Notes under the pieces: generated by a model
What the model was told of the DNA's origin: nothing
What the model saw: only the letters and a program-made list of their open reading frames with translations
Database searches by the model: none
NCBI RefSeq assembly: GCF_000426685.1
Contig: NZ_KE384553.1
Span: forward strand, 104,656-168,655
Direction: 5' to 3'
DNA length: 64,000 bases
DNA from: Solimonas flava DSM 18980
Lineage (GTDB): Bacteria; Pseudomonadota; Gammaproteobacteria; Nevskiales; Nevskiaceae
Program-made: the position numbers and the translations under genes
Shown here: one piece after another, positions 1 through 64,000 of the stretch
Layout of the letters: each line of letters opens with the position of its first letter
Numbering within the stretch: position 1 is the first letter of the stretch

Positions 1-516
1 GCGAGCAGCCCGGCAGCCAGCCGCATCGTCGAAGGCAACGACAACTTCGAGACCTTCCTGCGCTTCGCGCAGACCGCCGTCGATTCCGGCGATCCGCTGA
101 ACTTCGCGGCGACCGCGGCGGCCAACCATCCGCTGCTGATGCTGGAAGTAAAGGGCGACGCGGTGGTGCCGAACTGCACGATCGCCGGTGACGCGAACTG
201 TCCGGCGACCGACACGATCACCGTGTCGGGCTACCTGTCGGGCAGCGATCCGCTGGCGCGCATGCTGGGGCTCGGCTTCATTCCGGGCCCGGCGCAGACC
301 GATACGCTCGACGTGCCGGCGGCGGCGCAGATCCTCACCGGCGCTGCGGCGCGCAGCAACGTCGTGCGCTTCGCACAGGGCGACCACGGCTCGATCCTGA
401 GCCCGGCAGCCTCGCTCGACGTCACCTGCGAGATGCAGGGCCAGACGGCGGCCTTCGTGAAGACCAACGGCACCGTGCTGAAAATCGGCAATCCGTGCCC
501 GGGCAGCGGCTCGTGA
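1..516 (+). CDS. Secreted lipase-like protein, C-terminal part (truncated by window edge)
   Basis: The reading frame is open from base 1 and ends at 516, so only about the last 171 residues are present. The tail carries a G-D-H-G-S motif preceded by a beta-strand-like stretch, which fits the catalytic-histidine loop of alpha/beta hydrolases of the Pla-1/cef (VolA-like) extracellular lipase type. The nucleophile and acid would lie upstream of the window. Two Cys pairs suggest an exported, disulfide-containing protein. It is followed 17 bp later by a DUF1302 gene, a pairing compatible with secreted lipid metabolism. Family assignment rests on the C-terminus only. Confidence 0.6.
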   Translation, partial: ASSPAASRIVEGNDNFETFLRFAQTAVDSGDPLNFAATAAANHPLLMLEVKGDAVVPNCTIAGDANCPATDTITVSGYLSGSDPLARMLGLGFIPGPAQTDTLDVPAAAQILTGAAARSNVVRFAQGDHGSILSPAASLDVTCEMQGQTAAFVKTNGTVLKIGNPCPGSGS

Positions 517-533
517 GCGCGAGGAGAACGAAC

Positions 534-2357
534 ATGATCGACAAGAAGAATCTGATTGCCGCCGCCGCTGCGCTGCTGTTCGCGGGCCCGGCGCTGGCCT
601 ATACCGACGAGATCCACGGTATCTCGCTGCAGCTCGACAATCGCGTCACGATCGGCAGCGCCTGGCGCACCGAGTCGCGCGATCCTGACCGCATCGGCAT
701 CGCCAACGGCGGCAACGCCTATTCGACCAACGGCGACGACGGCGACCTGGCGTTCGATGCCGGCAAGATCGTCTCGGCGGCGGCCAAGATCACCTCCGAC
801 CTGACGCTGACCAAGGGCAAGTACGGCGTCTTCGTGCGCGGCAGCTATCTGTTCAACGACCGTCTGCACAACTACGACTTCTTCAACGAGAACAACTACT
901 ACACGACGCCGATCGGCCCGGGCTACGGACTGACGCCGGACGGCCGCGTGTCGGTCGCGCCGTACTCGGAGTACCGCTCGAAGAACAAGCAGGTGCAGGA
1001 TTACAACGGCAACGACGCCGACCTGCTCGATGCCTATTTCTTCGGCAGCATCGATTTCGGCAGCCGCGAGCTGGCCTTCAAGATCGGCCGCCAGGTCATC
1101 AACTGGGGCGAGTCGACCTTCATCCTCAACGGCATCAACAGCATCCTGGCCTTCGATTCCAACCAGCTGCACGTGCCGGGCTTCGATCTCGACGAGGTCG
1201 TGATTCCGGAGAACATGGCCTGGCTGTCGATGAACGTGGTGCCGAACGTCAACGTCGAGGCGTTCTACCAGTTCGACTGGCAGCGCACGCAGCCGGACGC
1301 GGCCGGCACGTTCTGGTCGACGAACGACTTCGCGTCGATCGGCGGCACGCGCGCCAACATCACCTTCGGCCTGCCCAAGGAGAACGCGCCGAACTCGTCG
1401 ATCCCGCGCGAGCACGACCGCACGCCGAGCAAGAGCGGCCAGTTCGGCGGCAAGATCAGCTTCTTCATCCCGGCGCTGAACGACATGGACCTGTCGTTCT
1501 ACGCGATGAACTATCACAGCCGCCTGCCACTGGTCAGCGGCATTTCCAAGTCGAGCTACGCGTCGACTTCGGAAACCGGCCGCTACTTCATCGAGTACCC
1601 GGAGGACATCCAGCTGTACGGCACCTCGTTCAACACGACGGTCGGCGCCTGGTCGCTGCAGGGCGAATACAGCATGAAGGTTGATCAGCCGCTGCAGGTC
1701 GAGGACGTCGAACTGCTGCTCGCCGGCGTCGGCCTGCCGAGCCAGATCACGCCGCCGCCGGCGGCGCCGCTCGGCTCGGCGCTCGGCAACAAGTACCTGC
1801 GCGGTTACCGCCGCCATGACGTCAGCCAGGTCGACTTTTCGGTGACGCGACTGGCTGGTCCGATGCGCTGGCTCGGCTCCGACCAGCTGCTGTTCCTCGC
1901 CGAGGCCGGCGCCGTCTACGTGCACGGCATGCCGTCGGAGAACGAGCTGCGCTACGAAGGGCCGGGCACGTACACGCCGGGCGACGCCGCGGTTGCGGCG
2001 CTGGTCTCGAGCGCGACGCTGCCGGGCTACGGCTACGCGGTGCCGCAGCAGACGGACGGTTACGCCACGGCCTTCTCCTGGGGCTACAAGCTGGTCGCGC
2101 GCGTGACGTACAACAACGTGTTCGGAAAGTTCCGGCTCGAGCCGACGCTGCGCTTCGACCACGACGTGCACGGCGTCACGCCGACGCCGCTGCTGAACTT
2201 CGTCGAGGGCCGCAAGACGGCGACGGTGTCGCTGCTCGGCTACTACCTGCAGTCGTGGTCGGCGGAGCTGGGCTACACCGCGTACTTCGGCGGCGGTGAT
2301 CGCAACCTGCTGTCGGATCGCGACTACGTCGACGCGGTGCTCAAGTACACGTTCTGA
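534..2357 (+). CDS. DUF1302 family outer-membrane protein
   Basis: 607 residues. The start at 534 is chosen because a purine-rich GAGGAG precedes it and the protein then opens with a clean Sec signal peptide (MIDKKN, hydrophobic Ala/Leu run, cleavage near ALA-YT). An in-frame start further upstream at 495 would put this signal internal. The mature protein has the DUF1302 pattern: N-terminal LDNRVTIG, the NGDDGDLAFD segment, the GRQVINWGES motif near residue 190, long aromatic-rich beta strands, and a C-terminal aromatic (YTF) as in outer-membrane barrels. Family function is not established; members often sit with DUF1329, YCF48 and MMPL proteins, as a second copy does here at 38.5 kb. It is cotranscribed with the lipase-like gene and ends at a strong terminator. 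Confidence 0.85.
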   Translation: MIDKKNLIAAAAALLFAGPALAYTDEIHGISLQLDNRVTIGSAWRTESRDPDRIGIANGGNAYSTNGDDGDLAFDAGKIVSAAAKITSDLTLTKGKYGVFVRGSYLFNDRLHNYDFFNENNYYTTPIGPGYGLTPDGRVSVAPYSEYRSKNKQVQDYNGNDADLLDAYFFGSIDFGSRELAFKIGRQVINWGESTFILNGINSILAFDSNQLHVPGFDLDEVVIPENMAWLSMNVVPNVNVEAFYQFDWQRTQPDAAGTFWSTNDFASIGGTRANITFGLPKENAPNSSIPREHDRTPSKSGQFGGKISFFIPALNDMDLSFYAMNYHSRLPLVSGISKSSYASTSETGRYFIEYPEDIQLYGTSFNTTVGAWSLQGEYSMKVDQPLQVEDVELLLAGVGLPSQITPPPAAPLGSALGNKYLRGYRRHDVSQVDFSVTRLAGPMRWLGSDQLLFLAEAGAVYVHGMPSENELRYEGPGTYTPGDAAVAALVSSATLPGYGYAVPQQTDGYATAFSWGYKLVARVTYNNVFGKFRLEPTLRFDHDVHGVTPTPLLNFVEGRKTATVSLLGYYLQSWSAELGYTAYFGGGDRNLLSDRDYVDAVLKYTF

Positions 2358-2405
2358 GTTGTGGGAACGCGCGGGCGGCCGACAGGCCGCCTTCGCGGGG
2401 GCGAT

Positions 2406-2435
2406 GGGCCGGCCTTGCGCCGGCCCTGTTTTTTT
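2406..2435 (+). terminator. Rho-independent terminator after the lipase-DUF1302 genes
   Basis: Perfect 8-bp stem GGGCCGGC / GCCGGCCC with a 5-nt loop, followed by TG and a run of seven T. It lies 49 bp after the DUF1302 stop codon. Confidence 0.9.
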
Positions 2436-3076
2436 GCGCGTTCAGATTCTCAATTCGCCATAAGCGCCAGTAGCGGTCTCGAACGGAACGTCGCAGGGGA
2501 CGGGCGTGCCTGCCGCCACCCGTGCCTATCTCCGATGTGCCCCGCGGAGCAAGACGGTCATTCCCCAGGCGGTCTTTGAAGCCGCCGGGACGGGCGCGAC
2601 GTCTGTCGACGCCGCGTGAACGCCGCCCTTTTGCGCGCATGAGGGGCCGCGCGGGCGCGTGACGATGAAATTTCCTTCACGCAATCGCTTGCCGGGTATG
2701 GCGACGCGCGCCATCCGGCCGGCGCACCAGATTGAATCGGCATGCCCCAAGCCGGGAATAAGGCTTGCGTGGGCCACGCGAATTCAATGTCTTGAACTCA
2801 TCTCGCACTAGCCAAGCGCGCACCAAAAAGGCGTGTGCGCGGCGGTGCGTCCGTTGGTTGCTGCGCGCGCCGCCGGCAGGAAAAAGATGGCAGCGAATTT
2901 GCTCGTCGTTATATATAGACTTTTGAAATTGGATATGTCTAGATATTAATAAGGTCGTGTGCCGGGGCGTCATCGGGCACGGGGAAGTGAAGAGGAATTT
3001 CCTGGTGGGCTGCTTCGACCGCCTGTCAGGGGCGGCGGGCGGTACGTAATCACTTACTTATGGGAGATCGAGGGCA
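2436..3076. promoter_or_regulatory. 641-bp gene-free region upstream of the TonB receptor
   Basis: No convincing gene is seen. The left two thirds is GC-rich and featureless apart from a 20-bp inverted repeat at 2748-2767 (CAAGCC arms, 8-nt centre). From about 2905 to 2955 the composition turns sharply AT-rich. This part holds a sigma70-like pair, TTGAAA (2923-2928) and TAATAA (2947-2952, 18-bp spacing), overlapped by an inverted repeat TAGAC-N16-GTCTA (2916-2941). This is a plausible regulated promoter for the receptor gene. The regulator is unknown. Confidence 0.55.
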
Positions 3077-6049
3077 ATGGTTCCGAGCGATTCGAAACTG
3101 ACGGCGCGTGACGGTATGCCACGCGGCGCCGAATGCGGAGGCGAGAGAACGCAGGAGGGCCGACGGCGGGCGGCCCTGGCGGGCGGCACGGCGGCGTTGT
3201 TGGGTGTTGCATCGCTTGCAGCGACTCAAGTGGCATCGGCGCAGGCTGCCGAAGCCGCTCCCGCGCAGGAAGAGACCGCGGTGGAAGAGGTCGTCGTCAC
3301 CGGTACGCGCATCGTCCGTGACGGTTATCAGGCGCCGACGCCGGTGACGGTGATGGGTGCGGAGCAGCTGCAGTCGTTCGCGTCGCCGAACATCGCCGAC
3401 GCACTCAATACGATGCCGGAACTGTCCGGCAGCGCCACGCCGGCGACTTCGGTTACGACCGCGAGCACCGGCAACTCGAACATCAACGCCTTGAACCTGC
3501 GCGCGCTGGGCACCAACCGTACACTGGTGCTGGTCGATGGCCGCCGCGCGGTGGCGTCTTCGATGTCGGGCATGGTCGATGTCAACCTGATCCCCCAGGA
3601 TCTGGTCCGCAGCGTCGAGGTCGTGACCGGCGGCGCTTCCGCAGCCTACGGCTCGGACGCGCTCAGCGGTATCGTCAACTTCGTCCTCGACAAGAACTAC
3701 ACCGGCACCAAGCTGACCGCGCAGACCGGCGCCACCACGTACGGCGACGGCGACAACTGGATGGGCGGCCTGACCTACGGTACGCCGTTCGGCGAAGGCC
3801 GCGGCCACTTCCTGTTCAGCGCCAACTACCGCCACCAGGACGCGATTCCGATCAACGATCGCGGCTGGAACCTGCAGGGTTGGCAGTTCATGGGCAATCA
3901 GAATTACAAAATCGGAGATACGTACACCGGCGAGCCGCAATGGCTGCGGCTCAGTCAGGTGGCGCCGAGCACCGGCTTCGCCGGCGGCGTCATCACCGAC
4001 ACCGCCTTCCGCGGCACGGCGTTTGGACCTGGCGGCACGCCGTACCAGATCGAGTTCGGCGATCTGGTCTCCAACCCCGACATGCATGGCGGCGACTGGA
4101 AACTCACGCAGGTCCGCGGCACGCGCGCCGGCAGCAGTCTGCTCGGCGGCTCGAAGACGGTCAGCTTCTTCACGCGCGGGTCCTGGGACCTCACCGACGA
4201 CATCAATGTCTTCGCGCAGGCTTCGTACGCACGAGATCGCAATCACAACTACGCATTCTCGCTCGAAGACACCGGTACCATCACGCTCAGCGTCGAAAAC
4301 GCGTTCCTGCCGGAGAACATCCGCCAGGCGATGATCGCGCAGGGCGTTTCGACGTTCCACATGGGCAGCATGCACACCGACTTGCCGATCGTCGACGCGA
4401 CGAACGATCGCGAGGTCACCAGCCTGCTCGCCGGCGCCGAAGGCAAGTTCGGCAACGGCTGGAGCTGGGATACGTACTACCAGCGCGGCATCTCGAATTT
4501 CGAGAGCGTCGCCAAGGGCATGGTCTACAATCCCTACATGACCCTGGCCTATGACTCGGTCATCGATCCGGACACCGGCGTGCCGGTCTGCCGTTCGACG
4601 CTGACCGATCCGGGCAACGGCTGCAAGCCGTACAACCCGTTCGGCATCGGTGTGAACACGCAGGGCGCCGTCGACTACGTCACCGGCAACGGTACGCAAA
4701 TGTGGCGCAAGCAGCAGATGACGCAGGACGTTGCGGCTTTCACGCTGAACGGAACGCCGTTTGCGACCTGGGCGGGTGACGTTTCCGTCGCCACCGGCAT
4801 CGAGTGGCGCAAGGAAGCGATCGGCAAGGGCCGCAACGACGAGCTGTCGCCGACGCAAAAGTGGTGGGTCGGCGGCTACCAGATCAGCAAGGGTAGCTAC
4901 AACGTCAAGGAAGCGTTCGTCGAAACGGTCGTGCCGCTCGCCAAGGATCTGCCGGCGCTGCAGGCCCTCGATTTCAGCGGTGCGTTCCGCGCCACCGACT
5001 ACAGCACCTCGGGTAGCGTCGAGACCTGGAAGCTGGGCCTGAACTGGACGCCGATCGAGGATGTCCGCGTGCGTACGACGCTGTCGCGCGACATTCGCGC
5101 GCCGAACCTCGAAGAGCTGTTCAGCAACGGCGGCGGCGGCGCGCCGTCGGTCAGCAATCCGTGGATCCTCGGCGACGATGGCCAGCCGATCAGCGAGAAC
5201 ATCAGCTCGCCCCGCATCGGCAACCCGGACCTGACGCCCGAAAAGGCCGACAGCTTCGGCGGCGGCATCGTGCTGACGCCACGCTTCATGCCGGGCTTCG
5301 CGATGTCGGTCGACTACTGGAAGATCGATATCGACGACGCGATCGGCCTGCCGGCGACGCAGGACATCATTGACGGCTGCCATAACGGACAGACGGACTT
5401 CTGCTCGGCGATCGACTTCAATGTCGATGCCGACGGCGCTCAGCATATCGGCGTGGTCCGCCGCAATCCGTTCAACTACACGACGCTGGCGGCCCGTGGT
5501 GTCGACTACGAAGCCTCGTATCGCTTCATGGCGAGCTCGATCTACTCGGCGCTGCCGGGCGTGGTGCAGGTGCGTGCGCTGGCGACGAACTACCTGAAGA
5601 TGGCTTCGACCATCAACGGCGTGGTCGACGATACCGCGGGGCAGAACACGTCTTACGGTCCGCCGAGCTGGAAGTGGAATGCGTCGGTCAACTACGCGCT
5701 CGATGCGTTCCGTGGCTCGGTGACGGCGCGCGGTATCAGCTCCGGCGTCTATGACAACGACTGGATCGTCTGCAGCACGAACTGCCCGGTGTCGGGTTCG
5801 AAGTACAGAACGGTCAACGACAATCACATCCCCAGCGCGATCTTCTGGGATGCCTCGCTGACGTATGCCTTCGGTTTCAAGGATGCCGACGTCGAGAGCT
5901 TCGTCAATGTCCGCAACGTGTTCGATCGCGATCCGCCGATCGTTGCGCCGAACGCCGGCGGCTTCAACTACACGATGCCGTCGTCGAACGCGCAGCTGTA
6001 CGACGTGCTCGGCCGCACCTTCACGGTGGGCCTGCGCATGAAGTTCTGA
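3077..6049 (+). CDS. TonB-dependent receptor
   Basis: 990 residues, outer-membrane active transporter powered by TonB-ExbBD. The protein has a long charged N-terminal region, then a hydrophobic signal core (about residues 32-55). A TonB-box-like EEVVVTGTRI follows at 70-79. The plug domain shows VLVDGRR and GASAAYGSDALSG motifs, and the C-terminal barrel ends in the typical FTVGLRMKF. The style (LNLRALGTNRTLVLVDG) is that of the large receptors of xanthomonads and sphingomonads that import plant- or polymer-derived organic substrates rather than classical siderophore receptors. The start at 3077 follows GAGGG; it gives an unusually long signal n-region. The substrate is unknown. The beta-propeller gene that follows is probably in the same operon. 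Confidence 0.92.
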   Translation: MVPSDSKLTARDGMPRGAECGGERTQEGRRRAALAGGTAALLGVASLAATQVASAQAAEAAPAQEETAVEEVVVTGTRIVRDGYQAPTPVTVMGAEQLQSFASPNIADALNTMPELSGSATPATSVTTASTGNSNINALNLRALGTNRTLVLVDGRRAVASSMSGMVDVNLIPQDLVRSVEVVTGGASAAYGSDALSGIVNFVLDKNYTGTKLTAQTGATTYGDGDNWMGGLTYGTPFGEGRGHFLFSANYRHQDAIPINDRGWNLQGWQFMGNQNYKIGDTYTGEPQWLRLSQVAPSTGFAGGVITDTAFRGTAFGPGGTPYQIEFGDLVSNPDMHGGDWKLTQVRGTRAGSSLLGGSKTVSFFTRGSWDLTDDINVFAQASYARDRNHNYAFSLEDTGTITLSVENAFLPENIRQAMIAQGVSTFHMGSMHTDLPIVDATNDREVTSLLAGAEGKFGNGWSWDTYYQRGISNFESVAKGMVYNPYMTLAYDSVIDPDTGVPVCRSTLTDPGNGCKPYNPFGIGVNTQGAVDYVTGNGTQMWRKQQMTQDVAAFTLNGTPFATWAGDVSVATGIEWRKEAIGKGRNDELSPTQKWWVGGYQISKGSYNVKEAFVETVVPLAKDLPALQALDFSGAFRATDYSTSGSVETWKLGLNWTPIEDVRVRTTLSRDIRAPNLEELFSNGGGGAPSVSNPWILGDDGQPISENISSPRIGNPDLTPEKADSFGGGIVLTPRFMPGFAMSVDYWKIDIDDAIGLPATQDIIDGCHNGQTDFCSAIDFNVDADGAQHIGVVRRNPFNYTTLAARGVDYEASYRFMASSIYSALPGVVQVRALATNYLKMASTINGVVDDTAGQNTSYGPPSWKWNASVNYALDAFRGSVTARGISSGVYDNDWIVCSTNCPVSGSKYRTVNDNHIPSAIFWDASLTYAFGFKDADVESFVNVRNVFDRDPPIVAPNAGGFNYTMPSSNAQLYDVLGRTFTVGLRMKF

Positions 6050-6147
6050 TAAAGCTCAGGTGCAGCGGGGCGGCGAGAGCCGCCCCGCCATCCTGCTGAT
6101 GGCGATTGCGTGCCTGGTGCACGCATCAATTCCGGAGAGCCGATTTC

Positions 6148-7299
6148 ATGTTTCGCTCATTCATTCGCGCGCTGGGCCTGAGCCTGGTGCTGCAGGCGTT
6201 CCTCCCTGTCGGCGCACACGCTGCCGAGCCGGCAACGCCCAAGGTGCCCGAGTACGCGCTCGATTCCACCTGGCCTAAGCTGCCGCTGCCGCACAACTGG
6301 GCGCTCGGCCTCATCAACGGCATCTACGTCGATGCCAAGAATCATCTGTGGATCTACCACAGTCCCGAGCTGGTGCCGAAGTACGCACTCGGCGCCGCGC
6401 AGAATCCGCCGACCGGCAAGTGCTGTGTGCCGGCGCCGGCGATCATCGAATTTGACGAGGCGGGCAATGTGCTGCGCGCCTGGGGCGGTCCCGAGGATGC
6501 CAAGGTTCAGGGTTACGACTGGCCGTCGGCCGGTCACGGCCTGTATGTCGACTACAAGGGCAATATCTGGATCGGCGGCAGCCAGACGCGCGTCGGCGCC
6601 GATGGCAGTCAGCCGGACGGTCTGTATCTGAAGTTCAGTCCGGATGGGAAGTTCCTGCTGCAGATCGGCGGCAAGGGGCCGTCCAAGGGTAGCCTCGACA
6701 CGACCATGCTCAGCGGTGCGGCCGCGGTCGACGTCGACCCGGCGACCAACGAAGTCTTCATTGCCGACGGTTACGGCAATCATCGTGTGATCGTGTTCGA
6801 CGCCGACAGCGGCGCATTCAAGCGCCAGTGGGGCGCTTACGGCAAGCCGCCGACCGATCTGAACATCCCGCGCTATGACGGTGGCCCGGAACTGCCGAAG
6901 CAGTTCAATCTCGTGCACTGCATCCGCATTGCAAAGGACGGGCTGGTCTACGTCTGCGACCGCCTGAACGATCGCCTACAGGTCTTCAAGAAGGATGGCA
7001 GCTTCGTCATGGAGCATGTCTACGAGCCGATGACGCGCGGCTCCGGCTCGGTCGGCAACGTCAGCCTGTGGCCGGATGCGAAGCAGACCTTCATGGTCAT
7101 GAACGATCCGGGCAACTTTCAGACGGTGATCCTGCGCCGCTCCGATCTGAGCGAGGTCGCGCGCTTCGGCCACTACGGCACCTGGGCGGGTGAGTATCAC
7201 CGCAACCACCAGATGGAGTTCGACCTGAAGGGCAATATCTACACGTCGGAAGATCACCGCGTGCAGAAGCTCAAGATCGTGAACGGTGTGAAGCCCTGA
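6148..7299 (+). CDS. Secreted NHL-type six-bladed beta-propeller protein
   Basis: 383 residues. The start at 6148 is preceded by GGAGAG and followed by a Sec signal peptide (MFRSFIRALGLSL... cleavage near AHA-AE). The body is made of NHL-like blades, seen as repeated hydrophobic-D-x-x-G-N-hydrophobic-W/Y/F segments such as DYKGNIWIGG, ADGYGNHRVIVFD, CDRLNDRLQVF and DLKGNIYTSED. Similar proteins are annotated as peptidyl-alpha-hydroxyglycine lyase-like or SMP-30-like. No catalytic assignment can be made here. A Cys-Cys pair (GKCCVP) early in the protein could be a disulfide. It lies 98 bp after the TonB receptor, so a periplasmic or surface partner of that transporter is a reasonable inference. 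Confidence 0.75.
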   Translation: MFRSFIRALGLSLVLQAFLPVGAHAAEPATPKVPEYALDSTWPKLPLPHNWALGLINGIYVDAKNHLWIYHSPELVPKYALGAAQNPPTGKCCVPAPAIIEFDEAGNVLRAWGGPEDAKVQGYDWPSAGHGLYVDYKGNIWIGGSQTRVGADGSQPDGLYLKFSPDGKFLLQIGGKGPSKGSLDTTMLSGAAAVDVDPATNEVFIADGYGNHRVIVFDADSGAFKRQWGAYGKPPTDLNIPRYDGGPELPKQFNLVHCIRIAKDGLVYVCDRLNDRLQVFKKDGSFVMEHVYEPMTRGSGSVGNVSLWPDAKQTFMVMNDPGNFQTVILRRSDLSEVARFGHYGTWAGEYHRNHQMEFDLKGNIYTSEDHRVQKLKIVNGVKP

Positions 7300-7506
7300 G
7301 CGTCAGCGCGGTCCGGTGCCTGGATCGCGCCGTTAGTTTTTCTAAAGAGTTAAGCAGAAGGGCTCGATGTTCTTGCATCGCGCGAGTCTCGACAATGCGC
7401 AGCCCGATCTGGGGTCTGCGCCGTCGGCTTGCAGGCATGCGTTGCGGACAGGGGCATGGCGCCGTGTTCGCTCCCGCTGGGGCGAGCCACCGAACGGAGA
7501 TGAGCG

Positions 7507-8652
7507 TTGCTGAGCGGCAAAAAAATAGCGGCAAATCCCGAGCTGTACTTCAACCCTCATATCGCCGCCGTGCCGAAGTACAACGCCGGGCTGGGGCTCG
7601 CGGCGGCGCGCGCCGCCAGTGGCCTGGAGCAGATCGCGCGGCTGGCCAGCAACGAGAATCCGTACGGCTGTTCCCCCGGCGTGCAGCAGGTGCTGTCCGG
7701 GAGCAGCGTGGAACCCTGGCGCTATTCCGATCCGGCCTGCCAGCGTCTGCGGATGGCGCTCGGCGAGCAGCTGGGCGTCGATCCGGAGCGGATCGTGGTC
7801 GGCAACGGCTCGGAAGAAATGATCGCCGCGGCATCTCGCGCCTTCCTGTCGGAGGGTGCCGAGGCGCTGACCGTGGCGCCGTGTTTCGGTTTGCATGAGA
7901 TCGAGCCGCTCGCGGTCGGTGCGCGCGTGACCAAGGTGCCGATGACGGCCGATTTCGGCTTCGACGTGCCGGCCCTGGAGACGGCGCTGGCGCGGGCTCC
8001 CAACGTCTTCTTTCTGCCGTCGCCGTGGAATCCGGTGGGCGCTGCGCTCGATCATGAGCAACTGGCGCGGGTGATCGCGGCGACGCCGGAATCCACGTTG
8101 TTCGTGCTCGACGAGGCGTACTGCGAGTTCACCTCGGAAGCGATCCCGGACGGCTTCGAGGCCCTGCGCGAGGCGGACCGTCCTTACGTGGTGCTGCGCA
8201 CCTTCTCCAAAGCCTTCGGTCTGGCGGGCTTGCGCGTCGGCTATGCGATCTGCGCCAGCGTCGAAATTGCGCGGATGCTGTCGGCCGCGAAGACGCCGTT
8301 CAATGTCAATGCGGTCGCGCAGGCGGCGGCCGTCGCGGCGCTCGATGACCAGGCCTGGATGCAGGCTGCGGTCGCGCGAATCTGCGCGGAGCGCGAGCGT
8401 GTGGCGGGCGAGCTGCGTACGCTCGGCCTTCGGGTCGCTCGCTCGGAAGGCAATTTCCTGTTCTTCAGCGTGGGGCGCTCGAGCGCCGAGGTGGCGGCTG
8501 AATTGCTGAAGGCCGGGGTGGTGGTGAAGCCCTGGGTCGAGGCGCAGTATCAGGCCTTCATCCGCGTCTCCATCGGTGCGCCGAGCGAGAACGATCAGTT
8601 TCTCGCGGCGCTCGCCGCGGTTCTGCGTCCGGCTGCCGCCGGCGCTGCCTGA
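7507..8652 (+). CDS. hisC: HisC-like PLP-dependent aminotransferase
   Basis: 381 residues, fold-type I aminotransferase of the histidinol-phosphate/aromatic group. Visible family motifs are ASNENPYGCSP near 48, the DEAYCEF cofactor-Asp motif near 202, the Schiff-base lysine in FSKAFGLAGLRVGY (K235), and a C-terminal RVSIGAPSENDQF. The usual NPNNPTG turn is replaced by SPWNPVG. TTG at 7507 is used as start because GGAGA sits 6 nt before it. The gene stands alone, not in a his biosynthetic operon, and is convergent with the hut genes. It could therefore be an aromatic or imidazole-pyruvate aminotransferase rather than the biosynthetic enzyme. A strong terminator follows at once. Confidence 0.8.
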   Translation: MLSGKKIAANPELYFNPHIAAVPKYNAGLGLAAARAASGLEQIARLASNENPYGCSPGVQQVLSGSSVEPWRYSDPACQRLRMALGEQLGVDPERIVVGNGSEEMIAAASRAFLSEGAEALTVAPCFGLHEIEPLAVGARVTKVPMTADFGFDVPALETALARAPNVFFLPSPWNPVGAALDHEQLARVIAATPESTLFVLDEAYCEFTSEAIPDGFEALREADRPYVVLRTFSKAFGLAGLRVGYAICASVEIARMLSAAKTPFNVNAVAQAAAVAALDDQAWMQAAVARICAERERVAGELRTLGLRVARSEGNFLFFSVGRSSAEVAAELLKAGVVVKPWVEAQYQAFIRVSIGAPSENDQFLAALAAVLRPAAAGAA

Positions 8653-8662
8653 GGGCATCGAG

Positions 8663-8698
8663 GCCCGCCGCCGCCGTCAGGGCGGCGGCGGGCTTTTC
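8663..8698 (+). terminator. Rho-independent terminator after the hisC-like gene
   Basis: Long GC stem (GCCCGCCGCCGCC paired with GGCGGCGGCGGGC) with a short loop, then TTTTCT. It lies 10 bp after the stop codon. The convergent hutD gene ends 142 bp further on. Confidence 0.9.
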
Positions 8699-8840
8699 TG
8701 TGGAGCCGGAGCGACGGGATATCGCGCGATGTCGCTCGGTTCGGGTGCTGCGCAGAACGACGCAGGCGCCGGGTGAATGCGCCGGGGCGTCGACGATTCC
8801 GGATGGCGGCGGCGTTGCGGCCGGCCGATGACGGCAGGCT

Positions 8841-9437
8841 TTAGGGCAGGCGCTCGATCCTGATCAGCAGGGCCGCCGCCGCTGCGTCCGTACTGAAGAG
8901 CGTCAACGCGCGCGGATTCTGCGGGCCCTGCAGGACGACGCAATCGTGCGTGCCGAGCTCGGCCGCCGTGCCTTCATCCGCGTGCACGCGCATGCGGCCG
9001 CCGCCACAGAACACGAGCAGCACCTCCGCATCTTCTCGCGCCGGCAGGGGCGTGCCGATCGGCGCGCGGCTCACGGTGTGCCGGTAACGGCCGCGCCGCG
9101 TCATCGTGTTCAGATCGGTGACCGTTGCGCCCAGCAGCTGCGCCTGCACCGGCCGTTCGGCGTCGAAGGCGAAAGGCGGCGCGGCGCGGTCCAGCGTCCG
9201 GACGCTGCCGTCGTCGGCGAAGGCGAGGCGCAGGCCGTCGCCTTCGAGCACGCAGAGCGTGCGGTCGATACCGGCAAAGCGGGAAAAAGGTCCGTCGCCG
9301 GCGACGACGGCCATGCTGACGCGCCAGTCCAGCGTGTCGAGGCTCGCCGCCGGCGGAGAGACCGCGATTTCGAAGGTCTCTCCGCCGCCGTTCTTCCACG
9401 GCATGCGCTGGTAATTGGACGAGCGCAGGATGCGCAT
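8841..9437 (-). CDS. hutD: HutD family protein
   Basis: 198 residues, a double cupin-like protein associated with histidine utilisation. Family hallmarks are an N-terminal MPWKNGGGET followed by DWRVSMAVVAGDGPFS and RFAGIDR. HutD has no known enzymatic activity; in Pseudomonas it has been proposed to limit or fine-tune hut expression, perhaps by binding an intermediate. It is the last gene of the hutI-H-G-U-D operon, 15 bp after hutU. Confidence 0.9.
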   Translation of the reverse strand: MRILRSSNYQRMPWKNGGGETFEIAVSPPAASLDTLDWRVSMAVVAGDGPFSRFAGIDRTLCVLEGDGLRLAFADDGSVRTLDRAAPPFAFDAERPVQAQLLGATVTDLNTMTRRGRYRHTVSRAPIGTPLPAREDAEVLLVFCGGGRMRVHADEGTAAELGTHDCVVLQGPQNPRALTLFSTDAAAAALLIRIERLP

Positions 9438-9452
9438 GCCGTGTCCCCGGCC

Positions 9453-11123
9453 TCAGCCGCCGAGAATGCCGGGCAGGTCGAGATGCTTTTCCCGCGCGCA
9501 GTCGAGCGCGATGTCATAGCCGGCATCGGCATGGCGCATCACGCCGGTGGCCGGGTCGTTCCACAGCACGCGCGCGAGCCGTGCATCGGCCTCGGCCGTT
9601 CCGTCGCAGACGATGACCATGCCGGCGTGCTGCGAGAAGCCCATGCCGACGCCGCCGCCGTGATGCAGCGACACCCAGGTCGCTCCCGAGGCGGTGTTCA
9701 GCAGCGCATTGAGCAGCGGCCAGTCGGAGACCGCATCCGAGCCGTCCTGCATCGCCTCGGTTTCCCGGTTCGGCGACGCGACCGAGCCCGAGTCGAGGTG
9801 GTCGCGGCCGATCACGATCGGCGCCTTCAGTTCACCCGAAGCCACCATCTGATTGAAGGCGCGGCCGAGACGGTCGCGATCGCCGAGGCCGACCCAGCAG
9901 ATGCGCGCCGGCAGGCCCTGGAAGTGAATGCGCGCGCGCGCCATGTCGAGCCAGTTGTGCAGATGCGGATCATCCGGGATCAGCTCCTTGACCTTCTGAT
10001 CGGTCTTGTAGATGTCTTCGGGATCTCCGGACAGCGCCGCCCAGCGGAACGGGCCGACGCCGCGGCAGAACAGGGGGCGGATATACGCCGGCACGAAGCC
10101 GGGGAAGGCGAAGGCATCCTTCACGCCGCGATCGAGCGCGACCTGGCGGATGTTGTTGCCGTAGTCGAAGGTCGGGATGCCCTGCTTGTGGAACTCGAGC
10201 ATCGCGCGGACGTGGATCGCCATCGAGTCCTTCGCGGCTTCGGCGACGGCGGCCGGTTCGGTCGCGCGCTGTGCTTCCCATTCCTCGACCGACCAGCCGA
10301 TCGGCAGGTAGCCGTTGACCGGGTCGTGGGCCGAAGTCTGGTCGGTCACGGCATCCGGCTTCACGCCGCGGCGCAACAGCTCCGGCAGCACTTCGGCCGC
10401 GTTGCCGCGCAACGCGACCGAGATCGCCTTGCCGGTCTTCTTCGCGTCATCGAGGATCGCCAGTGCTTCGTCGAGGTCCTTGGCGCAAACGTCGACATAG
10501 CCGGTGCGCAGGCGGAAGTCGATGCTCGACTGCCGGCATTCGATCGCCAGGCAGCTGGCGCCGGCCATCGTCGCGGCGAGCGGCTGGGCGCCGCCCATGC
10601 CGCCGAGGCCGGCGGTCAGGATCCAGCGGCCCTTCAGGCTGCCGTCGTAGTGGCGGCGACCCATTTCGACGAAGGTTTCGTAGGTGCCCTGGACGATGCC
10701 CTGCGAGCCGATGTAGATCCACGAGCCGGCCGTCATCTGGCCGTACATCATCAGGCCCTTCTGATCGAGCTCGCTGAAGTGCTCCCAGTTTGCCCAGTGC
10801 GGCACGAGATTGGAGTTGGCGATCAGCACGCGCGGCGCGTCGCGGTGCGTGCGGAACACGCCGACCGGCTTGCCGGATTGCACGAGCAGCGTCTCGTCGT
10901 CGCCGAGACGCTTTAGCGTCGCAACGATGCGGTCGAAGCTCTCCCAGTCGCGTGCGGCGCGGCCGATCCCGCCGTAGACGACCAGTTCCTCGGGACGCTC
11001 GGCGACGTCCGGATCGAGGTTGTTCATCAGCATGCGCAGCGGCGCTTCCGTGAGCCAGCTGCGGGCACTCAGCGTCGATCCGTGCGGAGCTCGGATAACG
11101 CGCGACTTGTCGATTCGAAGCAT
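9453..11123 (-). CDS. hutU: Urocanate hydratase
   Basis: 556 residues, cytoplasmic. It converts urocanate to 4-imidazolone-5-propionate, step two of histidine breakdown, using tightly bound NAD+ as an electrophile. The glycine-rich NAD+ motif [10 protein letters not shown] spans residues 171-180, and the conserved [10 protein letters not shown] with the active-region Cys lies near 410. ATG at 11123 is preferred because AGGTGG lies 5 nt upstream; an in-frame GTG at 11132 would overlap that site. The length matches the roughly 557-residue family standard. It lies 30 bp downstream of hutG. Confidence 0.97.
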
Positions 11124-11153
11124 GTCTACCACCTGATGTTGAAGCCTTAATCT

Positions 11154-11984
11154 TTAGGCTGATGGGCTCTGGGCGAATTCGATGCAGCGAGCCAGCACGG
11201 TTTCCAGGACCGTGCGCAGCGGCATCGCGAAATCGGGCACGAACGGCGTCGGCCAGTTGTCCGGCGTCGGCGCGCTATCCGGCTCGCGCATGTAGCCTCG
11301 GCATCCGAGCTCCATTTGCAGAGCGTGGACGCCCGTCTCCGGCTGGCCGAAGGCGCGCGTGATGTAACCGCCCTTGAAGCGGCCGTTCACGACATGGCTG
11401 TAAGGCGTGCCGGCACAGACCGCGGCCACCGCGTCGCTGAGCGCCGCAGCGCAGGCGCGGCCATCGTTGCTGCCGATGTTGAACTGCGGCAGCTCGCCGT
11501 CGAACAGACGTGGAATGCGCGAGCGGATCGAATGGCAGTCGTAGATCACGACGCGCGGATGGCGCTCGCGCAGGCGCGAAATTTCTTCGCGCAGCGCGGT
11601 GTGGTAGGGATCGAAGTACCGGGCTCGTCGCCGGGCGATTTCGTCCGGCGTCAGCGGAGAGTCCGCCGGATAAAGCGGTTCGCCGTCGAAGGTCGTGGTC
11701 GGGCAGAGCTCGGTGGTGGCGAGCCCGGGATACAGGGAATGACCGGACGGATCGCGATTGACGTCGATGACGCTGCGCGACACCGACGTGTGGACGATGG
11801 TGGCGCCGAGGCCGGCGGCGAAGCCGTACAGCTGCGGCAGCCACCAGTCGGCGTCCTTGCGCGCCAGCCACGGCGACACGAAGCGCGCTTCGAGCTCGCG
11901 CAGATCGGTACCGGCGTGCGGGATGCTGAGCAACAGCGGCGCATCGCCGCGCGTAATGGACAGCCAGTCGGACATGCGGCTCAT
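11154..11984 (-). CDS. hutG: N-formylglutamate deformylase (amidohydrolase)
   Basis: 276 residues. It hydrolyses N-formyl-L-glutamate to glutamate and formate, the last step of the HutF-type pathway. The N-terminal LLLSIPHAG motif and the later YDCHSIRS motif supply the metal-binding residues of the FGase family (unrelated to the arginase-like HutG of Bacillus). The start overlaps the hutH stop in an ATGA, implying translational coupling. With hutF present in the cluster, this completes the five-step pathway. Confidence 0.95.
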
Positions 11985-13519
11985 GCCTCCAGCAAGACCT
12001 GCGGCAGCGGCACGCCGGCTGCGGACGCGATCGAGCCGCTGCGCACGAGCGCGATCGCTTCCTCCATGTCCGGATGCATGTAGCGGTCGTTGTCGAGCAT
12101 CGGTACGCGTGCACGCAGTGCCGTACGCGCAGATTCAAGCGGGACGCTGGATTTGAGCGGGCTGCGGAAATCGCAGGCCTGCGCCGCCATCAGCAGCTCG
12201 ATGGCGATGACCGCGGTTGCATTCTCGATCATCGGCAGCACGCGACGCGCGCCGTGCGCCGCCATCGATACGTGGTCTTCCTGGTTCGCCGAAGTCGGGA
12301 TGGAGTCGACGCTGGCCGGGTAGGCGCGCTGCTTGTTCTCGGACACGAGCGCGGCGGCCGTCACCTGCGGGATCATGAATCCGGAATTGAGGCCTGGCCG
12401 CGGCGTCAGGAAGGCGGGCAAGCCGGAGAGCGCCGGGTCGATCAGCATCGCGATGCGGCGTTCCGCCAGAGAGCCGATCTCGCAGACGGCGATGGCGATC
12501 ATGTCGGCGGCGAAGGCGACGGGCTCCGCGTGGAAGTTGCCGCCGGATAGCGCCTCGCCAGTCTCGGCGAAGATCAGTGGATTGTCCGAAACGCCGTTGG
12601 CCTCGGTGGCGAGGAAGCTGGCGGCGTGACGCAGCATGTCGAGGCACGCGCCCATCACCTGCGGTTGGCAGCGCAGGCAGTAAGGATCCTGCACGCGATC
12701 ATCGTCGACCAGATGCGAGGCGCGCAGTGCGCTGCCTGCCATCAGCTCGCGCAGCGCGGCGGCTGCCTCGATCTGGCCCTGATGGCGGCGCAGCGCGTGG
12801 ATGCGCGGGTCGAACGGCGTATCGGTGCCGCGAGCGGCATCGGTCGTAAGCGCGCCGGTGACCAGCGCCGACTGGAAGAGGACTTCCGCCTCGAACAGCG
12901 CGGCGAGGCAAACGGCCGTGGAGAACTGCGTGCCGTTCAGCAGTGCGAGCCCTTCCTTCGGGCCGAGCGTCAGCGGCTGCAGGCCGGCGGCGGCGAGCCC
13001 CTCGGTGGCGGGCACGCGTCCCGCGGGCGTATCCACTTCGCCGACGCCGATCATTGCCGCCGCCATGTGCGCCAGCGGCGCGAGGTCGCCGGACGCGCCG
13101 ACGGAGCCTTGCGACGGCACGACGGGAATGATGTTCGCCGACAGCAGGGCTTCGAGGAACGACAAGGTCCACGGCCGCACGCCGGACGCGCCCTGACCGA
13201 GGCTCGCCAGCTTGAGCGCCATCATCAGGCGGACGACGGGCGTCGGCAGCGGAGCACCGGTCCCCGCCGCGTGCGACAGCACGATGTTCTGCTGCAGGCG
13301 GTCGAGATCCGCGTCTTCGATGCGAACCGTCGCCAGCTTTCCGAATCCGGTATTGATGCCGTAAACCGGCTTGCCGTCGGCGAGGATGCGCGAGATCGCC
13401 GCAGCGCCGCTCTCCACGGCGCCGCGGCAGGAGGCGTCGAGTCTCGGGGTGGCGCCCCGATAGACCGCTCTCCAGTCGTCGAGCGACGTGAATCCAGGCT
13501 TCAAAGCAATCGTGATCAT
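11981..13519 (-). CDS. hutH: Histidine ammonia-lyase
   Basis: 512 residues. It deaminates L-histidine to trans-urocanate, the committing step. The Ala-Ser-Gly triad that cyclises into the MIO electrophile is at residues 142-144 within [13 protein letters not shown], the same numbering as in the Pseudomonas putida enzyme. GINTGFG at 54-60 carries the conserved active-site Tyr loop. Both ends overlap neighbours by 4 bp (hutI upstream, hutG downstream), so the three genes are coupled. Confidence 0.97.
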
Positions 13520-14754
13520 CGACCTCTCCAGATACGGGAATGCAGGGGATTGAAGCCCATGCGGTAGACGAGCTCTGCCGGGGCTTCGATGTTCCAGATG
13601 GCGAAGTCGGCAAGCTTGCCGGCTTCAAGGGTTCCGACGTCGCGTTCCATGCCGAGCGCACGCGCCGCGTGCCGCGTCGTGCCCAGCAGGCACTCGCCGA
13701 CCGTGAGACGGAACTGCGTGGCGGCCATGTTCATGGCAAGCAGCAGTGACGTCAGCGGCGAGGTGCCGGGGTTCGAATCGGTCGAGACGGCGATGGCGAC
13801 GCGGTACTGCCGCAGCAGCTCAACGGGCGGCGGCGTCTTCTCGCGCAGGAAATAGAACGCGCCGGGCAGGAGGACGGCGACGGTGCCGGCGCGGGCGAGT
13901 GCTTCGGCGCCGGCTTCATCAGTGAATTCGAGGTGGTCCGCCGACAGTGCGCGGTGCTCCGCGGCGAGCCGGGCACCGCCCAGGTTGGACAGCTGATCGG
14001 CATGGAGACGCACGCGCAGCCCGAGCGCAGTCGCGGCTGCGAAGAGGCGCGCGATCTGTTCTGGGGAGAAGGCGATGCTCTCGCAGAAGCCGTCCACCGA
14101 ATCGACGAGACCTTCTTCGGCGAGCGCCGGCAGCATCTCTGTGATCAGACGGTCGATGTAGGCATCGGCATTGCCGGCCATTTCGGGTGGCACGGCGTGG
14201 GCGCCGAGAAAACTCGTGTGCACATGGATCGGGCGCAGCCTCGCCAATTCTCTCGCGGCGCTCAGCATTCGCCGCTCGCTGTCGAGGTCGAGACCGTATC
14301 CGGACTTGATCTCGATCGTCGTCACGCCTTCGGCGATCAGTGCATCAAGACGCGGCAGCGCTACAGCGACGAGATCGGCCGCGGACGCCGCGCGAGTCGC
14401 ACGCAAGGTCGAAACAATGCCACCGCCGGCCGCAGCAATCTGCTGGTAGGTCGCGCCGCGCAGCCGCAACTCGAATTCCGCTGCGCGGTTGCCGCCGTAG
14501 ATCAGGTGTGTGTGGCAATCGACGAGTCCTGGCGTGATCCAGCGGCCTGCGCAGTCGATGACGTTGGCCCGTTCGGCAGCGTGAAGCGGCAGCTCGGACT
14601 CTGGCCCGGCGAAGATGATGCGTTCGCCGCGGGTCAAGATCGCGCCCTGTGGCACGACCCCGATGCCGCCTGCGCTGTCGGCCATGGTGGCGAGCCTCGC
14701 GTTGCGCCATAGGCGTTCTTGCGAGTGACGCTGAGTGATCGTCCCGGTGGTCAT
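13516..14754 (-). CDS. hutI: Imidazolonepropionase
   Basis: 412 residues, metal-dependent amidohydrolase. It opens the imidazolone ring to give N-formimino-L-glutamate. [10 protein letters not shown] (metal-binding His81 and His83) is the classic family signature, with [11 protein letters not shown] and a late STDSNPGT motif carrying the metal Asp. It is the first gene of the leftward hut operon and starts 109 bp from the divergent hutF. Confidence 0.96.
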
Positions 14755-14797
14755 TTCAAAACAGCTTCCGCAAAAATTCGGCAGTCACTTTCTGTCG

Positions 14798-14817
14798 TTA
14801 ATGTATAGTCATATAAT
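14798..14817 (+). promoter_or_regulatory. hutF promoter -10 and overlapping candidate HutC operator
   Basis: The 108-bp hutI/hutF intergenic region is AT-rich against its surroundings. It holds a perfect TATAAT (14812-14817) about 45 bp before the hutF start. Directly abutting it is TTAATGTATAGTCAT (14798-14812). This contains the TGTATA half-site style of HutC/GntR operators with an imperfect ATG...CAT dyad. A near-identical copy occurs at 18079-18093. Control by HutC is inferred from family knowledge and position. Confidence 0.6.
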
Positions 14818-14862
14818 CATGGAAAGCAAGTGTGTCTACCGGCGGCGACGGAGTTCGAATCG

Positions 14863-16218
14863 ATGACTGTCCTGTATGCGGAAAATCTGCTGAGCGCCGA
14901 AGGCTGGGTGAAGTCGGTGCGTCTTCTTGTGGCAGGACAGCGGATTGCGGATATTCAGGTCGGCGTGCCCGCGGAGCCTGGCGATGAGCGCCATGCCGTC
15001 ATCGTTCCCGCACTGTCGAATCTTCACAGCCACGCGTTTCAGCGCGGCATGGCGGGGCTGGCCGAGGTGCGCGGATCGTCGACCGACAATTTCTGGAGTT
15101 GGCGCGAACTCATGTACCGCTTCGCGTCGCGCATGTCGCCGGAGCAACTGGAAGCGATCGCGGCCCAGGCCTACATGGAGATGCTGGAGGCCGGTTTCTG
15201 CAGGGTGGGGGAATTCCACTATCTTCATCACGACATCGACGGGAGGCGATTCGCGGATCCCGGCGAAATGGCGGCGCGTATCGTGCGCGCTGCCGGGATG
15301 ACGGGTCTCCATCTCACGCTGCTGCCGGTGTTCTATGCGCATTCCTCCTTCGGCGGAAAGGCGCCGAGCCCGGCGCAGAACCGTTTCGTTCATGACCTGG
15401 ACGGCTATGCGCGTTTGGTCGATCGCTGTCGCGAACTGGTGGCGACGACGAGCCACGGCGTCGTTGGCGTGGCGCCGCACAGCCTGCGTGCGGTGACGCC
15501 GGAGGAGCTCGACCGGGTCGTGCGTCTGCTGCCGGGCGCCCCCGTCCATATCCACATCGCCGAGCAACTCGGCGAAGTTCGCGATTGCGTCGCCTGGGCA
15601 GGCTCGCGTCCGGTGCGCTGGCTGCTTGATCACGCGCCGGTCGATCCACGCTGGTGTCTGGTGCATGCGACCCATATCGACAGGGACGAAATCGCAGGCA
15701 TCGCCCGCAGCGGCGCGAGCGTCGGCCTGTGCCCGGTAACAGAGGCGAATCTCGGTGACGGGATATTCCCTGTGCTGGAGTTCCTTGCCGAAGGCGGGCG
15801 CTTTGGCGTAGGGACCGACTCGAACGTCTGCATCAGTCTGGCCGGTGAGCTTTCTCTGCTTGAATACTCGCAACGACTTTCGCGTAAAGTTCGCAACGTC
15901 GTCAGTCTGGGAGGACATTCGACCGGCATGACCCTGTACCGGCAGGCGCTGGACGGCGGTGCTCGGTCGCTCGGTGCCGCACCGGCTGGTCTTGCCGAAG
16001 GCGCCGTAGCTGACTTCGTGAGTCTGTCCCTGGACGAGCCGGCAATGGAGTGCCGCGTCGGTGATGCCGTGCTCGACTCTTGGCTCTTTGCCAGTACCGG
16101 CGGCGTCGTGGACAGTGTCTGGGTGGGTGGTGAGAAGCTGGTCGAAGGTGGCCGGCATCGGCATCGGGACCGGGTGCGCAGCGTTTACAGCAAAGCGATA
16201 AGGGAGTTGTGCGCTTGA
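14863..16218 (+). CDS. hutF: Formimidoylglutamate deiminase
   Basis: 451 residues, amidohydrolase superfamily. It deiminates N-formimino-L-glutamate to N-formyl-L-glutamate and ammonia, feeding HutG. LHSHAFQRGMAG carries the metal-binding His55 and His57, RGSSTDNFWSWRE is diagnostic for HutF, and GTDSNVC carries the catalytic-metal Asp. ATG 14863 is preferred (GGAG upstream, family-like N-terminus MTVLYAENLL). A start at 14830 would add residues not seen in the family. It shares a regulatory region with hutI and overlaps hutC by 10 bp. Confidence 0.95.
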   Translation: MTVLYAENLLSAEGWVKSVRLLVAGQRIADIQVGVPAEPGDERHAVIVPALSNLHSHAFQRGMAGLAEVRGSSTDNFWSWRELMYRFASRMSPEQLEAIAAQAYMEMLEAGFCRVGEFHYLHHDIDGRRFADPGEMAARIVRAAGMTGLHLTLLPVFYAHSSFGGKAPSPAQNRFVHDLDGYARLVDRCRELVATTSHGVVGVAPHSLRAVTPEELDRVVRLLPGAPVHIHIAEQLGEVRDCVAWAGSRPVRWLLDHAPVDPRWCLVHATHIDRDEIAGIARSGASVGLCPVTEANLGDGIFPVLEFLAEGGRFGVGTDSNVCISLAGELSLLEYSQRLSRKVRNVVSLGGHSTGMTLYRQALDGGARSLGAAPAGLAEGAVADFVSLSLDEPAMECRVGDAVLDSWLFASTGGVVDSVWVGGEKLVEGGRHRHRDRVRSVYSKAIRELCA

Positions 16219-17009
16219 AGGAAAAGAGGAAGCAGGTGGGCAAGCCGAAGCCGGGTTCCGCTCGCGGCGAAGGGCGTGCCGATCGCGGACTCACTTCGCT
16301 GCACCAGCGCATTCTTTCGGACATCCAGGGCAACATCATGTCGGGGCGCTGGGAGCCCGGGCAACGAATTCCCGTCGAGCACGAGTTGATGCTGCAGTAC
16401 GGTTGCTCGCGGATGACGGTCAACAAAGTGCTGACGCAGCTTGCCCGCGAAGGCATCATCGAGCGTCGACGCAAGGTCGGCAGTTTCGTGTGCCGGCCGC
16501 AGTCGCAGTCGGCGATTCTGCCGATCGCGGACATCAAGCTGGAGGTTGAAGCGCTTGGCCTCCCGTATCGCTTCGAGATCCTGCAGCGGCACAAACGGCG
16601 AGCGACCCGTGCGGACCGGACGCTGCTGCGCGCCGAGGAGGCTCTGCCCATGCTGGAGCTGGTTTGCCGGCATTTCGCCAAGGACGAGCCGTTCTGCGAC
16701 GAGTACCGGCTGATCAACCTCCAGGCGGTGCCGGGCGCGGCCGCCGAGGACTTTTCGCTCATATCTCCGGGTGCGTGGCTGCTCCGGCAGGTGCCGTGGA
16801 ACGAGGCGGAGAATCGCATTCGTGCGTCCGGCGCCGCCCCCGACGTGGCTGCACGGCTGAAGATCAAGTCGGGCAGCCCCTGTCTCATCGTCGAGCGCAC
16901 CACGCGCAGCATGGCGGCGGCGCCGATCACCTTTGTCCGGCTGACCTATCCGGGCAATCTCCACGAACTGGTCGCAACCTTCACCGCATTGACGTCCGCC
17001 ACCAAGTAG
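16209..17009 (+). CDS. hutC: Histidine utilisation repressor, GntR/HutC family
   Basis: 266 residues. An N-terminal winged helix (about 25-95, with the motif YGCSRMTVNKVLTQLAREG) is followed by a UTRA ligand-binding domain, where urocanate is the known inducer in this family. It starts at GTG 16209 inside the end of hutF. Its targets are probably the hutI/hutF intergenic region and possibly the motif copy at 18079. The gene is followed by a convergent LysR regulator only 38 bp away. Confidence 0.93.
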   Translation: MRLKEKRKQVGKPKPGSARGEGRADRGLTSLHQRILSDIQGNIMSGRWEPGQRIPVEHELMLQYGCSRMTVNKVLTQLAREGIIERRRKVGSFVCRPQSQSAILPIADIKLEVEALGLPYRFEILQRHKRRATRADRTLLRAEEALPMLELVCRHFAKDEPFCDEYRLINLQAVPGAAAEDFSLISPGAWLLRQVPWNEAENRIRASGAAPDVAARLKIKSGSPCLIVERTTRSMAAAPITFVRLTYPGNLHELVATFTALTSATK

Positions 17010-17047
17010 GCAGGACCGCCTCGACGCGGAAGCGGTGAGCCTGCAGT

Positions 17048-17998
17048 TCAGTCCGCCGAAAGGTGCTGCTGCTGATGGCCTGCGGCGACGAGCGCATTGC
17101 GGAAATCCGCGCAGGTGGGCAGATCCAGCGCGTCCCGTTCCCAGGCGAGGAAGTAGGGTTCAGGCAGCCTGAGGCGTCGATCGATCGGGGCAACCAGACG
17201 CCCGCTGCGGATCAGCTCGGCGACGATCGATATCTGGCCAAGCACGAATCCGGCGCCCTCTGCAGCCGCGTCGATGGCGGCGCCGGGCAGCGAAAACGAT
17301 AAGCGGCTGGCTCGCTTCGGCGGGCCGAGCCCGGCGGACCAGGCCCAGTCGGCCCAGGACGGCGGCGGCCGGTGTCGACTGTCCCAGGTGATATCGAGCA
17401 GCGGGGCGGCCAGCAGGTCGGCCTCATTCCCGACGGGATGCGCGCGCAAAAAGTCTGGGGAACAGACTGGCACCACTGCATCGCGGAACAATTCGGAGAA
17501 GCGATCGTAGCGGCGCACATCGGCGCCGTAGCAGAGTCGAAAATCGATGCCTTCATCCTGGAGTTCGGGTTCCTTCTCGGAGCCGATCAGGCGAAGGCTG
17601 ACCGTCGGATTGGCGCTACTCCATTCCAGCAGCGGGCGCTTCAGCCAGCTCCCGAGTGATGCGGGGGCGCTGAGCACGATGCCCTGCTTGCTGCGCGCCA
17701 CCTGCAGCCGGTGCTGGGCGTGGCGGAGTTCGTCGAAAGCGATCCGCACCTGCTCGTAGTAGAGGCGCCCCCAAGACGTCAGCGTCAGCGAGCGGCCATC
17801 GCGCTTCAGCAGCCTGACATTCAGTTCATTTTCTATCTTGCGCAGCTGCTGGCTCACCGCGCCGGACGATACCCCGAGTTCCTCGGCAGCGGCGGCGACG
17901 CTGCCGCGGCGGACGATCGCCTCGAAGGCCTGCACTGCCCGAACAGGGGGCAGCAGCGATGCGCTCGCCTCAGATTTGTCCTGCAGATGGTCAGACAT
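17048..17998 (-). CDS. LysR-type transcriptional regulator (GcvA-like)
   Basis: 316 residues. The N-terminal winged HTH (about 17-77) shows AFEAIVRRGSVAAAAEELG and VSQQLRKIENEL, followed by a periplasmic-binding-like effector domain. The wording PVRAVQAFE at the N-terminus and AAAEGAGFVLGQ near the end resembles GcvA/AmpR-type members. It diverges from the cytochrome c operon at 18188, with 189 bp between start codons, so control of that operon is the natural inference. The effector is unknown. Confidence 0.88.
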   Translation of the reverse strand: MSDHLQDKSEASASLLPPVRAVQAFEAIVRRGSVAAAAEELGVSSGAVSQQLRKIENELNVRLLKRDGRSLTLTSWGRLYYEQVRIAFDELRHAQHRLQVARSKQGIVLSAPASLGSWLKRPLLEWSSANPTVSLRLIGSEKEPELQDEGIDFRLCYGADVRRYDRFSELFRDAVVPVCSPDFLRAHPVGNEADLLAAPLLDITWDSRHRPPPSWADWAWSAGLGPPKRASRLSFSLPGAAIDAAAEGAGFVLGQISIVAELIRSGRLVAPIDRRLRLPEPYFLAWERDALDLPTCADFRNALVAAGHQQQHLSAD

Positions 17999-18078
17999 GG
18001 TGCGCGAAGCACAAGCATGTTGCGCGATTCATGTCGTGATCCGCCTTCCGTGTCTGGGCAAAAAGTGCCCTCTTTTTC

Positions 18079-18120
18079 TTAATGTACAGTCATTTCAATT
18101 GGTTTGTATAGACGTAATGA
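18079..18120 (+). promoter_or_regulatory. AT-rich promoter/operator between lysR and the cytochrome c operon
   Basis: It contains TTAATGTACAGTCAT (18079-18093), 14 of 15 identical to the element in the hut promoter. Further on is TTGTATAGACGTAAT (18104-18118), which shares TGTATAG and could supply a TATAGA -10. The region separates divergent genes. Which regulator binds, LysR or HutC, cannot be told from sequence. Confidence 0.5.
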
Positions 18121-18187
18121 ATTTGGGCGCGGAACTTGCTTTTAGGAGGCGGTCTGCGGCTTTCGTTCGGAACTGGGGGGGCGGTGA

Positions 18188-19420
18188 ATGTTCTTGGTGA
18201 GGCTTGTTTTCCGATTCATGCTGGGCTTTTCGTTGCTGGCTCCGCTTTCGGCGGTCGGGGCCGTGGCCGAGCTGGAGCGGGGCGAGTATCTGGTGCGCGC
18301 CGCCAATTGCGTCAGCTGCCATACCGTGCCCGGCGGCGCGGTACTCGGCGGTGGCGTGCCGTTCCCGACCGACTTCGGCACGATCTATTCGACCAACATC
18401 ACGCCGGATGTGGCGACCGGCATCGGCGGCTGGACCTTCGCGCAGTTCGACACGGCGATGCGGCGCGGTGTCCGGCCCGACGGTGAGCATCTCTATCCCG
18501 CGTTTCCTTACACGAATTTCACGAAGATCGACGAAGCGGACATGCGTGCGCTGTACGCGTACTTCATGAACCTCAAGCCGGTTCACGCGCCGCCGAAGGA
18601 CAACGAGCTGACATTTCCGTTCAGTCAGCGCGCACTGATGGGCTTTTGGAACACGCTGTTCCTGCATGAAGGAAAATTCATGCCGGATCCGAAGCGCTCC
18701 ACGCAGTGGAACCGCGGCGCCTATCTGGTCGAGGCGCTGGCCCACTGCAGCGCCTGCCATTCGCCGCGCAACCTGCTCGGCGCCGAGAAGAGCGGAGCCC
18801 TATATGCAGGCGGCTCCTTCTACGATCTCGACGAGGACCGTGGCCGCGTCGGACGCGGCGCGCCGAATCTGACGCCTTCGCCGAGCGGACTCGGCGCCTG
18901 GTCCGAAGACGACATCGCGTCGTATCTGAAGTCCGGGATCAGCACGCACGCGCGACTGATGGGCACGATGAACGAGGTGGTGCTGAACAGCACACGCTAT
19001 CTGTCGGACTCCGACACCCAAGCGATGGCGGCCTATCTGAAGAGCCTGTCGCCGGCGGGTGCGAAGCCCGGCAAGCCGAGCGAGAGGGTCATGGCGCTTG
19101 GCGCCAAGCAGTACGACATCCATTGCGGCACCTGCCATCTGCCGACCGGCCTCGGGTCCGCCGATACCGCGCCGCCGCTGGCCGGCAGTGCCTTCGCGCA
19201 GGCGCCCGATCCCTCGTCGCTGATCGATCTGGTCATCAACGGACCGCGCACGCCGCAGGAGGCGCCGTCGCTCGCGTGGCAGCGGCCCTGGCAGTCGATG
19301 AAACCGTTCAGGCAGAAGCTCAGCGATGAGCAGGCGGCGGCGCTGCTCACCTTCGTCCGCAATTCCTGGGGCAACGCCGCGCCCGCCGTCGAGCCGAAGG
19401 ACATCGATCGCATGAGGTGA
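18188..19420 (+). CDS. Triheme cytochrome c (alcohol dehydrogenase subunit-like)
   Basis: 410 residues, periplasmic electron carrier. After a signal peptide there are three CXXCH heme-c sites: CVSCH at 41-45, CSACH at 187-191 and CGTCH at 313-317. The spacing and motifs such as GTIYSTNITPD and FPYTNFTKI match the cytochrome subunit of membrane alcohol, aldehyde or gluconate dehydrogenases. The partner dehydrogenase (molybdopterin, flavin or PQQ type) is not in this window, so this cytochrome may accept electrons from another enzyme. It heads a rightward gene series and diverges from the LysR gene. Confidence 0.88.
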   Translation: MFLVRLVFRFMLGFSLLAPLSAVGAVAELERGEYLVRAANCVSCHTVPGGAVLGGGVPFPTDFGTIYSTNITPDVATGIGGWTFAQFDTAMRRGVRPDGEHLYPAFPYTNFTKIDEADMRALYAYFMNLKPVHAPPKDNELTFPFSQRALMGFWNTLFLHEGKFMPDPKRSTQWNRGAYLVEALAHCSACHSPRNLLGAEKSGALYAGGSFYDLDEDRGRVGRGAPNLTPSPSGLGAWSEDDIASYLKSGISTHARLMGTMNEVVLNSTRYLSDSDTQAMAAYLKSLSPAGAKPGKPSERVMALGAKQYDIHCGTCHLPTGLGSADTAPPLAGSAFAQAPDPSSLIDLVINGPRTPQEAPSLAWQRPWQSMKPFRQKLSDEQAAALLTFVRNSWGNAAPAVEPKDIDRMR

Positions 19421-19438
19421 GCGCGCGCGGGCCGTAGT

Positions 19439-19455
19439 GTTTAGCCCCGCTAAAC
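19439..19455. promoter_or_regulatory. Perfect 7-bp inverted repeat after the cytochrome gene
   Basis: GTTTAGC-CCC-GCTAAAC, 18 bp after the cytochrome stop codon and 64 bp before the small ORF. There is no T-run, so it is more likely an operator or RNA hairpin than a terminator. Confidence 0.4.
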
Positions 19456-19519
19456 CGTATCGATCCAGGTCTCATTGATCTGGTCTTGCCGGATCAACAA
19501 GCATTAAGGAAGGACATTC

Positions 19520-19636
19520 ATGGTTGCGCAGAACGTGATGTTGAAGCAGGACTCGGGATTCTTTGTTGTCGCGCAACGCCTGCCGCTGCTGTCCTGCATG
19601 CACGCGTCGATCGACGCCGCCGCGCGGAGCAGCTGA
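19520..19636 (+). CDS. Small ORF, 38 residues, coupled to the symporter gene
   Basis: ATG 19520 is preceded by a strong AAGGAAGG ribosome-binding site (6-nt spacing). The frame ends at TGA 19634-19636, two bases before the symporter ATG, in a different frame. The peptide begins MVAQNVMLKQDSGFF and ends IDAAARSS. I do not recognise it. Possibilities are a leader peptide controlling translation of the symporter, or a small functional peptide. The placement and ribosome site argue for real translation; the lack of family recognition keeps confidence moderate. Confidence 0.5.
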   Translation: MVAQNVMLKQDSGFFVVAQRLPLLSCMHASIDAAARSS

Positions 19637-19638
19637 CG

Positions 19639-21099
19639 ATGGATCTGCTCGTCATCGTCCTGTACATGGCCGGCATGATCGGCATCGGCTGGTACGCCAA
19701 GCTGCGCGCGCAAACGCAATCCGAGTTCCTGGTCGCCGGTCGCCGGCTCGGTCCGTTCTTCTACGCCGGCACGCTGGCCGCGCTGGTGATGGGCGGCGGC
19801 GCGACGCTCGGCGGCATCGGCCTCGGCTACCAGCACGGACTGTCCGGTGTGTGGCTGGTGTTCTCGATGTCGGCCGGCGTCGGCGCCATCAGCCTGATCC
19901 TGGCGCCACTGATCAACCGGCTGCGCGTCTACACCGTCAGCCAGATGCTGGAGTTGCGCTACGGCGAGATGGGAACCCGCGTGTCCGGCATCGTCATGCT
20001 GGCATACACGTTGATGATCTCGGTGACATCGACGATCGCCTACGGCGTGATCTTCTCGGTGCTGTTCGACATCGGCAAGGTGCCGGCGATCCTGCTCGGC
20101 AGCAGCGTGGTGATCACCTACGCCGTGCTTGGCGGCATGTGGTCGATCACGCTGACCGACATGGTCCAGTTCATCCTCAAGACCATCAGCATCTTCCTGA
20201 TCCTGCTGCCGGCGGCGCTGATCAAGGCCGGCGGGTTCGAAGGTCTGCACGCCAAGCTGCCGGCCGAAGCATTCGAGTGGACGGCGATCGGGCCGGGCAG
20301 CATCTTCACTTACGTGATCCTCTACGTGCCGACCATGGTGATCGGCCAGGATCTGTGGCAGCGCGTATTCACCGCGCGCAGCGATTCGGTCGCGCGCTGG
20401 GCCGGTCTCGCCGCGGCCGGCTACGGCTTCGCCTACGGCATCGCCGGCGCGCTGATCGGCATGGCGGCGAAAGTGCTGCTGCCGGATCTCGTCGGCCGCG
20501 ACGCGGTCTACACCGAGGTCGTCCGCCACGTGCTGCCGGTCGGCGTCGCCGGCCTGGTCGTGGCCGGCGCGCTGTCGGCGATCATGTCGACGTCGAGCGG
20601 CTGCCTGATCGCGACGGCGACGGTGGCCGCCGAGGACATCCGTGGCCGCCGCCGCGGCGCCGGCGCACACGACGAGATCGCCAGCACCCGGCGCTACATC
20701 CTGTTCTTCGGCATCGTCATGGCGACGATCGCCTGCCTGCTGCAGGACGTCATCGCCGGTCTGACGATCGCGTCGGACATCCTCGTCGGCGGCCTGATGG
20801 TCGCGGTGCTTGGTGGCATGATCTGGCGGCGCGCGACGGCACGCGGCGCGATCGCCAGCATCTTCGCCGGCATCGTCGGCACGATCGGCACGATGATCGT
20901 GCTGCGCGACATCTACGCGAACCTGCCGATCTACGTCGGCCTCGGCGCCAGCCTCGCGTTCTTCGTCGTCTTCAGCCTGCTCGACGTGCCGACGCCGGCC
21001 GCCGTGCTGGCGCGCTGGGATGAACGAGTGCGGGCGAAAGCGCCGGCGTCCGCCGGCGCGTCGAGCGAGTCCGTAACAGCCGGTGGTGCGCATTCATGA
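19639..21099 (+). CDS. Sodium:solute symporter (SSS) family transporter
   Basis: 486 residues, inner-membrane Na+-coupled importer with about 13 hydrophobic segments. SSS features are the opening MDLLVIVLYMAGMIGIGWYAKLR arrangement (first helix then a basic loop), SEFLVAGRRLG, GGMWSITLTDMVQ in the middle, and ALSAIMSTSSGCLI in the region that carries the second sodium site. ATG 19639 has GGAG upstream; the in-frame start at 19486 would add a non-membrane leader. The substrate is unknown (organic acid, amino acid or urea-like are typical). It overlaps the next gene by 4 bp (ATGA). Confidence 0.9.
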   Translation: MDLLVIVLYMAGMIGIGWYAKLRAQTQSEFLVAGRRLGPFFYAGTLAALVMGGGATLGGIGLGYQHGLSGVWLVFSMSAGVGAISLILAPLINRLRVYTVSQMLELRYGEMGTRVSGIVMLAYTLMISVTSTIAYGVIFSVLFDIGKVPAILLGSSVVITYAVLGGMWSITLTDMVQFILKTISIFLILLPAALIKAGGFEGLHAKLPAEAFEWTAIGPGSIFTYVILYVPTMVIGQDLWQRVFTARSDSVARWAGLAAAGYGFAYGIAGALIGMAAKVLLPDLVGRDAVYTEVVRHVLPVGVAGLVVAGALSAIMSTSSGCLIATATVAAEDIRGRRRGAGAHDEIASTRRYILFFGIVMATIACLLQDVIAGLTIASDILVGGLMVAVLGGMIWRRATARGAIASIFAGIVGTIGTMIVLRDIYANLPIYVGLGASLAFFVVFSLLDVPTPAAVLARWDERVRAKAPASAGASSESVTAGGAHS

Positions 21100-21653
21100 T
21101 CCGTCCGCTCATCGCGATCGTCCTGCTCGGGGCGGTGCTGCCAGCGGCGGCCGCGTCGCCGCCGCGCATCGACGCGTGCGCGCTGCTCGACGCCGCGCAG
21201 ATCGAAAAGGCACTGGGTCAGGCCGTCGACGCCGGTGCGCGCCACGATGCCGGCATCGAGAGCAACGGCGCGTGGTCGTCGTCCTGCGTGTGGAAGTTCG
21301 CCGGATCGGCGCCCGGCCAGCGCGGCGGCTTCGTGATCCTCAATGCGATGCAGTGGCCGCCCGGCGCCGGCCGCGCGCACGAGTTTCTCGATGCGTTCCG
21401 CGACGCCGCGGCGCAGGGCGTCCTGCCGCGCGCGCCAGTCGCCCGCCGCATCGGCGACGAGGCCTTGTGGTGGGGCGATGGCCTCGCCGTACGCCAGGGC
21501 GACATCAGCTTCGGCCTGTCGGTCCATGCGCCGCACACCCCATCGAACAACACGCCGGGCGCTGCCGAAGAGCGGCTCGCGCCCCTGGTCCTGAACAGGC
21601 TCGATCGTCGCCAGGCGCGACGCACCGATCCGCCGAATTCCGCGAGGTCCTGA
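21096..21653 (+). CDS. Hypothetical periplasmic protein (DUF3558-like pattern)
   Basis: 185 residues with a signal peptide (MIRPLIAIVLLGAVLPAAAA). The mature part begins with a CALLDAAQIEKALG segment and has a second Cys in SSCVWKF, an arrangement reminiscent of DUF3558-type secreted proteins in which the two Cys pair. No catalytic motif is visible. The start overlaps the symporter stop (ATGA) and the next gene begins 4 bp after it, so it belongs to the operon. A substrate-binding or accessory role is speculation. Confidence 0.6.
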   Translation: MIRPLIAIVLLGAVLPAAAASPPRIDACALLDAAQIEKALGQAVDAGARHDAGIESNGAWSSSCVWKFAGSAPGQRGGFVILNAMQWPPGAGRAHEFLDAFRDAAAQGVLPRAPVARRIGDEALWWGDGLAVRQGDISFGLSVHAPHTPSNNTPGAAEERLAPLVLNRLDRRQARRTDPPNSARS

Positions 21654-21657
21654 ACAA

Positions 21658-23418
21658 ATGCTGCAGAGACTGCTGCGTGGTACTCCGAAAGCGCGGAGAA
21701 CGAAATGGCTGCTGGCCGGAGGCGGCGCACTGCTCGCCGCCGTGCTCGCGATCGTCATCGTCGGCATCATGCGCGGCACGGCCGAGCCGCCGTCCAAGGG
21801 CACGCCGAAGAGCATGCGCCTGCTGACGCAGGACCAGTATCTGAACACGGTCGCCTACGTGTTCGGTCCGAACGTGCAGCCGACGACGCGTTTCGCCGCG
21901 CTGCCGCGCATCGACGGTCTGCTGGCGAGCGGAGCGTCACTGGCCGGTCTCACCGATGCGCAGCTGGAGACCTACCAGAAGACTGCGACCAAGGTCGCGG
22001 CGCAGGTCGTCAACGAAGACAGCCGCAGGTATCTGGTGCCGTGCGAGCCGGCCGCCGCCGACGCCGCCGATGCCGCGTGCGCCAAGGAGTTTCTCGCGCA
22101 AGTGGCGCCGCTGCTCTACCGCCGCGCGCTGCCGGAAGAGCAGATCGACAAGTTCGTCGCCGAGGCCGGCAAGGCCGCCGATTCGCTGCACGATTTCTAT
22201 CAGGGACTCGGCATCGTCATCGAAGGCATGCTGATCAGCCCGAACGTGCTGCTGGTCGCCGAAGTCGCCGAGCCCGATCCCGACCATCCGGGCGAGATGC
22301 GCCTCGACAGCTGGTCACTGGCGACGCGTCTGAGCCTGTTCCTGTGGAACGCCGCGCCGGATGCGGAACTGCTGGCGGCCGCGCAGAGCGGAGCCTTGCA
22401 GACCAAGAAGGGTCTGGCCGGGCAGGTCGACCGCATGCTGGCGAGCCCGCGGCTGGAAACCGGCGTGCGCGCGCTGTTCGACGACATGTTCGCGTTCGAG
22501 GATTTCACTCGCCTCACCAAGGACAACACCATCTATCCGGCTTTCACCGGCGAGACAGCGGTCGATGCGCGCGAGCAGACGCTGCGCACGGTCGTCGACC
22601 ATCTGCTGGTGCAGCGCGCCGACTATCGCGACCTGTTCACGACGCGCAAGACCTTCATGTCGCCGTCGCTCGCGCCGATCTACAAGGTCGCCGCGCAGGG
22701 GCCGGGCTGGACGCCGTACGAGTTCCCGCCGGACGATCCGCATTCCGGCCTGCTCACGCAGGTCAGCTTCGAGGCGCTGCACTCGCATCCGGGCCGCAGC
22801 TCGCCGACCTTGCGCGGCAAGGCGCTGCGCGAAGTGATGCTGTGCCAGACCGTGCCGCGGCCGCCGGCGAACGTCGATTTCTCCAAGGTGCAGAACCCCG
22901 ACGGCAGCGTGAAGACGGCGCGCGAGCGCATCGCCTTCCATCTGCAGAACCCGTCGTGCGCCGGCTGCCACCGCATCATGGATCCGATGGGTCTGTCGAT
23001 GGAGGCCTTCGACGGCGCCGGCACGTTCCGCCACGAGGAAAACGGCGTCGCGATCGACACCAGCGGCAATCTCGACGGCGTGGAGTTCACCGATATCGTC
23101 GGTCTCGGCAAGGCGCTGCGCGACAACCCGCAGGTGCCGTGGTGCGCGGTGCGGCGCACCTTCGCGTACGGCACCGGCACGGCCGCCGACAGCAACGATC
23201 GCCGCGTCCTTGAATACCTGTCGGCAGAGTTCGCCGACCAGGGCTACGTGTTCCCGGACCTGCTGCGCGACATCGCCCTGAGCCGCGCCTTCCGCAAGGT
23301 CTACGAGCCGCACGTGCGCAAGACCTACCCGCTGCCGGACCTGAAGTCCGCCGAGCGGCCGCAGCAGACCGCATCTGCCGAGCTGCCGCTGTCCGGCAGC
23401 GCTGCCGCCCATCCGTGA
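21658..23418 (+). CDS. DUF1592/DUF1588-type c-type cytochrome-like protein
   Basis: 586 residues with one N-terminal transmembrane or signal anchor (about 18-38). The sequence follows the PSD/DUF1592-DUF1588-DUF1585 series: RLLTQDQYLNTVAYVFG, LATRLSLFLWNAAPD, SPSLAPIY, TLRGKALREVMLC, then a single heme-binding CAGCH at 434-438 followed by MDPMGLSMEAFDG. These proteins are best known from planctomycetes and myxobacteria, where they pair with DUF1552 proteins, as here. Their biochemical role is not established; an extracytoplasmic redox function is inferred from the heme site. The next gene follows after 25 bp. Confidence 0.88.
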   Translation: MLQRLLRGTPKARRTKWLLAGGGALLAAVLAIVIVGIMRGTAEPPSKGTPKSMRLLTQDQYLNTVAYVFGPNVQPTTRFAALPRIDGLLASGASLAGLTDAQLETYQKTATKVAAQVVNEDSRRYLVPCEPAAADAADAACAKEFLAQVAPLLYRRALPEEQIDKFVAEAGKAADSLHDFYQGLGIVIEGMLISPNVLLVAEVAEPDPDHPGEMRLDSWSLATRLSLFLWNAAPDAELLAAAQSGALQTKKGLAGQVDRMLASPRLETGVRALFDDMFAFEDFTRLTKDNTIYPAFTGETAVDAREQTLRTVVDHLLVQRADYRDLFTTRKTFMSPSLAPIYKVAAQGPGWTPYEFPPDDPHSGLLTQVSFEALHSHPGRSSPTLRGKALREVMLCQTVPRPPANVDFSKVQNPDGSVKTARERIAFHLQNPSCAGCHRIMDPMGLSMEAFDGAGTFRHEENGVAIDTSGNLDGVEFTDIVGLGKALRDNPQVPWCAVRRTFAYGTGTAADSNDRRVLEYLSAEFADQGYVFPDLLRDIALSRAFRKVYEPHVRKTYPLPDLKSAERPQQTASAELPLSGSAAAHP

Positions 23419-23443
23419 TTCCGAGACCGAGGAGGTTTCCTTC

Positions 23444-24790
23444 ATGAAAGTCAAAAACCTGAGCCGCCGCCATGTCCTGCGCGGCCTCCTCAATGGCGGC
23501 ATGGTCGCTGTGGCGCTGCCGGTGCTCGACTGCCTGCTCGACGACAGCGGCAAGGCCTGGGCCGCCACCGGCGAGTCGCTGCCGCTGCGCTTCGGCACCT
23601 GGTTCTGGGGCCTCGGCGCGACCAACCGCATCTTCGTGCCGCAGAAGATCGGCGCCGGCTACGAGGTGCCGTCGCAGCTGGGACCGGTCGCGCGCGTGCA
23701 ACAGCACGTCAACCTATTCACCAATCTCAACGTGTTCCGCGACGGCGAACCGAACCTCTGCCACTACTCGGGCTGGATCGTCGGCCGCACCGGCAAGGCG
23801 CCGAAGAGCACGGCCGAGCAGCCGGGCGAGACCCTGGACATCACGGTCGCCAACCAGATCGGCCGCACGACGCGCTTCCGCACCTTGACGGCGTCGGCGA
23901 CGGGCGATTTCCGCAACACGGTCAGCTACGAGAACGCCAACTCGCCGAACCCGCCGGAGATCTCGCCGCTGGAGTTCTATACGCGCCTGTTCGGCGCCGA
24001 CTTCCAGGACCCGAACGCGCCGGTGTTCACGCCGAACCCGCGCATCATGGTCCGCCGCAGCGTGCTGTCCGGCGTGCTCGACGAGATCAAGACGATGGAG
24101 AAGACGGTCGGCGCCTCGGACCGCCAGCGCCTCGACGAATACTTCACAGGCCTGCGCCATCTCGAGAAGCAGTTCGACCAGCAGCTGACCAAGCCCGAGC
24201 CGATCGCCGCCTGCCATGCGCCGCCGTCGGTGAGCATGGACCCGAAGATGGGCGTCGAGGTCGAGATGGTGCAGAAGCGCCACCGCATGCTGACCGACCT
24301 GATGGTGATGGCGGTCGCCTGCGACCAGACGCGCGTCTTCAACATGGCGTACTCGAACGCCCAGGCCAATACCGTCAAGGAAGGCTACGAGAAGCCGCAC
24401 CACACGACGACGCACGAGGAGCCGATCGACAGCCACATCGGCTATCAGCCGCAGTGCGCGTACTTCTCGTCGCGCGCGATCGAGGAGTGGGCGTACTTCG
24501 TCGAGGCCTTCACCAAGATCCGCGAGGGAGCCGGCACGCTGCTCGACAACATGCTGATCTACGCCAACACCGATCACGGTGAAGCGCGCATTCACTCGCT
24601 CGACGGTCTCGTCGCGTTTACCGCCGGCCGCGCCGGCGGACGCGTGAAGACCGGCCTGCACATCGATGCCGGCGCCACCGGCGTGACGCGCGTCGCCTAC
24701 ACGGCGATGCGCGCCATGGGCATCGATCTCCCGAACTGGGGCGCCAAGAGCAACATGACCTCTAACACGTTCAGCGAGATTCTGGCGTGA
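23444..24790 (+). CDS. DUF1552 family Tat-exported protein
   Basis: 448 residues. A twin-arginine signal (SRRHVLRGLLNGG) starts at residue 7, so the protein is exported folded, implying a cofactor or complex. The body shows DUF1552 motifs: FGTWFWGLGATNRIF, LFTNLNVF, HYSGWIVG and, near the end, YANTDHGEARIHSLDG, resembling the metal-binding end of sulfatase-like DUF1501 and DUF1552 proteins. It is the usual partner of DUF1592/1588 cytochromes. It begins with a clear GGAGG site and its stop overlaps the next gene's GTG start. Confidence 0.88.
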   Translation: MKVKNLSRRHVLRGLLNGGMVAVALPVLDCLLDDSGKAWAATGESLPLRFGTWFWGLGATNRIFVPQKIGAGYEVPSQLGPVARVQQHVNLFTNLNVFRDGEPNLCHYSGWIVGRTGKAPKSTAEQPGETLDITVANQIGRTTRFRTLTASATGDFRNTVSYENANSPNPPEISPLEFYTRLFGADFQDPNAPVFTPNPRIMVRRSVLSGVLDEIKTMEKTVGASDRQRLDEYFTGLRHLEKQFDQQLTKPEPIAACHAPPSVSMDPKMGVEVEMVQKRHRMLTDLMVMAVACDQTRVFNMAYSNAQANTVKEGYEKPHHTTTHEEPIDSHIGYQPQCAYFSSRAIEEWAYFVEAFTKIREGAGTLLDNMLIYANTDHGEARIHSLDGLVAFTAGRAGGRVKTGLHIDAGATGVTRVAYTAMRAMGIDLPNWGAKSNMTSNTFSEILA

Positions 24791-26148
24791 CCCATCATCC
24801 GATCTTCAAACGCCTGCTGCTGCTGTGCCTGGCGGCAGCGCCGCTGCTCGCGCAGGCCGACGCCAGGTCGCCGTGGCCGGATTCGGCGAAGGACAAGGAA
24901 CAGTACGAGCCGGTGAAGATGCCGCCGGGCTTTCAGATCGTCGTCACCGAACAGGAAGGCCCGGTGTTCGCCGATGCGCGCGGCCATACGCTGTACACCT
25001 GGCCGGTGCGACAGCTGCGCAACGGACCGGTCGGCGAACGCAAGGGCGCGCCGAGCTGCGACGCCACCAAGTACACGGAGAACGCCGGCCTGATGAGCCC
25101 GTATCCGGCGGGCTTCGAACTGCCGGAGCTGGCGACGCGACCGAGCTGCATCGACGTCTGGCCGATCGTCGTCGCCGACAAGGACGCCAAGCCGGTCGGC
25201 AAGTGGACCGTCGTGCAACGCAAGGACGGCATCAGCCAGTGGGCCTACGACGGTTATGCGCTCTACACCTCGGTGCTCGACGACCAACCCGGCGAGGTCA
25301 ACGGCGCGCATTCGCAGGCGTCCGGCGAAGTCGGCGTGCGCAAGCCGGCCGAAGCGCCGTCGATGGTGCCGCCGCAGTTCAAGGTCGACGCCAACCTCGT
25401 CGGTCGCATGCTGCTGACCAGCGACAACTATTCGGTCTACGCCAGCAAGCAGGACCAGCCGGATCGATCGAACTGCAAGGGTGCCTGCCTCGAAGCATGG
25501 AAGCCGATCGAAGCGCCGGCGTATGCGAAGCCGCGCGGCGAGTTCGGCATCATCGAGCGCTCGCCCGGCATCCGTCAGTGGACCTTCCGCAAGCAGCCGC
25601 TGTACACGCACGTCGGCGAACCGTTCAAGAAGATGTACGGCAGCGATGAGCCGGGCTGGTACAACGTCTACGCGCAGTACACGCCGAAGCCGCCGGCCGA
25701 TTTCACGGTGCAGGAGAGCCCGACCGGGCTGGTGCTCGCCGACAAGGCCAGCAAGACGGTCTACATCTACAACTGCGCCGACGATGCGCTCGACCAGCTC
25801 GCCTGCGACCACCCGGCGTCGCCGCAGGTCTATCGCTTCACGGTCTGCGGCGGCGGTGATCCGAAGCGCTGCCTCGAGCGCTTTCCGTACGTGCCGGTCT
25901 CCAAGGGTGTGAAGAGCGACAACCTGCTGTGGACCGCGATGTGGATCGACCCGATGACCGGCAAGGAGGCGAAGCCCAACGCGCCCGGCGCGCTGTACGT
26001 CTGGGCCTATCGCAAGCGGCCGGTGTACACGCATTACCGCGACCGCGGTCCCGGCGACATGACGGCCGACCAGTGGGGTGAGTTCTACGGCTATCGCAAC
26101 GGCTACAAGGCCTTCTGGCTGCGGTCCGACTTTGGACGAGGTGCATGA
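24787..26148 (+). CDS. Secreted protein with YTxxxD-type repeats (PF03640-like)
   Basis: 453 residues. GTG 24787 overlaps the DUF1552 stop (GTGA) and leads into a signal peptide. About six copies of the 'secreted repeat of unknown function' are visible around GHTLYTW, GYALYTS, NYSVYAS, KQPLYTH, KTVYIY and RPVYTH, several with nearby Cys-W pairs (CKGACLEAWKP). Related repeats occur in secreted or lipoproteins of unknown, possibly heme- or quinone-linked, function. Here the setting beside two cytochromes supports a redox-chain role, but that is inference. Confidence 0.75.
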   Translation: MTHHPIFKRLLLLCLAAAPLLAQADARSPWPDSAKDKEQYEPVKMPPGFQIVVTEQEGPVFADARGHTLYTWPVRQLRNGPVGERKGAPSCDATKYTENAGLMSPYPAGFELPELATRPSCIDVWPIVVADKDAKPVGKWTVVQRKDGISQWAYDGYALYTSVLDDQPGEVNGAHSQASGEVGVRKPAEAPSMVPPQFKVDANLVGRMLLTSDNYSVYASKQDQPDRSNCKGACLEAWKPIEAPAYAKPRGEFGIIERSPGIRQWTFRKQPLYTHVGEPFKKMYGSDEPGWYNVYAQYTPKPPADFTVQESPTGLVLADKASKTVYIYNCADDALDQLACDHPASPQVYRFTVCGGGDPKRCLERFPYVPVSKGVKSDNLLWTAMWIDPMTGKEAKPNAPGALYVWAYRKRPVYTHYRDRGPGDMTADQWGEFYGYRNGYKAFWLRSDFGRGA

Positions 26149-27305
26149 TGAACGACGTGAACGATCGGCATTCGCGATCTGCGCTGCAGCGTGCGGCGCT
26201 CGGCCTGACGGCACTCGCCTGGCTGCCGCTGGCGCTGAGCGGCAGCGTGACGGCGGCCGAGCCGACCGCGAAGCCGGCGGCCAAACCGGCAGCAAAACCG
26301 GCAGACCTCAAGGACTGGGCGCCACCCGGCGGACGCATCGGCTACGTGCTGTGGGACGAAGTGTCCTGGGGCCTGCGCGAGACGCCGACCAAGGAAGAGT
26401 GCCCGAACGGTTTCAACATCGGCCCGCGCGAGCAGTTCGCCGAGGAATTCCCGAAGGACGGCAAGAAGCGCACGCTGGTCGAGACGCAGCTCAAGCGCGA
26501 GGCGGCGATCTGGGACCCGGACACGACGCCGGACGAGTTCCCGTTCTACGAGGCGACCGGCAAGTACGCGATCGGCGTCAATCTCGACGGCAAGGACACG
26601 CCCGAGGACTTCGAGAGCGATGACGGCCGCAAGGGCATCGACAATCAGCTGTTCCGCGTCGTCGGCTGCATCCGCAATTACCGTAAGGAAGGCGAGCTCG
26701 GCATCATCACGACCAAATGGCGCGCGCAGAAGCCGTTCAACCGCGTCACCTTCGAGATCACCGGCGTCGACAGCCTGAAGAACGATCCGGACGTCACCGT
26801 TTCGTACTACCGCACGCTCGACACGCTGCTCGCCGGGCCGACCGGCAATTACCTGCCGGGTGGCTCGCAGCGCATCGACGAGCGCTGGGGCAAGCGATTC
26901 ATCATCAGCGCCAAGGGTCGCATCGTCGACGGCGTGCTCGAGACCGAGCCGTTCAAGGAAATCCTCGTGCCGGAAGACGGCATGGGCGATCCGGCGATCA
27001 ATATTTTCAAGAGCGCGCAGCTGCGCCTGAAACTGACGCCGGAATCGGCGGAAGGCGTGCTGGCCGGCTACATCGACGTCGAGCAGTGGTACTACGCGAT
27101 GAACACCTCGTGGGCGACGCACCACGCCGCGTACGGCCAGGCGTCGGCGGCGTCGATCTACAAGGCCCTGCGCCGCCTCGCCGACGGCTATCCCGACCCG
27201 AAGACCGGGCAGAACACGGCGATCTCCGGAGCACTGGATATGAGGCTCACGCAGGTCTACGTCATTCATCCGGAGTCGGAGCAGCCGGCCTCCGGCGCGC
27301 GCTGA
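26145..27305 (+). CDS. Hypothetical secreted protein of the DUF1592/DUF1552 operon
   Basis: 386 residues. ATGA overlap with the preceding gene; a second ATG directly follows at 26148. A signal sequence (hydrophobic run about 14-37) is followed by a low-complexity AKPAAKPAAKPAD linker and then a beta-rich body with three Cys. I recognise no family. The linker suggests the folded domain is held away from a membrane or partner. As the last tightly coupled gene of the operon, it presumably acts with the cytochrome and DUF1552 proteins. Confidence 0.6.
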   Translation: MMNDVNDRHSRSALQRAALGLTALAWLPLALSGSVTAAEPTAKPAAKPAAKPADLKDWAPPGGRIGYVLWDEVSWGLRETPTKEECPNGFNIGPREQFAEEFPKDGKKRTLVETQLKREAAIWDPDTTPDEFPFYEATGKYAIGVNLDGKDTPEDFESDDGRKGIDNQLFRVVGCIRNYRKEGELGIITTKWRAQKPFNRVTFEITGVDSLKNDPDVTVSYYRTLDTLLAGPTGNYLPGGSQRIDERWGKRFIISAKGRIVDGVLETEPFKEILVPEDGMGDPAINIFKSAQLRLKLTPESAEGVLAGYIDVEQWYYAMNTSWATHHAAYGQASAASIYKALRRLADGYPDPKTGQNTAISGALDMRLTQVYVIHPESEQPASGAR

Positions 27306-27494
27306 GCTCTCCTGTCGCGCGGGCGCCGCGCGGGCGCCTGCGCAGACCCGGTCGCTCAGGTCCCGCCGCCCGCGGGCCCGCCGGGCGCCTCCCTGTCCCG
27401 CCATCCCCCGGCGTGGCCTTCCATTTCGATCGAAAGCCTGACGATCCGGCCGGGCGGGGCCCGGCTCGGCGCCCGCTTTTCGAGAAGAGCACCT

Positions 27495-27767
27495 GTGAAC
27501 AAGCGTTCGCTTCACTACAACAAGCTGTCGCCGCGCGAGATGCAGGCGCTGTACCTGCTGATTTGCGGGCGCTCGACCAGAGAGATGGCGGAGAGACTCC
27601 AGATCTCGGTGCACACCGCCCACCACCATCGCCGCTGCGTGTACGAGAAGCTCAACGTGCGCAACACGGCCCAGCTCATGCGCGAGGCCTTCCTGGAGGG
27701 CTGGCTGGTGCGTCGAGAGGAGAGCGATGCGGCGCGCGGCGACCGGCGTCTGCGTCAATCGCCATAG
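27495..27767 (+). CDS. Small stand-alone LuxR-type HTH protein
   Basis: 90 residues from GTG 27495. Almost the entire protein is one GerE/LuxR helix-turn-helix: KLSPREMQALYLLICGRSTREMAERL, then SVHTAHHHRRCVYEKLNVRNTAQL. No receiver or ligand domain is present, so it is either constitutively active or modulated by a partner. It lies 189 bp after the operon above on the same strand and could regulate it. The start is uncertain because no strong ribosome site is seen. Confidence 0.65.
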   Translation: MNKRSLHYNKLSPREMQALYLLICGRSTREMAERLQISVHTAHHHRRCVYEKLNVRNTAQLMREAFLEGWLVRREESDAARGDRRLRQSP

Positions 27768-27917
27768 CCATTCGCGGCGTCCTCCATGAAGCTCGGGCGA
27801 GCATTGTCACGGGGCGCCGCCGACAGTGACCCGACTTAAAGTCTGCGGCTGCGCCGATGCGCAGAATAGGCGCGACGCTGGCGGCGATACGCCTGTTGTC
27901 CGCGGCCCCCTTGCGCC

Positions 27918-28595
27918 TCAGGTTCCCGCCGAGTCCGGCGTCAGTTCGATGTGCTCGGGCTCGCCGAGGAACTTCGGTTCGGTGCTGAGCAGGAAAATGT
28001 CGAGGATCGCCTTGACGCGGGCGAACACTTCGCGCGGCGGGTTGCGGCTGCCATAGCCGCCGTCGCTGGTCGCCGGGGCGATATAGGCGACCACCTTGAG
28101 ACCGAGCTTGCGGCCGATGAAGACGGCGCGGTACGAGTGATAGCGCTGCGTGACGACGGTGAACTGCTTGAGGCCGAACACCGCCTCGGCGCGCACGATC
28201 GAGTCCAGCGTGCGGAAGCCGGCGAAGTCCATCGTGATCGCGGTGTCCGGCACGCCGGCCTTGATCAGCTCGCGGCGCATCGCGCGCGGCTCGTTGTAGG
28301 TCTCGTCCGGGTTCGCGCCGCTGACGATCAGATGCTTGAGCTTGCCGTTGCGGTACAGCTCCGCGGCCGCCTCGATGCGGCCACGGAATTCCGGACTCGG
28401 CTTGCCGTTTTCCAGGTACTTGCTGGTGCCGAGCACGACGCCGACGTCGTTCGCCGGCAGCAGCGCCCAGTCGCGGTAGATGTACGCGTCGGTGCTGTTG
28501 ATGACCCAGCGGTTGCCGAGCAGCACGATCAGCGCGAACGCGAGAAAGCCGGTGATCAGCCAGCGTTGCAGGAAGCGGCGAGTCCAGGGTTTCAA
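27918..28595 (-). CDS. DUF218/SanA-like membrane protein
   Basis: 225 residues. One N-terminal transmembrane helix (about 10-30) precedes a DUF218 domain seen in GVVLGTSKYLENGKPSPEF, HLIVSGANPDETYNEPRAM and VTQRYHSYRAVFIGRKLG. This is the pattern of SanA, the vancomycin high-temperature exclusion protein, thought to influence envelope integrity. The start is taken as TTG 28595, which overlaps the MAPEG stop (TTGA), implying coupling. A much longer frame through the MAPEG gene is not real. Confidence 0.82.
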   Translation of the reverse strand: MKPWTRRFLQRWLITGFLAFALIVLLGNRWVINSTDAYIYRDWALLPANDVGVVLGTSKYLENGKPSPEFRGRIEAAAELYRNGKLKHLIVSGANPDETYNEPRAMRRELIKAGVPDTAITMDFAGFRTLDSIVRAEAVFGLKQFTVVTQRYHSYRAVFIGRKLGLKVVAYIAPATSDGGYGSRNPPREVFARVKAILDIFLLSTEPKFLGEPEHIELTPDSAGT

Positions 28596-28993
28596 GTCGC
28601 AAGACCCCACAGCAGATACGCGAACAGCGCGATCTGGATGACGTAGAAAGTGGCACGCACCATCACCAGCGCGACCGAGGTGCCGATCAGATGGACGACG
28701 CTCTGCGCGACGCGTGCGCCGAGCACCCAGCAGCCCAGCGCGTCGACGCCGGCGGTCTTGCCGAGCAGCTGCGCCGCCAGCACGATCACCGCGAACACCG
28801 GCAGGTTCTCGAGCACGTTCAGATGGGCGTGACCGGCGCGTTCGATGAAGGACGGTACCGCGATCGACCGGCCGCGACCCCAGCTGTTGATGCTCTTGCC
28901 GCGCAGCACCTCGAGCACGCGCCACGTCAGCACGATGGCGACCAGCACCAGCGTCCACGCGGTATAGCCTAGCAGCGCCGTCATTCCCGTCAT
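28592..28993 (-). CDS. MAPEG family membrane protein
   Basis: 133 residues with four hydrophobic helices, the size and layout of bacterial MAPEG proteins (membrane-associated eicosanoid/glutathione metabolism). FIERAGHAHLNVLENLPVFA matches the conserved second-helix motif (E-R-x-x-x-A-x-x-N-x-x-E). Function of bacterial members is mostly undefined; glutathione-dependent detoxification is a family-based guess. ATG 28993 has GAGGGG upstream; 28984 is an alternative. Confidence 0.85.
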   Translation of the reverse strand: MTGMTALLGYTAWTLVLVAIVLTWRVLEVLRGKSINSWGRGRSIAVPSFIERAGHAHLNVLENLPVFAVIVLAAQLLGKTAGVDALGCWVLGARVAQSVVHLIGTSVALVMVRATFYVIQIALFAYLLWGLAT

Positions 28994-29102
28994 GTTTCGT
29001 TTTCCCCTCGTTATGAATCGTTTGGTATCGGCACGCCGCTGCCGGTCCGGCCGGCGGCGTCCGCCGGCATTGTAGCGGCTGCGCCGGCGGGATCGCGCCG
29101 GC

Positions 29103-30281
29103 TCAGTGCGAGAGGCGGCGCATCGCCGCTTCGAGGCCCGACAGCGTCAGCGGGAACATGCGGCCCTGGCCGAGCAGCTCGTTGGTGACCTGCACCGAGG
29201 GCGTGTATTCCCAGTGATCCTCGCGTTCCGGGTTCAGCCAGACCAGGTTCGGGAACTGGTCATGGAGGCGCTTGAACCAGACCGCGCCGGCCTCCTCGTT
29301 CCAGTGCTCGACGCTGCCGCCCGGATGGACGATCTCGTAGGGGCTCATCGTCGCGTCGCCGACGAACACGACCTTGTAGTCCGGCGTGTACTTGTGCAGC
29401 ACGTCGAACAGCGGGATGCGCTCGCTGTGCCGGCGCGCGTTGTCCTTCCACACCGACTCGTAGACGAAGTTGTGGAAGTAGAAGTGCTCCAGATGCTTGA
29501 ACTCGGTCTTGGCGGCGCTGAACAGTTCCTCGCAGACCTTGATGTGCGGGTCCATCGAGCCGCCGACGTCGAGGAACAGCAGTACCTTCACCGCATTGCG
29601 GCGCTCCGGCACCATCTTGATGTCGAGGTAGCCGGCGTTGCGCGCCGTCGAGCTGATGGTGTCGTCGATGTCGAGCACGTCGGCCGCGCCTTCGCGCGCG
29701 AAGCGGCGTAGCCGGCGCAGCGCGATCTTGATGTTGCGGGTGCCGAGTTCGATGCTGTCGTCGAGATTGCGGAAGTCGCGCTTCTCCCAGACCTTGACCG
29801 CCTTCTTCTGGCCGCCGGGCCCGCCGATGCGGACGCCTTCCGGATTGAAGCCGCCGTGGCCGAACGGGCTGGTGCCGCCGGTGCCGATCCACTTGCTGCC
29901 GCCGTGGTGCTGTTCCTTCTGCTCTTCGAGGCGCTGCCGGAGCGTTTCCATCAGCTGGTCGAGCCCGCCGAGCGCCTGGATCTTGGCCAGCTCCTCCGGC
30001 GACAGGTGCAGCTCGGCCTGCTTCTTGAGCCATTCCTCCGGGATCGAGCCGAACAGCTCGCCGGTGACGGCTTCGATGCCCTTGAAGTACGCGGCGAACG
30101 CGCGGTCGAAGCGGTCGTACTGCGACTCGTCCTTGACCAGCGCCGCGCGCGACAGGTGGTAGAAGTCGTCGATCGAGAAGATCGCGACGTGCTTCGACAG
30201 CGCTTCCAGCAGCATCAGGAATTCGCTGAGGCTGGCCTTGACGCCGGCGGCGCGCAGGGTGAAGAAGAACGTGAAAAGCAC
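29103..30281 (-). CDS. CoxE-like VWA domain protein
   Basis: 392 residues if started at GTG 30281, the first plausible start before the family-like LRAAGVKASLSEFLMLLEAL. The N-terminal helical part is followed by a glycine-rich linker (FGHGGFNPEG), then a VWA-like domain with the reduced MIDAS motif DVGGSM (D238, S242) and FVGDATMSPYEI. Members usually act with a MoxR-type AAA ATPase in metalloenzyme maturation or stress; no such ATPase is adjacent here. The gene diverges from the AlkA-like gene, with 76 bp between starts. The ribosome site is weak. Confidence 0.8.
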   Translation of the reverse strand: MLFTFFFTLRAAGVKASLSEFLMLLEALSKHVAIFSIDDFYHLSRAALVKDESQYDRFDRAFAAYFKGIEAVTGELFGSIPEEWLKKQAELHLSPEELAKIQALGGLDQLMETLRQRLEEQKEQHHGGSKWIGTGGTSPFGHGGFNPEGVRIGGPGGQKKAVKVWEKRDFRNLDDSIELGTRNIKIALRRLRRFAREGAADVLDIDDTISSTARNAGYLDIKMVPERRNAVKVLLFLDVGGSMDPHIKVCEELFSAAKTEFKHLEHFYFHNFVYESVWKDNARRHSERIPLFDVLHKYTPDYKVVFVGDATMSPYEIVHPGGSVEHWNEEAGAVWFKRLHDQFPNLVWLNPEREDHWEYTPSVQVTNELLGQGRMFPLTLSGLEAAMRRLSH

Positions 30282-30357
30282 GGGTGGCGGGGCAGAGGGT
30301 TTATGGCATTGTAGCGCCTCGTTCCCGTCCGTCCGCCAGCGCACCGCCGAGCCGACC

Positions 30358-31020
30358 ATGACCGCTCCGACCCTCCGCGGCGCCGCCGCTTTCGTCCAGC
30401 AGGTGCGGGCCGCCGAACAGCACCTGTCCGGCGCCGATCCGGTGATGGCGGCGGTCATCGAGCGCCACGGTCCGTGCACGCTCGGCGCCACGCGCCGCGA
30501 TCCGTTCCACACGCTGTGCGCGTCGATCATCAGCCAGCAGCTGTCGAGCAAGGCGGCCGACACCATCCAGGCCCGGCTGATGGCCGGCATCGGCGCCGGG
30601 CGCCGCATCACGCCGCCGCTGCTGCTGGCGGCCAGCCACGAGGAATTGCGCGGCTACGGTCTGTCGACCGCCAAGGCGCGGTGGCTGCGCGCGCTCGGCG
30701 AGGCGGCCGCGGCCGGCACGCTGGATTTTCGTGCGCTCGGCCGGCTCGACGACGAGGCGGCGATCGCGGTGCTCGACGCGCTGCCCGGCATCGGCCGCTG
30801 GACCGCCGAGATGTTCCTGATGTTCGCGCTCAACCGCATCGACCTGTTCGCGATGGACGATGTCGGCCTGCGCCGCGGCGTGGCGATGCTCTACAACCGG
30901 GGCCGGCCGCTGTCCGACGCGCGCACCCTGAAGATCACGCGGCGCTGGGCGCCGTACCGCACGATCGCCAGCTGGTATCTCTGGCGCGTCGCCGACCCGG
31001 TCAACGAGATCTGGGTCTGA
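30358..31020 (+). CDS. DNA-3-methyladenine glycosylase II-like (HhH-GPD)
   Basis: 220 residues, base-excision repair of alkylated purines. The HhH-GPD fold is seen in FHTLCASIISQQLSSKAA, the hairpin LPGIGRWTAEMFLMFAL (about 142-157) and the catalytic-acid segment FAMDDVGLR (D168). There is no Cys cluster at the end, so it is not an endonuclease III type with a 4Fe-4S site. It lacks the N-terminal AlkA domain of E. coli and so resembles the short bacterial AlkA/MAG1 class. ATG 30358 is preferred over in-frame upstream sequence that runs into the divergent gene. Confidence 0.88.
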   Translation: MTAPTLRGAAAFVQQVRAAEQHLSGADPVMAAVIERHGPCTLGATRRDPFHTLCASIISQQLSSKAADTIQARLMAGIGAGRRITPPLLLAASHEELRGYGLSTAKARWLRALGEAAAAGTLDFRALGRLDDEAAIAVLDALPGIGRWTAEMFLMFALNRIDLFAMDDVGLRRGVAMLYNRGRPLSDARTLKITRRWAPYRTIASWYLWRVADPVNEIWV

Positions 31021-31035
31021 GCGCCGCGCGGCCGC

Positions 31036-31752
31036 TCAGGCCGCGGCCGGTACTGCCGCCTGCAGACGGCGCTGCGCGCGCCCGTACTTCTCGTCGATGC
31101 TGCGCAGTACGTACTGCTGGTGGAAGTAGCGCTGCGCGCGCTGCTCGATGTACGCGCACGACGCCGGCGAGGCGGTGTCGTAGTAGATGGTGAAGTCGAG
31201 CAGATCGTCGCGGCCGAGCAGGTGCAGCGGCTCGTGGTCGACCGGCACCACGCCGAACTCGACGAAGTGCCGCAGCACCTGGTAGCGCGTCAGACCGACG
31301 ATGAAGTCGTAGCCGTGCGCGGCCGCGTGCAGCGCGCTGTGCCGCAGCAGCAGGCCGAGGGCGATGGTCGCGCGAAAGCGCGGCACGACGATCACGTTGT
31401 TGACTTCGAGCAGACGCAGGGGCGCGCCGTCGGCGCGCGTCGCGCGCGGCAGCACGCGGCGGAAATGATGATCGCCGTCGTCGACCGGCGTCAGCCGGAA
31501 GGTCGCCGCGGTCTGCGCGCCGAACTCGAGCAGGAAGCAGCGCGAATCGTCGGTCGGACGCAGCCCGGCGAGCGGAAAGCCGAGCGCGCCGTAGGTCTGT
31601 TCGAGCAACGCTTCGTAGGTGCGGCGCTGCAGCTGGCCGTCGATCTCGCGGATGCGGTAGCGCTCCGGGCGGTAGAGATCGAGCGACGAATCGGCGGCGC
31701 CTGCCGACGGCAGGTCGGCGACGGCGACGGCGGCGAGCGGAAGGCGGTTCAT
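31036..31752 (-). CDS. FeeM/LuxI-like N-acyl synthase (GNAT fold)
   Basis: 238 residues. The N-terminal RYRIREIDGQLQRRTYEALLEQTYGALGF layout, ATFRLTP in the middle, EVNNVIVVPRFR and GYDFIVGLTRYQVLRHFVEFG match the autoinducer-synthase-like branch of GNAT enzymes (FeeM N-acyl amino acid synthases and exosortase-associated acyltransferases). Those transfer a fatty acyl group from acyl-ACP to an amine. The acceptor cannot be read from sequence. It starts 12 bp after the HDO gene with a GAGGGGA site, so the two are one operon, downstream of a lux-box-like element and a LuxR gene. A signal synthase role is inferred from this context. Confidence 0.75.
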   Translation of the reverse strand: MNRLPLAAVAVADLPSAGAADSSLDLYRPERYRIREIDGQLQRRTYEALLEQTYGALGFPLAGLRPTDDSRCFLLEFGAQTAATFRLTPVDDGDHHFRRVLPRATRADGAPLRLLEVNNVIVVPRFRATIALGLLLRHSALHAAAHGYDFIVGLTRYQVLRHFVEFGVVPVDHEPLHLLGRDDLLDFTIYYDTASPASCAYIEQRAQRYFHQQYVLRSIDEKYGRAQRRLQAAVPAAA

Positions 31753-31764
31753 GTCGGGCTCCCC

Positions 31765-32463
31765 TCAGGCGGCGCGCTGGTGGTCGTCGAAGAAGCGCTC
31801 GACGCTGCGCAGCACGTCGTCGTACAGCGCCCCGTAGTAGCGGAAGGTGTAGCGGCGCGCGCGAATCACCTCGTCGAGCACCTCGGGGGCGGCGGCATAT
31901 TCGTTGACGGCGCGGCGCGCTTCCTCGAAGTGGCGGCGGTCGAACGAGGCGTGGCTGCGCAGGAAGGTGGTGGCCGTGTCCGGAATGCCGAGCCGGGCCG
32001 AGACCACGTCGGCCATGCGTCCGGCGAGTTCCACGCCCATGCCCTCGGTCGCGGCGGCGACGCCGAGGATCGCGCCGGGACGGGCGTGCGTGGCGAGGAA
32101 GTAGTTCTGCGTGACCATGCCCCAGACGCCGGGGCCCGGCGCGCGCTGCACGATGCGCTCGGCGTCGAGCCCGAGCCGCTGCAGATCCTTGAGGCAGAAC
32201 AGCTCGTGGCCGTGCTCCTCGTGCGCCTGTTCGAGCAGCCAGCCGCGCAGGCCGCGGTGCTCGTCGTCGAGCCGCGCGGCGGCGGTCGCCAGCGCGCGCG
32301 AGGTGTGACGCACGAGGTGGAAGGTTTCGCGCAGGAACAGCGCGTAGTGGTCGCGGCGCAGCTGGCCGGCCGCGAGTGCGGCCAGCAGCGGGTGGCCGAG
32401 GATCTGCGATTCGAAGTCGGCGCGGGTGGCGTCGAGCAACTGCGAGAACGGTTCCAAGCTCAT
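31765..32463 (-). CDS. Heme-oxygenase-like putative di-iron enzyme (HDO family)
   Basis: 232 residues, all-helical, of the TenA/PqqC/'iron-containing redox enzyme' superfamily. Candidate metal ligands follow the HDO pattern: E78-x-x-H81 (in LLEQAHEEHGHE), E140 (in ATEGMGVE) and H171-x3-D175-x2-H178. Family members include the fatty-acid decarboxylase UndA and N- or C-oxygenases such as SznF and BesC. Pairing with an acyl synthase suggests it tailors the fatty-acyl chain or the amine part of the product. Clear ribosome site (AGGGGGAGA) before ATG 32463. Substrate and reaction are unknown. Confidence 0.75.
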   Translation of the reverse strand: MSLEPFSQLLDATRADFESQILGHPLLAALAAGQLRRDHYALFLRETFHLVRHTSRALATAAARLDDEHRGLRGWLLEQAHEEHGHELFCLKDLQRLGLDAERIVQRAPGPGVWGMVTQNYFLATHARPGAILGVAAATEGMGVELAGRMADVVSARLGIPDTATTFLRSHASFDRRHFEEARRAVNEYAAAPEVLDEVIRARRYTFRYYGALYDDVLRSVERFFDDHQRAA

Positions 32464-32525
32464 CGGTTTCTCCCCCTGGCAGTCTTGCCTGCGGTGGAGT
32501 CTCGACCCGTGCCGATGCGGGGCGC

Positions 32526-32545
32526 ACCTGCCGCAACGGACAGGT
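32526..32545 (-). promoter_or_regulatory. lux-box-like element upstream of the HDO-acyltransferase operon
   Basis: ACCTGCCGCAACGGACAGGT: a 20-bp element with perfect 5-bp arms ACCTG / CAGGT, the length and ends of the classical lux box. Its centre is 72 bp before the HDO start, leaving room for a -42.5 activator position and a 30-nt leader. Two near-copies exist at 38216 and 38305. A CTTTCCGGAAAG palindrome lies next to it (32553-32564). Confidence 0.7.
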
Positions 32546-32604
32546 CGGCCGTCTTTCCGGAAAGGCGACGATCCCGATGCTGAGGATGCGATTGCGGCGG
32601 GGAT

Positions 32605-33378
32605 CTAGCCCCAGTCGATGAGCCCCTGCGAGAGGGCGATCGCCATCGCCTGCACGCGGTTGTTGGCCTGCAGCTTGCGCATGGCGTTTTCCAGATGGAA
32701 TTTCACGGTGCGCGCACCGATGCCCATCTGCAGCGAGATCTCCCAATCGGTCTTTCCGAATTTCGCCCAGTTCAGCGCCTCGCGTTCGCGGTCGCTGAGC
32801 ACCGGCGTTTCCTTGAGCAGCCCGAGATGGACCTTGGCCAGCGCCTCGTGCAGATGCGGCGTGAGGAATTCGATCATCACCGCGTGGCGGCGGTGCCGCA
32901 CCATCTCGCGCTCGTCGCAGATACAGGTGAAGAAGCTCGCCGAGCTGGATTGCGAAAAGCGGGCACCGAACGAGAAGCCCTCGCTCAGGCCGAAGGCGCG
33001 CGCGTCGGCATAGAACTGCTGGGCGCCGTCCACGACGTTGCGCTTGCGCAGCTCGTGCCAGAGCAGCGGCCGGCCGGCGCTGAACAGTTCGCGCGCGACC
33101 GGATCGACGCGGAAGTACTCGCGCTCGCGATATTGGCCAAGCCACTCGAGCGGGAAGTTGATGTGCATCTGCCGCGTGGTCGAGACGATGTTGGCGTCGG
33201 CGTCGAGCGCCGCCACGCAGATGTGCACCTTCTCGAGCGGAATCAGCTCCGAGGCCAGATGCATGAGCCGCTTCATCTGTTGCTCGGAGCCGACGTGGCG
33301 CGCGGTGTCGATGACGTCGAGCGCCTTGACCAGATCCAGCTTCGACAGATGTCGGGCGATTTCGGTGGCCGTCGGCAT
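32605..33378 (-). CDS. LuxR-type quorum-sensing regulator 1
   Basis: 257 residues. An N-terminal autoinducer-binding domain retains the residues typical of acyl-signal receptors: W79, Y83, the D92-P93 pair, W107 and G134, within WLGQY, VDPVAREL and LLWHELR. The C-terminal GerE HTH (about 192-257) starts LSDREREALNWAKFGKTD. ATG 33378 follows GGGGGAGA. It stands directly upstream of the HDO-FeeM pair, separated by 141 bp with a lux-box-like element, so it most likely activates that operon in response to its product. Confidence 0.87.
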   Translation of the reverse strand: MPTATEIARHLSKLDLVKALDVIDTARHVGSEQQMKRLMHLASELIPLEKVHICVAALDADANIVSTTRQMHINFPLEWLGQYREREYFRVDPVARELFSAGRPLLWHELRKRNVVDGAQQFYADARAFGLSEGFSFGARFSQSSSASFFTCICDEREMVRHRRHAVMIEFLTPHLHEALAKVHLGLLKETPVLSDREREALNWAKFGKTDWEISLQMGIGARTVKFHLENAMRKLQANNRVQAMAIALSQGLIDWG

Positions 33379-33544
33379 GTTTCTCCCCCATGGCTCGCAG
33401 CGCCGACAGTGTAGGCAGATCGCGGCGCGCATGGCGTGCTCGGCGTGCACGGTTTTCGCGCTGCGCTGCAGCATCGGGCCGCCGCCGCGGAAGCCTGTCG
33501 ATGCGATCGCCGGGCGGGCGGCCGGGAAAGGCCTGAAACGCGCC

Positions 33545-33662
33545 GTCATCGCGAGGCCGCGCAGCGGCCGTGGCGATGCAGAGACGTCCCCGGCGTCACG
33601 CGCCGCTGAATGGCGTCGTCGCCGACAGCACCTCGCCATGACGATGGATGCGCTTTTTCAGA
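33545..33662. repeat. Palindromic intergenic repeat copy A
   Basis: Arms GTCATCGCGAGG (33545 on) and CCTCGCCATGAC (near 33632-33643) face each other across about 75 bp, with GC-rich internal hairpins. This is the 'GTCATTGCGAG...' type of dispersed inverted repeat common in Proteobacteria. It is followed by GCGCTTTTTCAGAGG, which is also found after copy B at 35293. Confidence 0.7.
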
Positions 33663-33667
33663 GGTGC

Positions 33668-34240
33668 CTAGAGTCCGAGCACGGCGCGCAGCGCGCGCGC
33701 ATCGATCGTGCGCGGCGCATACAGCGGCCGCAGCAGCGTTGCCGCCGGCGCCGGCAGCGGCGCCTCGCCGTCGGCGTTGAGCAGGGCCGGATTGCGCGCG
33801 CGCGCCAGGCGGATCAGCGCCTGCTCGACGCAGGCGATCTCGGCGCCGGTGCCCGACGCCGGCAGGCCGCCGCGGTCGAGACGCCCGAGCAGGTGCAGGT
33901 GCGCGTCGAGACAGGGCATGCATGCCTGCGCCTGCGCGTAGATCCGCAGGCAGGCGTCGCTCAGGCAGACCTCGGCGAACGAGCCGCCGTCGGCACGGCC
34001 GACGTACCACGGCAGCGCCGCTGCGCGGCCGCGCAGGCTGAAGACGAAGCAGCCGCAGGCGGCGGCGAGGCCGTCTTCGCGCCCGGCGATGTCGGCCAGC
34101 ACGCGTCGCCGCGCGGCCGGTGTCGCGTCGAAACCTCCGTCGGCGGCGAGCGGCAGCTCGAACGGGCCGAACACGGCGAATGCGGTGCCGGCCCATATCG
34201 CGCGCCGATGCCGCGTCCGCTTGCGTGTGGCGTCCGGCAT
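33668..34240 (-). CDS. GIY-YIG-like hypothetical protein
   Basis: 190 residues. The segment GCFVFSLRGR followed by PWYVGRADGGSFAEVCLSD resembles the G-x-Y-V-F ... Y-V-G-(x)-S-F core of small GIY-YIG-related proteins of unknown function. No full nuclease catalytic set can be assigned. The N-terminus is basic, with five Arg/Lys in the first ten residues; there is no signal peptide (a short hydrophobic stretch is part of the fold). It diverges from a TetR gene, with overlapping inverted repeats between, so TetR control is likely. Family call is tentative. Confidence 0.5.
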   Translation of the reverse strand: MPDATRKRTRHRRAIWAGTAFAVFGPFELPLAADGGFDATPAARRRVLADIAGREDGLAAACGCFVFSLRGRAAALPWYVGRADGGSFAEVCLSDACLRIYAQAQACMPCLDAHLHLLGRLDRGGLPASGTGAEIACVEQALIRLARARNPALLNADGEAPLPAPAATLLRPLYAPRTIDARALRAVLGL

Positions 34241-34312
34241 GGGTCCTTGACCTTCCGCCGTCGGCGGTTCGGGGCAGGCACATCGATGCTCGCGGTCGGG
34301 GATTTCCCGACC

Positions 34313-34345
34313 AACTGGCCATTAGGACAGTGCCCATTGTCACTG
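34313..34345. promoter_or_regulatory. Overlapping inverted repeats, candidate TetR operator
   Basis: Two interlocked dyads share the same half-site: ACTG...CAGT (34314-34331) and CAGTG...CACTG (34328-34345). They sit midway in the 143-bp gap between the GIY-YIG-like gene and the divergent tetR gene, the usual place for an autoregulatory TetR site. Confidence 0.5.
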
Positions 34346-34383
34346 CGGCCTGCGAAGGTGGCGCTGTCATCCGAGCGACATCC

Positions 34384-35163
34384 ATGAAGCCCAAGTGCCA
34401 TCCAGCCTCTCACGCGCATGCCGGGACGCGACCGGTTTCCGCCGGCAGCGAGCCCGGCCTCGCGCTGCAACGCGGCCCGCGCGCCGTCAATCGCGTCTAC
34501 GGCGGCCGCGCCATGGCCGAGCTCAAGGCCGAGCGCCGCGAGCGCCTGATGAACGCGGCCTACGCGCTGATCGGCCGTGAGGGCTATGCGCGCCTGTCGA
34601 TCGAGCGCACCTGCGCCGCGGCGCGCGTCGCTACACGCCATTACTACGAGCACTTCCAGGGGCGCGAGGCCCTGCTGCACGGGCTGTTCGACCGTGTCGA
34701 GGCCGAACTCTGGCAGGCCGTCACGCGCGCCCTGACCGAGCCGGGCGTGGAAACCGGAGAACGCAGCGGCGCGGCGATCCGCGCTTTTGTGCGGCATGCG
34801 CTGTCCGATCCGATCCGGGCCCGCATCATGTGTCTGGAGAGCGTCGGCGTCAGTGCCGAACTCGAAGAAAAGCGGCGGCGCCTGATCCGTCGTTTCGCCG
34901 AGCTGATCCATCAGGTCTCGCGGCAGCTTGCGGCCGACGGCGTGCTGCCGGCCGCCGACTATCGGCTGTCCGGCATCGCCCTGGTCGGCGCGACTAACGA
35001 GCTGCTCGTCGAGTGGATCTCCGGCGGCATGCGTCTGACGGTCGAGGAAATGGAATTGCAGGTGCTCAACATCTTCCGCGCGCTGACCAAGGGCGCGGTC
35101 TATGCGCACGCCGAAGCCGCCTTGCCCCATGTGCCGCACGCGGCGGACCGCGCGCTCGCCTAG
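34384..35163 (+). CDS. TetR family transcriptional regulator
   Basis: 259 residues from ATG 34384. The HTH is clear (about 50-95): ERRERLMNAAYALIGREGY, then IERTCAAARVATRHYYEHF. The preceding NRVYGGR segment is conserved in many TetR proteins, which argues for the upstream start rather than the internal ATG at 34513. The C-terminal ligand domain is unremarkable (LESVGVSAELEEKRRR). It diverges from the GIY-YIG-like gene and is convergent with LuxR 2. The ligand is unknown; a fatty-acyl compound would suit the context but is not shown. Confidence 0.87.
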   Translation: MKPKCHPASHAHAGTRPVSAGSEPGLALQRGPRAVNRVYGGRAMAELKAERRERLMNAAYALIGREGYARLSIERTCAAARVATRHYYEHFQGREALLHGLFDRVEAELWQAVTRALTEPGVETGERSGAAIRAFVRHALSDPIRARIMCLESVGVSAELEEKRRRLIRRFAELIHQVSRQLAADGVLPAADYRLSGIALVGATNELLVEWISGGMRLTVEEMELQVLNIFRALTKGAVYAHAEAALPHVPHAADRALA

Positions 35164-35182
35164 GGAAAGTCTGAAAACTGCA

Positions 35183-35310
35183 GTCATCGTGAGTGAGGCC
35201 GCGCGGTGGCCGCGGCGATCCGGAGAGGCATCGCTTGCGCGGGGTGCCGCTGGATGGCTTCGTCGCCCGCGGCGCCTCGCCATGACGCTGCAGGCGCTTT
35301 TTCAGAGGCG
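35183..35310. repeat. Palindromic intergenic repeat copy B
   Basis: Begins GTCATCGTGAGTGAGGCC and closes with CCTCGCCATGACG (near 35275-35287). The following GCGCTTTTTCAGAGG is shared with copy A. Copies A and B sit 1.6 kb apart, each beyond the 3' end of a leftward gene (the GIY-YIG-like gene and LuxR 2). The shared tail can form a GGCGC...GCGCC hairpin in the leftward transcript. Confidence 0.65.
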
Positions 35311-35319
35311 CCCGGGGCT

Positions 35320-36093
35320 TTACCCCCAGTCGATCAAGCCCTGCGACAGCGCGATCGCCGCCGCCTGCACGCGGTTGCTCGCCTGCAATTTGTGCATGGC
35401 GTTGTCGATGTGGAATTTCACCGTGCGCGCGCTGACGCCGATCTGCAGCGCGATCTCCTGATCGGTTTTGCCGAACTTCGCCCAGGCCATCACCTCGCGC
35501 TCGCGCTCGGTCAGCGCCGACGGCTGGCGCGCCGGATTGAGCTGGATGCGCGCCAGCGCCGCGTGCAGGTGCGGCATGAGGTAGCCGATCAGCGCGATAT
35601 GGCGCGGATGGCGCCTGAGTTCGCGCGGCGCGCAGGCGACTGCGAAGGCGCTGACGCAGCGCAGCTGCGAGTGGCGCATGCCGAACGTGAAGCCGTCGTG
35701 CAGGCCGTGCGCGTCGGCGCGGCGGTACAGCGCCTGCTGCGCCGGCGAGCGATGACGGGCGCGCAGTTCGTGCCAGATGAGCGGCCCTTCGCCGCCCAGC
35801 AGCGCCGGCCAGGTCGGGTCGTCGCGCGCCGCGTCCTTCGCCAGATACTCGTCGACGAAGGCCTGCGGATAATCGATCAGCAGATGGCGGCTCAGGCCGC
35901 AGACCTGCGAGGACGCGTCGAGCGTCGCGAAGCAGGCGTGCAGGCCCTGCAGCGGAATCAGTCGTGCCGTGTGAGCGACGATCTGTCGGAACTGCTGTTC
36001 CGTGCCGGCCTTGTCGGCGAGCGACACCACGTCCAGCGTCTGCAGCAGTTCGGCTTTCGACAGATGGCGCGCGAGCGCGCTTGCGGTTCGCAT
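35320..36093 (-). CDS. LuxR-type quorum-sensing regulator 2 (paralogue)
   Basis: 257 residues, aligning to LuxR 1 end to end without gaps. D92-P93, W107 and G134 are kept, Y83 is kept, but the position of W79 is Phe, and the surrounding pocket (FVDEYLAKDAARDDPTW) differs. The HTH begins LTEREREVMAWAKFGKTDQE and both proteins end ALSQGLIDWG. A local duplication followed by pocket divergence is likely, giving a receptor for a related or different ligand. No synthase is adjacent to this copy. GGAGGGG precedes the ATG. Confidence 0.87.
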   Translation of the reverse strand: MRTASALARHLSKAELLQTLDVVSLADKAGTEQQFRQIVAHTARLIPLQGLHACFATLDASSQVCGLSRHLLIDYPQAFVDEYLAKDAARDDPTWPALLGGEGPLIWHELRARHRSPAQQALYRRADAHGLHDGFTFGMRHSQLRCVSAFAVACAPRELRRHPRHIALIGYLMPHLHAALARIQLNPARQPSALTEREREVMAWAKFGKTDQEIALQIGVSARTVKFHIDNAMHKLQASNRVQAAAIALSQGLIDWG

Positions 36094-36181
36094 GTCCCCT
36101 CCCTGGCCGCGGCGATTTCTGATCCCGGTGCGCGTGCCGATGGCGACTGTAGGTGGCGTCGCCGATGGCGCATCCTGCCAT

Positions 36182-36203
36182 GCCGGACGACCGGTCGTCC
36201 GGC
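36182..36203. promoter_or_regulatory. Perfect 22-bp palindrome upstream of LuxR 2
   Basis: Arms GCCGGACGACC / GGTCGTCCGGC without spacer, 89 bp before the LuxR 2 start. It fits an operator for a dimeric regulator better than a terminator because no T-run follows on either strand. Confidence 0.5.
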
Positions 36204-36236
36204 GCCGACCGGCGGTCTCGCGCCGGCGTGCGGCGC

Positions 36237-36268
36237 AAAAAATCCCCGACGCGCAGGGCGCGCCGGGG
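36237..36268 (-). terminator. Terminator for the secreted-protein gene 36308-37333
   Basis: Read leftward: CCCCGGCGCGC stem, short loop, GCGCGTCGGGG (one mismatch), then ATTTTTT. It lies 40 bp after the stop codon. Confidence 0.85.
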
Positions 36269-36307
36269 AAGAGGAGAGCCTTTCCTTTCGTCTGCGGTCG
36301 ACGGACG

Positions 36308-37333
36308 TCAGGGGCTCACGATCGCCGACGCCCAGCCGTCGGCGAAGGCCTGGCCCGATACCGGCAGGTCGATGCTGGTCGGCAGCAGGATCGAGGCGCT
36401 GGCGTCGTCGAGCCGCAAATGGTTGCGTCCGGCCGCCGCCGGCAGGCCGATCTTGAGGTTGATGACGGAATTGATCGCCGCCGCAGTGAACGGATCGCCG
36501 AAGCCGCAGCCGCTGGCGCGCGGCACCGTGAAGCTGTCGTCGACCTGCGTCGCACCTGCTACGTCGAGGCGGTTGAGCACGCCTTCCGGATAGCCGGCCG
36601 GTGTGCCGTCGAGCCGGTAGTAATTGCCGGACGCCGTGCCGGCGACGGCATTCTGCGGGCGCAGCACGATCGGGTTCTGATCCGAGCCGATGTAGCAGTT
36701 GGACCCGAGGAAGGGATGCTGCAGGTGGATCTTCACCGGCAGGTTCATGATCGGGACGCCGGTCTGCAGTGCCGCGAAGAGGTCGAACCCGGACGGCACA
36801 CCGGCCGATTCGAGCGTCGCCAGCACGCGGTTCAGATCGTTGTTGGTAATCAGCCGGCACAGCGGCGCGATCAGCAGATTGTGGCTCGTGCACAGCAGGC
36901 CGAGCAGGCCGCCGGGCACTTCGGCCGGATCGGCAAGCACGGCGCCTGTCGGCGGCGGCACGATGGCGTCGATGCCGCTGAACGTGCCGACCGGTACGGA
37001 CGCGCCGAACTGCACGTTGCTGTGTCCGGCGGTCGCCGGGGCGTTGCCGATCGCGATCGGGCCGAGCTGGATCACGCCCATCGAGCCGATCGCCAGCGAG
37101 CCGCCCGGCGAGTCGCTGGCCACGCAGATGCTCTGCGTGGTGACGCCGTCGCTTTCGAGCATCGTCGGATCGTCGACGGCACAGCGGTTGAACGGCGCCC
37201 AGCCGCCGTTGAGCGTCGGCGCCGCCTGTGCCGGTGGGGCAAGGAGCGCGGCGGCGCTTGCCGCGAGCAAGGTGCCGAGCAGCGGCAGGGCGGGCCACCA
37301 GGATGTGGACCGGGGACGCGGGTTGGTTTTCAT
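36308..37333 (-). CDS. Hypothetical secreted protein near the DUF1302 operon
   Basis: 341 residues with a long signal peptide (basic start, hydrophobic run about 17-37, cleavage near AQA-AP). The mature protein is rich in Gly, Pro and small residues, has about eight Cys (likely disulfides), and shows no known catalytic motif. It looks like an extracellular or periplasmic structural protein. It follows the smaller secreted protein gene, with a terminator-like hairpin between them. No family recognised. Confidence 0.6.
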   Translation of the reverse strand: MKTNPRPRSTSWWPALPLLGTLLAASAAALLAPPAQAAPTLNGGWAPFNRCAVDDPTMLESDGVTTQSICVASDSPGGSLAIGSMGVIQLGPIAIGNAPATAGHSNVQFGASVPVGTFSGIDAIVPPPTGAVLADPAEVPGGLLGLLCTSHNLLIAPLCRLITNNDLNRVLATLESAGVPSGFDLFAALQTGVPIMNLPVKIHLQHPFLGSNCYIGSDQNPIVLRPQNAVAGTASGNYYRLDGTPAGYPEGVLNRLDVAGATQVDDSFTVPRASGCGFGDPFTAAAINSVINLKIGLPAAAGRNHLRLDDASASILLPTSIDLPVSGQAFADGWASAIVSP

Positions 37334-37362
37334 GGCATCACGCTCCGTTTACAGCACGTCGA

Positions 37363-37400
37363 GAAAAAGGACGGCGAGGGCGCCTTGCGGGCCCTCGCCG
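37363..37400 (-). terminator. Terminator or attenuator between two secreted-protein genes
   Basis: Read leftward: CGGCGAGGGC, 7-nt loop, GCGCCCTCGCCG, then TCCTTTTTC. It ends only 30 bp before the start codon of the next gene, so it may attenuate rather than fully separate the two. Confidence 0.75.
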
Positions 37401-37416
37401 TGAACCACTCGCGGCA

Positions 37417-37962
37417 TCAGGGCGTCGACGTCAGCAGGCCCGACGGCGTGACGTTGAGCGTGAAGCCGGGGCTCGTGCAGGTGCCGGCCGGCGAGGTGCC
37501 GGTCAGCGAGAACGCCGGGATCGTCACCGTGTTGCTGCTGCCGTCGTAGACGCCCGGCACGTCGCCGTCGCAGTAGCCGAGCAGCGTCGTGAAGAGGCGT
37601 ACGCCGACGAAGGTCAGGTTGACCTTGTTGGTGCCCGGCACGCTGTCGGCGCGGATCGCCCACGGCAGGTTCTGGGCCTGCACGAGATTGCACAGGCTGC
37701 TGCCCGGCGTGAACGTCGCCGTGCTGACCTGGGCGATCTGCGTCGCCGGCGGAATCGGGAACGAGGCGATCGCGCCGCTGATGCTGAAGGTGACGTTGCA
37801 GGTGACGGGGATGTTGTTCTTCGTGATGCTGGCGCCGCTTCCTGAGGCGCTCCCCGAAGTGGCATTGACGTTGACCGTGCCCGCGAAGGCGGGGGCGGCG
37901 ACGAGGCCGGCGGCGAGGGCGGTGAGGCCGAGCAGTCGGCTGATGGTGAAAGGCAGTTTCAT
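37417..37962 (-). CDS. Hypothetical secreted beta-rich protein
   Basis: 181 residues. ATG 37962 follows a GGAG site and gives a textbook signal peptide (MKLPFTISRLLGLTALAAG, cleavage AFA-GT). The remainder is Ser/Thr/Gly-rich with alternating hydrophobic residues, four Cys and a SGSASGSGAS stretch, suggesting a beta-sandwich surface or matrix protein. It diverges from the large DUF1302 gene across a 495-bp region carrying two lux-box-like elements. Function unknown. Confidence 0.65.
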   Translation of the reverse strand: MKLPFTISRLLGLTALAAGLVAAPAFAGTVNVNATSGSASGSGASITKNNIPVTCNVTFSISGAIASFPIPPATQIAQVSTATFTPGSSLCNLVQAQNLPWAIRADSVPGTNKVNLTFVGVRLFTTLLGYCDGDVPGVYDGSSNTVTIPAFSLTGTSPAGTCTSPGFTLNVTPSGLLTSTP

Positions 37963-38215
37963 CGTTGATCTCCAGATAGGCATATGGGTCAGGTCCGGTT
38001 CGCGGCGGGTGCCGGAGTCGGTAAAGCCCTGCCAGACGCGGTAGTGGGGTCGATCCGGCGGATCGGTGCGCTGGCGAGGCGTGAGCGTTGTAGAGAGCCC
38101 GGTGGCGGGCGGTCAAACGGCGCCGTGTGTGGCCTCGGAGTGTCGAAATATTTCTTTGAATTCTTATTGTTGAACTGCTTGCGAGGCTTCGGAACGGGCT
38201 TCGGAGGTGCGCTTT

Positions 38216-38235
38216 CCCTGCCCCAAAGGACAGGC
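38216..38235 (+). promoter_or_regulatory. lux-box-like element (second copy)
   Basis: CCCTGCCCCAAAGGACAGGC matches the element at 32526 in 16 of 20 positions, including the inner GGACAGG. It lies in the 495-bp region between divergent secreted-protein and DUF1302 genes. Its distance to either start (about 222-254 bp) is large, so its role is less certain than that of the third copy. Confidence 0.55.
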
Positions 38236-38304
38236 TGTTTCCGGATGAGCGGTCGTGGCCGGGCCCGGCTGCGCCGCGCCGCCCCGGAGCACGCGCGGGC
38301 GCCG

Positions 38305-38324
38305 GCCTGCCCAAACGGACAGGT
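38305..38324 (+). promoter_or_regulatory. lux-box-like element (third copy) with -10
   Basis: GCCTGCCCAAACGGACAGGT matches the element at 32526 in 17 of 20 positions. A CAATAT sequence at 38346-38351 falls where a -10 would be if the box is centred near -42, giving a start near 38357 and a leader of about 100 nt to the DUF1302 start codon. Confidence 0.65.
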
Positions 38325-38400
38325 GTCCGCGCGGGCCTGCACACCCAATATCCCGGCACCCGGCTGGCCGTATCAGGAAAACCGCCTTTTACGAAAAGAA

Positions 38401-38419
38401 CCCGCCCGACGAGGCGGGC
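38401..38419. promoter_or_regulatory. Hairpin in the DUF1302 leader
   Basis: CCCGCC-CGACGA-GGCGGG. On the minus strand it is followed by TTCTTTTC and so resembles a leftward terminator, yet no leftward gene ends here. In the rightward transcript it would be a 5' leader hairpin about 40 nt before the start codon. Confidence 0.45.
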
Positions 38420-38457
38420 AGCCGACAACCGATCAGAACGCGGGAGGAGAACGGGAC

Positions 38458-40728
38458 ATGCAGATCAACAGTCCGGCAGGTGGCGGCGTGCGGAGGCTCG
38501 CGCTGGTGTTCGCGGCGGTGCTCGGTACGCCGGTCGCGCAAGCGGCGGATTTCAATTTCAGCGATGAGCAATGGGGCGATTTCCGCTTCAGCTGGAACAA
38601 TCGCGTGACGCTCGGCGCGGCGATGCGCATGCAGCACCAGGACGAGCGCATCATCGACAAGCAGAACGTGCCGGGCCAGGCGACGTTCTGTGCGGAAACG
38701 CCGGCCAGCGTGCCGGGCCTGGAAGGACAGAACGGCGACTGCAAGTCGCTGGCGGGCGATCCGCTGCCGAGCCAGATCCTGCGCAGCGCGCGCGGCGGCT
38801 ACAACATCAACGGCGACGACGGCGACCTGAACTACGACAAGGGCGATATCACCTACAGCGGTATCTCGCTGCGCTCGACGTTCAGCGGCTCGTGGCGCAA
38901 TTACACGCTGAAGGTCGGCGGCCTCGGTTTCTACGACCCGGTCAACTACGACTTCAAGACGCATTCGCGCGATCTGGAGTATCCGGGGCGTAATACCGAT
39001 ACCGGTACGGTGCTGCTGCAGCGTTCCGACAAGCGGCCGGCGGACCTGGAGCGGGCGGCCGGCCTGCGCGCGCAGCTGCTGGAAGCCTATATCTCCGGCG
39101 TGTTCAAGCTCGGCGGCGAGCACGAGCTGACGCTGGCGGTCGGCCAGCAGTACCTGCGCTGGGGCGAGAGCACCTTCATGCTGTTCAACAACCTGAACCA
39201 GATCAATCCGATCTCGGCGCCGCTGTATCGGCTGCCCGGCTCGGAGGTGAAGGACGCCTATCTGCCGACCAATCTCGTCAGCGCGAGCATCGACCTGAGC
39301 CCCAAGCTCACGCTCAGCGGCTTTTACCAGCTGCACTGGGCGCCGACCGAGCCGGACGTGGCCGGCACCTTCATGTCGATCTCCGACGTCGCCGGCGGCG
39401 GCGACGGTCCGACGCCGATCTATTTGGGGCAGGGTCAGTACCCGGAGGATCCGCTGGGGCAGTACTACCCGACAGTGGCTGATGCGGCCTACACCACCGG
39501 CACGCGCACCGCATACCTGCTCGGTGAGCACTACGGGGACCCGCGCAATAGCGGCCAGTTCGGTTTCCGACTCGACTACTACGCGGACTGGCTCAGCGGC
39601 GGCACCGAGCTGAGCCTGTACGGCATGAACATCCACAGCCGCCTGCCGTACTACAGCGCCTACGCCTCCATCCAGTCCTGCTTCCATCCCGAAGAGTTCC
39701 AGAAGGGTGGAGGGTACGCAGAAGCTTTCAGCAGTTGCATCGATATGTACGGCACCGATTTTAATACGCCGGAAGGATTCGAAGCGCTGCGCCGCTACTA
39801 CTCGTATCCGGCTGATTCGATGAAGCCCTTTCTCGAATATCCGGAAGACATTCATATCTTTGGTGCCAGCTTCAACACCAATGTCGGCGACTGGTCGCTG
39901 GCCGGCGAGATCGCCTACAGCCCGAACCAGCCGGCGCAGATCAGCTATGTCGATGTGACCTACGCGGCGCTCCAGCCGGCGTTCCCGGACACGCCGGAAG
40001 ATGGCGGCTTCGGCTCCGCTCCCAATATGTTCTTCATCCAGGCGCCGACCAACCGGGTCTACATCCCGGACTACGTGGAAACGCTCTACCGCGGTCACGA
40101 CGTCGAAGCCGGCGACTACGTAAAGGGCTACGAGCGCCTGAAAGTCGGGCAGATCAGCCTGACCGGCATTCGTATCTTCTCCGGCAGCAACTTCCTGCAT
40201 GCCGACCAGATCCTGTTCGTCGGCGAGCTGGCCGCGGTCCGGGTCTTCGATCTGCCGTCGATCGACAAGCTGCAGTTCGAGGGCGGTACCGGCCGCAACC
40301 TGCACTGGGGCGTCGCGCAGACGGACTACGACCCGAACGCGCCTTATGCGGGCACGCCGGAGAACTTCTATTTCGACCGCCAGGTCAGTCCGCTCGACAC
40401 CGCCAACCCCGAGCATGCAAGCCGCAAGGACTTCGCCAGCGCCTTCGCCTGGGGCTACCGCGCGCGTCTGACGGCGACCTACAACGACGTGTTCTACGGC
40501 GTCGGCCTGGTGCCGGGCATCGAGATCTGGCACGACGTGCACGGCACTTCGATCTCGCCGGGACAGGACTTCGTCGAGGACCGCATCCAGACCACGGTCT
40601 CGAACGAATTCAAGTTCACGCAGAACTTCAGCGGCCTGGCGCGCTACGTGATCTTCTCCGGCGGCGGTTATCGCAACCTGCGCATCGACCGCGATTATGC
40701 CGAGCTGTCGTTCACCTACGCGTTCTGA
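38458..40728 (+). CDS. DUF1302 family outer-membrane protein (large copy)
   Basis: 756 residues. GGGAGGAG precedes ATG 38458; signal peptide ends near AQA-AD. The DUF1302 hallmarks are present: WNNRVTLGAAMRMQ, NINGDDGDLNYDKGD, VGQQYLRWGEST (about 235), ELSLYGMNIHSRLPYYS and a C-terminal LSFTYAF typical of outer-membrane barrels. It is about 150 residues longer than the copy at 534, with extra loops in the middle. It begins the DUF1302-DUF1329-YCF48-MMPL series. Family role is not established; the set looks like an envelope-spanning transport system. Confidence 0.87.
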   Translation: MQINSPAGGGVRRLALVFAAVLGTPVAQAADFNFSDEQWGDFRFSWNNRVTLGAAMRMQHQDERIIDKQNVPGQATFCAETPASVPGLEGQNGDCKSLAGDPLPSQILRSARGGYNINGDDGDLNYDKGDITYSGISLRSTFSGSWRNYTLKVGGLGFYDPVNYDFKTHSRDLEYPGRNTDTGTVLLQRSDKRPADLERAAGLRAQLLEAYISGVFKLGGEHELTLAVGQQYLRWGESTFMLFNNLNQINPISAPLYRLPGSEVKDAYLPTNLVSASIDLSPKLTLSGFYQLHWAPTEPDVAGTFMSISDVAGGGDGPTPIYLGQGQYPEDPLGQYYPTVADAAYTTGTRTAYLLGEHYGDPRNSGQFGFRLDYYADWLSGGTELSLYGMNIHSRLPYYSAYASIQSCFHPEEFQKGGGYAEAFSSCIDMYGTDFNTPEGFEALRRYYSYPADSMKPFLEYPEDIHIFGASFNTNVGDWSLAGEIAYSPNQPAQISYVDVTYAALQPAFPDTPEDGGFGSAPNMFFIQAPTNRVYIPDYVETLYRGHDVEAGDYVKGYERLKVGQISLTGIRIFSGSNFLHADQILFVGELAAVRVFDLPSIDKLQFEGGTGRNLHWGVAQTDYDPNAPYAGTPENFYFDRQVSPLDTANPEHASRKDFASAFAWGYRARLTATYNDVFYGVGLVPGIEIWHDVHGTSISPGQDFVEDRIQTTVSNEFKFTQNFSGLARYVIFSGGGYRNLRIDRDYAELSFTYAF

Positions 40729-40777
40729 ACGGGCCGTCGCCGCATACAACTACGAGATCTTTCTGAAGGAGAGCGCC

Positions 40778-42196
40778 ATGCGATTTTCGCGCGCGATGTT
40801 GCGTTGGACGATGTGCACGCTGCTGCTGTGCGGCGTGTCGGGACCGGCGGTGGCCAAGGTCAGCGAGGCCGAGGCGGCACAGCTCGGCAAGACGCTGACG
40901 CCGCTCGGCGCCGAGCCGGGGCCGAATCAGGACGGCACGATTCCGGCGTGGAAGGGCGCCGCCGTCTTCACGGAGGAGCAGAAGCATTACACCTACGCGC
41001 AGCTGGAGAAGCTGCGCAAGACCGATCCGGACCGCCTGAACATGACGCGGACCGCGCAGGGCGAGGCGGTCGACAAGCCGCTGTTCACGATCACGGCGCA
41101 GAACTACACGCAGTACGCCGAGCATCTGAGCGCCGGTCACCAGGAGATGTTCCGGCGCTATCCGGACTACAAGATGATCGTCTATCCGTCGGTGCGCGGG
41201 CATTTCGCGCCGGAGGAGATCAACGAAGCGGTGAAGTACAACGCGACGCACGCCGAGCTGGACGGCACCGACGACATCAGCGGCGCACGCCTGGCGACGC
41301 CGTTCCCGATTCCGAAGAACGGCGCCGAGGTGATGTGGAACAACCGCCTGAAGTTCCGCGGCGTGTCGGCGGTGCGGCGCTACAACAATCAGGCGATCGT
41401 CGACGCCGACGGCAGCTTCCAGATCTCCAAGCTGATCGAGGACGTGCGCTTCGAGTACGGCAACCTCAAGGACAAGAGCCGCGAGAACAACGTCATCGTC
41501 TACTACCTGCAGCGCACGCTGTCGCCGGCGCGCGTCGCCGGGCAGATCACGCTGGTGCACGAGATCTTCGGCAAGGGCACCAGCGGCCGCAACGCGTGGA
41601 TCTACAACCCGGGTCTGGCGCGTGTGAACCGCGCGCCGGAAGTCGGTTTCGACAATCCCTCGCTCGGGTCGGACGGCCTGCAGTTCAACGACCAGATCGA
41701 CATGTTCAACGGCTCGCTGTCGCGCTACGACTGGAAGCTGATCGGTAAGCGGGAGATCTACATCCCCTACAACGCGTACACGATGAGCGACCCGCGCTAC
41801 AAGTACAAGGACATCATCCGCAAGGGGCACATCAACCAGGATCTGGCGCGCTATGAACTGCACCGCGTCTGGGTCGTCGAGGCCAACCTGCGTCCGGGCC
41901 ACGCGCACCAGTTCAAGCGCCGCACCTTCTATCTCGACGAGGACTCCTGGACCCTGTCGCTGGTCGACTGCTACGACAATCGCGACAAGCTGTGGAAGCT
42001 GCAGGAAGGTCACGTCATCACGCTGCCGTTCCTGCCTGGTTCGACCACCGTTCCGGAAGTGATCTATGACCTGCAGAGCGGTCGCTACTTCATCACGGCG
42101 ATGGTCAACGAAGACAACGTCAACAACTTCGAGCTGAGCTTCGACCGCGAGTACTTCCTGCCGAAGAACCTGCGCAGCCTCGGCGAGCGCCGCTGA
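40778..42196 (+). CDS. DUF1329 family periplasmic protein
   Basis: 472 residues, AAGGAGAG before ATG 40778, signal peptide ending near AVA-KV. DUF1329 features are LGKTLTPLGAEPGPNQDGTIPAWKG split around a conserved G-A-E-x-x-x-N-x-D-G-T-I-P-x-W block at about residues 45-60, AGRVNRAPE-like ARVNRAPEVGFD, and the final YDWKLIGKREIYIPYN region. The fold is related to outer-membrane lipoprotein-sorting (LolA/LolB-like) families, so binding a lipid ligand is a reasonable family-based inference. It lies 49 bp after DUF1302, same operon. Confidence 0.88.
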   Translation: MRFSRAMLRWTMCTLLLCGVSGPAVAKVSEAEAAQLGKTLTPLGAEPGPNQDGTIPAWKGAAVFTEEQKHYTYAQLEKLRKTDPDRLNMTRTAQGEAVDKPLFTITAQNYTQYAEHLSAGHQEMFRRYPDYKMIVYPSVRGHFAPEEINEAVKYNATHAELDGTDDISGARLATPFPIPKNGAEVMWNNRLKFRGVSAVRRYNNQAIVDADGSFQISKLIEDVRFEYGNLKDKSRENNVIVYYLQRTLSPARVAGQITLVHEIFGKGTSGRNAWIYNPGLARVNRAPEVGFDNPSLGSDGLQFNDQIDMFNGSLSRYDWKLIGKREIYIPYNAYTMSDPRYKYKDIIRKGHINQDLARYELHRVWVVEANLRPGHAHQFKRRTFYLDEDSWTLSLVDCYDNRDKLWKLQEGHVITLPFLPGSTTVPEVIYDLQSGRYFITAMVNEDNVNNFELSFDREYFLPKNLRSLGERR

Positions 42197-42216
42197 AGCG
42201 CAACGACGGAACGAAG

Positions 42217-43317
42217 ATGGACGATCGCATGAAGCGAAGAAGTCTTGCGGCGCTGGTCGTGGCCGCGGTCTGGTTCGCCGCCGGCGCGGCGCGTGCCGAT
42301 GATCCAGCGCAGGACCCGGCGCAGGCGCAGCGGGCGCCGCGCCCGGCGCTGATGGCGCCGCTCGCGGCGTCCGCGCCGCTGCTGGATCTGGCGCGGGCCG
42401 GACGGCGGCTGGTGGCGGTCGGCGCGCGCGGCAACATTGTGGTCTCGGACGACGGCCGCGACTGGCAGCAGGTGCACAGCCCGGTCGACGTGATGCTGAC
42501 GCGCGTGTTCTTCCTCGACGCGCGCCGGGGCTGGGCGGTCGGCTACGACGGCGCGATCCTGCAAACCGGCGACGGCGGGCGGCACTGGTCGGTGCAGCGC
42601 TGGGTGCCGGACCGCGGTCCGCTGTACGACGTACTGTTTCTCGATGCGCAGCGCGGCTTCGCGGTCGGCAGCTATGGAGCGCTGCTGCGCAGCGACGACG
42701 GCGGCGCGCACTGGCAGGAGATCGACAGCCCGATCCGCGAGCCGGGCCTGCACTTCAACGCGATCGCGCGGCTTGCCGACGGCACGCTGTTCATCGCCGG
42801 CGAGCGCGGCATGCTGGCGCGTTCGGCCGACGAGGGGGCGAGCTGGACGATGCTGGATTCGCCGTACCGCGGCTCGATGTTCGGCGTGCTGCCGAGCGGC
42901 GCGCACGGCGCGATGATCTTCGGTCTGCGCGGCTCGATCTACGTCACCGACGACGCGCGCGCGGTGCGCAGCATCGCCGTCGACGGCTGGGACGAATTCG
43001 ACCGCGAGACGGTGAGCGATCCGGCGGCGCTCGCCGCACTCGGCTGGCGGCACGTGGACAGTCCGTCGCACGAGAGTCTGTTCCGCGGCATCGCCGACGG
43101 CGATCAGGCGCTGCTGACCGGCGTCAACGGCGTCGTGCTGCAGGTGCCGGCCGATGGCGGCCCGGTGCGGGCGCTGGCCAGCGCCGAGAACGAAACGCTG
43201 TCGGGGCTGCAGCCGTTCGACGGACAGTGGATCGCCGTCGGCCTGCGCGGCGCGCGCGCGCTGCCGGTGGTCGCCGCCACGAGCCCGCGACTGGCGACGG
43301 CGGGAGCGAAGCCATGA
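42217..43317 (+). CDS. YCF48-like beta-propeller protein
   Basis: 366 residues with a signal peptide (about 1-27). Repeated blades carry the YCF48/BNR pattern: IVVSDDGRDWQQV, GAILQTGDGGRHWS, GALLRSDDGGAHWQEI and GMLARSADEGASWTML. The plant and cyanobacterial YCF48 (Hcf136) is a photosystem assembly factor. In non-photosynthetic proteobacteria these proteins occur with MMPL transporters, probably as periplasmic partners. The stop overlaps the MMPL start (ATGA). ATG 42217 or 42229 could be used. Confidence 0.85.
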   Translation: MDDRMKRRSLAALVVAAVWFAAGAARADDPAQDPAQAQRAPRPALMAPLAASAPLLDLARAGRRLVAVGARGNIVVSDDGRDWQQVHSPVDVMLTRVFFLDARRGWAVGYDGAILQTGDGGRHWSVQRWVPDRGPLYDVLFLDAQRGFAVGSYGALLRSDDGGAHWQEIDSPIREPGLHFNAIARLADGTLFIAGERGMLARSADEGASWTMLDSPYRGSMFGVLPSGAHGAMIFGLRGSIYVTDDARAVRSIAVDGWDEFDRETVSDPAALAALGWRHVDSPSHESLFRGIADGDQALLTGVNGVVLQVPADGGPVRALASAENETLSGLQPFDGQWIAVGLRGARALPVVAATSPRLATAGAKP

Positions 43318-45722
43318 GCGGGCCGGGCATGTCGCAGAACTCGGTGGCGCGGCACATCCTGCGCCTCGTCGAGCCGATCATCTTCGGTCACCGGCGGGCG
43401 CTGCTGATCGTGCTCGGCGTGGCGACGCTGCTGCTGGCCTGGCAGGCGTCGATGCTCAAGCCGCAGGCCGGCTGGCTGAAGATGGTGCCGCAACAGCATC
43501 CGTACATGCAGGTCTTCCTCAAGCACTACGCCAGCTTCGGCGGCGCCAACACCATCGTCGTTGCGCTCAAGGCCCGGCACGGCACCATTTACGAACCGCA
43601 GTTCATGGATCGACTGCGCCAGGTCACCGATGCGGTGTTCTTCGTGCCCGGTGTCGACCGCTCGCGCGTCAAGTCGATCTTCACGCCGAACACGATCTAC
43701 GTCGACGTGATCGAGGACGGGCTTGCCGGCGCCACCGTCGTGCCCGGCGACTACGCGCCGACGCCGGAGATGGTCCAGCGCATTCGCGCCAACGTCGGCA
43801 AGGCCAACGTCATCGGCCGCCTGGTATCGGAAGACGAAACCTCGGCGCTGGTGCTGGCCGAACTGCAGGATCTCGATCCGGTCAGCCGCGCGCCGCTCGA
43901 CTACGTCGCCGTCGGCCGGCAGCTCGAAAAGATCCGCGAGCAGTTCGAGGACGACCGGGTCAGCGTCGAGATCATCGGCTTCGCCAAGGTCGTGCACGAC
44001 ATGACCGAGGCCTCGGTCGAGGTGGCGATGTTCTTCGTCGTCGCGCTGCTGTGCATGGCGCTGCTGCTGTGGATCTACATCGGCTCGCTGTCGCTGGCGA
44101 TGATCGTGCTGCTGACCTCGCTGGTCGCCTGCGTCTGGGAGCTGGGCCTGCTGCACCTCGTCGGCTACGGGCTCGATCCGTTCGCGATGCTGGTGCCGTT
44201 CCTGATCATGGCGGTTTCGGTCAGCCACGGCGTGCAGTACGTCAACGCCTGGGCCAACGAGATCTCGACACGTGGCGCGACCGGCTACCAGGCCTCGCTG
44301 GCGACCTTCCGCGCGCTGGCGATCCCCGGCGTGGTGGCGCTGCTGACCAACGTCGCCGGCTTCTCGACGATCTACCTGATCGACATCGACGTGATCCGCG
44401 AGATGTCGATCAACGCCGCGTTCGGCATGGCCGGCGTGATTCTCGTCAACAAGGCCTTGCTGCCGGCGGTGCTGTCGTATCTGCGCCTGCCGAACGTCGA
44501 GAAGTTCCGCCATGCGCAGGCGGTGCGCGAGCGCATCGGCGACGCGGTGTTCCGGCGCATGTCGGTGCTGACCGAGCGCGGTCCGGCGATCGCCGTGATC
44601 TGCGTCTGCATCGGCCTCGCCGTCTACGGCGCGCTGCGCTATCCGCAGGTGCAGATCGGCGATACCACCGAGGGCGTGCCGGAGCTGCGTCCGGACTCGC
44701 GCTTCAACCGCGACGCCCGGCAGATCGCGCGCGACTTCTGGCTCAGCACCGATATCTTCACGGTGGTGGCGGAGACTTTTCCGGACGCCTGCATCGACTA
44801 TCGGGCGATGGCCGAGATCGACCGCTTCGCCTGGTATCTGCGTAACACCGCGGGCGTGCGCGACGTGTTCACGCTGTTCGATATGTCGAAGCTCGCCTAT
44901 GCCGGCCTCAACGAGGGGCGTCTCAACGCGCAGGTGATTCCGCGCGACAAGTACTCGCTGGCGCAGTCGACGGCGCTGGTGCCGACCACCACCGGCCTGC
45001 TGAACAAGGATTGCAGCGCGCTGGCGATCCAGGCCTACACGACCGACCACAAGGCCTCGACCCTGGCCGGCATCGTCGAAGCCGTGAAGCGCTACGAGGC
45101 GGGCGAGAACCAGGACCGCCGCGTGCAGTTCCGGCTGGCGTCCGGCAACAACGGCGTGATGGCGGCGACCAACGAGGAGGTGCGCCGCAACGAGCTGCCG
45201 GTGGTGATCTACGTGTACGCGGTGGTGCTGCTGTTCCTGTGGCTGTCGTTCCGCACCGTGTCCGGCGTGCTCTGCGTCGGCCTGCCGCTGGCGCTGGTGA
45301 CGCTGCTCGGCTACGCGCTGATGGTCGAGATGGGCATCGGCCTGAAGGTGGCGACGCTGCCGGTGCTGGCTTTCGCCTGCGGCATCGGCGTCGACTACGG
45401 CATCTACAGCTATTCGACGGTCGCCGCCGGCATGCGGCGCGGCCTGAGCCTGCGCGACGCCTATTACGAGAAGATGCGTTCGACCGGCAAGGCGACGCTG
45501 TTCACCGGCGTCGGCCTGGCCAGCGGCGTGGCGATGTGGATCTTCTCCAAGCTGCAATTCCAGCGCGACATGGGCATCCTGCTGGTGTTCGGCTTCACCG
45601 CCAACATGATCGGCGCGATCGTCGTGCTGCCGGCGCTGGCGCACTTCCTGGCGCGCGAGGAATACCGGCACCGCAACAAGGACCTCACGGTCGGCGCCGA
45701 GGAGGCTTTCCAGCCGCGCTAG
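43314..45722 (+). CDS. MMPL/RND-type transporter
   Basis: 802 residues, inner-membrane, about 12 transmembrane helices in two repeats (first block about 27-45 plus 240-400, second about 425-445 plus 625-790), each with a large periplasmic domain. The MMPL/HAE3-like motifs are FLIMAVSVSHGVQYVN and its counterpart LAFACGIGVDYGIYSYS, which carry the proton-relay Asp and Ser residues. Proteins of this class move lipids, hopanoids or fatty-acid derivatives. With the outer-membrane DUF1302 and lipid-binding-like DUF1329 partners it could form a lipid export route. Its stop is 9 bp from the convergent mgtE stop. Confidence 0.87.
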   Translation: MSGPGMSQNSVARHILRLVEPIIFGHRRALLIVLGVATLLLAWQASMLKPQAGWLKMVPQQHPYMQVFLKHYASFGGANTIVVALKARHGTIYEPQFMDRLRQVTDAVFFVPGVDRSRVKSIFTPNTIYVDVIEDGLAGATVVPGDYAPTPEMVQRIRANVGKANVIGRLVSEDETSALVLAELQDLDPVSRAPLDYVAVGRQLEKIREQFEDDRVSVEIIGFAKVVHDMTEASVEVAMFFVVALLCMALLLWIYIGSLSLAMIVLLTSLVACVWELGLLHLVGYGLDPFAMLVPFLIMAVSVSHGVQYVNAWANEISTRGATGYQASLATFRALAIPGVVALLTNVAGFSTIYLIDIDVIREMSINAAFGMAGVILVNKALLPAVLSYLRLPNVEKFRHAQAVRERIGDAVFRRMSVLTERGPAIAVICVCIGLAVYGALRYPQVQIGDTTEGVPELRPDSRFNRDARQIARDFWLSTDIFTVVAETFPDACIDYRAMAEIDRFAWYLRNTAGVRDVFTLFDMSKLAYAGLNEGRLNAQVIPRDKYSLAQSTALVPTTTGLLNKDCSALAIQAYTTDHKASTLAGIVEAVKRYEAGENQDRRVQFRLASGNNGVMAATNEEVRRNELPVVIYVYAVVLLFLWLSFRTVSGVLCVGLPLALVTLLGYALMVEMGIGLKVATLPVLAFACGIGVDYGIYSYSTVAAGMRRGLSLRDAYYEKMRSTGKATLFTGVGLASGVAMWIFSKLQFQRDMGILLVFGFTANMIGAIVVLPALAHFLAREEYRHRNKDLTVGAEEAFQPR

Positions 45723-45731
45723 CGCCGTCGC

Positions 45732-47081
45732 TCAGAGCAGGATCAGCGTGCCGAGCGCCAGCAGGCTGAAGAAGCCGCAGACGTCGGTGAAGGTGGTCAG
45801 GATCACGCTGCCGGCGAGCGCCGGGTCGACGCCGAAGCGCTTGAGCGTCAGCGGCACGAAGATGCCGGCGAGCGCGGCGACGGTCTGGTTGATGACGATG
45901 GCCAGACCGACGACCAGCGCGAGCATCGGATCGCGGAACCACAGCCAGGCGGTGGCGCCGACCACCGCGGCCCACAGCACGCCGTTGACCAGCGCCACGG
46001 CGAGCTCCTTGCGCAGCAGCGGCCGCCAGTTGTGGTAGCCGATCTGGCCGAGCGCGAGGCCGCGGATCATCAGTGTCAGGGTCTGGCTGCCGCCGATGCC
46101 GCCCATGCTGGCGACCACCGGCATCAGCACGGCGAGCGCGACGACGCGGCTGATCGTGCCCTGGAACAGATCGACGACGGAGGACGCGAGGAAGGCGGTC
46201 AGCAGATTGATGCCGAGCCAGATCGCGCGGCGCCGCGCGGCGCCGCGCACCGGCGCGAAGATATCCTCGTCCTCGTGCAGGCCGGCCATCGACAGCAGCT
46301 TGTGCTCGGCGTCGCGGCGGATGACGTCGACGACGTCGTCGACGGTGATGCGGCCGATCAGGCGGTTGCGTTCGTCGACCACCGGCGCCGACACCAGGTC
46401 GGCGTCCTGGAAGCGCTGCGCGACACGCTCGTCGGGCAGTGAGGCCGGCATCGTCTCGCGTTCACGCTCCATCACGTTCGACACCAGCTCCTCCTGGCCG
46501 CGCGTGAGGATGCGCGCCAGCGGCAGCGCGCCGAGGTAGTGGCTGTAGCGGTCGACGACGTACAGCGCGTCGGTGTGATTCGGCAGCTCGCCGCGCAGGC
46601 GCAGGTAGCGCTGCACGACGTCGAGCGTGACGTCGGGGCGCACCGTCACCGTGTCGGTGTTCATCAGGCCGCCGGCGGTGTCGGGCTCGTAGGCGAGCAC
46701 CGATTCGAGGCGCGCGCGGTCGTCGGCGTCGAGCGCCTGGAGCACCCGCTGCGTGACCGTTTCCGGCAGGTGTTCGACGAAGTCGGCGAGGTCGTCGATG
46801 TCGAGTTCGCCGGCGGCGGCGACCAGCTCGTTGACGTCCATCTGCCGGATCAGCTCGGCACGGACGTCCTCGCCCAGATGCAGCAGCACCTCGCCGTCGT
46901 CCTCCGGGCTGACCATGTTCCAGACGATCGCGCGCTGCCGCGGCGGCAGCGATTCGAGCAGGCCGGCGATCTCGGCCGGGTTGAGCGCGTGCAGCGCGCG
47001 GCGCGCCGGCAGCAGGCGGCCGCTGGCCAGCCGCTCACGCAGCAGCGCTACCGCAGCGGTCGATTGCTCGTGCTCGGACAT
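45732..47081 (-). CDS. mgtE: Magnesium transporter MgtE
   Basis: 449 residues. An N-terminal superhelical domain (about 10-130), two CBS domains (about 135-255; ITVDDVVDVIRRDAEH marks the end) and a five-helix membrane domain with PVVASMGGIGGSQTLTLMIRG, the conserved pore region. ATG 47081 is used because GGAGG lies upstream; the frame extends further but without such a site. Gated by intracellular Mg2+ in characterised members. In xanthomonads and many betaproteobacteria mgtE follows ptsI directly; here 13.5 kb of urea-uptake and other genes lie between. Confidence 0.95.
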   Translation of the reverse strand: MSEHEQSTAAVALLRERLASGRLLPARRALHALNPAEIAGLLESLPPRQRAIVWNMVSPEDDGEVLLHLGEDVRAELIRQMDVNELVAAAGELDIDDLADFVEHLPETVTQRVLQALDADDRARLESVLAYEPDTAGGLMNTDTVTVRPDVTLDVVQRYLRLRGELPNHTDALYVVDRYSHYLGALPLARILTRGQEELVSNVMERERETMPASLPDERVAQRFQDADLVSAPVVDERNRLIGRITVDDVVDVIRRDAEHKLLSMAGLHEDEDIFAPVRGAARRRAIWLGINLLTAFLASSVVDLFQGTISRVVALAVLMPVVASMGGIGGSQTLTLMIRGLALGQIGYHNWRPLLRKELAVALVNGVLWAAVVGATAWLWFRDPMLALVVGLAIVINQTVAALAGIFVPLTLKRFGVDPALAGSVILTTFTDVCGFFSLLALGTLILL

Positions 47082-47429
47082 CGGGCCTCCGGAAGAACCG
47101 CGCACAGCTTAAGAAGACGTGCTTGACCGCCATCTGAACCGGGATGGCCGGCTGGCACCGCCGGACGAGTCGCCGTCGCCGGCGACGGCGCGAAAGCGGG
47201 CGCGAGCATGCCGTAAGACATCGGACTTGTCGAAAGGTTTTTGAGCGCATGCGCGCGCCGCTCGGGCGGCCGGCGAGCGGGCGGCGCGTGCCGCCGCAAG
47301 GACGCGCCGCCGGCGCTCGCGGCGGCTTTCCGCGGCCGCCGTCGTGGCGGCAAAAAGACGGTGCGCGGCTGTCGATCCGCGACGCCGTCGTTCGACGTGT
47401 CAGTGAATCAGGCCCAACGGAGACACGAC
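47082..47429. other. 348-bp gene-free region between mgtE and the GST gene
   Basis: Very GC-rich with several imperfect hairpins (for example around 47165-47185 and 47305-47340). No credible start-plus-ribosome-site reading frame is seen. It must hold the promoters of the divergent mgtE and GST genes, but no clear -35/-10 pair stands out. Confidence 0.5.
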
Positions 47430-48044
47430 ATGCAGATCTACTGGATCGAGGCCCAGGCACCCCGGCGCGTGCTGGCGCTGGCCAGGCACCTCGGCATCGA
47501 CGCCGAGTTCGTCGAGCAGGACCTCAGGGCGGGCGCGCTGAAAGCGCCCGGCTACCTCGCGCTGAACCCCAACGGCAAGGCGCCGGTCCTCGTCGATGGC
47601 GACACCGTGCTGTGGGAGTCGTCGGCGATCATGGCCTATCTGCGCGTCAAGGCCGGCTCCGACCTGTGGCCAGCAGACGATCCGGCCGGGCAGGTCGAGC
47701 TGCTGCGCTGGCTGTCGTGGAACGACCAGCACTGGGCGCCGGCCGTCGCGCCGTTCTACTTCGAGCATGTGGTGAAGTCGACGTTCGGGTTCGGACCGCC
47801 GGACCGCGACGCCCTGCCGGCCGCGGTAGCGGACTTCAGCCGCTACGCCAAAGTCCTCGACGCCCATCTTGCCGGCCGCGACCACGTCGCGCTGAACCGT
47901 CTGACGATCGCCGATTTCCAGCTCGCGTCGATGGCCGCGCACTGGCGCGAGTCCGAGATGCCGATGGCCGAATTCGGCAATATCATCCGCTGGCTCGATG
48001 GCCTGATGCGGATTCCGGCGTGGGCGCAGCCGTGGCCGGCCTGA
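47430..48044 (+). CDS. Glutathione S-transferase family protein
   Basis: 204 residues. The thioredoxin-like N-terminal domain has the cis-Pro motif GKAPVLVDGD and the glutathione-binding WESSAIMAYL (E-S pair), followed by the helical C-terminal domain with LTIADFQLAS, whose Asp is the GST N-capping residue. Detoxification or glutathione-dependent metabolism is inferred. ATG 47430 has GGAGA upstream. Stands alone. Confidence 0.9.
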   Translation: MQIYWIEAQAPRRVLALARHLGIDAEFVEQDLRAGALKAPGYLALNPNGKAPVLVDGDTVLWESSAIMAYLRVKAGSDLWPADDPAGQVELLRWLSWNDQHWAPAVAPFYFEHVVKSTFGFGPPDRDALPAAVADFSRYAKVLDAHLAGRDHVALNRLTIADFQLASMAAHWRESEMPMAEFGNIIRWLDGLMRIPAWAQPWPA

Positions 48045-48137
48045 CGATGAACGACAGCGGTCTTCACCGCGCATTCAAACATCCGCTGGCATGCTGCGTC
48101 CCGCCGCCGCATGCGGCGCCGACCCGGGAGCGGAGCG

Positions 48138-48557
48138 ATGACGAGCAGAGCGACGGCGGTTGCAGCACTGATGATGGTCGCGGCGATGCTGGGCGCCTGC
48201 CGCCAGCGCGAAGCGCCGGCATCGACACCGGCACTGGCACCGGCACAGGCCGCAGACCCCGCCGCCTTGCCGTCGGCGCCGCCGTCCCTGCAGGCCTGGC
48301 TCGGGCAATGGAACGGGCCGGAGGGGACGTTCCTGAAACTCGCCGCCGACGGTTCGGGTTACAAGGTGACGATCGCCAACCTCGACGGCCCGAAGAATTA
48401 CGCGGGCCGCCAGACCGGTGATCACATCGAATTCGAGCGCGACGGCGTCACCGAAACGATACGTGCAACCGACGGCCAGGCGACCGGCATGAAATGGCTG
48501 CTCGACAGGCAGCGCTGCCTGACGGTCAAGCCGGGCGAGGGCTACTGTCGCGACTGA
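48138..48557 (+). CDS. Small putative lipoprotein
   Basis: 139 residues. CGGAG precedes ATG 48138. A signal with lipobox LGAC places the lipidated Cys at residue 21, followed by an Ala/Pro-rich linker and a compact domain (WLGQWNGPEGTFLKLAADG, then YKVTIANLDG). The W-x-G-x-W-x-G-P-E opening resembles small lipocalin-like domains. Two further Cys in the last 15 residues may pair. Function unknown. Confidence 0.7.
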   Translation: MTSRATAVAALMMVAAMLGACRQREAPASTPALAPAQAADPAALPSAPPSLQAWLGQWNGPEGTFLKLAADGSGYKVTIANLDGPKNYAGRQTGDHIEFERDGVTETIRATDGQATGMKWLLDRQRCLTVKPGEGYCRD

Positions 48558-48576
48558 CGGCGGCGTTGTGCGCGCC

Positions 48577-49293
48577 TCACACCGTCAGGTGCTGCCGCAC
48601 GATCTCGTCGCTGAGGCCGGCGATCGGTCCGCCGGCAACAAGCCGTCCCTTGTCGAGCACGCGGAACTCGCTGGCGACGCGGCGGGCGAACGGCAGCTTC
48701 TGTTCGACGATCAGCACGCTCAGTCCGGTTTCGCGATTGAGGCGTATCAGCAGATCGCCGATCTCGTGAACGATGTTGGGCTGGATGCCTTCGCAGGGCT
48801 CGTCGAGGATCAGCAGCCTGGGCTGCAGCAGCAGCGCGCGGCCGATCGCCAGCTGCTGTTGCTGGCCGCCGGAGAGATCGCCGCCGCGGCGGCGCAGCAT
48901 CTGCTTGAGCACGGGGAAGGTCGCGTAAACGCGTTCGAGCGCGTCAGGCGGGCGTTCGCGTCTGGCGATCAGGCCCATGCGCAGATTCTCTTCGACACTG
49001 AGCTGGCTGAAGATCTCGCGGCCCTGCGGCACGAAGCCGATGCCGAGTGCGGCGCGCTGTTCGGCGCCGAGCGTGCGCAGCTCGGTGCCGCCGTCGTAGA
49101 CGATCTGTCCGGATGCGGTGCCGACCAGGCCCATCACGCTGCGCAGCAGCGTGGTCTTGCCCATGCCGTTGCGGCCCATCAGACAGGTGATCGAGCCGCG
49201 CGCGACGTCGAGGTCGACATCCCACAAGGTGTGGCTGCCGCCGTAGAACTGGTTCAGCGACTTGATCTGCAGGATGGCTGTGGTTTCGCTCAT
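48577..49293 (-). CDS. urtE: Urea ABC transporter ATP-binding protein UrtE
   Basis: 238 residues, LivF-like ABC ATPase. Walker A GRNGMGKTT, signature LSGGQQQQ and Walker B LLILDEP are intact, and GRALLLQPRLLILDEPCEGIQPNIV is the UrtE-type wording around them. ATG 49293 is taken as start, with ATG 49299 and 49323 as weaker alternatives. Last gene of the porin-urtABCDE operon. It powers urea import with UrtD. Confidence 0.95.
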   Translation of the reverse strand: MSETTAILQIKSLNQFYGGSHTLWDVDLDVARGSITCLMGRNGMGKTTLLRSVMGLVGTASGQIVYDGGTELRTLGAEQRAALGIGFVPQGREIFSQLSVEENLRMGLIARRERPPDALERVYATFPVLKQMLRRRGGDLSGGQQQQLAIGRALLLQPRLLILDEPCEGIQPNIVHEIGDLLIRLNRETGLSVLIVEQKLPFARRVASEFRVLDKGRLVAGGPIAGLSDEIVRQHLTV

Positions 49294-49312
49294 GGTGTCC
49301 ATTCCCGGTCCG

Positions 49313-50113
49313 TCACTCGCCAAGGTAGACCTCGACGACGCGCGGGTTCGCCTGGACTTGGTCGATCGAGCCTTCGGCCAGCACGCTGCCTTCGTGCAGA
49401 ACGGTGACGGTGCGCGCGATCGAGCGCACGAAGTCCATGTCGTGTTCGACGACGACGACCGAGCGCGTGCCGGCCAGCGAGGTCAGCAGCTGCGCGGTGC
49501 GCTCGGTTTCCTGCGGCGTCATGCCGGCGACCGGTTCGTCGACCAGCAGCAACTGCGGGTCCTGCATCAGCAGCATGCCGATCTCCAGCCACTGCTTCTG
49601 GCCGTGCGAGAGACTGCCGGCGATCGCATCTCGACGTTCGCGCAGACCGATGGTGGCGAGCACGTCATCGATCTTGTCGATCTGCGATGGCGTGAGCCTG
49701 GCGCGCAGCAGCTTCCACGGCGAGCGTGTACCGGCCATCGCCAGTTCGAGGTTCTCGAACACCGTGTGATTCGGGAACACCGTCGGCTTCTGGAACTTGC
49801 GGCCGATGCCGGCCTGCGCGATCGCCGGCTCGCTGAGCGTCAGCAGATCGATGGTCTGACCGAACCAGGCCGAGCCGCTGTCGGGCCGCGTCTTGCCGGT
49901 GATGACGTCCATCATCGTCGTCTTGCCGGCACCATTCGGGCCGATGATGCAGCGCAGCTCGCCGACCTCGATGTAAAGGTTCAGCTTGTTGAGCGCCTTG
50001 AAGCCGTCGAAGCTGACGCTGACATCTTCGACATAGAGGATGATGTTGTTGGCGATGTCGACTTTCGGTTGCGACGAGCGACGGCCGAGATATTGCCGCT
50101 TCGAGCCTCTCAT
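49313..50113 (-). CDS. urtD: Urea ABC transporter ATP-binding protein UrtD
   Basis: 266 residues, LivG-like ABC ATPase. Walker A GPNGAGKTT, signature LSHGQKQWLEIGMLL (the Trp-containing form typical of UrtD) and Walker B LLLVDEP are present. ATG 50113 overlaps the urtC stop (ATGA). The frame stays open far upstream through urtC and urtB because of GC bias; that extension is not coding. Confidence 0.95.
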   Translation of the reverse strand: MRGSKRQYLGRRSSQPKVDIANNIILYVEDVSVSFDGFKALNKLNLYIEVGELRCIIGPNGAGKTTMMDVITGKTRPDSGSAWFGQTIDLLTLSEPAIAQAGIGRKFQKPTVFPNHTVFENLELAMAGTRSPWKLLRARLTPSQIDKIDDVLATIGLRERRDAIAGSLSHGQKQWLEIGMLLMQDPQLLLVDEPVAGMTPQETERTAQLLTSLAGTRSVVVVEHDMDFVRSIARTVTVLHEGSVLAEGSIDQVQANPRVVEVYLGE

Positions 50114-51237
50114 GCCGAAGCCTCCTTCAGCGACGCCGCTTTCGTGAGGCGTGTCTGCCACTGCGCGATCAGGCCGACGATGCCCTTCGGCAGGAACAGG
50201 GTGACGCCGACGAACAGGCCGCCGAGTGCGAACAGCCAGACCTCGGGCAGTGCGGCAGTGAAATAGGTCTTCGCGTAATTGACGAGCAGCGCGCCGAGCG
50301 CGGCGCCGTACAGCGTGCCGCGACCGCCGACGGCGACCCACACGACGATCTCGATGGCGTTGATCGGTGCGAACTCGCTCGGATTGATGATGCCGACCTG
50401 CGGCACGTACAGGGCGCCGGCGACGGCGGCGAGCAGGGCCGAGAACACCCAGACCCAGAGCTTCACGTTCTCGACGCGATAGCCGATGAAGCGCGCGCGG
50501 CTCTCGGCATCGCGCACCGCCTCGATGACGCGGCCGAGACGCGAGGCGATCACAGCGCGGCAGGCTGCGTAGGCCAGACCAAGGGCTATCGCCGAAGCGA
50601 GGAACAGCGCGATCCGCACGCCGGACGACTGCAGATCGAAGCCGAGCAGATCCTTGAAGTCGGTGAGGCCGTTGTTGCCGCCGAAGCCCATTTCGTTGCG
50701 GAAGAAGGCGAGCAGCAGCGCGTAGGTCAGCGCTTGCGTGATGATCGACAGGTACACGCCGGTGACGCGCGAGCGGAACGCGAACCAGCCGAAGGCATAG
50801 GCGAGCAGCCCGGGCACGAACAGCATCATCAGCATCGCGAACCAGAACATGTCCATGCCGTGCCAGAACCACGGCAGTTCCTTCCAGTTGAGGAACACCA
50901 TGAAGTCCGGCAGCAGCGCGTCGCCGTAGACGCCGCGCGCGCCGATCTGACGCATCAGGTACATGCCCATGGCGTAGCCGCCGAGCGCGAAGAACGCGGT
51001 GTGGCCGAGACTGAGGATGCCGCAGTAGCCCCAGACCAGATCGACGGCGATCGCCAGCAGCGCGTAGCACATGTACTTGCCGAGCAGCGCGACGGTGTAC
51101 GTCGGCACGTGCAGGGCGGAGCCATCGGCGACGCCGAGATTGAGGAGGGGCACGAACACGGCGGCGAGCAGCAGCACGATGTAGAACGCGCGACTGCCGC
51201 GTTCGGCCCAGAGCAGACGGAGGAGAGAGTGGTTCAT
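50110..51237 (-). CDS. urtC: Urea ABC transporter permease UrtC
   Basis: 375 residues, LivM-like inner-membrane permease with about 10 helices. Typical motifs are DLVWGYCGILSLGHTAFFALGGYAMGMYLMR (split by helices) and EAVRDAESRARFIGY, the cytoplasmic loop that contacts the ATPase. Stop overlaps urtD by 4 bp. A palindromic repeat separates it from urtB. Confidence 0.95.
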   Translation of the reverse strand: MNHSLLRLLWAERGSRAFYIVLLLAAVFVPLLNLGVADGSALHVPTYTVALLGKYMCYALLAIAVDLVWGYCGILSLGHTAFFALGGYAMGMYLMRQIGARGVYGDALLPDFMVFLNWKELPWFWHGMDMFWFAMLMMLFVPGLLAYAFGWFAFRSRVTGVYLSIITQALTYALLLAFFRNEMGFGGNNGLTDFKDLLGFDLQSSGVRIALFLASAIALGLAYAACRAVIASRLGRVIEAVRDAESRARFIGYRVENVKLWVWVFSALLAAVAGALYVPQVGIINPSEFAPINAIEIVVWVAVGGRGTLYGAALGALLVNYAKTYFTAALPEVWLFALGGLFVGVTLFLPKGIVGLIAQWQTRLTKAASLKEASA

Positions 51238-51260
51238 GCTTCGCGGCTTCTTCTTTTGCG

Positions 51261-51346
51261 GTCATTCCCGCGAAGGCGGGCATCCAGGGATCGGGTATTG
51301 CGCGTGACGAACGTGCGCGCCGGATGCCCGCTTGCGCGGCAATGAC
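51261..51346. repeat. Palindromic repeat between urtB and urtC
   Basis: GTCATTCCCGCGAAGGCGGG and, inverted 61 bp on, GGATGCCCGCTTGCGCGGCAATGAC-type sequence. It is the widespread 'GTCATTCCCGCGAA' inverted repeat, a different subfamily from the copies at 53102 and 60511. Confidence 0.8.
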
Positions 51347-51375
51347 GTGAAAAGGATGGACGGTTGTGGCGCATC

Positions 51376-53052
51376 TCAGCCCTCCGCAGCACGGCCTTTC
51401 TGCGGGAAAAGACCGCGCGGCCGCCGCTGGATGAAGAGGATCAGGAACACCAGTACGAGAATCTTCGCCATCACCGCGCCGGTATGCGGTTCGAGCAGCT
51501 TGCTGACGACGCCGAGCGACATGCCGCTGATCAGCGTGCCCCACAGACTGCCGACGCCGCCGAAGACGACGACCATGAACGAATCGATGATGTAGCTCTG
51601 GCCGAGATTGGGGCCGACGTTGGTGAGCTGCGACAGCGCCACGCCGGCGACGCCGGCGACACCGGAGCCGAGGCCGAAAGTTGCGGCGTCGATCCATTCG
51701 CTGCGCACGCCCATCGCGCGTGCCATCGCGCGGTTCTGCGAGACGGCGCGAACCTTGAGGCCGAGCGAAGTGCGCTTCAGCACCAGCTGCAGCGCGAGGA
51801 ACACCAGCAGCATGAAGAAGACGATGTAGAGGCGATTCCAGGTCAGCGACAGCGCGTCGTTGATGACCAGCGATCCGCTCATGAATTCCGGCGTCGACAC
51901 CGAGCGGTTCAGCGGCGAGAAGACGCTGCGGACCAGCTGCTGCAGAACCAGCGACAGACCGAAGGTGGCGAGTAGCGTTTCGAGCGGGCGTCCGTAGAGG
52001 AAGCGCACGATGCCGCGCTCGATCGCGATGCCGGCGGCGCCGGCGACGATGAAGGCCATCGGGATCGCCAGCAGCGTCGCCGCGGTGATGTGCTGCGGCA
52101 TCAGCTGCTGCATCACGTAGGCCGTGTAGGCGCCGAGCATCATCAGCTCGCCGTGCGCCATGTTGATGACGCCCATGACGCCGAAGGTGATCGCCAGCCC
52201 GATCGCCGACAACACCAGCACCGAGCCGAGCGAGAGACCGAAGAAGAGGGTCTCGACGCCGCCGTACAGGGCGCGCTGGTTGTCGATGCGATGGATGGCC
52301 GCGTCGGCCGCCATGAGCACGCGCTCGTCGGGCTCGCGGCGCTTGCCGCTGCCGTCGTCGGCGACCAGCGATTGCAGGGCGTTGTAGACATCGGGGCTCA
52401 GCTCGCCGGACAGGCGCTGCACGGCGGCGAGCCGCGTGTCGGCGCTGTCGCTCGCAAGATCGGCGACGGCGAGGCCGACGTCGATCGCATCGCGCACCTT
52501 GCTGTCGGTCTCCGCATCCCGGCGTGCGCGCAGTGCGGCGATCGCCGGCGCGTCGAGATTGCGCAGTGCTTCGTTGACGGCGGCGAGGCGCTTGTCGGGA
52601 TCGGCGTCGGCGAGATCGAGTCGCGCGAGCAGGCCCTTCAGTGCCTTGCGCAGCTTGTTGTTGCTGCCGATCTTCGTCAGAGCCGCGCTCGCGGCGCTGC
52701 CGAGCGCGGCGCCGCTCAGCGGATCGCGGAGTGCCACCGTCTCGCCCTCGCCCTCGCCGTCGACGACCACGACGCGCTGATTCGCATCGCTGTACAGGCG
52801 GCCTTCGAGCAGGGCGCGCAGGGCGGGGCCGGCTTGCGCGCCGGCGCTCTGCACGAGCTGCTCGGCGATTGCCTGCTTGTCGGCGTAGCCGGCATCGGGC
52901 AGGGCGGCGAGCAGGGTCGCAGGATCGTGGATTTCGCTGATCGCCGGTGCCTCGGCGGGGCTCTCGTCCTGCGCGGCGGCAGGGCCGACACACAACGCAA
53001 GACCGAGCGCGCCCGCGCGCAGGATCGTTCGGAATTTTGATGAAGCAGTCAC
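51376..53052 (-). CDS. urtB: Urea ABC transporter permease UrtB
   Basis: 558 residues from GTG 53052. Signal peptide (about 1-24), then a roughly 230-residue periplasmic helical-repeat domain characteristic of UrtB, then a LivH-like membrane domain beginning LFFGLSLGSVLVLSAIGLA with GVMGVINMAHGELMMLGAY and AVSQNRAMARAMGV. The upstream part of the open frame crosses a palindromic repeat and is not coding. The ribosome site before GTG is weak, which may lower its translation. Confidence 0.92.
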   Translation of the reverse strand: MTASSKFRTILRAGALGLALCVGPAAAQDESPAEAPAISEIHDPATLLAALPDAGYADKQAIAEQLVQSAGAQAGPALRALLEGRLYSDANQRVVVVDGEGEGETVALRDPLSGAALGSAASAALTKIGSNNKLRKALKGLLARLDLADADPDKRLAAVNEALRNLDAPAIAALRARRDAETDSKVRDAIDVGLAVADLASDSADTRLAAVQRLSGELSPDVYNALQSLVADDGSGKRREPDERVLMAADAAIHRIDNQRALYGGVETLFFGLSLGSVLVLSAIGLAITFGVMGVINMAHGELMMLGAYTAYVMQQLMPQHITAATLLAIPMAFIVAGAAGIAIERGIVRFLYGRPLETLLATFGLSLVLQQLVRSVFSPLNRSVSTPEFMSGSLVINDALSLTWNRLYIVFFMLLVFLALQLVLKRTSLGLKVRAVSQNRAMARAMGVRSEWIDAATFGLGSGVAGVAGVALSQLTNVGPNLGQSYIIDSFMVVVFGGVGSLWGTLISGMSLGVVSKLLEPHTGAVMAKILVLVFLILFIQRRPRGLFPQKGRAAEG

Positions 53053-53101
53053 GTCATGTATCCCGGTGTGGCTGACAACCCTTCCGCTGGCCGGAAGCCG
53101 C

Positions 53102-53189
53102 CATTGCGAGGAGCGCAGCGACGAAGCAATCCGGCGACACGGCCCGATCAGGCCGTGCACCGGATTGCTTCGCTACGCTCGCAATGACG
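53102..53189. repeat. Palindromic repeat between urtA and urtB
   Basis: CATTGCGAGGAGCGCAGCGA ... CCGGATTGCTTCGCTACGCT running into CGCAATGACG, an inverted repeat of the 'GTCATTGCGAGCGAAGCGAAGCAATCC' kind with an inner CACGGCC/GGCCGTG hairpin. It lies in the operon downstream of urtA and could stabilise the urtA message end. A sister copy is at 60511. Confidence 0.85.
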
Positions 53190-53213
53190 TTTCCTTTGTC
53201 GTGCGTGAATGGC

Positions 53214-54506
53214 CTAGAAGTTCTGACCCGAGCACTTCTTGGTGGTCTTGTTGTAGTTGCCGCACTTCAGGGTCACCCAGTCGGCTTCGATATCCTTGCT
53301 GCCCGGCAGGAAGTCCGACCACGCATCGCCCGGCACTTCGCTCTTGGTCTTCCAGACCACATCGAACTGGCCGTCGTCGCGCACTTCGCCGATGTACACC
53401 GGCTTGGTGATGTGATGGTTCGGCAGCACCTTGGCGACACCGCCGGTGAGGTTCGGCGTCTCCAGGCCCGGCAGCGTGTCGATGACCTTGGTGGTATCGG
53501 TGGTGCCCGCCTTTTCGACGGCCTTCACCCAGAGCTTGAAGCCGATCACCGTTGCTTCCATCGGATCGTTGAAGGTGCGCTTGTCGTTCTTGATGAACTT
53601 GTGCCACTGCGCGATCGCGGCCTTGTTCGCCGGCGTGTCGATCGACTCGAAGTAGTTCCACGCGGCGAGATGGCCGACCAGTGGCTTGGTGTCGAGACCG
53701 GCGAGCTCTTCCTCGCCGACCGAGAACGCCACGACCGGAATGTCTTCGGCTGAGATCTTCTGGTTCCCGAGTTCCTTGTAGAACGGCACGTTGGCGTCGC
53801 CGTTGATCGTCGAGACGACCGCCGTCTTCTTGCCGGCCGAACCGAAGGTCTTGATCTTCGACACTTCGCTCTGCCAGTCGGAGAAGCCGAACGGCGTGTA
53901 GTTGATCATGATGTCGCTCGCCGCCACGCCCTTGGCCTTCAGATAGGCTTCGAGGATCTTGTTGGTCGTGCGCGGATAGACGTAGTCGGTGCCTTCGAGC
54001 ACCCAGCGCTTCACGCCGACGTCCTTCATCAGGTAGTCGACGGCCGGGATCGCCTGCTGGTTCGGCGCGGCGCCGGTGTAGAAGACGTTCCTGCTCGACT
54101 CTTCACCTTCGTACTGCACCGGATAGAACAGCAGGCCGTTCAGTTCCTCGACGACCGGCAGCACGCTCTTGCGCGACACCGAGGTCCAGCAGCCGAAGAT
54201 CACGTCGACGTGATCCTTGGCGAGCAGCTCGCGCGCCTTCTCGGCGAACAGCGGCCAGTTCGATGCCGGATCGACGACCACCGGCTCCAGCTTCTTGCCG
54301 AGGATTCCACCCTTTTTGTTCTGCTCGTCGATCATCATCAGGACGGTGTCCTTCAGCGTGGTCTCCGAGATCGCCATCGTGCCCGACAGCGAGTGCAGCA
54401 CGCCGACCTTGATGGTGTCGGCGGCCTGCGCGCTCAGCGACAGGCCGAGCAGCAGCGGCGCGGCGGCCATCGTGATCGCGCTGCGAATGAAGTTCCTGCG
54501 TTCCAT
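53214..54506 (-). CDS. urtA: Urea ABC transporter substrate-binding protein UrtA
   Basis: 430 residues, periplasmic. The N-terminus has a twin-arginine-like start (MERRNFIRS) and a hydrophobic signal ending SAQA-AD. The mature part shows the UrtA wording VGVLHSLSGTMAISETTLKD (first part) and FYPVQYEGEESSRNVFYTGA, which lines the urea site in the family. The C-terminal YNKTTKKCSGQNF is typical. AGGAG precedes the ATG, and it lies 33 bp after the porin gene. Confidence 0.96.
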   Translation of the reverse strand: MERRNFIRSAITMAAAPLLLGLSLSAQAADTIKVGVLHSLSGTMAISETTLKDTVLMMIDEQNKKGGILGKKLEPVVVDPASNWPLFAEKARELLAKDHVDVIFGCWTSVSRKSVLPVVEELNGLLFYPVQYEGEESSRNVFYTGAAPNQQAIPAVDYLMKDVGVKRWVLEGTDYVYPRTTNKILEAYLKAKGVAASDIMINYTPFGFSDWQSEVSKIKTFGSAGKKTAVVSTINGDANVPFYKELGNQKISAEDIPVVAFSVGEEELAGLDTKPLVGHLAAWNYFESIDTPANKAAIAQWHKFIKNDKRTFNDPMEATVIGFKLWVKAVEKAGTTDTTKVIDTLPGLETPNLTGGVAKVLPNHHITKPVYIGEVRDDGQFDVVWKTKSEVPGDAWSDFLPGSKDIEADWVTLKCGNYNKTTKKCSGQNF

Positions 54507-54539
54507 GTCTTGTGTGCTCCTGAGTCGTGGTGATGGCGA

Positions 54540-55667
54540 TCAGATCTGCAGCTGCAGGCCGATGCCGATCTGCGTCGAATCGCCCGCCGCGTGCGTGTAG
54601 TTGCTGTCGATGTAGAACAGGCTGATGCGTGCGTTGAATGTCTTGATCACGTAGTTGACGTCGAACTCGGTGGTGTTCAGGTCGACGTCCTGGCCGGGCA
54701 GGTCGTAGGTGTTCGAACCGTATTTTCCGAGCAGCTGGATCTGGCCGATACCGATCTTCTGCGGGAACAGATACGCGGCGAGGCCGAACCAGCCGTCGCT
54801 CGAATCGAGGCCGGCGGCGCTGTAGCCGTAGCCCGCGAACGGGAAGTCGTAGTGCGCGTATTCGCCTTCGAGGCTGACCACGCCGCCACCGGCGATCTTC
54901 TTTTCGAGCAGACCGTCGACCGTTACGCCCATGTCGCCATCGACGCCCTGTGCGGCGACGCCGAGCGCGAGGATGTCCTTGGCGCCGTAGTAGGTGCTGT
55001 TGAGGTAATAGCCCGACTCGGCGTCCCAGAAGTCGTATTGCACGCGGCCGGCGAGGACGACCTTGCTGCCGTCACCCGAAGCAGCGTTGGTCGACGGCAC
55101 ATCGAAGACGCCGGCCGACACTTTGAGCTTGTCGAAGTCGCCCCAGTAGGCGACGCCGTTGTCGCGGCCGGCGGCATAGAAGGGATAGCCGTCCTCGATG
55201 CCATCGACGGCGAAGCCCCAGTTGTTGGCGTAATACGGGCCGTGCAGGTTGGCGCGGTCGCTCGGCGGCAGGAAGCGGCCGGCCCAGATGTTCAGGCCCG
55301 GCGAGAACTCGAAGCGGCCGATCGCGTCGATCACCTGTACCTTGCTGTCGGCGGTGTCGGCGCCGTTGTACTCGGTGTTGAAGGTGAACTTGATCTGGTC
55401 GGTGACGGCGCCGCTGATGTAGAGGCGTGCGCTGTTCAGCGTGAAATCGTTCGGTTTTTCGTCGCTGCCCTCGACGTCGGTATTGGTGAAGCTGGTGCGC
55501 AGGCCGGCACCGATCGACAGCGGCGGCAGCGTGACGTCGGCGGCAAAGGCCGGCGCAGCGCCGCAGACGGCCGCCAGCAACGGCAGCCAGCGCGCGGCCT
55601 GCATCGCTATCGCGATCGGACGGCGTCGCGACGAGATCGCGGCCCCTTCCGTGGTCACATCGTTCAT
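54540..55667 (-). CDS. Outer-membrane porin of the urea operon
   Basis: 375 residues from ATG 55667 (GGGGA upstream). An atypically long signal region ends near AFA-AD. The mature protein alternates polar and aromatic residues in beta strands (LNSARLYISGAVTDQIKFTFNTEY split over strands, GRFLPPSDRANLHGPYY) and ends LQLQI, as in the phosphate-selective-porin-like or 'porin' class. As first gene of porin-urtABCDE it probably admits urea or short amides through the outer membrane. Confidence 0.85.
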   Translation of the reverse strand: MNDVTTEGAAISSRRRPIAIAMQAARWLPLLAAVCGAAPAFAADVTLPPLSIGAGLRTSFTNTDVEGSDEKPNDFTLNSARLYISGAVTDQIKFTFNTEYNGADTADSKVQVIDAIGRFEFSPGLNIWAGRFLPPSDRANLHGPYYANNWGFAVDGIEDGYPFYAAGRDNGVAYWGDFDKLKVSAGVFDVPSTNAASGDGSKVVLAGRVQYDFWDAESGYYLNSTYYGAKDILALGVAAQGVDGDMGVTVDGLLEKKIAGGGVVSLEGEYAHYDFPFAGYGYSAAGLDSSDGWFGLAAYLFPQKIGIGQIQLLGKYGSNTYDLPGQDVDLNTTEFDVNYVIKTFNARISLFYIDSNYTHAAGDSTQIGIGLQLQI

Positions 55668-55774
55668 CGTGTATCCCCTATGCATGAGTCCCACCCGGAC
55701 GAGAATTCGGCCGGTCGAATCGACGTTGATGACGACCGGGCAATTCAGGCTAGGCAGGCGACCGGGGGCGCGGT

Positions 55775-55791
55775 ATGGGGCATTTGACGTA
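55775..55791. promoter_or_regulatory. 17-bp direct repeat, copy 1
   Basis: ATGGGGCATTTGACGTA, 108 bp before the porin start. It differs by one base from copy 2 at 55867. Both lie between the divergent porin-urt operon and the two-component system and are candidate binding sites for its LuxR-type response regulator. Confidence 0.6.
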
Positions 55792-55866
55792 GCGCGGCAC
55801 TCGCTGCGGCGATGCGCTTTTCGCAGGCGTTTGGATCCACGCTAACGCTGTGCGGCCGCTCTGCCC

Positions 55867-55883
55867 ATGGGGTATTTGACGTA
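55867..55883. promoter_or_regulatory. 17-bp direct repeat, copy 2
   Basis: ATGGGGTATTTGACGTA, same orientation as copy 1, 92 bp from it. The rest of the 467-bp region (55668-56134) shows no gene. Confidence 0.6.
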
Positions 55884-56134
55884 AGGGCGCTGCCGGCGCC
55901 CGGTGCGATCATCGCCACGGACATTTCTCATCCCCGGCATAAGGCTTGTACGACATCGCCGGCCGGGTCTTGCGGAGCAGCGCGCACCGCCGCCGCGTGG
56001 CGCCGGCCTCGGCATCGGGTACGCTGCACAATGCAGGAGCCGGTGGCTCGCGCGTGCCGCCGGCATGCTGACGATGGCGGGAGGTTTGGCATACGCGTGC
56101 GCCTGACGCACGGCGACGGACGGAGCGACTCGGC

Positions 56135-59100
56135 GTGGGAGGGGGCGTGGCAACGAAGGGGGAATCGGGCGCGGCGGCGAAGGCGGGGGCGACGCCACGT
56201 CAGCGCATCGTTCGCGAACGGCGCCAGTACAACAAGTGGGCCGCGAGCCAGACGCTCGAGGACTACGCGCTGCGCTACACCGCCGAGAAGGCGCGCAAGC
56301 GCGGCTCGTTCGTCATCGCCAGCACCGCGCTCGGCGCGATCTCGTTCCTTGCCTGCGAGGCGATCGGCGGCAGTCTGACACTGCAGTTTGGTTTCGCCAA
56401 TGCGATGTGGGCGATCGCCGTGGTCTGTGCGCTGATGTTCGTCATCGGCCTGCCGATCGCGACCTATGCAGCGCGTTACGGTCTCGACATCGATCTGCTG
56501 ACGCGCGGCGCCGGCTTCGGCTACATGGGCTCGACGATCACCTCGCTGATCTACGCCTCGTTCACTTTCCTGCTGTTCTCGATCGAAGCCAGCATCATGT
56601 CGCAGGCCCTGCACATGGTGACCGGCATGCCGCTGTGGATCGCGCATCTGGTCAGCGCGCTGGTCATCATCCCGATCGCGATCTACGGCATCAGCCTGAT
56701 CAGCCGCGTGCAGCTGTGGACGCAGCCGGTATGGCTGATCCTGCAGCTCGCGCCGCTGGCCTGGCTGCTGATCTATCACCGTGACGAGCTGGCCGATCTC
56801 GGCCACTTCGGCGGCACGCACGGCAGCGCCGGCGGGGCGTTCGACATCTCGCTGTTCGCGATCGCCGCATCGACGCTGCTGTCGCTGCTGCCGCAGATCG
56901 GCGAGCAGGCCGATTACCTGCGTTTCCTGCCGGACCGTCGCCGCGTCGGCAACTGGCGCTGGTGGAGTGCGCTGCTGACGACCGGGCCGGGCTGGGTGTT
57001 CATGGGCGGCCTCAAGCTCGCTGCCGGCGGCCTGCTCGCGTACTTCGCGCTGCAGAACGGCGTGCCGGCCGAGGAGGCGGCGCAGCCGGTGCAGATGTTC
57101 TTCGTCGCCTTTCGCGAGATGCTCGGCTCGCCGACGACCGCGCTGCTGCTGACCGGCGTATTCATCGTCACCTGCCAGATCAAGATCAACGTCACCAACG
57201 CCTACGCCGGCTCGATCGCGTGGTCGAACTTCTTCTCGCGGCTGACGCACGCGCATCCGGGCCGCGTCGTCTGGCTGGTGTTCAACGTCCTGCTCGCGCT
57301 GCTGCTGATGGAGATCGGCATCGTGCGCGTGATCGAGGGCATCCTCGTGCTGTACGCGAACTTCGCGGTCGGCTGGATCGGCGCGCTGACGGCCGATCTC
57401 GTCGTCAATAAGCCGCTGAAGCTATCGCCGTCGTTCATCGAGTTCAAGCGTGCGCATCTGTACGACATCAATCCGGTCGGCGTCGGCAGCATGCTGGCGT
57501 CGATCGCCGTGTCGGCGGCGGCGTTCTTCGGTTGGTTCGGGCCGCTGCCGCAGGTGCTGTCGCCGTTCATCGGCTTCGGCGTCGCCTTCGTGCTGGCACC
57601 GCTGATCGCGATCGCCACGCGCGGCCGTTATTACCTCGCACGCCAGCCGGATGATCTTCCGGGCGAGCACGAAATCCGCTGCGTGATCTGCGAGAACCGC
57701 TTCGAGCGCAGCGACATGGCGATGTGCCCGGCCTACAGCGGGCCGATCTGTTCGCTGTGCTGCACGTTGGAAGCGCGCTGCCACGATGTCTGCAAGGAAG
57801 ACAGCCGCTTTGGCCAGCAGATCGCGCGCGTGCTCGGCAATATCCTGCCGCAGCGGCTCGGCCGCTCGGTGCGTCTGGCCAGCATCGGGCACTTCCTCGG
57901 CATCCTGTTCCTGTTCACGCTGGCGGTCGGCTGCCTGCTGTCATTCATCTACCTGCAGTACGCCGCCGTTGCGCCCGGGGCGCGCACGGTGATCGGCAAC
58001 ACGCTGTGGATCGTCTTCCTCAGCCTGCTGATCATCTCCGGCGTCGCTTCGTGGCTGCTGGTCCTCGCGCAAGAAAGCCGCAACGCCGCACTCGGCGAAT
58101 CGGCGCGGCAGACGACGATGCTGATGGACGAGATCGAAGCGCACGAGCGTACCGACGCCGCGCTGCAGAAAGCCAAGGAAACCGCCGAGGCGGCCAACGA
58201 GGCGAAGAGCCGCTACGTCGTCGGCATCAGCCACGAGATCCGCTCGCCGCTGAATTCGATCTACGGTTACGCGCAGCTGCTCGAACGCGAACCCGGCGCC
58301 CCGCCGCAGAGCGCGATCCGCGTGATCCGCCGCAGCGCCGAGCATCTGTCGAATCTGGTCGACGGCATGCTCGACATCTCCAAGATCGAGAGCGGCCAGC
58401 TGCGCCTCAAGCGCGACGATGTGCGTCTGCCGGAATTCCTTGAACAGATCGTCGACATGTTCCGTCTGCAGGCCTCGGCCAAGGGCATCGACTTCCGCTA
58501 CGAGCGCCCGGCCTGGTTGCCGCCGCTGGTGCACACCGACCAGAAGCGCCTGCGCCAGATCCTCATCAACCTGCTGTCGAACGCGATCAAGTTCACCGAC
58601 CGCGGCTACGCATCACTGACGGTGCGCTATCGCACGCAGGTGGCGGAGTTCGAGATCGCCGACAGCGGCATCGGCATCCGTCCGCAGGATCGCGAACGCA
58701 TCTTCATGCCGTTCGAGCGCGGCGGCATGCCCGGTGCGCGCGCCACGCCGGGCGCCGGTCTGGGTCTGGCGATCACCCGCGTCCTCGTGCAGATCATGGG
58801 CGGCGAGATCGCCGTGCACAGCACGCCGGGCGAGGGCAGCCGCTTTTCGGTGCGCCTGCTGCTGTCGGCGGCGACCCGGAACCAGCGCGCGACACCGCCG
58901 CGTCGGCGCATCGTCGGTTACGAGGGCGAACGCCGCCGCGTGCTGCTGGTCGACGACGATCCGGCGCATCTCGATCTGCTGCGCAATCTGCTCGCGCCGC
59001 TGGGTTTCGATCTGTTCACCGCGCGCGATGGCGAAGCCGCCGTCGAACTGGCACGGCAGTGCAGGCCGCAGTTGGCGACGCTCGATCTCGCGATGCCGGG

Positions 59101-59556
59101 CCTCGGCGGCTGGCAGGTAGCCGAGGCGCTGCGCGCGCTCGATCTGCCGACGCTGCGCATCATGATCGTCTCCGCCAATGCCTACGAGTTGCGCCGCGGT
59201 GGTGAAGCCGGCGAGGCGCACGACGCGTTCCTGACAAAGCCGCTCGACATCGATTTCTTCATGGACCGCATCGGCGCGCTGCTCGGTCTGAGCTGGCAGT
59301 ACGCCGACGATGTCGCCGCGCCGGGCCCGGAGCAGCCGTTCGTGGTGCCGCCGGGGTGCCGCCGCCATCTCGACGATCTGATTCAGCTCGGCCGCATCGG
59401 TCATGTGCGCGGCATTCAGGCCAAGCTGCGCGAGATCGAGGCTGAAGATTCGGCGCACGTGGTGTTCACGGCCAGCCTTCAGGAGATGGTCCTTCGCTTC
59501 GACCTCGGAGCCTACGCGCGCACGCTCGAAGCGGCGCGCAACGACGGAGCCGCTTC

Positions 59557-59560
<4 letters not shown>
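56135..59560 (+). CDS. Transporter-fused hybrid sensor histidine kinase/response regulator
   Basis: 1141 residues. Residues about 30-500 are an NCS1/CodB-like purine-cytosine-permease domain with about 12 helices. A cysteine cluster follows at 516-553 (CVICEN... CSLCC... CHDVC, eight Cys), then two more helices, a coiled coil, and a kinase core with the phosphoacceptor H700 in GISHEIRSPLNSIYGYA, an N box (LLSNAIKFTD) and a G box (GLGLAITRVL). A receiver follows (DDD at the acidic pocket near 936, phospho-Asp D984 in LDLAMPGLGG). The fused permease domain probably senses or transports a nitrogen compound, urea being suggested by the neighbours. GTG 56135; 56147 is an alternative. Overlaps the next gene (ATGA). 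Confidence 0.9.
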
Positions 59561-60486
<926 letters not shown>

Positions 60487-60510
60487 GCTGATCGGGCAAT
60501 CCGCTTCATC

Positions 60511-60594
60511 GTCATTGCGAGCGCAGCGAAGCAATCCGGCTGCACAGCTAGATTTGATCCCGGCACCGGATTGCTTCGCTGCGCTCGCGATGAC
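60511..60594. repeat. Palindromic repeat after the response-regulator gene
   Basis: GTCATTGCGAGCGCAGCGAA (60511 on) mirrored by TTGCTTCGCTGCGCTCGCGATGAC ending at 60594, with a short AT-richer centre. Same subfamily as 53102. In the 143-bp gap between convergent genes it may also terminate transcription in both directions. Confidence 0.85.
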
Positions 60595-60629
60595 GGATTC
60601 GGCGGGCCGCTATTGCCGACGAGCCTGTT

Positions 60630-62360
60630 CTACATCTCATCCAGCGCCGCGATGCGGTCGCGCATCTCCTGCAGCTCGGTGCAGCGCAGCAGCTCGGCGA
60701 CAGCGGCGCGCAGGCGGCCGACGTCGGCGTCGATGATGTTGCGCTTGATCTCCAGCACGCTGGCCGGATGCATCGAGAACTCGGTCAGGCCGAGGCCGAG
60801 CAGCAGCCGCGTATAGCGGGGATCGCCGGCCATCTCGCCGCACATCGCCACCGGGATGTCGGCGCCGGCGCCGGCTTCGATGGTGCGGCTGATCAGTTGC
60901 AGCACGGCCGGATGCAGCGGGTCGTACAGATAGTTGACCTCGTCGTCGACGCGGTCGATCGCCAGGGTGTACTGGATCAGGTCGTTGGTGCCGATCGAGA
61001 AGAAGCGGGCGTGGCGGGCGAGCATCGGCGAGGCCAGGGCCGCGGCCGGAACCTCGATCATCACGCCGATCGCGACGTCGTCGCCGATCTCGCGGCCTTC
61101 GCCGAGCAGTTCGTCGCGGGCGGCCGCGATCACGGCGCTGGCCTGACGCAGCTCCTGCAGGTTGGAGATCATCGGCAACATGATCTGCATGCGGCCGAGG
61201 CGCGAGGCGCGCAGCAGGGCGCGGACCTGGGTGCGGAACAGCTCCGGTTCCTTCAGGCACAGGCGGATCGCGCGCAGGCCGAGCGCCGGGTTGTTCGGCG
61301 TCGGCCCCGGCGAGCGGCCGGAGTCGACCTGCTTGTCGGCGCCGAGGTCGAGCGTGCGGATCGTGATCGGGCCGGACATCGCCGAGACGATGCGCGCGTA
61401 GGCGTCGAGCTGCTCGTCCTCGCTCGGCAGATCGGGGCGGTTCATGTAGAGGAACTCGGTGCGGTACAGGCCGACGCCTTCGGCGCCGTTCTCCTCCGCC
61501 ACCCTGGCGTCCTCCGGCAGCTCGATGTTGGCGAGCAGCTTCACGTGCACGCCGTCGCGCGACACCGCGGCGCGGCCGCGCAGGCGCACGAGGCCGGCGC
61601 GGTACTGCGCCTGGCGGCGCTGCTTGGCGCGATAGAAGTCGAGCGCGATGTCGTCCGGCGTCGCCAGCACGTGGCCGGCCTCGCCGTCGACGATGATCTC
61701 CTCGCCCTCGCGCAGCAGGCGGCGCGCGTCGCGCAGGCCGACGATCGCCGGAATGCCGAGGCTGCGCGCGAGGATCGCGGTGTGCGACAGCGGACCGCCA
61801 TACTCGGTGACGAAGGCGGCGACATGCTGCTGCGCGAGCAGGATGATGTCGGCCGGCGTGATGTCGTCGGCGACGGTGACGTAGGGCTCGGCGCCGCTCT
61901 TCTGCGGCAGCTGGCGCTCGGATTTGAGCAGCACGCGCTGGATGCGCGCGCAGACGTGCTCGACGTCGTCCTTGCGCGTGCGCAGGTACGGATCGTCCAT
62001 CTGCTCGAAGACGGCGATCAGCGCATCCTTGGTCTTGCGCAGCGCCGCTTCGGCGTTGATGTGCTGGTTGCGGATGTGCGCGACCGTGGTGTCGGTGATC
62101 GAGCGGTCATCGAGCATCAGGATATGCGTGTCGATGAAGGCGGCGATATCGCCCGGCGTGCCGGCCGGAATCTTCTCGCGCACCTCGCGCAGCTGCTCGC
62201 GGGCGCGGCGCTGGGCGCCGACGAAGCGCACGATCTCGCCTTCGATGTCGCCGGGGGCGAGCGTGCGCTCGGGAATGTCGAGTTCGCCCGCATGCAGCTT
62301 CTGCACGCGGGCGATGACGATGCCGCGCGAGACGCCGACGCCGGAAAGCCAGAGGCTCAT
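60630..62360 (-). CDS. ptsI: PTS enzyme I (phosphoenolpyruvate-protein phosphotransferase)
   Basis: 576 residues. The active-site His is H193 in GGPLSHTAILARSLGIPAIVG (split here as GGPLSHTAIL and ARSLGIPAIVG). The PEP-binding barrel shows EGVGLYRTEFLYMNR, IGVMIEVPAA and the catalytic-Cys motif PVAMCGEMAGD. No GAF domain, so it is EI rather than PtsP. With HPr and the mannose-type EIIA, and no sugar EIIBC, it belongs to a regulatory PTS. 10 bp after ptsH. Confidence 0.95.
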   Translation of the reverse strand: MSLWLSGVGVSRGIVIARVQKLHAGELDIPERTLAPGDIEGEIVRFVGAQRRAREQLREVREKIPAGTPGDIAAFIDTHILMLDDRSITDTTVAHIRNQHINAEAALRKTKDALIAVFEQMDDPYLRTRKDDVEHVCARIQRVLLKSERQLPQKSGAEPYVTVADDITPADIILLAQQHVAAFVTEYGGPLSHTAILARSLGIPAIVGLRDARRLLREGEEIIVDGEAGHVLATPDDIALDFYRAKQRRQAQYRAGLVRLRGRAAVSRDGVHVKLLANIELPEDARVAEENGAEGVGLYRTEFLYMNRPDLPSEDEQLDAYARIVSAMSGPITIRTLDLGADKQVDSGRSPGPTPNNPALGLRAIRLCLKEPELFRTQVRALLRASRLGRMQIMLPMISNLQELRQASAVIAAARDELLGEGREIGDDVAIGVMIEVPAAALASPMLARHARFFSIGTNDLIQYTLAIDRVDDEVNYLYDPLHPAVLQLISRTIEAGAGADIPVAMCGEMAGDPRYTRLLLGLGLTEFSMHPASVLEIKRNIIDADVGRLRAAVAELLRCTELQEMRDRIAALDEM

Positions 62361-62370
62361 GCGCGGGCGC

Positions 62371-62637
62371 CTAGTTTTCTTCGTCGAACTTGTCGGCGAT
62401 CAGCGCCGACAGCTCGTCGAGCGCCTGCTGCTCGTCCGACCCTTCGGCGATCAGGGTGATCTGCGAGCCCTTGGCGGCGGCCAGCATCATGACGCCCATG
62501 ATCGACTTGCCGCTCACCTCGCGGGCGTCCTTGCGCACGCGGATGTCGGATTCGAACTTGGAGGCCAGCGTCACCAGGCGCGCCGCGGCGCGCGCATGCA
62601 GGCCGAGCAGGTTGACGATCGTGACGGTACGTTCCAC
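62371..62637 (-). CDS. ptsH: HPr family phosphocarrier protein
   Basis: 88 residues. Phosphorylatable His14 lies in LLGLHARAAARL, and the regulatory Ser of the SGKSIMGVMML motif is kept (target of HPr kinase where present; hprK would lie beyond the window if it follows the usual order next to rapZ). It passes phosphate from EI to the EIIA encoded just upstream. Confidence 0.95.
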   Translation of the reverse strand: MERTVTIVNLLGLHARAAARLVTLASKFESDIRVRKDAREVSGKSIMGVMMLAAAKGSQITLIAEGSDEQQALDELSALIADKFDEEN

Positions 62638-62648
62638 GGAAGGTGTTC

Positions 62649-63053
62649 CTATGAGCCCGGCTCGGCCGGGTGGCTGACGACGATGCCGCGCGTGCCGCCT
62701 TCGACGGCGTTGCGGACCATCTCCGGCAGCGCGAGCTTGGGATAGTTGAAGATGCGCACCAGCATCGGCAGATTGACGCCGGCGATCACGGCGGTGCGCT
62801 CGTCGACGGTGAGCTTGTTGGCGATGTTGCTGGGTGTCGAGCCGAACGCGTCGGTCAGCATCAGGACGCCGGCGCCGGAGTCGAGCCGCTCGATCATCTT
62901 GCGGCCCTGGTTGATCAGCACCTCGTGCGCCTGCACGCGCCGCACTTCGAGCACGTCGGCGGCCAGCGGCAGCTCGCCCATCATGTCGCGCAGCGTGTCG
63001 AGCAGGTGGTGCCCGAGCTTGCCGTGCATGACCAGCAGCACGCCGACGCTCAT
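62649..63053 (-). CDS. PTS mannose-type EIIA protein
   Basis: 134 residues, one EIIA-Man domain. His10 in VGVLLVMHGKLG is the phosphorylation site, and LMLTDAFGSTPSNIA is the conserved second loop. ATG 63053 opens the domain exactly; the in-frame upstream sequence runs into rapZ and is not used. Without EIIB/EIIC partners its role is regulatory, as in the PTS of xanthomonads and betaproteobacteria. Confidence 0.93.
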   Translation of the reverse strand: MSVGVLLVMHGKLGHHLLDTLRDMMGELPLAADVLEVRRVQAHEVLINQGRKMIERLDSGAGVLMLTDAFGSTPSNIANKLTVDERTAVIAGVNLPMLVRIFNYPKLALPEMVRNAVEGGTRGIVVSHPAEPGS

Positions 63054-63108
63054 GCGCGGTTCCTGCGGCAGCGGCGACGGGGCGGGGACGAAGGAGGCGT
63101 CATGCGGA

Positions 63109-63996
63109 TCACGGAGTCTTGGCGCCGGCGTCGCCGAGGCGGGTCCACAGCTCGCGGTGGCGGATCGCGAGATTATCGAATCGGCCACGGAACGTCTCGC
63201 CGAGCTTCTCGACGAAGTAGACGCTGCGGTGCTGGCCGCCGGTGCAGCCGATCGCGACCGTCAGGTAGGCGCGGTCCTGCTTCTGGTATTCGGGCAGCCA
63301 GCGTTCGAGGAAGCCGCGGATGTCGGCGTACAGGCGCGCGGTGATGTCGTGCTGCTCCAGCCATTCGACGACCGGCGCGTCGCGGCCGGTGAGCTTGCGC
63401 AGCTCGGGCTGCCAGTGCGGGTTCGGCAGCGTGCGGATGTCGAACACGAAATCGGCGTCCTCGGGAATGCCGTTCTTGAAGCCGAACGACATGAACATCA
63501 GCGACAGCTTGCCGCCGCCGCCGGGCACCAGGCCCTGGATCTCCTCGCGCAGCGCGTGCAGGTTCTTCAGCGAGGTGTCGATCGTGGCATCGGCGGCATT
63601 GGCGATCGGCGCCAGCAGCTGGCGCTCCTGGCGGATCGCCTCGGTCAGCGAGCAGTCGCCCTGCGCGAGCGGGTGCCGGCGCCGGGTCTCGGAGTAGCGC
63701 TGCAGCAGCACCGAGTCGTCGGCGCGCAGGAAGATCACGCTGACTTCGATGCCCTGCGCGCGCAGCGACTCGAGGTATTTGGGGAAGCGGGCGATCTCGC
63801 GCGGGCTCTCACGCGCGTCGATGCCGATCGCGAGGCGTTCGTAGCGGCCGTCGCTGCGGCGCAGCGCGCGGCGGATGAACGGGCCGACCAGCTGCAGCGG
63901 CAGGTTGTCGATGCAGTAGTAGCCGATGTCCTCGTACTGCTTGAGGGCGACGGTTTTGCCGGCGCCGGACAGACCGCTGACGAAGACCAGTTTCAT
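63109..63996 (-). CDS. rapZ: RNase adapter protein RapZ
   Basis: 295 residues, complete within the window. Walker A GLSGAGKT is at residues 8-15 and the C-terminal RapZ signature IGCTGGQHRSVYF near 250 is intact. In E. coli RapZ binds the GlmZ/GlmY small RNAs and directs RNase E to control glucosamine-6-phosphate synthase. It heads the visible part of the rapZ-EIIA-ptsH-ptsI series, 55 bp before the EIIA gene. Confidence 0.96.
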   Translation of the reverse strand: MKLVFVSGLSGAGKTVALKQYEDIGYYCIDNLPLQLVGPFIRRALRRSDGRYERLAIGIDARESPREIARFPKYLESLRAQGIEVSVIFLRADDSVLLQRYSETRRRHPLAQGDCSLTEAIRQERQLLAPIANAADATIDTSLKNLHALREEIQGLVPGGGGKLSLMFMSFGFKNGIPEDADFVFDIRTLPNPHWQPELRKLTGRDAPVVEWLEQHDITARLYADIRGFLERWLPEYQKQDRAYLTVAIGCTGGQHRSVYFVEKLGETFRGRFDNLAIRHRELWTRLGDAGAKTP

Positions 63997-64000
63997 GGGC

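Follow-up and report, generated by a model that had tools for sequence, protein, structure and literature searches.

A LuxR-linked operon pairing a heme-oxygenase-like di-metal oxidase with a FeeM-like acyltransferase in Solimonas: a candidate non-AHL signalling system

To our knowledge, few LuxR receptors are known to have a signal other than an acyl-homoserine lactone (AHL). The available text of PMC4414361 gives the TraR motif as W57, Y61, D70, P71, W85, and G113, and describes Photorhabdus PluR and PauR as LuxR receptors with a non-AHL signal whose motifs are altered (TYDQCS, TYDQYI). The locus that we describe here, from Solimonas flava DSM 18980, resembles PluR and PauR in that a LuxR receptor is linked to a non-AHL signal, which for this locus is only proposed; it differs from them in that its receptor, LuxR1, keeps the motif residues that were checked, and in its enzymes (PMC4414361, as far as its available text goes). 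With the LuxR-LuxI systems of the CviR/CviI type, the locus has in common the receptor architecture, the checked AHL-sensor residues, and an inverted-repeat box before the synthesis gene. In contrast to those systems, no LuxI was found in this genome by an Autoind_synth profile search, and the synthesis operon consists of a heme-oxygenase-like di-metal oxidase (HDO) and an enzyme resembling the N-acyl amino acid synthase FeeM. We read the locus as a LuxR-autoregulated biosynthetic operon for an oxidised N-acyl, non-AHL acyl signal, a reading to which we assign a probability of about 0.5.

The locus and its receptor

The analysis covered a window of 64,000 nucleotides (the whole stretch of DNA examined; contig NZ_KE384553.1, positions 104,656 to 168,655). 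A sequence-only reading of this DNA had reported a LuxR gene, an HDO gene, and an acyl synthase-like gene, all leftward, and both the gene coordinates and the domain matches for LuxR and HDO bear this out. All three genes are complete:

32605..33378, minus strand: LuxR1 (start codon ATG at 33378, stop codon at 32605; domain matches Autoind_bind 9.2e-19 and GerE 3.6e-17; CviR-like)
31765..32463, minus strand: HDO (Haem_oxygenas_2 1.6e-23; 3H/3C ligand set)
31036..31752, minus strand: FeeM-like N-acyltransferase of predicted GNAT fold (FeeM is its top fold match; weak by sequence)
35320..36093, minus strand: LuxR2, a LuxR1 paralog (49% identical; Phe at the place of W79)

The gap between LuxR1 and HDO is 141 bp, and 12 bp separate the HDO stop from the acyltransferase gene. 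With both Autoind_bind and GerE domains, LuxR1 is, as had been supposed, a full-length receptor of the ligand-binding type; its closest PDB chain is CviR (8.9e-34). The AHL-sensor residues W79, Y83, D92, P93, and W107 are kept in LuxR1 of all four genomes that carry the system, as are nearby glycines; we presume these positions to correspond to those of TraR via the CviR alignment, the counterpart of TraR G113 being placed by proximity. The kept residues cut both ways: judged by sequence, they would suit an N-acyl amide ligand and also a plain AHL from neighbours. LuxR2 has Phe at the first motif place in both Solimonas genomes. Absent from the sequence-only reading were this second LuxR and several features described below: three further boxes (34315, 38218, and 38307), the exporter operon, and the AlkB-like and hydrolase genes that extend the operon in two relatives.

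Matches to the Autoind_synth profile occurred in 7 of the 11 genomes of the genus set (over the cut-off in 5). The window's genome yielded a single match, at 25.7 bits; this protein matches Acetyltransf_5 at 1.1e-30, and besides it the profile search returned no LuxI-family match there. Behind the Acetyltransf_5 gene comes an open frame that resembles an acyltransferase on visual inspection, an arrangement that we take to serve ornithine-lipid synthesis.

The two enzymes and their relatives

The model of the HDO (pLDDT 74.9) has a heme-oxygenase-like fold, matching 3dde (2.8e-6), CADD (2.9e-4), and UndA (3.3e-3); it matches the TenA fold too, and UndA less well than 3dde, CADD, or TenA. Its 3H/3C set, composed of E83, H86, E140, H171, D175, and H178, is invariant in 50/50 distant homologs and 3/3 distinct orthologs. 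The sequence-only reading had named E78, H81, E140, H171, D175, and H178 as metal ligands; the last four stand, but H81 is no ligand (the position is Gly in 2/3 distinct orthologs and Glu in 29/50 distant homologs), and position 78 is Glu in only 25/50 distant homologs. A 3H/3C ligand set is described for HDOs in the available text of PMC13108848, and HDOs such as UndA and CADD share the fold and the full set with the window's enzyme, which differs from them in its setting, an operon that is linked to a LuxR and also encodes an acyltransferase. The terms "luxr," "quorum," "signal," and "acyltransferase" are absent from the available text of that review.

Relatives of the HDO are common elsewhere, being present in 40 other genomes of the 369 in a class-level sample. 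At 57 loci of such relatives (duplicates included), a family of ~270 aa neighbours the gene in 45 and one of ~225 aa in 44, along with a ~500-aa neighbour; the one locus that was checked has a short-chain dehydrogenase, a TPR protein, and an AMP-binding protein as these neighbours. The window's genome has a second HDO, and the frame scanned upstream of it gave no family match. The acyltransferase is not among the neighbours at the loci compared, and because none of them is the acyltransferase, they are uninformative on the substrate of the window's HDO and were dropped as a guide to it.

The window's acyltransferase has no Pfam or NCBIfam match even at an E-value of 10. The FeeM Pfam profile weakly matches two of the four aligned members of its family (best E-value 0.00096), the window's protein not being one of them. 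The top PDB match of its structural model (pLDDT 61.8, which is poor) is FeeM, 2g0b (E-value 8.3e-5; TM score 0.41 to 0.50), at about 17% identity and partly over low-confidence model; the window's enzyme also differs from FeeM in its companions, an HDO and a LuxR. An exosortase/PEP-CTERM-linked acyltransferase was rejected, as no NCBIfam match appeared at E-values up to 10.

In profile searches, the acyltransferase turned up in 4/85 genomes at the level of the order (3-row profile), 1/369 at that of the class (3-row profile), and 1/398 at that of the phylum (4-row profile), the single class- and phylum-level genome being the window's own; in the latter two runs, at most seven candidates were scored per genome among the matches listed. 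There was no match among the plasmids or viral contigs searched, and a search of genome contigs with two peptide patterns of the acyltransferase led to three loci. The carriers are the window's genome, Solimonas variicoloris DSM 15731, Sinimarinibacterium sp. CAU 1509, and a Nevskiales metagenome-assembled genome (MAG). The sequence-only reading had proposed to look for conserved co-occurrence of the two enzyme genes with a LuxR and had set rare adjacency in relatives beforehand as its refutation; what we found is that HDO and acyltransferase adjoin, with the same LuxR upstream and in the same order, in 4/4 carriers. LuxR1, the HDO ortholog, and the acyltransferase occupy the identical 4 of 11 genomes of the genus set. 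More specifically, relatives of LuxR1 (E-value up to 1e-20) occur in these four, two in each Solimonas genome and one in each of the other two, and HDO orthologs (above 440 bits) are in the same four carriers, other HDO matches in the order reaching 125 bits at most. The Solimonas proteins are 48 to 57% identical to those of the two other lineages. Between the two Solimonas species, the acyltransferases are ~99% identical, and of 14 genes compared, 11 are at 92 to 99% identity and 3 at 56 to 65%. With so few lineages, gene adjacency may partly reflect shared ancestry, and since the acyltransferase family is so rare in the collections searched, generality rests on three lineages.

In the Nevskiales MAG, the acyltransferase gene is followed by genes for an FA_desaturase-family, AlkB-like protein (PDB AlkB 1.1e-49; its solved relatives are alkane 1-monooxygenases) and an alpha/beta hydrolase. 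The order is the same in Sinimarinibacterium, in which the AlkB-like protein is 62% identical to that of the MAG and the hydrolase was judged by eye from its frame. Both Solimonas genomes have instead an opposite-strand DNA glycosylase gene 3' of the acyltransferase. The window's genome holds three AlkB relatives elsewhere, the best 42% identical, whereas the two operon-encoded proteins share 62% identity, so that it has no clear AlkB ortholog, and an AlkB acting in trans in Solimonas was set aside. No paper on an HDO-acyltransferase pair was recognised by title among the top-ranked literature matches, in a coverage of mainly open-access literature.

Candidate LuxR boxes and the genes beside them

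The candidate lux-type boxes and their neighbouring genes are as follows (no strand is assigned to the boxes unless given):

32528..32543: degenerate box CTGTCCGTTGCGGCAG (read on the minus strand), 64 bp upstream of the HDO start codon
34315..34330: box CTGGCCATTAGGACAG, flanked by the 190-aa gene (minus) and the TetR gene (plus); same in S. variicoloris
38218..38233: box CTGCCCCAAAGGACAG, within the promoter region from which the PraB-like gene and the exporter operon diverge
38307..38322: box CTGCCCAAACGGACAG, 135 bp upstream of the DUF1302 start codon
33668..34240, minus strand: 190-aa protein, no Pfam match; box 74 bp upstream
34504..35163, plus strand: TetR-family regulator (FadR/FasR model matches below cut-off; start chosen by us)
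37417..37983, minus strand: PraB-like protein (45.4 bits, short of the 120 of the NCBIfam cut-off), encoded divergently from the exporter operon
38458..40728, plus strand: DUF1302 protein, first gene of the exporter cassette
40697..42196, plus strand: DUF1329 protein, second gene
42217..43317, plus strand: YCF48/BNR protein, third gene
43227..45722, plus strand: MMPL/RND transporter, fourth gene

The lux-box-like element that the sequence-only reading had placed before the HDO gene is present but weak on its own: in both Solimonas genomes it has two mismatches, stands 64 bp before the start, and is equalled in 43 (window) and 60 (S. variicoloris) of 5000 shuffles of the gap. The corresponding gaps of Sinimarinibacterium and the Nevskiales MAG hold a perfect CTGTCC-N4-GGACAG, 83 and 86 bp, respectively, before HDO start codons that we chose, and 0/5000 shuffles of either gap reached it. 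Genome-wide, this perfect pattern has 6 sites in Sinimarinibacterium, 2 in the MAG, 1 in a genome without this LuxR, and none in the other 8 of the 11 genomes of the genus set, both Solimonas included.

Widening one position after the window's sites had been seen gave the pattern CTGNCC-N4-GGACAG. The window's genome has three such sites, which all lie between window positions 34315 and 38322 and within 5 kb of LuxR1, that is, three sites in 4 kb and none in the rest of 4.46 Mb. S. variicoloris has 2 (both at this locus), Sinimarinibacterium 15, and the MAG 2; the seven genomes of the genus set that lack the system have 5 in total. A reversed-pattern control yielded 0 in the window's genome, 1 in Sinimarinibacterium, 0 in the MAG, 2 in S. 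variicoloris, and 0 to 5 in the others. Based on these counts, it is site number that speaks for Sinimarinibacterium and clustering that speaks for Solimonas; in S. variicoloris, in which the control equals the true count, only the location of the sites speaks. The Solimonas HDO box fits neither the perfect nor the widened pattern. With up to two mismatches allowed, the window has 6 sites, a number reached by 5/100 shuffles, and the S. variicoloris stretch has 4, reached by 3/200. Judged on the window alone, the boxes are not compelling.

Two boxes (38218 and 38307) lie between the PraB-like gene and the DUF1302-DUF1329-YCF48-MMPL operon, and in S. variicoloris a box stands 138 bp upstream of the DUF1302 gene. 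The TetR gene may share the 34315 box with the 190-aa gene. AmeABCD is an RND exporter in monoterpene detoxification, AmeA being a DUF1302 outer-membrane protein, according to the available text of PMC6394551; the window's cassette, in its gene content, likewise joins a DUF1302 gene to two more genes and a gene for an RND pump, and differs from AmeABCD, as presented there, in having two LuxR-type boxes upstream. In Sinimarinibacterium and the MAG, the boxes mark other genes and not the DUF1302-MMPL exporter. A perfect box stands upstream of a DUF3450 gene in both, at a distance of 534 bp in the former and 632 bp in the latter; this gene belongs to a DUF3450-MotA/TolQ/ExbB-ExbD operon, of which five genes are 77 to 91% identical between the two (the DUF3450 gene was domain-scanned in both, the other genes in Sinimarinibacterium). 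Of the 15 Sinimarinibacterium sites, 4 fall within called genes, and about 4 are intergenic within 300 bp before a start; the fifteenth is the box of the HDO gene. Sinimarinibacterium sites also precede a DUF2846 gene (by 57 bp), an ETF-QO gene (by 108 bp), and a lipoprotein-like frame (by about 61 bp).

What the operon may make

The reading as an autoregulated operon for a non-AHL signal is drawn from the following features: (i) LuxR1, HDO, and acyltransferase share the same four genomes with their order kept, and a perfect box precedes the synthesis operon in two relatives; (ii) the widened-pattern sites cluster at the locus, two of them before the exporter operon; (iii) LuxR1 is CviR-like and keeps the AHL motif in a genome with no clear LuxI; and (iv) the HDO has an invariant 3H/3C set, and FeeM is the acyltransferase's top fold match. 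Counting against it are the acyltransferase's weak sequence evidence and poor model, the degenerate Solimonas HDO box, the post-hoc pattern, the relatives' boxes, which lie away from the exporter, and the LuxR motif, which is also that of plain AHL sensors. The non-AHL signal pair proposed by the sequence-only reading thus gains partial support from the adjacency, the lack of a clear LuxI, the absent LuxI-motif arginine (see below), and the ligand-binding LuxR, although one of its metal ligands was wrong.

The main rival, which we regard as a serious possibility if a less probable one, is that the pair makes an effector (a surfactant or a membrane-active or hydrocarbon-handling N-acyl lipid) and that LuxR1 is a solo answering to something else, sensing neighbours' AHLs or another ligand. 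The AlkB-like enzyme and hydrolase that join the operon in two relatives would fit such a product, as would the boxes before exporter and ExbB/ExbD-type operons, and the AHL-sensor residues of LuxR1 would fit such a receptor. Yet the occurrence of LuxR1 and synthase in the same 4 of 11 genomes, with a perfect box at the synthesis operon of two relatives, is the pattern of an autoinducing pair; moreover, one molecule may be both effector and signal.

It is unlikely that we are dealing with an AHL synthase that has diverged, with HDO and AlkB modifying the acyl chain only, which would make the signal an AHL variant. Such a signal would agree with the CviR-like LuxR1 and its kept residues, with the GNAT-type fold, and with R86 and E116, both kept, which we match to LuxI core positions. 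Against it, the Autoind_synth profile matched 0/4 acyltransferase members at E-values up to 10, and no AHL synthase is named among the best 50 of the 984 structure matches of the model, which FeeM heads. An invariant stretch, L-L-E-V-N-N-V, stands at what we assume to be the position of the LuxI E-x-S-R, so that the arginine of this motif is absent, replaced by Asn119, in 4/4 members. An AHL synthase was rejected as first choice on this profile result, the lack of a clear LuxI in the window's genome, and this substitution. Chance adjacency of three genes that share no pathway is very improbable: HDO relatives do occur widely in the class sample, where the acyltransferase is confined to the window's genome, but gene order is kept across three lineages at about 50% identity, a box precedes the HDO gene, and all three genes share the same four genomes.

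Returning to the autoregulated operon, we propose that the FeeM-like enzyme would use acyl-ACP to acylate an amine, probably an amino acid, and that the HDO, with O2 and a di-metal site to which the conserved ligands point, would oxidise the amine or the acyl part by decarboxylation, desaturation, or N-oxidation. In the two relatives only, the AlkB-like monooxygenase and the alpha/beta hydrolase may tailor the product. The product would bind LuxR1, which in turn would bind boxes of the CTGNCC-N4-GGACAG type, as their observed distribution suggests, and raise its own synthesis operon; in Solimonas, LuxR1 may also raise the AmeABCD-like exporter, which may export the signal. Somewhat more tentatively than the operon itself, we suggest a new type of quorum-sensing signal for LuxR receptors, in which a di-metal HDO oxidises an N-acyl amine (in two relatives together with an AlkB-like monooxygenase), with a FeeM-type synthase replacing LuxI, a receptor keeping the AHL pocket, and an RND exporter under the same boxes.

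Since the consensus sites are few and lie in one locus of the genome, the circuit is tractable in a laboratory host. If the operon's product is the ligand, then a signal built by oxidative di-metal chemistry would be readable by an AHL-type pocket, and cell-cell signalling would be tied to AlkB-like enzymes and a putative exporter for apolar compounds.

The paralogous receptor and its neighbour

LuxR2 (35320-36093, minus strand) is a receptor of the same type as LuxR1, in which the first tryptophan of the AHL-sensor motif (W79 of LuxR1) is replaced by phenylalanine, and no synthase gene adjoins it. Its identity with the S. variicoloris copy is 65%, as against 98% for LuxR1. The gene beside it is as follows:

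36308-37333, protein of 341 aa, no Pfam match, signal peptide judged by eye

This protein is 56% identical to the product of an S. variicoloris gene, whose orientation relative to LuxR2 is reversed.

Differences from S. variicoloris and other genes of the window

Within the exporter operon, the DUF1302 gene (38458-40728) shares 59% identity with its S. variicoloris counterpart, amid DUF1329, YCF48, and MMPL genes that are 92-99% identical; judged from these identities, DUF1302 may have either diverged fast or been replaced. In S. variicoloris, the counterpart of 60630-62360 comes immediately after that of the MgtE gene (45732-47105), and thus ~13 kb (47241-60486) differs in the window, which could reflect insertion here, loss in S. 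variicoloris, or rearrangement. Two further genes were recorded:

27495-27767, HTH-only protein of 90 aa, with a LuxR-type HTH (GerE) and without a sensor domain
21658-23415, protein with the PSD2-PSD5/PSCyt3 domain set (domains DUF1585-DUF1595), families that we take to be associated with planctomycetes

A second HDO in the genome

The window's own genome encodes another HDO, distant from the operon copy:

G000 (this genome) contig 4, 55160-55795, HDO locus L067

In the loci compared from the class and the order, members of its group recurrently lie next to the same two or three neighbours; in the one locus examined for their identities (L022), the neighbours encode AMP-binding, short-chain dehydrogenase, and TPR proteins. 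With neighbour identities taken from L022, this HDO group and its recurrent neighbours perhaps constitute an uncharacterised lipid pathway.
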